Shown here: positions 1 to 22,534 of the stretch, piece by piece
How positions within the stretch are numbered: the stretch's first letter is position 1
How the letters are laid out: every line of letters starts with the position of its first letter
Origin: a virus
Virus record (IMG/VR): IMGVR_UViG_3300030060_001001
Coordinates: 1 to 22,534 of that record
Strand: one strand, 5' to 3'
Length of the DNA: 22,534 nt
The notes under the pieces: model-generated
The model's database searches: none
Told to the model about the DNA's origin: nothing
The model's input: the letters and a program-made list of their open reading frames with translations, nothing else
Made by a program: the position numbers and the translations under genes

Positions 1-809
1 ATGATGTTTAATAATGTTTTATTAAGAACACTTGCTTTGTCAGCTATAGATCCAGGTGTGCCGATAGCATCTGATAACGCAATAGCTACTTCACCTTTGT
101 AATCTGTTTTGCCTAATATTTTTTCTAGTTTTTTAATTTCAGCATCATAAGCTGTTTCATAACTTTTTTCTCCTGCTGATTTGGTGCTTCTAGCTGGTTT
201 TTCTTTAGGATCTCCTGTATCTCCGAATACAGCTTTTTGTCCTGCAGGATTTAAAATAGATTCTTCAGGTTTTTCTTTTATAATTTCTTCTGTTAATGTT
301 GTTTTAATATCTTCTTTTGGAGCTGCACCGTAAAAATTAGGGTTTTGTAAATCTTCTTGAGTAAGAACTCCAAACTCTGTTTCATAAGGATTAGATACAG
401 GATCTAATAACTCTCCTCTTTTTCTAGCTTCGTTTAATTGATAGACCGAGGCTGCATATGGACCCACCGTAGCTGCGCCCGCTAAGAAATATGGATTAGT
501 TACACCTGGAGCTAAGACTCTTGCTGTACCTATTGCTTTCATTATTCCTGAAGGAGTTTTAGGTATATATCTACCAACAAATTGTTTTGCTTTGTTTATA
601 ATATTTTGTCCTCGCATTTGACCTACTTCAAAAGGATTGTTAGCAACAGTTTGCAAAGGCACTGTTTTAGTTCCTATTGGACTACCTGAAGGAATTTTTG
701 TAGCGCCACCTAAATTAACAAATCTTGGGTTTCCATTAGAAAATCCAGTTCTTAAAGAGGCTATACCTGCGTTACCACCACGTCTAAAAGAAGGTCTTTT
801 TAAAATCAT
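1..809 (-). CDS. Virion-associated protein, N-terminal 269 residues (runs off the window edge)
   Basis: The frame is open from the ATG at 807-809 to position 1, giving 269 residues without a stop. The start is fixed by a strong GGAGGT ribosome site about 6 bases upstream and by a TAATG junction with the preceding gene. The N-terminus is basic and glycine-rich (MILKRPSFRRGGNAGIASLR), followed by a small-residue-rich hydrophobic stretch near residues 95-120 and a charged Lys/Glu-rich region near 150-240. No enzyme motif is visible. As the third of three large low-complexity genes at the end of the structural region, it is probably an internal or ejected virion protein. That role is inferred from position and composition. 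The N-terminus resembles proteins I associate with uncultured marine phages. Confidence 0.75.
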   Translation of the reverse strand, partial: MILKRPSFRRGGNAGIASLRTGFSNGNPRFVNLGGATKIPSGSPIGTKTVPLQTVANNPFEVGQMRGQNIINKAKQFVGRYIPKTPSGIMKAIGTARVLAPGVTNPYFLAGAATVGPYAASVYQLNEARKRGELLDPVSNPYETEFGVLTQEDLQNPNFYGAAPKEDIKTTLTEEIIKEKPEESILNPAGQKAVFGDTGDPKEKPARSTKSAGEKSYETAYDAEIKKLEKILGKTDYKGEVAIALSDAIGTPGSIADKASVLNKTLLNI

Positions 810-1702
810 TATTTACCTCCAAAGATACTACCTAGACCATAAGCAGTTAATCCTGTTTGAAGAGCTTGTGATAATGGTCCAACTCCGCCACCTGCACCTG
901 GTTGTGTAGTTTGTGTAGATATTGGTATACCACCTGCTTGTGATGCTAATCCTGTACCTAAAACATTTAATCTACTAACTGGTTCTTGATAAGCTAATTG
1001 TGCTCTTTGTTGTGCTGCATCTAATAAAGCTTGGTTGAATCCTAAACTAGCTGTACCTGCACCACCTAATTGTTGAACGTTAGCTGCAACTAAAGATGGT
1101 TGCAAAGATGCTAAACCTCTTTGTTGATCAAAAGCTTGACCCGCTAATTGTTGTGCTTGACTAAAACCTTGTTGTGTTAATTGAGCTAGTAATGCTGCTC
1201 TGTTTCTATCTGATGTTGTTTGATACTCTGCTAATGCAACACCTTCTCTACCACCACCAAATGCTCCAGCACCAATCGCTTGTGCTTGAATTGCGGGTAT
1301 ACCTTTAGCTGCTTGAACATCAAACTCTTGTAGTGTTGTATCAATAACTTGTTGTTGATACGGAGACATAAAAGCTTGAAAAGCTTGTGGGCCAGAATAA
1401 GCTGCAGCTTGATCTAAGAATGGTTGAAAGCCAGCAACACCTGTACCAGTTCCAGCTCCTGTCAGTTGTCCTTCAGGACCAAATGATAATTGACCTAAGC
1501 CTGCTTGAGTGGCTGCCGCTTGTTGTGCTTGTTGAGTTAAAACATTTTGTCCAGCAACTTGTGGACCTAATTCAGCTAATGTTGGAACACCGGCTGTGCC
1601 TGGTGCTCTGCCTACTTGTTGTGTTAATAAATCTACATAATTTTCTTGAGCTGCTTCTAAAAAGGGTGCTCGTCTACTCAATGTTTCGTATGTTGTTGCC
1701 AT
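809..1702 (-). CDS. Gln/Ala-rich putative internal (ejection) virion protein
   Basis: The 297-residue protein is rich in Gln, Ala and Gly. Its long stretches would favour helices (about residues 100-240, with runs such as QAQQLAGQAFDQQRG), and it ends in a Gly-rich, weakly hydrophobic tail (GLTAYGLGSIFGGK). A central segment at about residues 110-160 (MSPYQQQVIDTTLQEFD, then GAGAFGGGREGVA) resembles a conserved core I recall from marine-phage virion proteins annotated as hypothetical or internal. It has no signal peptide and no catalytic motif. The start overlaps the stop of the upstream gene as TAATG, so the two are probably translationally coupled. A role in the ejectosome or as an internal core protein of a short-tailed phage is inferred from composition and neighbours. 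Confidence 0.7.
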   Translation of the reverse strand: MATTYETLSRRAPFLEAAQENYVDLLTQQVGRAPGTAGVPTLAELGPQVAGQNVLTQQAQQAAATQAGLGQLSFGPEGQLTGAGTGTGVAGFQPFLDQAAAYSGPQAFQAFMSPYQQQVIDTTLQEFDVQAAKGIPAIQAQAIGAGAFGGGREGVALAEYQTTSDRNRAALLAQLTQQGFSQAQQLAGQAFDQQRGLASLQPSLVAANVQQLGGAGTASLGFNQALLDAAQQRAQLAYQEPVSRLNVLGTGLASQAGGIPISTQTTQPGAGGGVGPLSQALQTGLTAYGLGSIFGGK

Positions 1703-4005
1703 TATGCTTTACCTACCTGTTCTGCTTGTTTCATTACGTTGTATAACTTTTCTGAGCCTTTTTCAACACTGCCTCCGCCTATGCCTCTAACGGCATCAGC
1801 TGTTAATACAAACTCATTTTTAGATAACATCGCTGGGACATCATCTGCTTTTTCTTTAACTCCTACAGGTACAAAGCCACCTGATTGTCTATAATCTAAT
1901 TCTTTGACTCCTGCTTCATTTGTTCTAACTGGTATTTCATTTACAGATCCTACATCTCCACCTTTAGAAAAACCTTTTATTTTTAAAAAAGCTTTTAATG
2001 CTGCAGAGTCTTTAGGAAACTTACTTGGATTACTTAATATTCTATATAGTTGAGGCATTGTAAAAGATCTGTCTGCTCCACCTAATTTAGCTAAATTTTT
2101 AAATAAGAAAGATTTTTCTAATCTTGTAAAGGCTAAAGGTAAGCCACCACCGCCACCCATTTTTAATTCATCAAGTCCTCCTTGCAAAGGGTCTATTTGT
2201 TTAACAGCTGATTCAATGCCTTGGCCGTATTTTTTTTTACCACCTGATCCTGACATTAAACCTATTCTGCCACCGTCAGCATAATTACCTCCTATGCCTC
2301 TTGTTCCAGCATATCTCTCGTCATAAACAGGAACATCATCTGTTCGTTGTCTATAATTTATTTTCTCTTCTATAATTGCTTTTTGTTCTTCTGGTTCTAA
2401 TTTATTATACCACTCGGCTCCTGTATCTAAATCAGTTCCCATACCAGAAACAAATTTACTAAATTCAAATTTTGCTCTTTGTAATGCTTTAGAATAATTA
2501 CCCTCTTCATCAAAAAAGAAATCTGCTATTTTTCCTATAACACCACTTCTTCCACCTTGATCATAACCTATTCTGCCACCGTCAGCTTCTAACTCTCTTA
2601 ATATTTCTTGTAACATATCTGCTTCTTCTTTTTCTTTATCAAACTTCATAAAAATTGTTGATTCAGGTGAAACAGGTTCACCAGCTTCTGCTACACCAGG
2701 TTCGATGTTTGTAATCTCATCTACCATCTCAGGATATTTCATGACGTTTTCTTCTAAAGCTATCATATCAATACCACCATTATCAAAACCTATTCTGCCA
2801 CCATCTTTTCTGTCTTCTGGAAAGTCACCAGTATCAGAAACTATTTTTAAATTGTCTCTTAATGCTTCTGACTTAAGAACTTCTTTAATCTTAACTCCAT
2901 TAGGTCCTTCTATCATTACTAAAACTGTGTCTGGATCTATTTCAAAACCCTCATCTTTTAAATCATCTAATGTAAAACTAAACTTTCCTTCCATAGCTTC
3001 AGACGCTTTAAGATTTTTAATTCTTCTATCACTATTGTTAGTTCCTTCAGAATAACCTATTCTGCCACCATCTTTTTGACCACCAAAGAAATTAGTTAAA
3101 TAAGTTGCATACTCAGCTTGTTTTTCTGCTTTTTGATCTTCATCATATTGTGCTTCTGTGTAATCTGGAATGCCTGCTTCGTTAGCAATTTGTTTTGCTT
3201 CAGCAAAAGATAATGCAAATGCTGCTGTTCCTAAAACTACAGGCTTATCTAAGTTTCCATCTTTGTCGTAAAAAACAGCTTTACCAACTTTTTTAGCAGC
3301 ATTTAAAACTTCACCACCAACACCTTTGTAATCTTGGTTTTGGAATTTATTAAGTACGCTTGATACAAAACTTGGATCTTTAGTTATAGTTTCTGCTTTA
3401 ATAACATCTATAGTTGGACCTACGTTACTTGCTGTCTCGTACACGTTAGGAAGCATATCACCATATTCAGGAGTAATTGCTGATGCTTGTCCTCTTTGTA
3501 AATTAATGTCAGCCATTGATTCTCTAAATGTTTTAGGTCCAGTTTCAGCTACTTCTGAAATTTCTGCAATCTCTGTGTTCGGCATTCTACGATCAGAAAA
3601 GAATTTACCTAAACCAGTTTGATCACCTATTGGACTTGAGAATGATGTAAATCCACTTAACCCACCAAAATCTTGTGTTCCAGGTAATGCTTGAAAGTCT
3701 GCACCACCAATGTATCTAGCTGCTTGACCACCTCCATAAGTTAATGCACCTCTTTTTAATGCATCACTTATACTACCTGATTGATCAAAGGATCCTATAC
3801 CTGCCATACCTGCTGCAAGAGCAGGGTTAAATGGTGCAACAAAAGGAGCTGCTGTTGAAGCTATTTTTGAAACTTCGTTAGGTATAATTTTACGTGCAAA
3901 TTTTTTAAGAGAACTACCTAAACCAAAGTTTTGTCTAGGTGAAAGGTTTGTAATTCCTCCCCGATTCTGTAATTGTCTTTGCATCTGTGATCTTGATATA
4001 GCCAT
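1702..4005 (-). CDS. Large virion protein with four DGGRIG repeats and a DDVPAMLSKNEFV C-terminal motif
   Basis: The 767-residue protein has a basic N-terminus and a small-residue-rich segment at about residues 50-120. The exact hexapeptide DGGRIG occurs four times, at about residues 312, 401, 475 and 577, separated by acidic Lys/Glu-rich stretches. The C-terminus holds DDVPAMLSKNEFV near residue 721, followed by TADAVRGIGGG. I associate that motif with the ends of tail-tape-measure-like or internal proteins of many marine phages. The first gap in the gene order after the glycosyltransferases (53 bases) precedes it, and its ribosome site is weak (ACGGAAATT before ATG). It is probably an internal or ejected virion protein. 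Membrane, lysozyme and protease motifs are not apparent. Confidence 0.75.
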   Translation of the reverse strand: MAISRSQMQRQLQNRGGITNLSPRQNFGLGSSLKKFARKIIPNEVSKIASTAAPFVAPFNPALAAGMAGIGSFDQSGSISDALKRGALTYGGGQAARYIGGADFQALPGTQDFGGLSGFTSFSSPIGDQTGLGKFFSDRRMPNTEIAEISEVAETGPKTFRESMADINLQRGQASAITPEYGDMLPNVYETASNVGPTIDVIKAETITKDPSFVSSVLNKFQNQDYKGVGGEVLNAAKKVGKAVFYDKDGNLDKPVVLGTAAFALSFAEAKQIANEAGIPDYTEAQYDEDQKAEKQAEYATYLTNFFGGQKDGGRIGYSEGTNNSDRRIKNLKASEAMEGKFSFTLDDLKDEGFEIDPDTVLVMIEGPNGVKIKEVLKSEALRDNLKIVSDTGDFPEDRKDGGRIGFDNGGIDMIALEENVMKYPEMVDEITNIEPGVAEAGEPVSPESTIFMKFDKEKEEADMLQEILRELEADGGRIGYDQGGRSGVIGKIADFFFDEEGNYSKALQRAKFEFSKFVSGMGTDLDTGAEWYNKLEPEEQKAIIEEKINYRQRTDDVPVYDERYAGTRGIGGNYADGGRIGLMSGSGGKKKYGQGIESAVKQIDPLQGGLDELKMGGGGGLPLAFTRLEKSFLFKNLAKLGGADRSFTMPQLYRILSNPSKFPKDSAALKAFLKIKGFSKGGDVGSVNEIPVRTNEAGVKELDYRQSGGFVPVGVKEKADDVPAMLSKNEFVLTADAVRGIGGGSVEKGSEKLYNVMKQAEQVGKA
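2261..3072 (-). repeat. Four dispersed copies of the DGGRIG-coding sequence
   Basis: The 17-base plus-strand sequence CCTATTCTGCCACCRTC occurs at 2261-2277, 2567-2583, 2789-2805 and 3056-3072. It is nearly invariant (R is G twice and A twice) and always in the same reading frame, encoding DGGRIG followed by an aromatic or Leu residue and a Gly/Asp/Ser-rich turn. Spacing is irregular (222 to 306 bases), so this is a dispersed linear motif and not a tandem repeat domain. Confidence 0.9.
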
Positions 4006-4047
4006 AATTTCCGTTAAATTTATTGTTAGGCAGGCGCAGAATCCTGT

Positions 4048-4075
4048 AATATATGACTTTATTTGATTTTTTTAA
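4048..4075 (-). promoter_or_regulatory. Possible sigma70-type promoter before the internal virion genes
   Basis: Reading the minus strand, TTAAAA (4070-4075) is followed after 16 bases by TATATT (4048-4053). This lies across the end of the upstream glycosyltransferase gene and the 53-base gap before the 767-residue gene. The -10 element matches five of six consensus bases and the -35 element four. In such A/T-rich DNA a chance match is likely. Confidence 0.25.
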
Positions 4076-4922
4076 CAGGGTCAACTGTTTTAAGGTCTGT
4101 TAGTTCATCCCAAAAACGCCCACAATATTGATGATCTCCCACATGGGTAATGTAATCTAAGACATAAAGATAAGTTTTACCGCCCATTTCTAACCATCTT
4201 TGACAGAAACCAAAGTCTTCTCCAAAGTATCTTTTAGTTTTAGGATCGTGTAAACACTCAAATAAGTTATACATATTAGGCTTTTTAGTTTCTTTACCGT
4301 TGATAAAAGTAGGTTGATAGATCTCTAGTTCTGGATGAGCCTTTATCATCTTTTCAATAACACTTCTTTTAATTAACATACATCCAGTAGGAGCGTGTGT
4401 AACTTCTACTAACCCTTCCTCTACATTAAACTTCTTAGGATCTTTCATTTTTATAGGAAAAGTAAAACCTAATTTAGATATATGATCCGAATCCTTAGCT
4501 CCATGTTTCTGAAGCTTTCTAAATATTTTATCCCAATCTAGAAACTTCATAGGATAGGGACAAGCTATAATATCCTTGTCTTTTTCTAACATCGTAAAGA
4601 TAGTTTTGTGTTGAAAATCAATATCTGAGTCTATAAATAAAAGGTGGGTGTAATTATCTTTGTGAGTTATGAAATCAGCTACACATAAATTTCTTCCTTG
4701 TTGAACAAGAGATGATTTAAGTAAAGTAAAACTAACTACAATGTTTTTCATAATACAGGCCTGTTGAAATTTAAGCATAGATTGAACGTAGTGAATACTT
4801 GCCCCACTGTGCATAGGCGTACATACCATAATTTTATACTTAGGATTTACCATGGTAGCTTTGTTGGTTAAGTCTATAGTTTCAACGCCTTCGCCAAACC
4901 ATATCGGTTCATTATTTTCCAT
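4059..4922 (-). CDS. Glycosyltransferase, GT-A fold with DxD motif
   Basis: The 287-residue protein has a GT-A-like layout: an N-terminal Rossmann-like segment (YKIMVCTPMHSG near residue 29), a hydrophobic strand ending in FIDSDIDF with the DxD metal/sugar-nucleotide site at residues 98-100, a TGCMLIKR segment near 179, and GEDFGFCQRW with a candidate acidic pair at residues 235-236. A conserved-looking His follows at 260 (ITHVG). It would transfer a sugar from a nucleotide-sugar donor, and the acceptor cannot be read from sequence. It overlaps the preceding GT-B gene by 11 bases, so the two probably act together. Possible targets are a virion protein, hydroxylated product of the nearby oxygenases, or host surface glycan. 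Confidence 0.8.
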   Translation of the reverse strand: MENNEPIWFGEGVETIDLTNKATMVNPKYKIMVCTPMHSGASIHYVQSMLKFQQACIMKNIVVSFTLLKSSLVQQGRNLCVADFITHKDNYTHLLFIDSDIDFQHKTIFTMLEKDKDIIACPYPMKFLDWDKIFRKLQKHGAKDSDHISKLGFTFPIKMKDPKKFNVEEGLVEVTHAPTGCMLIKRSVIEKMIKAHPELEIYQPTFINGKETKKPNMYNLFECLHDPKTKRYFGEDFGFCQRWLEMGGKTYLYVLDYITHVGDHQYCGRFWDELTDLKTVDPVKKIK

Positions 4923-5844
4923 TTAGTAATCCTTCCAATGTTCTTTTCCAGTTGATAGATTGCTTAGACCAACCATAATACTTTCTTGCGTATTCTGATT
5001 GTAACATTAAATGTTCGTGTAAGGAAGGGTCAGATAAAGTAGGTACGACCGCATCAATAGCATAAGCAAATTTTTGAGACAAAGCTCTGTAGTTATTATC
5101 ATAAGGAATATACAAAGCGTATTCTGCACACGTTTCATAGAGGGCTCCGAAGTCCGTGAGTATACAGTAAAGACCCGCAGCCATTGATTCGATGGCCGAG
5201 ATGCATGACGTTTCTTCCCAGATACTTGGATAAACAAACATATGATAATCTTGTAAATGTTCTTTGATATAACTATTTGGTTTATAGCCTATATAGTTTA
5301 CGTTCTTTAATTGTTTAGCTTGATCATATAAATTTTGATATTGAGGATCATTTTTTTCTGCAAAGTCTTTTCCATATACCTCACAACTAGAATACACATC
5401 TAGGGTTAAATTACTTTTTACAAGCTGCATAGCGCCAAGTAATACAGATAGTCCTCTCCAGGGTGTGCAATGATGAATAAGTTTTATAGGTTCTCCTTTT
5501 TGATAAGGCTTTCTCATAGGTATTTCATCAATACCATTTTTAATTATAGTGCATCTATCTAATGGTATCTTAAATACTTTACGAAACTGTTCAAAGTTCC
5601 AGTGAGAATTAAATACATATAGGTCATATTTATTAAGGTTCTTGGGATCTTTAAACCAGGGGAAAATATTTGGTTGATCCCAAGAATTTTTTTGCCATAA
5701 GACATTCGGTTTTGTTGGATGTAAAGGAATTTTTTCTGGCACAGAAGTTGTAATCTGTACTTTATCTAGTAGATCTTTATCAACATATTTAGATAAATAT
5801 TCTAGTTGTAGTTCAGTCCCACCTTTAGGATTTTGGTTCATCAT
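4912..5844 (-). CDS. Glycosyltransferase, GT-B fold (family 4-like)
   Basis: The 310-residue protein carries the GGTE segment at residues 8-11 that contributes to the donor/acceptor cleft near the N-terminus of this group. The C-terminal half holds YPSIWEETSC...IESMAAG with the E-x7-E pair at residues 211 and 219 typical of retaining family-4 enzymes. The N-terminal half is short, and there are only seven residues before GGTE. The start is nevertheless firm, because an in-frame TGA lies four codons upstream of ATGATG. It overlaps the small upstream gene by 20 bases and the GT-A gene by 11. Acceptor and sugar are unknown. Two glycosyltransferases of different folds suggest successive sugar additions. 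Confidence 0.85.
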   Translation of the reverse strand: MMNQNPKGGTELQLEYLSKYVDKDLLDKVQITTSVPEKIPLHPTKPNVLWQKNSWDQPNIFPWFKDPKNLNKYDLYVFNSHWNFEQFRKVFKIPLDRCTIIKNGIDEIPMRKPYQKGEPIKLIHHCTPWRGLSVLLGAMQLVKSNLTLDVYSSCEVYGKDFAEKNDPQYQNLYDQAKQLKNVNYIGYKPNSYIKEHLQDYHMFVYPSIWEETSCISAIESMAAGLYCILTDFGALYETCAEYALYIPYDNNYRALSQKFAYAIDAVVPTLSDPSLHEHLMLQSEYARKYYGWSKQSINWKRTLEGLLNGK

Positions 5845-6007
5845 TTTTTTGATTCATTACTTTCTGTATAATTTCTAATCCTTTTGGATCTACCTTTACT
5901 GTACAATCTTTTACAATATCCGGTCCTTCTTTCTCTTCTTTAAAAACTTCTCCTGTTTTCTTGTTACGCCAAGTATAAACAGTCTCACATTTAACTTTAG
6001 TTATCAT
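5825..6007 (-). CDS. Small hypothetical protein, 60 residues
   Basis: This is a charged 60-residue protein. The N-terminal half looks like a short beta hairpin (VYTWRNKKTGEVFKEEKEGPD) and the C-terminal half is probably helical. Two Cys (residues 7 and 35) are present but not arranged as a metal knuckle. It overlaps the preceding gene by 11 bases and the following glycosyltransferase by 20, and its Lys/Glu-rich coding bias matches its neighbours. I do not recognise a function. Confidence 0.6.
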   Translation of the reverse strand: MITKVKCETVYTWRNKKTGEVFKEEKEGPDIVKDCTVKVDPKGLEIIQKVMNQKNDEPKS

Positions 6008-6332
6008 CTCTATTCATTTCTAATATTGACGCTATTGCAAATAACTCATTTGCTTGAGTTGCTTGAACTTTTAAAATTTCGCCCTCCATCATAATTAAGG
6101 GTTCTGTAAGAATTTGTTCTGTAGCTTTGGCTGATATAGTTTTATCTTTAACGATGTTAAAGATATTTGAGGAAGCGTCGACCAATGTAATATTAATTTC
6201 TGTTCCTGAGTTTGCATCTTCTGTAACTAATAAAGATTTTACAATGGCTCTAGAATTAGAAGGACACGTATACAAAGTTGTTAGATTTGTAGTAGTTAAA
6301 TCTACTTTTGCATTTAAATAAATATTAGCCAT
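5997..6332 (-). CDS. Small beta-rich virion-type protein
   Basis: The 111-residue protein begins MANIYLNAKVDLTTTNLTTLYTCPSN and continues with alternating hydrophobic beta strands (AIVKSLLVTED, INITLVDASS, GEILKVQAT). Its composition is that of a small phage structural domain. It resembles a family I associate with tail regions of marine phages, usually annotated as hypothetical or structural. It starts inside the end of the upstream gene (8-base overlap) and has only a weak ribosome site (AAAGG), so coupled translation is likely. A structural or virion-associated role is inferred. Confidence 0.65.
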   Translation of the reverse strand: MANIYLNAKVDLTTTNLTTLYTCPSNSRAIVKSLLVTEDANSGTEINITLVDASSNIFNIVKDKTISAKATEQILTEPLIMMEGEILKVQATQANELFAIASILEMNRDDN

Positions 6333-6489
6333 TAAAAAAATTAAACCTTTCTAGTTCTTCTTTTTGTTCTTTTAGAAATGTAGTATTAAGCTGTTGTTTC
6401 ATTGTTGTCAAGGACTCTACAATTTGTCTTTGATTTTGTGGATTATATTCCGCAGAGGGCTCCGGTATGTAAGCTGTAATTTTAGGCAT
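6325..6489 (-). CDS. Small coiled-coil-like protein, 54 residues
   Basis: The gene runs from the ATG at 6487-6489 to a TAA at 6325-6327. A Pro-rich start (MPKITAYIPEPSAEYNP) leads into a Gln/Glu/Lys/Leu-rich segment at about residues 18-50 with heptad-like hydrophobic spacing, ending in FNFFNG. The ATG overlaps the previous stop as TAATG and the end overlaps the next start by 8 bases. This exact packing between two genes is the main reason to accept such a short frame. The function is unknown. A small scaffold, chaperone or spacer linked to the tail nozzle gene just upstream is possible. Confidence 0.65.
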   Translation of the reverse strand: MPKITAYIPEPSAEYNPQNQRQIVESLTTMKQQLNTTFLKEQKEELERFNFFNG

Positions 6490-6623
6490 TATGCTTTCTT
6501 CTTATCTACTCTTTTAATTTTACCTTTGTTCTTAGAAGCGTAAAAAACTTGTTCTGCTTTTTTCTTGCCGTATTGTTTTTTCATAGACTTCATAATTTTT
6601 TTACCTTTAGGTGTTAGTGGCAT
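6489..6623 (-). CDS. Very basic small protein, 44 residues ('PLTPKGKKIM' type)
   Basis: The gene runs from the ATG at 6621-6623 to a TAA at 6489-6491. The sequence MPLTPKGKKIMKSMKKQYGK continues with VFYASKNKGKIKRVD and a Lys-rich end. About 40 percent of residues are Lys or Arg. A strong ribosome site (AAGGAGATAAC) precedes the start, inside the end of the nozzle gene. Proteins with this beginning recur in phages, typically unannotated. The charge suggests nucleic acid binding, perhaps association with packaged DNA, but that is inference. Confidence 0.75.
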   Translation of the reverse strand: MPLTPKGKKIMKSMKKQYGKKKAEQVFYASKNKGKIKRVDKKKA

Positions 6624-6625
6624 TG

Positions 6626-8578
6626 TTATCTCCTTCCATCTGGTTGTGCATCAAGTCTAAGAGATCCATATCGCCATGTCTCACCAACTGATTCGTTTTC
6701 TATTTTTACACTAAGCAATCTACCTCTTGCTCGAGTATCTATTTTTGTTGTGGTGCTTGTAACTGTAAATGGTCCTAACGGTGAAACAGTTTGAGTTTCA
6801 GAAGGGAAGTCACTAATGAATAATGAAATCTTTGAATTACCAACTATTTGTTTATAGTCAGGAATAAACCTTCTCATAGACATTAAAAATTCACCATCAT
6901 CAATATCAAAATCTGATGATCTAATAAATGCAGCTATGGCACTTGTACCAGTGCTATTAATTTGATCTGTGCCTTTTTCATGACAATAGTAAACAGTTGC
7001 TCCGTAAGTGTCAGTAATTCCAGATATAGGAAATAATGGAACATCTGATGGATCATTAGTTCCGCTTTGACCTTTAGCTACATAATTAGTTGCATAAGGT
7101 TCAGTAAAGACATCGCCATCTTGATACGTTGTTCTATCTAAAGATCCTGTATACCAGCTTGCTTCACCATAATTATAAGTAACAACCCGATCTACTTGTA
7201 GAGATCCTGATTTAGGATAGAACCAATTAACCTCTGTGTATAAACTATTATGACCTGAGTAAACAACTTCACTCGCATCAAAATTTAAACCTAAGTTTCC
7301 ATCACCTGTAGTAAATACAAAATCTTCAACCAAACAAGGTAATTGTTTTACAGTACCATCGTATTGAAAGAAACCACCCGTAGTCCCCATCCAAAACACA
7401 GCCCCCTGTGCAAAAGATACAGCATGTTGTCCAAGACAACCGCAGTTAGTTCCTACTTGTCTAATACTAAATGTAAAAGGTGGACCTACAAATTGTGCAA
7501 CATAAGCAGCTTGATCAGTTAATATTAAAATATAGTCTTTACCTTGAACTGCTGCTACAATCTTATTGCCTTGATCTAATTGAAATGTTCCAGCGGTGTT
7601 TGTAGCTGTGGGTGCATATACAGACGTAGACTCTTGATCTGAAAATCTAATAAACATCGGGTCTTGAGTAGCGACGTTACCAATTGTAGTTTCAGTTCCT
7701 AAATGAAATAAGTGTCTGTCTGTTTCAGAAACAATAGTTAATCTTGAAGCTGTTGGTGCTCCGCTCATTAAAGCTGATCTTATAGTACGAGCATTAGTTG
7801 CTCCAGCGTCCCAAGTAAAAGATTTGCCATTAGCAATAGTTGCTATTAAAGTTTCTCCAAAATTATCTAATGACCAATTACCTGGTTCAAGTGTTACATT
7901 AGAAGTTGCTCGTTCTGTACCCCAAGTTGAGTTACCCCAAAGATATGTGCCCCAACCATAACCAAGAGTTTGAACGGTAGGTCCTACTTCAGTATATGGA
8001 GTTACGGTTACAGATCCACCGGCGCTCATTCCTGTTCCGTTGTTTTCTGTTGTTGTAACACCAGCAGCAGGATTAGTTAAACTAATTGTAAAAGAGTTAG
8101 TTGTTGTAGTTAAAACTTCAAACGGATGAGTGGTAAAATCACTTGCTCCTAAAGTAGTGTTGGCTCCTATAGATACAGAACTTAAAACAATGTATCGACC
8201 TGGTTCTAATCCATGACCTGTAAAATTTATAGTTACCGTAGCTGCAGCTGCAGCTGACGTAGTAAAAGTTCCTGTGCCTGATAAGGCACTATCTAGTGGA
8301 CTAATGTCATAGAAAGCTCCACCATAGTATAAAAATAAACCTTGAGATGTTCCAATGGCAGCGTATTTTTCTCCAGCCAAAGATGTCCAAGTATGTTGGG
8401 CTCTTGCTACACCTGGTAAAGTATGTTGATCGTTAGTTAATTGTTGCCAACCACCAGTCTTTTCAGGGATACCATACCTAAATCTAACAAAGTCTCCATC
8501 TATCCATTTACCTGGAGAAGCTGCGGGAGTCCCTTGTTTATCAAAACCTGGTTGGAATCTTACTTTTTTTAATGCCAT
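6626..8578 (-). CDS. Tail nozzle/hub protein, P22 gp10-like
   Basis: The 650-residue protein begins MALKKVRFQPGFDKQGT, then GKWIDGDFVRFRYGIPEKTGGW, the signature N-terminus of the beta-propeller-like tail nozzle of short-tailed phages (functional analogue of P22 gp10 and T7 gp12). Propeller-like repeats follow (SRLTIVSETDRHLFHLG, DYILILTDQAAYVAQF, AVFWMGTTGGFFQYDG). A Thr/Ala/Ser-rich insertion at about residues 100-195 probably forms an added surface domain, and residues 208-220 carry a GWG-x3-WG-x3-WG motif shared with the repeat protein at 16081-17658. It would cap the tail below the gp4-like adaptor. A GGGGA ribosome site lies just upstream, after a 29-base gap separating it from the oxygenase block. 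Confidence 0.85.
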   Translation of the reverse strand: MALKKVRFQPGFDKQGTPAASPGKWIDGDFVRFRYGIPEKTGGWQQLTNDQHTLPGVARAQHTWTSLAGEKYAAIGTSQGLFLYYGGAFYDISPLDSALSGTGTFTTSAAAAATVTINFTGHGLEPGRYIVLSSVSIGANTTLGASDFTTHPFEVLTTTTNSFTISLTNPAAGVTTTENNGTGMSAGGSVTVTPYTEVGPTVQTLGYGWGTYLWGNSTWGTERATSNVTLEPGNWSLDNFGETLIATIANGKSFTWDAGATNARTIRSALMSGAPTASRLTIVSETDRHLFHLGTETTIGNVATQDPMFIRFSDQESTSVYAPTATNTAGTFQLDQGNKIVAAVQGKDYILILTDQAAYVAQFVGPPFTFSIRQVGTNCGCLGQHAVSFAQGAVFWMGTTGGFFQYDGTVKQLPCLVEDFVFTTGDGNLGLNFDASEVVYSGHNSLYTEVNWFYPKSGSLQVDRVVTYNYGEASWYTGSLDRTTYQDGDVFTEPYATNYVAKGQSGTNDPSDVPLFPISGITDTYGATVYYCHEKGTDQINSTGTSAIAAFIRSSDFDIDDGEFLMSMRRFIPDYKQIVGNSKISLFISDFPSETQTVSPLGPFTVTSTTTKIDTRARGRLLSVKIENESVGETWRYGSLRLDAQPDGRR

Positions 8579-8607
8579 ATTTCCCCACTATACTTTAAAA
8601 TTTTGTT

Positions 8608-9117
8608 TTATTGAAGTCTAAAATCAAAGGATATAATTCTTTTTTTAAAAGGTAGAGGATTAGGTCTAGTAAAATGCACAATAAATTGTGGCACGATAAC
8701 TATATCACCCACCTCTGCTTTAGGTTCGTATATAATACTTCTATCTCTGTCACAATTCCAAGGTTGCATATAACAAGTTGTGGGAGATTTTTTTTGCATG
8801 TTTAAATATAAAATACCACAATAACCTGTAGAGCCATGATTATGTGGAACATGATAATCACCTTTACCATATGTTGCTGACCAAGCACTATATAAATCTA
8901 TATTGCTTTTATAATGTTCGGATATTTGTAAAAACTCTTCTTGAAAAATATTAGCGACTACATCAGCTAACCCTGTTTTATCTCTATTACTAAAAAAATT
9001 ATGAAACCTTTTTTCAGGGTATTTTTTAAGCTCTTGTAAAATAGCTTTCTTTTTATCTTTAAAATTATTTGTTTTTAATGTTAAAAACTCTAATTTAAAC
9101 GGCGTGTCTATTTTCAT
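8608..9117 (-). CDS. 2OG-Fe(II) dioxygenase, HxH subtype (last of the block)
   Basis: The 169-residue protein has the double-stranded beta-helix core of the 2OG-FeII_Oxy_5-like group. YHVPHNHGSTGY places metal ligands at His92 and His94 before the GILYLN strand, the distal His148 lies in VPQFIVHFTRP, and the 2-oxoglutarate-binding Arg160 lies in KKRIISFDF. The segment VGDIVIVP is the strand leading to the distal His. All expected catalytic positions are present, so it should be an active hydroxylase or oxidase whose substrate cannot be read. It overlaps the preceding gene by 23 bases and is followed by a 29-base gap before the tail nozzle gene, which closes the block. Confidence 0.85.
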   Translation of the reverse strand: MKIDTPFKLEFLTLKTNNFKDKKKAILQELKKYPEKRFHNFFSNRDKTGLADVVANIFQEEFLQISEHYKSNIDLYSAWSATYGKGDYHVPHNHGSTGYCGILYLNMQKKSPTTCYMQPWNCDRDRSIIYEPKAEVGDIVIVPQFIVHFTRPNPLPFKKRIISFDFRLQ

Positions 9118-9454
9118 CTTTATTTCCTTTCGATATTTTTATGGTCCATTCTAAACTTTTTATTAAATTACTCAACTCTAAATTTTTTAATTTATTCTTT
9201 TTTACATGATTATTCAACTCTTCCATATCCAGTATAATCCATTTGTCTTTAAATTCGAAAACCATCTTGTCTGCCTTTGAATTTAAACGACCTGTTTTAT
9301 AGCCTCTGTCTTCGGACTCTTTAACTATTCCTCTTACATCAAACTTATAAAAAGCATTCTTGCCTTTTAATATGCCGCCAATATTCCAAGAAGTTTTTTC
9401 TTTTGGATATTCTATAGCGGTTAAATTTTTTGAAAACCTATCAACTATGTTCAT
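9095..9454 (-). CDS. Hypothetical protein embedded in the oxygenase block
   Basis: I do not recognise this 119-residue protein. It has a basic, mixed alpha/beta sequence with KADKMVFEF followed by KDKWIILDMEEL at about residues 60-82, a pattern of paired beta strands with acidic residues, then a Lys/Asn-rich helix. There is no HxD/HxH triad, so it is not an obvious oxygenase. A small nucleic-acid-related alpha/beta fold is possible, but nothing proves it. It overlaps the preceding gene by 14 bases and the next by 23, which argues that it is expressed with the oxygenases and may be an accessory or substrate-recognition factor (inference). Confidence 0.65.
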   Translation of the reverse strand: MNIVDRFSKNLTAIEYPKEKTSWNIGGILKGKNAFYKFDVRGIVKESEDRGYKTGRLNSKADKMVFEFKDKWIILDMEELNNHVKKNKLKNLELSNLIKSLEWTIKISKGNKDENRHAV

Positions 9455-10091
9455 ATAAAATAGTATATCTATCAGTAACTCTTACTAATGCTAAATCAAA
9501 AGCAATTGTAATTCTCTTAATATCACCTTTGTGTTTATCTGTATAATGTGGAATAAAATTTTGAAACAAAGTCAGTTTACCTCCTTCGTTTTTACTTTGA
9601 TAAGCGTTTGGATCGCATAATTGATTTATTATATTTATGTAATAAGTAGATGTATTATTACATTGAACACAAAAGTGTCCACCTAAATAAGTATCTGGAT
9701 CCCAAGCATGAGCATGAGCTTTTATGGCTTCGTTTTTATCCATAATATTATACCAGCATTTACCATATAAAGTTTTAGGCAGCTCTAATCCTAAAGCCTG
9801 TATAAATTTATTATGATTTTTAATTATTTGTTTTTTTAATTTATCTATTTCTTTGTGTTTAAAATTGAAAAGATTATATTCTTTATGTCTTGTAGTTGTA
9901 TGGTTTTTTAATCCAGTATACCCATCATTAGATATTTTTAATTTTAATATATCTTTTTCTTTTTTAAGTAAATATTTAGATAGATTTTTTAAATCTATAT
10001 TTTCAATAGATGCCTCAAATATAAAATATTTCCATACTGGAGCTAATGGATTGTTTTGACCTTCATTTTTAAATTCTAATAATTTCATCAA
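9441..10091 (-). CDS. 2OG-Fe(II) dioxygenase-like protein, HxH subtype
   Basis: The 216-residue protein has a helical N-terminal half and a beta-helix C-terminal half. The ligand strand reads AIKAHAHAWDPDTYLGG, with candidate metal ligands His126 and His128 (His128 to Asp131 is a less standard alternative). The distal His182 is in FQNFIPHYTD and the 2OG-binding Arg193 in IKRITIAFDL. The GGKLTLF segment before the distal His fits the conserved turn and strand of the family. It overlaps both neighbours (4 and 14 bases). The first ligand region differs more from the family pattern than in the adjacent gene, so activity is likely but less certain. Confidence 0.75.
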   Translation of the reverse strand: MMKLLEFKNEGQNNPLAPVWKYFIFEASIENIDLKNLSKYLLKKEKDILKLKISNDGYTGLKNHTTTRHKEYNLFNFKHKEIDKLKKQIIKNHNKFIQALGLELPKTLYGKCWYNIMDKNEAIKAHAHAWDPDTYLGGHFCVQCNNTSTYYINIINQLCDPNAYQSKNEGGKLTLFQNFIPHYTDKHKGDIKRITIAFDLALVRVTDRYTILYEHS

Positions 10092-10672
10092 GTACTAATC
10101 TTAAAGTTTATAGCTACGCTAATTCTTTCTCCTTTACTTTTAAAACTATTAACAATATGAGGTAACTTCGCAGGGAACATTAAAAAATCTCCCACTTGTG
10201 GATTAAATGTTCTCATATTAATAAAAAAAGGTGTGGTTTGAGCGTTTATTAAAAAGTTTATATCTCCAGGTTTTGAACCGCTCGTCACTATATTGTCTCT
10301 TTCTTTTTTAAGATTTTTAGGAAAATTTAAATAAATCACAGAAGAAAAATCACAACGATTATGTACATGTATTGGATTAGACTCATTAGCTTTCATAAAA
10401 TTAACCCATCCTTCTGAAATAGATATGTCTTTAAAACTTTTGTCATACCAATTTTGATAAGCTTGTTTAAAAGAAACTAAATGTGGATCTAATATTTTTT
10501 TTAAAGCTACCTGATCTTCTATTCTATATTCTTGTTTAATAAGTCCAGCTAATTCTTGATTCCATACTTGTTTTTTATCTTTTTTACACAGATCGATTAA
10601 CTTACGTATCTCTTCATCTGTTAGACGTGATTCAAATATTAAAGGTCCTGAATAATAAAATCTGTAGTTCAT
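10088..10672 (-). CDS. 2OG-Fe(II) dioxygenase, HxH subtype
   Basis: The 194-residue protein matches the 2OG-FeII_Oxy_5-like pattern closely. EGWVNFMKANESNPIHVHN gives ligands His102 and His104 ahead of the FSSVIYLNFP strand. VGDFLMFPAKLPHIV gives the distal His172, and GERISVAINF gives Arg183. The N-terminal 80 residues are helical and charged. It joins both neighbours through 4-base overlaps. It is the first HxH-type enzyme in the transcript after four HxD-type enzymes. Confidence 0.85.
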   Translation of the reverse strand: MNYRFYYSGPLIFESRLTDEEIRKLIDLCKKDKKQVWNQELAGLIKQEYRIEDQVALKKILDPHLVSFKQAYQNWYDKSFKDISISEGWVNFMKANESNPIHVHNRCDFSSVIYLNFPKNLKKERDNIVTSGSKPGDINFLINAQTTPFFINMRTFNPQVGDFLMFPAKLPHIVNSFKSKGERISVAINFKIST

Positions 10673-11238
10673 TTAAAATTTGGTCCTGTTAAGAATAAAA
10701 CTAAATTTCTTCTTTCTCCTTGTGTAACAGGAGTTACCATATGTCTAGTGTAAGATTTAAAAATAATAAATGTTCCGGGTTTTTTTAATTCTTTAACCTC
10801 AATTTCATCCCCCTTTTGTAAAAATAAATCTCCTCCTACAAAAGGTTTTTCAGAAAGATTAATGATCATTGTAAATTTCATATCAGCGTAGGGATCTGGA
10901 TCCTCATCTACATGCCAGTCATAATTAGATTGTTTATTTGAAGGATAAACATTATATAGACATGTATCTGTATCTCTATATTTCCATATGTCATAACCAT
11001 ATGATTTTCGATTTGCTTCAAAAGCAAGATCTAATAATCTTGAAACATAGGGTTTTACTTTTTGATAATTAATTATATAAGAATCTAAATTTTTTTTTGA
11101 AACCCCTTTCAGATCATGTGCCTTATGTGTCTGTGGTTCTATAGAATCATAATTAGACATAATTAATTTGTTTAATTTTTTAATTTCTTTTAAAGTTAAT
11201 TGATTTTCCCAATACCAGTAAGGATGATGATTAGCCAT
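10669..11238 (-). CDS. 2OG-Fe(II) dioxygenase, HxD subtype (prolyl-hydroxylase-like)
   Basis: The 189-residue protein has NYDWHVDEDP with the HxD pair His109/Asp111, KFTMIINLSE as the following strand, VGGDLFLQKGD as the conserved Gly-Gly turn, and the distal His166 in YTRHMVTPVTQGERRNLVLFL with Arg176 or Arg177 for 2OG binding. This is the layout of the P4H/PKHD group, which hydroxylates protein or small-molecule substrates. All catalytic residues are present. It overlaps the preceding gene by 8 bases and the next by 4. Confidence 0.88.
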   Translation of the reverse strand: MANHHPYWYWENQLTLKEIKKLNKLIMSNYDSIEPQTHKAHDLKGVSKKNLDSYIINYQKVKPYVSRLLDLAFEANRKSYGYDIWKYRDTDTCLYNVYPSNKQSNYDWHVDEDPDPYADMKFTMIINLSEKPFVGGDLFLQKGDEIEVKELKKPGTFIIFKSYTRHMVTPVTQGERRNLVLFLTGPNFK

Positions 11239-11890
11239 TATAAATCCTTTTAAACCAATCCGGAAGACCTAGATGAGGCCGACCATCAAATTGTTTTGCT
11301 ATTGGTGATGTAGAATCATTGTAGTGTAAAAATACTTGTACACAATCTTGTCCTTCAAATTTTTCTCTCCAATGCTCTAACACACAACCTGAATAAACAA
11401 GCATATCACCAGGTTTAAGATTTATTTTTTTACCTTTTGCATTACTTTCAGTTGTAATGTTTTGACCATCAGGAAAACCAACGTTTTCTGTGGGACTTAA
11501 ATATATAGGCCATGGGTCTCCACCAAGATTCAAAGTTGTTGATATCTCACAGCTTGGTCTATCTTTGTGTCTTTTTAATTCATCACCTTTTTTATAAATA
11601 CGTGTGTAAGAATACATAGGAATTAATTTAGTTTTTGTAACTTTCTCCATAGCTGATTGACATTTAAGTAACAAAGTTTCCATAGCTATATCAGAATAAT
11701 GTGAGTAAGTGTTTGGTACTTGTTTATCTGTCCAAACTCCAAAGTATTGTGCGAAAGGTGAAATATATTTATAATCAAACAAAGTTTTAGCTACCTGTCT
11801 TTTCATTAATAAATAGTTGTATAAAAATTTAGCTAAATCTTTTGATACTGCTTTTTTAATAATTGTATATTTATTTTTTTTAAAACTCAT
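11231..11890 (-). CDS. 2OG-Fe(II) dioxygenase-like protein, HxD subtype
   Basis: The 219-residue protein contains YTRIYKKGDELKRHKDRPSC with the metal pair His108/Asp110 and an Arg directly after it, ISTTLNLGGDPWPIYL as the next strands, then LKPGDMLVYSGCVLEHWRE with the distal His173. Unlike its neighbours, the strand after the distal His (QDCVQVFLHYND) has Gln where the 2OG-binding Arg is usual, so 2OG may be held by another basic residue such as Arg175. It is joined to both neighbours by short overlaps (4 and 8 bases). Related sequences are, as I recall, frequent in marine phages. Confidence 0.8.
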   Translation of the reverse strand: MSFKKNKYTIIKKAVSKDLAKFLYNYLLMKRQVAKTLFDYKYISPFAQYFGVWTDKQVPNTYSHYSDIAMETLLLKCQSAMEKVTKTKLIPMYSYTRIYKKGDELKRHKDRPSCEISTTLNLGGDPWPIYLSPTENVGFPDGQNITTESNAKGKKINLKPGDMLVYSGCVLEHWREKFEGQDCVQVFLHYNDSTSPIAKQFDGRPHLGLPDWFKRIYNG

Positions 11891-12531
11891 TTAAATGGAA
11901 ATCCTAAGTTCCACATTACCAAAGAATATCGAGTGCCTCTTTTTACAGGACATACTCTGTGCCACATAAAAGATGGAAAAACTACAATTGAACCTCTGGG
12001 TGCAATCTCTGTGCATTTAACAAAATTTCTTTTTTCATTAGGATTTTTATTTCTATAATCAAATTCTAATTCACCACCTTGATAATCTTTAGGGTCTGAC
12101 AAACTTACTGTTACAGATAATTTTCTTGTCTTACCTTTTGTTGGGCCTTCTTCTGTGTAAGGTCTATCCCAACTATCACAATGCCAACCATAAAATTGTT
12201 TTTTTGAATATCTTGTAAACTGACAAGGCTCAGACCAATCCCAATCAAAGTTCCAACCCGCATTTTTGTTAGCCATATGAACAAAAGGTTGAATAGCCTC
12301 ATATATCCATGGATCATCTAACCAAGTAATATTAGAATTTCTTATCTTTCTTAAGTCTTTTAGTTCTTTTTTTGTTAGCGGCTTTTTAATTAAATCTCTT
12401 TTAAATTTTGCATCACCAGTAAAAGCTACTTGTTCTTTATCTTTTTTAGATAGACCATGCTGAATAATTTCATCACATATTTTAGGTGAGAGAGCTTGTT
12501 TAAAATACCAGTATTTATAATTAAGATTCAT
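11887..12531 (-). CDS. 2OG-Fe(II) dioxygenase, HxD subtype (PKHD/P4H-like)
   Basis: The 214-residue protein is the clearest member of the block. FYGWHCDSWD gives the HxD pair His117/Asp119, TRKLSVTVSLSDPKDYQGGELEF is the canonical strand and Gly-Gly turn, and PRGSIVVFPSFMWHRVCPV gives the distal His191, followed by Arg201 in GTRYSLVMW. This matches the PKHD-type hydroxylase layout over its whole length. It has 4-base overlaps at both ends. The substrate is unknown. Family precedent includes prolyl and other residue hydroxylation. Confidence 0.9.
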   Translation of the reverse strand: MNLNYKYWYFKQALSPKICDEIIQHGLSKKDKEQVAFTGDAKFKRDLIKKPLTKKELKDLRKIRNSNITWLDDPWIYEAIQPFVHMANKNAGWNFDWDWSEPCQFTRYSKKQFYGWHCDSWDRPYTEEGPTKGKTRKLSVTVSLSDPKDYQGGELEFDYRNKNPNEKRNFVKCTEIAPRGSIVVFPSFMWHRVCPVKRGTRYSLVMWNLGFPFK

Positions 12532-13016
12532 TTTAAATAATTAATATTAATGTTAATTCTTCCATCTGCGTTTGTGCAAGTCGTACTGTTATGGGGTATA
12601 GAGGAGTCAAAAAATAAAGCTCTATTCTCTATAGTTTTAATTGTAGTTCCGTCTTGTAGCCTAGTAAAACCATTATTATTATTTACATAAATAATAAAGC
12701 CACTATGTTTAAATGAAAAATCAATGTGTTTACCGTGTTCATGTATTTCAGGAGAATGTGGATAAAAATTTGCTTTTGCTCTCAATAAAAATTCAGGATT
12801 TAATTTTTTTAAAATAGGTCTAATCATATTATAATGTCTAGATTCACCTGCTCTATTCCGATAAAATTCATGTGTAAAATAATAACCGTCTTTTGAATTA
12901 GAACCCGCCGTTTCATGATTGTAAAACCAAGGGAACTCGTGATTTAGAATTTGTTTTTTTAATTCTTTAAATGTTTTTTTGGGTAAAAAATTATCAACTA
13001 TTTTATAATTTAACAT
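12528..13016 (-). CDS. 2OG-Fe(II) dioxygenase, HxD subtype (compact)
   Basis: The 162-residue protein is shorter than most relatives but has the expected sites: IHEHGKHIDFSF with His97/Asp99, the strand GFIIYVNNNNGFTRL, ALFFDSSIPHNSTTC with the distal His142, and GRININI with Arg153. The segment NFYPHSPEIHEHGKHID is typical of phage 2OG proteins in which extra His residues lie next to the active pair. It overlaps the preceding gene by 14 bases and the next by 4. Confidence 0.85.
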   Translation of the reverse strand: MLNYKIVDNFLPKKTFKELKKQILNHEFPWFYNHETAGSNSKDGYYFTHEFYRNRAGESRHYNMIRPILKKLNPEFLLRAKANFYPHSPEIHEHGKHIDFSFKHSGFIIYVNNNNGFTRLQDGTTIKTIENRALFFDSSIPHNSTTCTNADGRINININYLK

Positions 13017-13548
13017 ATGTTGTGGTTAAAAAAATGTTGGTATTGAATGAACTATTTTCATTAATAAAAAATTTTAAATAAGAAGGAAATACTATAAATT
13101 TATTATTTTCTATTGGATATGAAGATAATTCATTCACTCCTCTTTTATTTTGTGTCTCTAAAACAACAGAGGCCTCTTTAACATCAACTCCATATATCAT
13201 AACAAAATCAGGTGATTCTTTTATATTTGTTGGATCTATCATGTTTCTAAAAAAAGATTGTTGTTTTGGATCAAATATATTTCCAAAAGACAATCTAGGT
13301 TCAAGTCCTAAATCGTAATAAACACGTAATTTTTCATGAACGTAATCTCTTACTAATTGTACCGGTTTAGAAGTATTTATCTCATAATCACTGGATGCAA
13401 AATGATATGGGTTTTGACTAACTGTTCTTTGATTTATTTTTGAATGTAAGATATCCGATTTAATTAAATATCTATCCACTTCATGGTGTTTTGGTAGTTT
13501 AATTTCACCTTCAAACAAAATAGTTTGTGATAATATTTTTTTATTCAT
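13003..13548 (-). CDS. Possible ligand-less relative of 2OG dioxygenases, first gene of the block
   Basis: The 181-residue protein resembles the C-terminal beta-helix of its neighbours by pattern only. DFVMIYGVDV could correspond to the strand after the first ligands, and FIVFPSYLKFFINEN matches the family's FP-x3-L-x-H stretch except that Phe160 sits where the distal His is expected. The closing strands (NTNIFLTTTYV) lack the 2OG-binding Arg. No HxD or HxH occurs, and the only His residues (21, 22, 35, 49, 71) lie in the N-terminal half. It could be a catalytically dead partner or an unrelated beta protein. It overlaps the next gene by 14 bases, and its ribosome site is weak. Confidence 0.65.
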   Translation of the reverse strand: MNKKILSQTILFEGEIKLPKHHEVDRYLIKSDILHSKINQRTVSQNPYHFASSDYEINTSKPVQLVRDYVHEKLRVYYDLGLEPRLSFGNIFDPKQQSFFRNMIDPTNIKESPDFVMIYGVDVKEASVVLETQNKRGVNELSSYPIENNKFIVFPSYLKFFINENSSFNTNIFLTTTYVKL

Positions 13549-13577
13549 TTCTTTATATCTTCTGTATTAAAACACAA

Positions 13578-13606
13578 CATATATACTATATTGCGTTGTA
13601 TGTAAA
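13578..13606 (-). promoter_or_regulatory. Possible promoter at the head of the oxygenase block
   Basis: Reading the minus strand, TTTACA (13601-13606, five of six -35 bases) is followed after exactly 17 bases by TATATG (13578-13583, four of six -10 bases). It sits in the 63-base gap just before the first oxygenase-block gene, the longest untranslated gap between 20539 and 4059. The palindrome ATATAGTATAT overlaps the spacer. Location makes it more credible than its score alone, but A/T-rich phage DNA produces such matches by chance. Confidence 0.35.
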
Positions 13607-13611
13607 ATTAA

Positions 13612-14001
13612 TTACACAGGATCAACTAATTCCCATGCACCGTTTTCTTCATTCCATAGGTATCGTTTACCTTGACTTTCTTCTTCTGCAGTTAATTCAG
13701 ACGGTCCACCGACAGGTGAAACCCATTCAGCTGCTGCAATATCTTTAGTCCATGATGGATAAGGTTGTGCTGACCAAAAAATTTTATTAACAGGATCCCA
13801 TTCCATACCAACACCACAAGCATTTTTATTACCATGACCTTCTATGACCCATTGAGCTGCTGGCCATCCAGTTAGGTTTTCACAAAATGTTTGACCTACA
13901 GACTCTGATACGTCTCCGTTTTCATCTGATGTGTCTTTTTTGTCTACCACTATAACGTTTAAGACCATATTATTTTCGTCTAATTTTCCAAAAACTATCA
14001 T
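13612..14001 (-). CDS. Small fibre-associated-type protein with a 'YPSWTKD' motif
   Basis: The 129-residue protein begins with a beta strand pair (MIVFGKLDENNMVLNVIVVD) and continues with TFCENLTGWPAAQWV, then NACGVGMEWDPVNKIFWSAQPYPSWT and a Trp-containing end (YLWNEENGAWELVD). This series corresponds to a family I recall from marine phages, in which a Gly/Trp segment is followed by P-x-P-S-W and a final W repeat. Its members sit next to tail fibre genes and are annotated as hypothetical or virion proteins. It starts one base after the glycine-rich gene's stop without a clear ribosome site. A role in fibre assembly or as a fibre cap is inferred. Confidence 0.65.
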   Translation of the reverse strand: MIVFGKLDENNMVLNVIVVDKKDTSDENGDVSESVGQTFCENLTGWPAAQWVIEGHGNKNACGVGMEWDPVNKIFWSAQPYPSWTKDIAAAEWVSPVGGPSELTAEEESQGKRYLWNEENGAWELVDPV

Positions 14002-14002
14002 A

Positions 14003-14953
14003 TTATTTATATTTATACCTTATAACTACAGCTCCTGAGCCGCCAGTTTGTGGGTTAGCATAAAAATCTCCTTTTGCACCGCCGCCAGTTCCTGGTTGTC
14101 CCTTGTTTGTAGGGCCTGGGTAATCTGGTGTTGTAAAATTATAAGGGCTTCCTCCGCCACCACCGACTCCACCGCCGCCTGATGATCTTTGACTTGGTGA
14201 TCCTCCGCCAGCAAAATATCTTAATGGTGCACTTGGGCCTTGAATACCCGCTGTTGCAGAAATTTCAGTTCCAACTCCTGAGCCTCCTGAGCCAGTTGAG
14301 CCACCTGAATTTCCAGCTGCGCCAGCTCCTCCGCCACCGCCTGTTTGTGGAGATCCTGTTGCACCGTTATTTCCTTCAGGTGGTGAATAACCTCCTGAGT
14401 TTCCAGATCCTCCTGGAGATCCTCCGTTGGCTCCTCCGCCTCCGCCAGATCCTCCTGGATTTCCTGAAGTTGTGCCGCCGCCTCCGCCGCCACCAGATGC
14501 ATTTATTGTAGAAAAAGTTGAAGTACCTCCAGCTTGTCCGGAACCTCCCGATGCTGGTCCAGTGTAGCCTCCTCCGGCTCCAACTGTGATTGGGTAAGAT
14601 CCTGGGGATGCTGAAATAGGTATTGATGTAGATGATGCTAATGGACTTGCAGTGTATGGACCAGAAGTTGCGTCTACATGAGATTCTCTAAATCCTCCTG
14701 CTCCGCCTCCTCCAGCAAATGCATAACCTCCTGCAGCCCCACCGCCGACTACAACGTAGTCAACTACTTGTGCGGGTCCGGGTACGGCTCCTGAAATTTT
14801 ATCTATTGTAAAAGTTCCGCTAGATGTAAAAGTGTGAACTCTGTACTCACCAATATCTTCTGTTGAACCACCTGAAGCTGAAATTAAATCTGCGCCACCA
14901 AAGGCACCAAAACCTCTTATTGAAGCCGCTCCTCTTGAACCTATAATTGGCAT
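14003..14953 (-). CDS. Glycine-rich fibre tip/adhesin-like protein
   Basis: The 316-residue protein has an N-terminal beta domain (YRVHTFTSSGTFTID, then VDYVVVGGGAAGG) and a large Gly-rich body from about residue 69. Runs such as SGGGGGGGTTSGNPGGSGGGG alternate with short non-Gly loops, and the protein ends with GGSGAVVIRYKYK. This matches the Gly-rich phage adhesin pattern, in which polyglycine-II sandwiches carry variable loops (compare T-even gp38-type adhesins). Its codons make the region much richer in G+C than the oxygenase genes. It probably acts at the fibre tip in receptor recognition. A strong AGGAGGAG ribosome site precedes the ATG. Confidence 0.8.
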   Translation of the reverse strand: MPIIGSRGAASIRGFGAFGGADLISASGGSTEDIGEYRVHTFTSSGTFTIDKISGAVPGPAQVVDYVVVGGGAAGGYAFAGGGGAGGFRESHVDATSGPYTASPLASSTSIPISASPGSYPITVGAGGGYTGPASGGSGQAGGTSTFSTINASGGGGGGGTTSGNPGGSGGGGGANGGSPGGSGNSGGYSPPEGNNGATGSPQTGGGGGAGAAGNSGGSTGSGGSGVGTEISATAGIQGPSAPLRYFAGGGSPSQRSSGGGGVGGGGGSPYNFTTPDYPGPTNKGQPGTGGGAKGDFYANPQTGGSGAVVIRYKYK

Positions 14954-14974
14954 CCTCTTTCTCCTCCTATGTTA

Positions 14975-16048
14975 TTACGCGAACTGTGTTTGAGCTGCGA
15001 ACGCTGTAAAAGCAGCATCGCCAGTTTTAATTACAGTGTACGTATATATGTCAACAGAGTTAGCGTTACCAGCTGAAGGTGCAGATCCACCTTGATATTC
15101 TGGAGTAACACTTGATCCGTCAATTGTAAAAGCTGATTGATAATATGGTGTGCCTGTATTTGTTACTAAGAAAGCAACTGTGATTGACTCACCTGTGTCC
15201 ATAATATTGTTTAAAGTTGTAGAACCATCGCCTCTAATGTTAACTGTAAAGTTACCAGCAGCTGCTGTTGTATGGTAAAGAACAGATTGTGTAACTACAT
15301 CAAAGTTAGTTACGCCTGTTGTACCTGTTGCAGCTATAGTTACTTTTTCTGCTACTTGTTGAATTTTTCCACCACCATTAAGTGTAACTCTACCAGTTCC
15401 TTTTGGTGTTAATGTCATGTCAACGTTTGTGTCACCACCTGTTACTGAAAGTGCAGGACTGCCGCTTGATGCAGCGTTGGTAACTGAAAATTCGTTAACA
15501 GCTGAACCTGTTGTAGCAAATTTAATTTGCTCATTAGAGTTTTCGTCTAAGATAGCTTTTGTATTATCGATGATAATATTTTGACCGTTAGTATCTAAGT
15601 CAGCTGAAAGTTGTGGCGAGAAGTCTGAAGATAATTCTGTGAAAGCTGTATCTACAATGTTAGTACCATCACCATATACCATCTTCGTTCCTTTGTCAGC
15701 TGCAGCCCATACTACTCCAGATCCTGAAGATGTTTTGACTGTTACTGAGTAAGCGCCTGAAGTGGCATTGTCTACGATATAAACTTTTTCTACTACAGGA
15801 ACAACTACGTTAACGTTTGTTGTAATAGTTCCAGTTAATTGTAATACTGCATTTTTTCCATTGGAAACCGCACCATTTGAAACTGTTAATGTTGCACCTG
15901 TTGTAGCATTAAGGGCAACTGCTTCATAACCAGCAATCGCTTGTTCTACGATTAATAAGTTTGTATTTGTAATTTGTCCCCATGTTCCCGAGTTTTCACC
16001 GGTTGCTTGGACTGTAAGTTTTAAAAAACTTGATGTTGAATTCGCCAT
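14975..16048 (-). CDS. Tail fibre-like virion protein
   Basis: The 357-residue protein starts MANSTSSFLKLTVQATGENS, then GTWGQITNTNLLIVEQAIAGY, an N-terminus I associate with tail fibre or appendage proteins of marine phages. The middle is made of repeated beta strands of the kind seen in fibre shafts (QIKFATTGSAVNEFSVTN, PALSVTGGDTNVDMTLTPKG, TGRVTLNGGGKI). The C-terminal part (GNANSVDIYTYTVIKTGDAAFTAFAAQTQFA) is a compact beta unit. There is no enzymatic motif. It lies between the Trp/Gly repeat protein and the glycine-rich adhesin, consistent with one fibre assembly. Confidence 0.75.
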   Translation of the reverse strand: MANSTSSFLKLTVQATGENSGTWGQITNTNLLIVEQAIAGYEAVALNATTGATLTVSNGAVSNGKNAVLQLTGTITTNVNVVVPVVEKVYIVDNATSGAYSVTVKTSSGSGVVWAAADKGTKMVYGDGTNIVDTAFTELSSDFSPQLSADLDTNGQNIIIDNTKAILDENSNEQIKFATTGSAVNEFSVTNAASSGSPALSVTGGDTNVDMTLTPKGTGRVTLNGGGKIQQVAEKVTIAATGTTGVTNFDVVTQSVLYHTTAAAGNFTVNIRGDGSTTLNNIMDTGESITVAFLVTNTGTPYYQSAFTIDGSSVTPEYQGGSAPSAGNANSVDIYTYTVIKTGDAAFTAFAAQTQFA

Positions 16049-16080
16049 AATTTTATTCCTATAGTTTATTTTTATTAAAT

Positions 16081-17658
16081 TTAAGCTGCGGTGTCAACCT
16101 CTCTCCACGTAGCGGTTGTGCCGGTATCAACGGTTTCCCAGATTAAAGCATTAAGCGATCCAGTGGACATTGTCAAGCCATTTCCTGTTAAACTTACTGT
16201 CCCCGTTCCCGTTAAACTTACACTACCAACTGTACTTGTCAAGGTAATTCCTGAAGGAGAAGCTATTGTATTTGGTGTTCCTACAGCACTTGCAAGGGTT
16301 GCTGTCATGCCTATTCCTGAAGGTGCTACTTGTATCGAATCAGATATTCCACCCCAATCTAAAGCACCCCATGTAGATCTCCCCCAACCTACATTAATTT
16401 CAGTAGAAATTCCTACATCAGCAACAGTTGAAGTTAATCCAAATCCTACTAAATCAGCTTTGTCATTTCCATCATTATTCCATAAACCTTGGCCCCATTC
16501 TTTTCTACCCCAACCAGTGTTAACTTCAGCAGTTGCGGTTACAGAACCAAGACTAGCAGTTAAATCAAAACTTCCTGTGACTAGTGTTCCAGGTATACCC
16601 CAACCTAATTCACCCCAATTAGTTCTTCCCCAACCAGTATTGACTTCTGTTGTTAAAGAAACAGAACCAAGTGATGCTGATAATCCAAATCCAGTAATTG
16701 ATGCAGCTTCGTTTGGAGATCCCCATGATTGGGCTCCCCATTCTGTTCTACCCCAACCAGTATTAACTTCTGCCGTTGTAGTTACAGATCCTAAACCTGC
16801 TGATAAAGCTTGACCTGTTACATTTACATTTAATTCTGTTTCATTAGTATTCCAACCTTCTGCTCCCCAAGTTTTTCTTCCCCATCCAGTATTAACTTGA
16901 GACGTAATTGATACAGATCCGAGGCTTGCGGACATTCCTATGCCTGTTACTAAAGTAGTTCCAAAAGTTCCCCACGATGCTTCGTTCCAACCAAAACGAC
17001 CCCAACCTGTATTTATTTCTGATCCAATAGTTACACTTCCTAAAGAAGCTGACATTCCTATGCCACTTGGAAACGCATCAGTATTTGTAGCTGCGCCCCA
17101 TTGATCAGATCCCCAAAATCTTCTACTCCAACCTTGTTCTACGGTTGCGTCTATAGTTACACTAGCTAAATTTGAAGTTAATGGAATTCCTGTTACTTGA
17201 GGTGTAGCGTTATCTTGATCACCCCAACTACCCGTACTCCAACTTAAAGATCCCCATGCATCATTAACAATATCTAGTTCTCCTCCCATTCCTATTCCGT
17301 GATAATAACAATAGTAAAAAAGATCTTGTGCGCTTGCAGGTGTAATTTCTACATATCGAGTTGTTGCTGAATTAAAAGTTCCACTAGCGTAATCAGAATA
17401 AGGAACTGATGATCCATCTAAATTATAAACAACTCCTGTTTCTATTCTTCCAGAGTTAGGATTTGATGAATCATTTGTAAATAATAATGGATGATTATCG
17501 TTTGACGAAGCGTCTTGATTAAATCTTAATGTAGCACCTTGCGTCCACACAATATCCATATCACGAACACCGTCGAGATAATAAACATTACCTGCTCCAG
17601 AACCTGACGGATATAGATTTCCAGTTGCGACTGTGACTGTGTAAGTTTTATCCGCCAT
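16081..17658 (-). CDS. Cupredoxin-like domain fused to eight Trp/Gly repeats, virion protein
   Basis: The 525-residue protein has three parts. Residues 1-132 look like a cupredoxin: beta strands, NDNHPLLF with His56, then FYYCYYHGIGMGGEL with Cys117, His120 and Met124, the H...C-x2-H...M order of type 1 copper sites. The Met is one residue closer than in plastocyanin. Residues 135-440 contain eight ~41-residue units built on GWGR-x2-WG-x3-WG followed by SASLGSVS-type strands. Residues 450-525 are beta strands ending in WETVDTGTTATWREVDTAA. It sits in the tail gene block after a small virion gene. Copper binding is predicted, not shown, and the fold could be kept without metal. Confidence 0.75.
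   Translation of the reverse strand: MADKTYTVTVATGNLYPSGSGAGNVYYLDGVRDMDIVWTQGATLRFNQDASSNDNHPLLFTNDSSNPNSGRIETGVVYNLDGSSVPYSDYASGTFNSATTRYVEITPASAQDLFYYCYYHGIGMGGELDIVNDAWGSLSWSTGSWGDQDNATPQVTGIPLTSNLASVTIDATVEQGWSRRFWGSDQWGAATNTDAFPSGIGMSASLGSVTIGSEINTGWGRFGWNEASWGTFGTTLVTGIGMSASLGSVSITSQVNTGWGRKTWGAEGWNTNETELNVNVTGQALSAGLGSVTTTAEVNTGWGRTEWGAQSWGSPNEAASITGFGLSASLGSVSLTTEVNTGWGRTNWGELGWGIPGTLVTGSFDLTASLGSVTATAEVNTGWGRKEWGQGLWNNDGNDKADLVGFGLTSTVADVGISTEINVGWGRSTWGALDWGGISDSIQVAPSGIGMTATLASAVGTPNTIASPSGITLTSTVGSVSLTGTGTVSLTGNGLTMSTGSLNALIWETVDTGTTATWREVDTAA
16339..17259 (-). repeat. Tandem ~123-bp repeat coding eight Trp/Gly units
   Basis: Trp-rich units begin at about residues 135, 176, 218, 258, 301, 342, 382 and 424, a spacing of 40-43 residues. 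The plus strand shows the corresponding CCCCAACC-type core at about 16383, 16508, 16627, 16750, 16881, 17002 and 17125. Central copies (four to six) are the most alike at DNA level (CCCCAACCAGTATTRACTTC), and the outer copies, especially the first (AWGSLSWSTGSWG), are degenerate. Confidence 0.9.
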
Positions 17659-17674
17659 AGGAGGTTTCTCCTAT
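17657..17674 (-). promoter_or_regulatory. Ribosome-site-sequestering hairpin before the cupredoxin-repeat gene
   Basis: On the minus strand ATAGGAG, loop AAAC, CTCCTAT forms a perfect 7-bp stem. The 5' arm contains the AGGAG ribosome site of the 525-residue gene, and the 3' arm includes the first two bases of its ATG. The base of the 5' arm touches the TAA stop of the upstream gene (17674-17676), so a ribosome finishing that gene would open the stem. This predicts strict translational coupling. Confidence 0.6.
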
Positions 17675-18123
17675 TATCCGGATATTCTTAATATCGCTGC
17701 TGCTGTTGTGAATGCTGGGAACTGAATTGTAAAAGTTCCTGATGTTGCAGTTTTATCACTACCAAAATCTAAAACTACTACAGCGTCTGTTGTGTTAGAA
17801 CCAGATCCCATAGTTGTGTTGTAGATTAATGCACCTCTTGCTGTAATGGTTACACCTGTAAAAGATAAATTAGAAAAGTTAGTTATTGCTACTGCTGAAG
17901 CTACTGAAGTTCCAGTGTTAACTAATGCTTTACCTCCTGCTGAGTAAGTACCTGAAGCACCAACTTCTTGCGAAGTTGTGTAGGTTGCTGTGTTTGCATT
18001 TAAAGTAGCTGAACTTGTGTAAAGTGCTAATTTGAAAGTGTCACCACCTGTTTGTTTGAAACTGTGGTCTCCATCTAAAAGTTCTTTTTTAAAACTGCTA
18101 CATACCGCTTGTGTTATTGCCAT
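17674..18123 (-). CDS. Small virion structural protein (MAITQAVCSSFKKELL type)
   Basis: The 149-residue protein begins MAITQAVCSSFKKELLDGDH and continues with DTFKLALYTSSATL, then beta-rich Thr/Ala/Ser/Gly stretches and a hydrophobic end (FTIQFPAFTTAAAILRISG). This N-terminus belongs to a family I recall as widespread in tailed phages, usually adjacent to tail or connector genes, without a settled function. The start has a strong AAGGAG site. Its stop codon sits at the base of the hairpin that hides the next gene's ribosome site. Confidence 0.7.
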   Translation of the reverse strand: MAITQAVCSSFKKELLDGDHSFKQTGGDTFKLALYTSSATLNANTATYTTSQEVGASGTYSAGGKALVNTGTSVASAVAITNFSNLSFTGVTITARGALIYNTTMGSGSNTTDAVVVLDFGSDKTATSGTFTIQFPAFTTAAAILRISG

Positions 18124-18132
18124 AAAAACTCC

Positions 18133-18786
18133 TTATTGTTTTCCAATTCGAGGAACACCACTTTGATATTCATCCCGTCTTCGTCTTCCCATTTGCTCAA
18201 TTGAGAATCCTTTAACTGCTTCAACGTATTTTTTATCATAATGTTGGAGCATGTCAAGTGGACCTTTCAAAAATCCATATGCCTCTACTAGGCAAGCATA
18301 CAATAAGCCGTTGGGAAATTTTTGACTCAGGTATGTAGTAGCATTTGTACTAGATAATCCTTGGGGTTTCAAGATATAATTTAACTGAATTGTGTATGTA
18401 GCATTAGGGACCGGGGCAAAAACCAAATGCTCTTCATCCCAGTAGCTATAGTATTTTGGAACTCCTGTAGCATCAGATTTGTTATATTCTGCCATAAAAT
18501 TGGTGTCTCTGTAGTCTAAGAAGTCTCTTTCAGTACCTGCTCCTACACCACTCGAATCTATAATTTGGGCAGATCTGACTATTAAAAGATCATCAGGAGT
18601 TTGAACATATCTCTGATTTACAGTTAAAGTAGCTGTAGCGTAAAATCTATTATTATCAGAATCCACATCTCTTAAAAGTCTAAATTCAGCGTCATTAATA
18701 AAACCATCCAGAATAGTGTCAGTAAATACTGTTGAACTAACTTCTGTATAATCTCTGATTTTTGTTTTTAATTCATCGTATGTCAT
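18133..18786 (-). CDS. Head-tail adaptor, SU10-like
   Basis: The 217-residue protein opens with MTYDELKTKIRDYTEVSSTVF and FINDAEFRLLRDVD, the helical start of the SU10-type adaptor family. It continues with a beta core holding RYVQTPDDLLIVRSAQI, PKYYSYWDEEHLVFAPVPNATYTIQLNYILKP and the helical GLLYACLVEAYGFLKGP segment. These adaptors sit between portal and tail in short-tailed phages. It overlaps the upstream gene as ATGA and is followed by a 9-base gap. Length and pattern agree with a full-length member. Confidence 0.8.
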   Translation of the reverse strand: MTYDELKTKIRDYTEVSSTVFTDTILDGFINDAEFRLLRDVDSDNNRFYATATLTVNQRYVQTPDDLLIVRSAQIIDSSGVGAGTERDFLDYRDTNFMAEYNKSDATGVPKYYSYWDEEHLVFAPVPNATYTIQLNYILKPQGLSSTNATTYLSQKFPNGLLYACLVEAYGFLKGPLDMLQHYDKKYVEAVKGFSIEQMGRRRRDEYQSGVPRIGKQ

Positions 18787-19595
18787 GCTCTTACATTAAC
18801 AGGTCCTACTAAAACTTCAAGACCGCCTCCTGTATCCGTTGATGTTGCGTTAGATTTTAAATTAAAGGTAAAACTATCCGTTCTAGGTAAAGTTGCTGGC
18901 TGACCTGTATAAGGCACAGATGTCTCAATCATTGTAATTTTATAACTTCCAAAAACTTTAGCTCCACTTGAATGAGTTCTAGCTATGGTATTAGGAGGTA
19001 CAACCCCTCTAAAAGGTGCAGCTGTTCCTCTCACACATCCAGTTAAACTATTTCCTGAAACTCCTGTGTATTGAATAGTTTCATCTTCAATTCTTCCAGC
19101 ATCAATTGTACCGTCTTGAGCGTGAACTTTTTCAATAACAACAAATCCTGAAGTTGGAAAAATAGAGGAGTCATTTAAAATTATTGTATTGGCTGTTGTT
19201 GTAATATCTCCATTTAAAGTTGTGCCTAATTGTAAAGTGTTTGTTGTAACTCCTCCAACCGGATTTTTAACTTCTTGAAATCTTACAGCATCATCTGTTA
19301 ACATTGTGCTGTTTGTTTGGGCTACCGTAACTAAAGTTGAAGACCCAATTGTTGTAAAAGGATTATCGTTTAAAAAATCTACAGTTGCAGGTTCTACTCT
19401 AGCAGGTCTTGGATGAGGTAAACCTTGAGGATCTGCAGTGTAAGGTTTAGGCTCTAATTGTGGTTGTTTAGGTTCAAACTCAGAAGTGTGAACTCTAGCA
19501 CCATTCCATTCTCTTACCATTTCTCGATAAGGAAAAGCTAATCCTGATCGATCTGAAATAAATAATGCGTATTTTCCTTTTGATAAATTACTCAT
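18783..19595 (-). CDS. Tail/connector-associated protein sharing an insert domain with its neighbour
   Basis: The 270-residue protein starts with GKYALFISDRSGLAFPYREM, then VREWNGARVHTSEFE and a Pro-rich linker (residues 40-75), an N-terminal pattern I associate with connector-region proteins of marine phages. Residues ~125-215 form a beta domain with the pattern T..I....S..P-S-G...IE...I-Y-T-G...LTG..RG...A.THSSGA-x-V, also found in the upstream adaptor. The C-terminal part (SYKITMIETSVPYTGQPATLPR) is probably a strand bundle. It lies between two adaptor genes, 2 bases after the first and overlapping the second by 4, which places it in connector or tail assembly. The precise role is unknown. 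Confidence 0.7.
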   Translation of the reverse strand: MSNLSKGKYALFISDRSGLAFPYREMVREWNGARVHTSEFEPKQPQLEPKPYTADPQGLPHPRPARVEPATVDFLNDNPFTTIGSSTLVTVAQTNSTMLTDDAVRFQEVKNPVGGVTTNTLQLGTTLNGDITTTANTIILNDSSIFPTSGFVVIEKVHAQDGTIDAGRIEDETIQYTGVSGNSLTGCVRGTAAPFRGVVPPNTIARTHSSGAKVFGSYKITMIETSVPYTGQPATLPRTDSFTFNLKSNATSTDTGGGLEVLVGPVNVRA

Positions 19596-19597
19596 AA

Positions 19598-20539
19598 TTA
19601 AGTTGTTGGGTAATAAGTTTTAGGAGAAATGTACGTACTTGTAGACGAACCATCTTCTTCTAAAGCTCTACTCAACTCATCCTCGTATAATAGTTTTAAA
19701 TTTTGTGTTTTTTCAGGCGCATATTTTAAACTTAAATAATAAGCTAAACCTGCACACATACATGGAACAAATCTATAAGGAACATTTGTTGCATTTGTGT
19801 AAGCTCCTGAATCTTGTATTCTTTGTTCATACCAAAAATTAATTACGTTTCCATTTTCAGTAGAACCAGGTGTTAAATATAGTCTTATAATAACTCTATC
19901 TATTAATCTTTGCACATAATATTGTGATGGCTGACCTGTAGAAGTTTTATTAGATAAAGCTTGATATTGAGATCTTGATATTTTTTCTAAAGGTGAATCA
20001 ACATTAGAAGAGTTTCTGTAAGACATTTCTAAAATCTCTGCAGCTCCATTTACAAAATTAGTAACGGCTGCTCCGTTACTGTGAGTGGCAGCTGTTGTTC
20101 CATTAGCGCCTCTTGCAACTCCTGTTAATTCTAAACTATTAAATCCTGTGTAACTAATATTTTCAGAACCAACATTAATTGTACCTGAAGTTGGCATTCC
20201 TGTTTTTGAAGCTAGTGTAATTCCTGTGGTTTGTGATGTAGTAGTAATGGCTGCGGATAACGTAGTAGTTACGCCGTTTGAATTACCGTCGCCCGTGGAT
20301 CTAAACAAAACATATTCGCTAGTTCCATTTACCAAAGTGATATTTGTATTTGCTACTTCCCAATAATGAAGACCTCTATTTCCCCATTCAGAAAATAAAA
20401 TATTTAAAGATCTTCGAGCAGTTTTTAGATTATAGCCGCTCATATCGAATTGTCCTATTCGATTATAAGACTCTTCAATTATCTCATCTATATAAAATGT
20501 TTTCTCAAAAACATTAGTGCCTGAAGTAGTATTTGGCAT
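19598..20539 (-). CDS. Head-tail adaptor, P22 gp4-like, with an inserted beta domain
   Basis: The 313-residue protein opens with a helical adaptor motif (FYIDEIIEESYNRIGQFDM, then LKTARRSLNILFSEWGNRGLHYWEV) typical of gp4-like adaptors that extend the portal to the tail. The beta core is interrupted at about residues 91-161 by a Thr/Gly-rich domain (PTSGTINVGSENISYTGF, then LTGVARGANGTTAATHSNGA). After it the adaptor fold resumes (QPSQYYVQRLIDRVIIRLYLTPG, then YRFVPCMCAGLAYYLSLKYAPE). It has a strong AGGAGG ribosome site. Its partners should be the portal (outside the window) and the nozzle at 6626-8578. Confidence 0.8.
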   Translation of the reverse strand: MPNTTSGTNVFEKTFYIDEIIEESYNRIGQFDMSGYNLKTARRSLNILFSEWGNRGLHYWEVANTNITLVNGTSEYVLFRSTGDGNSNGVTTTLSAAITTTSQTTGITLASKTGMPTSGTINVGSENISYTGFNSLELTGVARGANGTTAATHSNGAAVTNFVNGAAEILEMSYRNSSNVDSPLEKISRSQYQALSNKTSTGQPSQYYVQRLIDRVIIRLYLTPGSTENGNVINFWYEQRIQDSGAYTNATNVPYRFVPCMCAGLAYYLSLKYAPEKTQNLKLLYEDELSRALEEDGSSTSTYISPKTYYPTT

Positions 20540-20550
20540 AATTTAGCCTC

Positions 20551-20859
20551 CTACGTATTATTTCCGCCACTATGAAATATAGAGCAAACAGTTACATGTT
20601 CCGTTACAAACGCCACACACAAATTTGTAGTAAACAAAATTGGTTGTGGAAAATTAATTACTAAAGGTGATGCGCCTGAAGCTGTGCCTGTAGTTTTGTA
20701 TTTAAATTTTACAGTTCCTGCAGCACCGCCATCTCTTAAATGAAAGTCTCCTCCAGTTCCTGTAGTATTTAATACAATACCATAAGCTCTTGCTCTTCCC
20801 GCAATAACAATTTTATTTTCAGTAGTTACGTTTGTGTTCGCTATATCAGTTTGATACAT
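20551..20859 (-). CDS. Small head- or tail-associated virion protein
   Basis: The 102-residue beta-rich protein has the pattern KIVIAGRARAYGIVLNTTG, GGDFHLRDGGAAGTVKFKYK, PLVINFPQPILFTTNLCVAFV, consistent with a single small jelly-roll or immunoglobulin-like domain. It has three Cys-free beta arcs and two Cys near the end (one in NLCVAFV, one in VTVCSIF). It lies between a candidate head-decoration gene and the gp4-like adaptor. Decoration, stopper or tail-completion roles are all possible, and I see no decisive motif. An AGGAG site precedes the ATG, immediately after a stem-loop. Confidence 0.6.
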   Translation of the reverse strand: MYQTDIANTNVTTENKIVIAGRARAYGIVLNTTGTGGDFHLRDGGAAGTVKFKYKTTGTASGASPLVINFPQPILFTTNLCVAFVTEHVTVCSIFHSGGNNT

Positions 20860-20877
20860 ATTTTCTCCTGTTAGTGC

Positions 20878-20918
20878 GGGTGGGTATTGAGATCAAAAAG
20901 TCTCAAAATTTCCCACCC
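20878..20918 (-). other. Extended intergenic stem-loop
   Basis: The outer arms GGGTGGG (20878-20884) and CCCACCC (20912-20918) pair perfectly, enclosing an inner stem TTGAGA (20887-20892) / TCTCAA (20901-20906) with an 8-base loop. On the minus strand it occupies most of the 70-base gap between two virion genes, just before the next ribosome site. No uridine run follows, so it is not a classic terminator. It may be a processing or stability element, or an attenuator. Confidence 0.5.
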
Positions 20919-20929
20919 ACGGTATTATA

Positions 20930-21523
20930 TTACGCTAAGTCTAAAGTTTCTGTAAAGGACATTCCGATGAATGTCACTGTTATACTAGCTCCTGTTAGAC
21001 CTGGATCTACCATTGTCACTCTGATTTCATCAGGTGTTAATGGAATCCCAGCTGTTGTACCTGAACCGCCTGAACCAATTCCTGCTACGCCATTGCAAGC
21101 AAAAATTTGAGCAGTACCCGCAGCCGAAGTTGCTAACACAGCACCATCTACGTATGCATTAGGATCACCCGCTGTTCCAACATCTGTGATGTTTGCACCA
21201 CTTGTTGTTACTGCGTTATTTCTAATGCAACAGTACATAGGTATAAAGTTTGATGGGTAGCCAATAGCTGCCTCATCACCTGTTGTTCCTCCGTTCGCTA
21301 CAGTTACAGTTGCTTGGTAAGTTTTCATTACAAAGCCTGTTGTTGCGATACTATTGATTAATAATGCACCGGCTTTTTTAGCAGCGTCTGCAGTTACTGA
21401 GTTTCCACCTGTACTTTGGTGAAGATCAGCGTGCTTAGTTGCTACACCTGTTGATGCATCTTTTGTTATTGATTCAAATCCGTTCTCCGAACGTACTGGA
21501 CCATTAAACGTTGTATTTGCCAT
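20930..21523 (-). CDS. Capsid-associated or decoration-like virion protein
   Basis: The 197-residue protein starts MANTTFNGPVRSENGFESI, a start I associate with small capsid-region proteins in marine phages. It continues with a helical stretch (ADAAKKAGALLINSI) and beta-rich Thr/Gly/Ala segments (YQATVTVANGGT, NFIPMYCCIRNNAV, RVTMVDPGLTGASITVTFIGMS). Three Cys are present, two adjacent. Placement two genes after the major capsid protein, a strong AGGAGG site and its own long leader suggest a highly expressed capsid-decorating or head-fibre protein. This is inference from position and composition. Confidence 0.65.
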   Translation of the reverse strand: MANTTFNGPVRSENGFESITKDASTGVATKHADLHQSTGGNSVTADAAKKAGALLINSIATTGFVMKTYQATVTVANGGTTGDEAAIGYPSNFIPMYCCIRNNAVTTSGANITDVGTAGDPNAYVDGAVLATSAAGTAQIFACNGVAGIGSGGSGTTAGIPLTPDEIRVTMVDPGLTGASITVTFIGMSFTETLDLA

Positions 21524-21544
21524 AATTATATCCTCCTAGTTTCC

Positions 21545-21586
21545 GAACATAGTCTCTAGGCCGTCGACTATACCGCGTCTATGTTC
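21545..21586 (-). promoter_or_regulatory. Leader with two mutually exclusive hairpins
   Basis: Within the 158-base untranslated stretch between 21524 and 21681, GAACATAG (21545-21552) pairs perfectly with CTATGTTC (21579-21586). A second stem pairs GACTATA (21566-21572) with CATAGTC (21548-21554), with one possible G-U pair. The two stems share bases 21548-21552 and cannot form together. The element ends 7 bases from the strong AGGAGGA site (21531-21537) of the virion gene, so it may modulate its translation. Confidence 0.4.
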
Positions 21587-21608
21587 TAATTAATTGTATA
21601 GTGATTAA

Positions 21609-21637
21609 GATATATAGTAGATTTTTAAGAAGTGCAA
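21609..21637 (-). promoter_or_regulatory. Possible promoter before the capsid-associated gene
   Basis: Reading the minus strand, TTGCAC (21632-21637, four to five of six -35 bases) is followed after 17 bases by TATATC (21609-21614, four of six -10 bases). It lies in the longest untranslated gap of the window, after the small coiled-coil gene and before the hairpin leader. The rest of the gap (21638-21681) shows nothing I can name. Confidence 0.35.
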
Positions 21638-21681
21638 GAGAGCCTTATAAGAAAGTACGATTTCAGCGATGTAGCGTTTTA

Positions 21682-21900
21682 TTAAGTAGCTACTGAAACT
21701 TCGGGTGCAGCATCTTCAATCTTACCAGAAAGAGTAGCTATTTTAGCTTCTTCTTCCTTAATCAGATTAACAACTTCTCTAATTTTTTTGTCAATCCTGA
21801 CCATGTCCAACGTGTATCTTTGATTATCACGCTGATGCACCGCCCATTCTGTCTCTAGACCTCTCTTCGCTTTGTAAAGGTCCCTTACTTGCGTTTGCAT
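21682..21900 (-). CDS. Small coiled-coil protein after the capsid gene
   Basis: The 72-residue protein is almost wholly helical and charged: QVRDLYKAKRGLETEWAVHQ leads into heptad-like DMVRIDKKIREVVNLIKEEE and AKIATLSGKIED. A strong AGGAGG site lies 7 bases upstream of the ATG. It overlaps the previous gene by 74 bases in another frame. A coiled-coil of this size next to the capsid gene could be a head-assembly or minor head factor, but I do not recognise the family. Confidence 0.7.
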   Translation of the reverse strand: MQTQVRDLYKAKRGLETEWAVHQRDNQRYTLDMVRIDKKIREVVNLIKEEEAKIATLSGKIEDAAPEVSVAT

Positions 21901-22087
21901 TTATAACCTCCTCATAGGTTATCCATATTTTAGATGAACTACTAAATCCATCTTTCTCCCATTTTATATCATTTTTTCCTAGCTTGTCAACTAGGGCATC
22001 GTTAAAAGCTTCGCTGTTATCGCTAGACATCATTTCGAAGTCTGCGTAATAGCCATATGCTCTGATTTGTACACGGAAGTTTTTCAT
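21827..22087 (-). CDS. Small hypothetical protein, 86 residues
   Basis: Residues 1-60 have a clear mixed beta/alpha pattern (NFRVQIRAYGYYADFEMM, SEAFNDALVDKLG, SKIWITYEEV). The last ~25 residues (ASKGPLQSEERSRDRMGGASA) overlap the following gene and have the compositional look of a read-through of another frame, so the functional fold probably ends near residue 62. The start is chosen as the first ATG after the terminator. Its ribosome site is weak (GAAAG about 10 bases away), so it may depend on terminator read-through. Function unknown. Confidence 0.6.
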   Translation of the reverse strand: MKNFRVQIRAYGYYADFEMMSSDNSEAFNDALVDKLGKNDIKWEKDGFSSSSKIWITYEEVINANASKGPLQSEERSRDRMGGASA

Positions 22088-22112
22088 GGTTGCTATATCT
22101 TTCTATCATAAA

Positions 22113-22138
22113 AAAAGGGGGCTTTACAGCCCCCTTTT
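22113..22138 (-). terminator. Intrinsic terminator after the major capsid gene
   Basis: AAAAGGGGGCT (22113-22123) and AGCCCCCTTTT (22128-22138) form a perfect 11-bp stem with a 4-base loop. On the minus strand the loop is GTAA, a GNRA-type tetraloop, and the 3' side runs into seven consecutive T. It lies about 20 bases past the stop of the capsid gene. This is a strong rho-independent terminator, and downstream genes must be reached by partial read-through or a separate promoter. Confidence 0.9.
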
Positions 22139-22156
22139 AATTTAATTATTTAATGA

Positions 22157-22534
22157 TTAAACGCCTGGTGTTCCAAAGATACCTCTGAAGTCAGATACGC
22201 CAAATACGTATCTTTCTCTAGCTTTGTATCTTACGTTTCCAGTATCAAAGTCACCTTCCATAGCTGTGGAAATCGGTGTTCTTACGAACATTTTCATTCC
22301 ATTAGGTACGTCAGTGATAATGAAGAATGCATCTGGATCAGTTAAGAAATTATTCACTCTATAACCTTGAGGAATCATTCCCATAGATCTGATTGCATTG
22401 ATGTCATTGTCAGCTGTAGCAACTCTACCTTCAGATTTCATCAATCTTTCAGCAGTGAATTGAAGCTGAGAAGGAATAATCATTTTTACTCCTTTAGCTG
22501 CAATTTTTAGACCTCTTTCGTCTGTCATCGCAGC
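22157..22534 (-). CDS. Major capsid protein, C-terminal 125 residues (truncated by window edge)
   Basis: The frame is open through position 22534, so only the C-terminal part is seen and the ATG at 22526-22528 is probably internal. The segment runs GVKMIIPSQLQFTAERLMKS, then NDINAIRSMGMIPQGYRVNN, DPDAFFIITDVPNGMKMFVR, and RARERYVFGVSDFRGIFGTPG-like end residues (KARERYVFGVSDFRGIFGTPGV is the actual order, given here in part). This is the pattern I associate with the end of HK97-fold capsid proteins in marine podoviruses. Its position before an intrinsic terminator and at the head of the virion gene series fits a highly expressed capsid gene. Confidence 0.7.
   Translation of the reverse strand, partial: AAMTDERGLKIAAKGVKMIIPSQLQFTAERLMKSEGRVATADNDINAIRSMGMIPQGYRVNNFLTDPDAFFIITDVPNGMKMFVRTPISTAMEGDFDTGNVRYKARERYVFGVSDFRGIFGTPGV

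Follow-up and report, generated by a model that had tools for sequence, protein, structure and literature searches.

The window analysed here, the 22,534 nucleotides of virus record IMGVR_UViG_3300030060_001001, encodes a row of eight proteins of the iron-oxygenase type, seven with complete ligand sets and one in which all ligand positions have been replaced. The block lies behind a glycine-rich tail fibre (F) and its small partner protein (P), and between related phages it is exchanged jointly with these two; this organisation appears to be new. It suggests that the enzymes introduce chemical changes into the host-recognising part of the virus or act in concert with it. That the block is a fibre-specific protein-modification cassette, the enzyme half of a host-recognition cassette, is the explanation we favour, with a confidence that stops a little short of even.

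Few 'auxiliary' genes of marine phages are as common as those for 2OG-Fe(II) oxygenases. They are usually explained by host metabolism or DNA repair, and none of the papers cited here gives a phage substrate for them. Joint replacement of fibre and 2OG genes makes an open question testable, namely whether virion fibres are hydroxylated in a pattern that follows the cassette. Should this be the case, host recognition by phages would gain a new layer, that of post-translational modification.

Homologous and syntenic late genes place the window among the HTVC023P-type pelagiphages, an assignment made from the late genes as PolA is not on the 22.5-kb record. The nozzle protein is 57-59% identical to those of HTVC023P and HTVC027P, and the fibre-nozzle-glycosyltransferase layout is shared. 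The host is probably the ocean's commonest bacterium, and HTVC023P-type pelagiphages have been described as the most abundant known group (PMC12753301). The relevant features, in the order in which the block is read, are:

16081-17658: f1
14975-16048: f2
14003..14953, minus strand: F, glycine-rich tail fibre/adhesin-like protein, 316 aa (PF21722 Gly_rich_2, E 1.6e-10, over the cut-off; phrog_2295)
13612..14001, minus strand: P, small partner protein directly upstream of the block, 129 aa (phrog_7759, E 1e-18)
13003..13548, minus strand: g1, putative pseudo-2OG-oxygenase, 181 aa (predicted 2OG fold with substitutions at every metal and 2OG ligand position)
12528..13016, minus strand: g2, predicted HxD-type 2OG oxygenase, 162 aa (phrog_274, E 1e-47; PHROG name 'DNA endonuclease V')
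11887..12531, minus strand: g3, predicted HxD-type 2OG oxygenase, 214 aa (PF13640, E 2.3e-17; phrog_61)
11231..11890, minus strand: g4, predicted HxD-type 2OG-like oxygenase, 219 aa (phrog_2954, E 2.9e-52; PHROG name 'ferrochelatase')
10669..11238, minus strand: g5, predicted HxD-type 2OG oxygenase, 189 aa (PF13640, E 2.2e-10)
10088..10672, minus strand: g6, predicted HxH-type 2OG oxygenase, 194 aa (PF13759, E 7.6e-17)
9441..10088, minus strand: g7, predicted HxH-type 2OG oxygenase, 215 aa from the ATG (PF13759, E 3.2e-7)
9095..9454, minus strand: g8, protein with a predicted PD-(D/E)XK nuclease-like fold, 119 aa, usually found just upstream of the nozzle gene
8608..9117, minus strand: g9, predicted HxH-type 2OG oxygenase, 169 aa (phrog_81, E 7.8e-23; PF13759, 25.9 bits, cut-off 27)
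6626..8578, minus strand: nozzle/stabilisation virion protein, 650 aa, the stable right flank (phrog_3287 virion structural protein, E 4.5e-82)
4059-5844: two glycosyltransferase-type genes, outside the exchanged segment

The block occupies 8608-13548 on the minus strand and consists of nine overlapping genes, g1-g9. All nine open reading frames were found, and the end-to-start overlaps of 4 to 23 bases reported in an earlier note on this DNA hold: from g1 to g9 they are in turn 14, 4, 4, 8, 4, 4, 14, and 23 nt. These values apply to g7 as listed, i.e. with a TTG start at 10091; the relatives use the next codon, ATG 10088, and this leaves a 1-nt overlap with g6. The tested genes, a set that leaves out 11887-12531, are under purifying selection (dN/dS 0.06-0.34 against orthologues).

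The earlier note also counted seven iron-ligand sets, four of the HxD and three of the HxH type, and the ligand columns across relatives agree. In the HxD group the ligands are H117/D119/H191 with R201 in g3 and H109/D111/H166 with R176 in g5, both sets 100% conserved across relatives, and H97/D99/H142 with R153 in g2 (96-99%); H108/D110/H173 of g4 are likewise at 100% and remain invariant down to 27% identity. In the HxH group H102/H104/H172 of g6 are fully conserved and R183 to 98%, H126/H128/H182 and R193 of g7 are conserved at 100%, as are H92/H94/H148 of g9. The conserved arginine about ten residues past the distal histidine is thus found in g2, g3, g5, g6, and g7; it is not at the usual place in g4 and not clear in g9. 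Profile searches gave matches above the Pfam cut-off for four genes, to PF13640 for g3 and g5 and to PF13759 for g6 and g7, with g9 just below it, and g3, g5, g6, g7, and g9 are assigned to the PHROG 2OG families phrog_61 or phrog_81. Taken together, the sequences indicate that the seven proteins are 2OG-Fe(II)-type oxygenases of the PF13640/PF13759 type with predicted catalysis. Only one pair of window proteins is detected by BLASTP at E<=1e-5 (25% identity), and the seven are therefore distinct, as proposed earlier; this low similarity rules out recent local duplication.

Membership of g2 and g4 in the 2OG family is less direct, being based for g2 solely on the PF13640 matches of its relatives and for g4 solely on profile-profile comparison. 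Of the 35 members of the g2 family, phrog_274, 23 match PF13640 at E <= 0.1 and none matches Pfam endonuclease V at that threshold, so g2 as a T4-type DNA endonuclease V is unsupported. Similarly, none of the 31 members of phrog_2954, the g4 family, matches the Pfam ferrochelatase profile at E <= 0.1, and it is the HxD...H pattern that is conserved; a real ferrochelatase is thus unsupported. A broader g4 alignment matched the phrog_61 2OG family in hhalign (prob 71, E 3.8e-5) with HxD and the distal histidine in register, while no match was obtained between that alignment and g2. Both proteins would then belong to the 2OG type, and two widely propagated labels look wrong.

While seven members look active judged by their ligands, the active site of g1 looks dead. 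Its AF2 model (pLDDT 91) matches 2OG enzymes in Foldseek with prob 1.00 and has a VIA Z of 15.7 to 3bvc/2rg4 (rmsd 3.8 over 167 residues with 3bvc), and g1 is thus predicted to have the double-stranded beta-helix fold. Aligned to the HxH type with hhalign (prob 93, E 2.7e-7), residues N108/K110/F160/N171 occupy the H102/H104/H172/R183 columns, and no conserved histidine is found among 64 relatives. The protein is kept under constraint (dN/dS 0.23), and its family is present at 23 of the 54 loci that have F/P versus none of the 15 that lack them (p 0.0013). TlxI is among the top Foldseek structural matches. In the fungal heterodimeric 2OG oxygenases TlxI-TlxJ and TlxC-TlxA one subunit similarly has no functional 2OG site. 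TlxI, from which the arginine that binds 2OG is missing, stabilises and reshapes its catalytic paralogue (PMC11880133). These enzymes act in fungal meroterpenoid biosynthesis, whereas g1 is a phage protein for which partnering with its neighbours is only proposed.

The remaining protein, g8 (AF2 pLDDT 81), has I-Ssp6803I as its best Foldseek match (prob 0.95), followed by RecU, while VIA places NhoI first (Z 7.6) and then Hjc, I-Ssp6803I, RecU, and PvuII; the best Z is below the tool's safe margin of Z 8, and nearly all top structural matches of the model are PD-(D/E)XK nucleases. D39, K63, D76, and E79 are conserved at >=99%, but 97% have Ala61 where an acidic residue normally precedes K63. 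Searches of PDB sequences with the g1, g2, g4, and g8 profiles gave no significant match.

The block has a fixed site. A survey of 69 non-redundant relatives, represented by their nozzle loci, found 2OG genes at the same place in 68 of them (1-10 genes, median 5), usually in the order f1, f2, F, P, [2OG], g8, nozzle. Contrary to what had been suggested, the run is thus not unusual for this phage group, since nearly all HTVC023P-type relatives have such genes in this slot and clusters have already been published (PMC9599517). Neither is it a chimeric assembly, as the gene order repeats in the independent contigs L176, L083, and L175/L090. Of 175 runs of two or more 2OG genes, 98 begin directly behind P or F; P is the immediate upstream neighbour of 83, and in 71 of these 83 F comes next. 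F/P were not detected at 15 of the 69 loci, and in 10 of these 15 most of the block is inverted. HTVC027P has an inverted block of three genes.

Comparison of phages with flanks of about 90-98% identity shows that F, P, and the 2OG set are replaced together. The edges of the exchanges are sharp, one near the start of F and the other at g8 or the nozzle gene. L120 and L123 are 92.5% identical until 47 nt into F, have divergent cassettes, and are 98.0% identical from just before the nozzle gene, while L102 and L103 break at the same position in F and identity resumes at g8. Across 32 loci, similarity in 2OG repertoire goes with similarity in F (r 0.37, p 0.002) and in P (r 0.42, p 0.002), whereas neither the nozzle (r 0.10, p 0.18) nor f2 (r -0.04) is tracked; in a 30-locus subset the repertoire also correlates with the nozzle (r 0.32, p 0.006). 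The sequence of g4 likewise tracks F (r 0.44) and not the nozzle (r 0.11). F proteins richer in Pro, Asn, Asp, Lys, or Tyr are not accompanied by more 2OG genes. Gly and Thr content is negatively, and Arg/His content weakly positively, related to gene number, values that are uncorrected for multiple testing.

Linkage to F and P is kept when the module is moved. In HTVC023P, 023Pt_psg01, L018, and L022 the F-P-linked module sits before f1-f2, and the linkage is also found in other pelagiphages, T4-like myoviruses included. HTVC033P has the order F P F followed by three 2OG genes, and in the T4-like HTVC008M five 2OG genes are convergent with F and P with one small ORF between.

According to the explanation favoured here, the 2OG enzymes would be made late, together with the virion proteins, and would hydroxylate side chains of F and/or P; each fibre version would therefore travel with its own modifying enzymes. 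By analogy with TlxI and TlxJ, the dead paralogue g1 may be a stabilising or substrate-presenting partner, while g8 or the conserved flanks may aid recombination of the cassette. Fibre proteins, one of the substrates proposed in the earlier note, gain indirect support because the oxygenases move with F and P as a single unit. An ordered modification pathway is unlikely because gene content is almost wholly replaced between close relatives; one substrate with several sites is the candidate reading that fits the data best, and a complex among the block proteins is possible given the conserved pseudo-oxygenase. The near-even weight given to a fibre-specific cassette takes into account ligands and fold, the fixed site, the F-P linkage when moved, co-exchange, the tracking of F and P by the repertoire and of F by g4, the association of g1 with F/P, and purifying selection on the tested genes. 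Against it count the nozzle correlation in 30 loci, the 15 of 69 loci without detected F/P, single 2OG genes away from fibres, and a gene number that is flat against the usual hydroxylation-target residues of F; co-inheritance could also be due to plain physical linkage within an exchange hotspot. The more specific idea, that in the dominant ocean pelagiphages every glycine-rich fibre has its own interchangeable hydroxylases and dead partner, and that host range is set by fibre sequence plus a swappable modification code, is tentative and has perhaps one chance in three.

Such a hotspot is central to the view that the F-nozzle slot simply gathers 2OG genes whose products target small molecules or the metabolism of the host (2OG/nitrogen status, iron, nutrients), the fibre linkage being incidental. 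Earlier authors have read phage 2OG genes in this way (PMC3037559; PMC9602691; PMC9599517), and in S-SCSM1 and HTVC008M these genes are scattered away from fibres. A metabolic role does not, however, predict that the set turns over with F/P in preference to the nozzle gene, which is just as close, that F-P linkage recurs in other groups of pelagiphages, or that a non-catalytic paralogue is conserved, and we regard hitch-hiking as a serious but improbable contender. The co-exchange itself is equally predicted if the enzymes edit a host surface molecule (lipopolysaccharide sugars or lipid, or an outer-membrane protein) so as to keep sibling virions from binding to the infected cell or its debris; enzymes and adhesin would then have to match and would therefore be swapped together. 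The two glycosyltransferase-type genes nearby (4059-5844) would suit such receptor editing, but they lie outside the exchanged segment, the enzymes are encoded in the tail region, and a link to a polysaccharide pathway was not detected, which makes this reading rather unlikely.

Oxidation of phage DNA or nucleotides in the manner of AlkB or TET has in its favour the PHROG label 'DNA endonuclease V' on one family and weak, non-significant profile matches to a DNA m6A demethylase (E 0.21) and TET-like enzymes (E 0.41). It is very unlikely, since no significant match to a nucleic-acid 2OG family was found in Pfam or PDB sequences, among solved structures g3 is closest in sequence to PKHD-type hydroxylases and the HxH type to the uncharacterised 2rg4/3bvc, and the genes sit among tail genes and vary with the fibre. 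Host iron-uptake genes rise on HTVC027P infection (PMC12753301), and the proteins might thus serve virions as iron loaders or carriers (a variant of the 'Ferrojan horse') instead of being enzymes. This is hardly credible: the full HxD/H...H...R set shows the conservation expected of catalytic residues and includes, in several families, the arginine that binds 2OG, and the record of S-SCSM1, a phage with 45 proteins found in its virion (PMC9602691), labels none of its 2OG proteins as a virion protein.

The HTVC023P-type 2OG clusters were reported by Wittmers et al. (2022; PMC9599517), who described eight non-orthologous 2OG genes and 'ferrochelatases' that always adjoin a 2OG gene, in the same phage group and gene families as those of the window. 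In that study the 2OG genes are called near but non-adjacent and the partner is taken as a real ferrochelatase tied to haem iron, while here the genes are contiguous and the partner appears to be of the 2OG type. Beyond that study, the set includes a putative pseudoenzyme and is swapped along with a glycine-rich fibre; a word search of PMC9599517 for the terms tail fibre, receptor, and hydroxyl gave no hits. T4-like cyanophages (S-SCSM1 with 24; Sullivan et al., 2010) have PF13640, PF13759, and the 'ferrochelatase' family in common with the window, but their 2OG genes are mostly scattered over the genome, replication region included, whereas those of the window are contiguous. Only 2 of 21 2OG genes are near a glycine-rich gene in S-SCSM1 (p 0.75), in which a general cyanophage linkage between 2OG genes and glycine-rich fibres was thus not found; in HTVC008M the figure is 5 of 19 (p 0.066). 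Mosig EXVC030M and HTVC008M resemble the window in having runs of six and five 2OG-type genes, respectively, beside a Gly_rich_2 fibre, but their virions are of another type and their blocks are flanked by fibre and neck genes, that of HTVC008M being on the strand opposite to the fibre. In Mosig the six genes are preceded by a Gly_rich_2/phrog_2295 fibre and a different small gene.

The oxygenase block of the window, a complete 22,534-bp uncultivated virus record, is real. Nine ORFs (g1 to g9) are found on the minus strand from 13548 to 8608 with successive end-to-start overlaps of 4-23 nt, as the earlier note had claimed, and the seven iron-ligand sets it described (four HxD, three HxH) are conserved across relatives: HxD...H in g2, g3, g4, and g5, and HxH...H in g6, g7, and g9. 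Profile searches support the assignment to 2OG-Fe(II) oxygenases (2OG) for five of the nine ORFs, both in Pfam (four above the cut-off, one just below) and in PHROG, while g1 matched no family in the Pfam search. The block is AT-rich (GC 0.25-0.30 vs. 0.32-0.50 in the flanks), and g3/g5, with 25% identity, is the only within-block pair passing BLASTP E<=1e-5. The dN/dS values of 0.06-0.34 for block genes compared with orthologues (g3 left out) indicate purifying selection. Two of the ORFs were modeled using AF2:

13003-13548, minus strand: g1, predicted pseudo-oxygenase (profile alignment and AF2 model)
9095-9454, minus strand: g8, predicted PD-(D/E)XK-fold protein (AF2 model)

The profile of g1 aligns with that of an HxH-type 2OG family (prob 93, E 2.7e-7), and in the ligand columns the two iron-binding histidines are replaced by N108 and K110, the distal histidine by F160 and the arginine by N171. 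The model (pLDDT 91) matches 2OG enzymes with a Foldseek probability of 1.00 and has a VIA Z of 15.7 against 3bvc and 2rg4; EF-Tu prolyl hydroxylases and the chlorovirus collagen prolyl hydroxylase are among its structural matches. By profile and model alike, g1 is a conserved pseudo-oxygenase.

The PHROG names of g4 (phrog_2954, "ferrochelatase") and g2 (phrog_274, "DNA endonuclease V") appear from the alignments to be misleading. No ferrochelatase profile matches g4; its H108/D110/H173 are instead invariant among relatives down to 27% identity and in register with the phrog_61 2OG family (prob 71, E 3.8e-5), and one cyanophage relative is annotated as an oxoglutarate/iron-dependent dioxygenase. 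In the g2 alignment, 23 of 35 members match PF13640. In the cyanophage protein S-SCSM1_248 (L279:583-1668), the g4 "ferrochelatase-like" domain is N-terminal, and its authors place additional sequence in a second domain of 2OG type.

The membership of the block is ordinary, since 2OG families are already known in marine phages. Work on this phage group has described eight 2OG genes that are not orthologous to one another, accompanied by "ferrochelatase" partners, and called them not adjacent (Wittmers et al., 2022; PMC9599517). The tail nozzle of the window is 57-59% identical to those of HTVC023P and HTVC027P, and these genomes and 023Pt_psg01 have 3-5 genes each from the families of the block. 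At least one 2OG gene lies within 9 kb in 68 of the 69 non-redundant nozzle loci for which 5.5 kb or more of upstream sequence is present (median 5, maximum 10), a figure that holds for this group and not for phages generally, as the loci were sampled as relatives of the window. The 2OG proteins form 65 clusters at 35% identity. Several relatives (L098 8018-9163, L123 8233-9653, L232, and similar) have unrelated genes of ~370-530 aa (x385, x448, x476, x509) inserted between their 2OG genes.

What is new, as far as the consulted papers show, is the organization: the 2OG genes form a fiber-linked exchange unit with F, a glycine-rich (PF21722) adhesin-like fiber protein, and its small partner P. 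The usual order is the fiber genes f1 (16081-17658) and f2 (14975-16048), F (14003-14953), P (13612-14001), the 2OG genes, g8 and the nozzle gene. Of 175 runs of at least two 2OG genes, 98 begin directly behind P or F, and most others either carry on a run past an inserted gene or belong to inverted blocks. The unit is placed whole before f1-f2 in HTVC023P, 023Pt_psg01, L018, and L022, and in HTVC033P, which is not of this group, three 2OG genes follow F P F. Among T4-like phages, HTVC008M has five 2OG genes convergent with F and P, with one small ORF between, while Mosig has a phrog_2295/Gly_rich_2 fiber and a different small gene, then six 2OG genes. HMM searches place ~19 2OG-type genes in the whole HTVC008M genome (L291-L293), exceeding the number given in its annotation. 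The g1 family is seen in 23 of 54 loci where F/P is detected and in none of the 15 others (p 0.0013). An inverted 2OG block lies between the fiber genes and the nozzle in L117, L138, L167, L121, L137, L148, and L091 (HTVC027P), where F/P was not detected; 2OG clusters 10, 17, 19, and 23 are common to several of these loci and absent from loci with F/P.

Pairs of closely related loci display the exchange. L120 and L123 are 92.5% identical until 47 nt into F and divergent across the rest of F, P and the 2OG genes; shortly ahead of the nozzle, identity returns at 98.0%. For L102 and L103 the break falls at the same point in F, with similarity back at the first bases of g8, and the window shares only the first 128 codons of F with L029, followed by 65-75% patches up to the nozzle. 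Mantel tests over 32 loci show that similarity in repertoire (the set of 2OG genes at a locus) correlates with that of F (r 0.37, p 0.002) and P (r 0.42, p 0.002) and not with that of the nozzle (r 0.10, p 0.18) or f2 (r -0.04), with the caveat that it also correlates with the nozzle (0.32, p 0.006) among the 30 loci of a subset that g8 defines. The F effect is 0.34 after correction for the nozzle (32 loci). Where F identity is 30-40%, repertoires overlap by 0.18 on average, increasing to 1.0 where it exceeds 90%, and the nearly universal g4 likewise tracks F (0.44), not the nozzle (0.11).

The conserved g8 usually separates the 2OG genes from the nozzle gene and sits at the right edge of the exchanged segment or close to it. 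Nearly all matches of its model (pLDDT 81) are PD-(D/E)XK nucleases (I-Ssp6803I, RecU, Hjc, NhoI, PvuII), with homing endonucleases and resolvases among them, and its catalytic residues are non-canonical for such nucleases. The protein could drive the cassette exchange.

Given the observed enzyme anatomy, genomic address and co-exchange with F and P, the leading explanation is that the 2OG enzymes would hydroxylate F and/or P in the course of virion assembly. Protein-acting 2OG hydroxylases are well established, for instance the enzymes that hydroxylate prolines in EF-Tu and the collagen prolyl hydroxylase of chloroviruses, and the closest solved relatives of g3 are PKHD-type hydroxylases. TlxI-TlxJ is a precedent for a pseudo-oxygenase serving as a structural partner (PMC11880133), a role that g1 may share. 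Virion proteomics of S-SCSM1 detected 45 proteins (PMC9602691), and no 2OG gene is marked as a virion protein in the S-SCSM1 record, which fits enzymes rather than structural parts. Editing of the host receptor likewise predicts co-exchange, and is a less likely rival. A purely metabolic role, also less likely, fits the scattered 2OG copies in S-SCSM1 and HTVC008M but does not fit the co-exchange. The substrate is a question directly accessible to testing in cultured relatives.

Two overlapping genes at 4059-5844, downstream of the nozzle and outside the exchanged segment, could act on hydroxylated residues; one encodes a group-1 glycosyltransferase (PF00534), the other a phrog_1574 protein with a sub-threshold glycosyltransferase match only. 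A 767-aa tail-region protein (1702-4005) contains the short motif DGGRIG four times.
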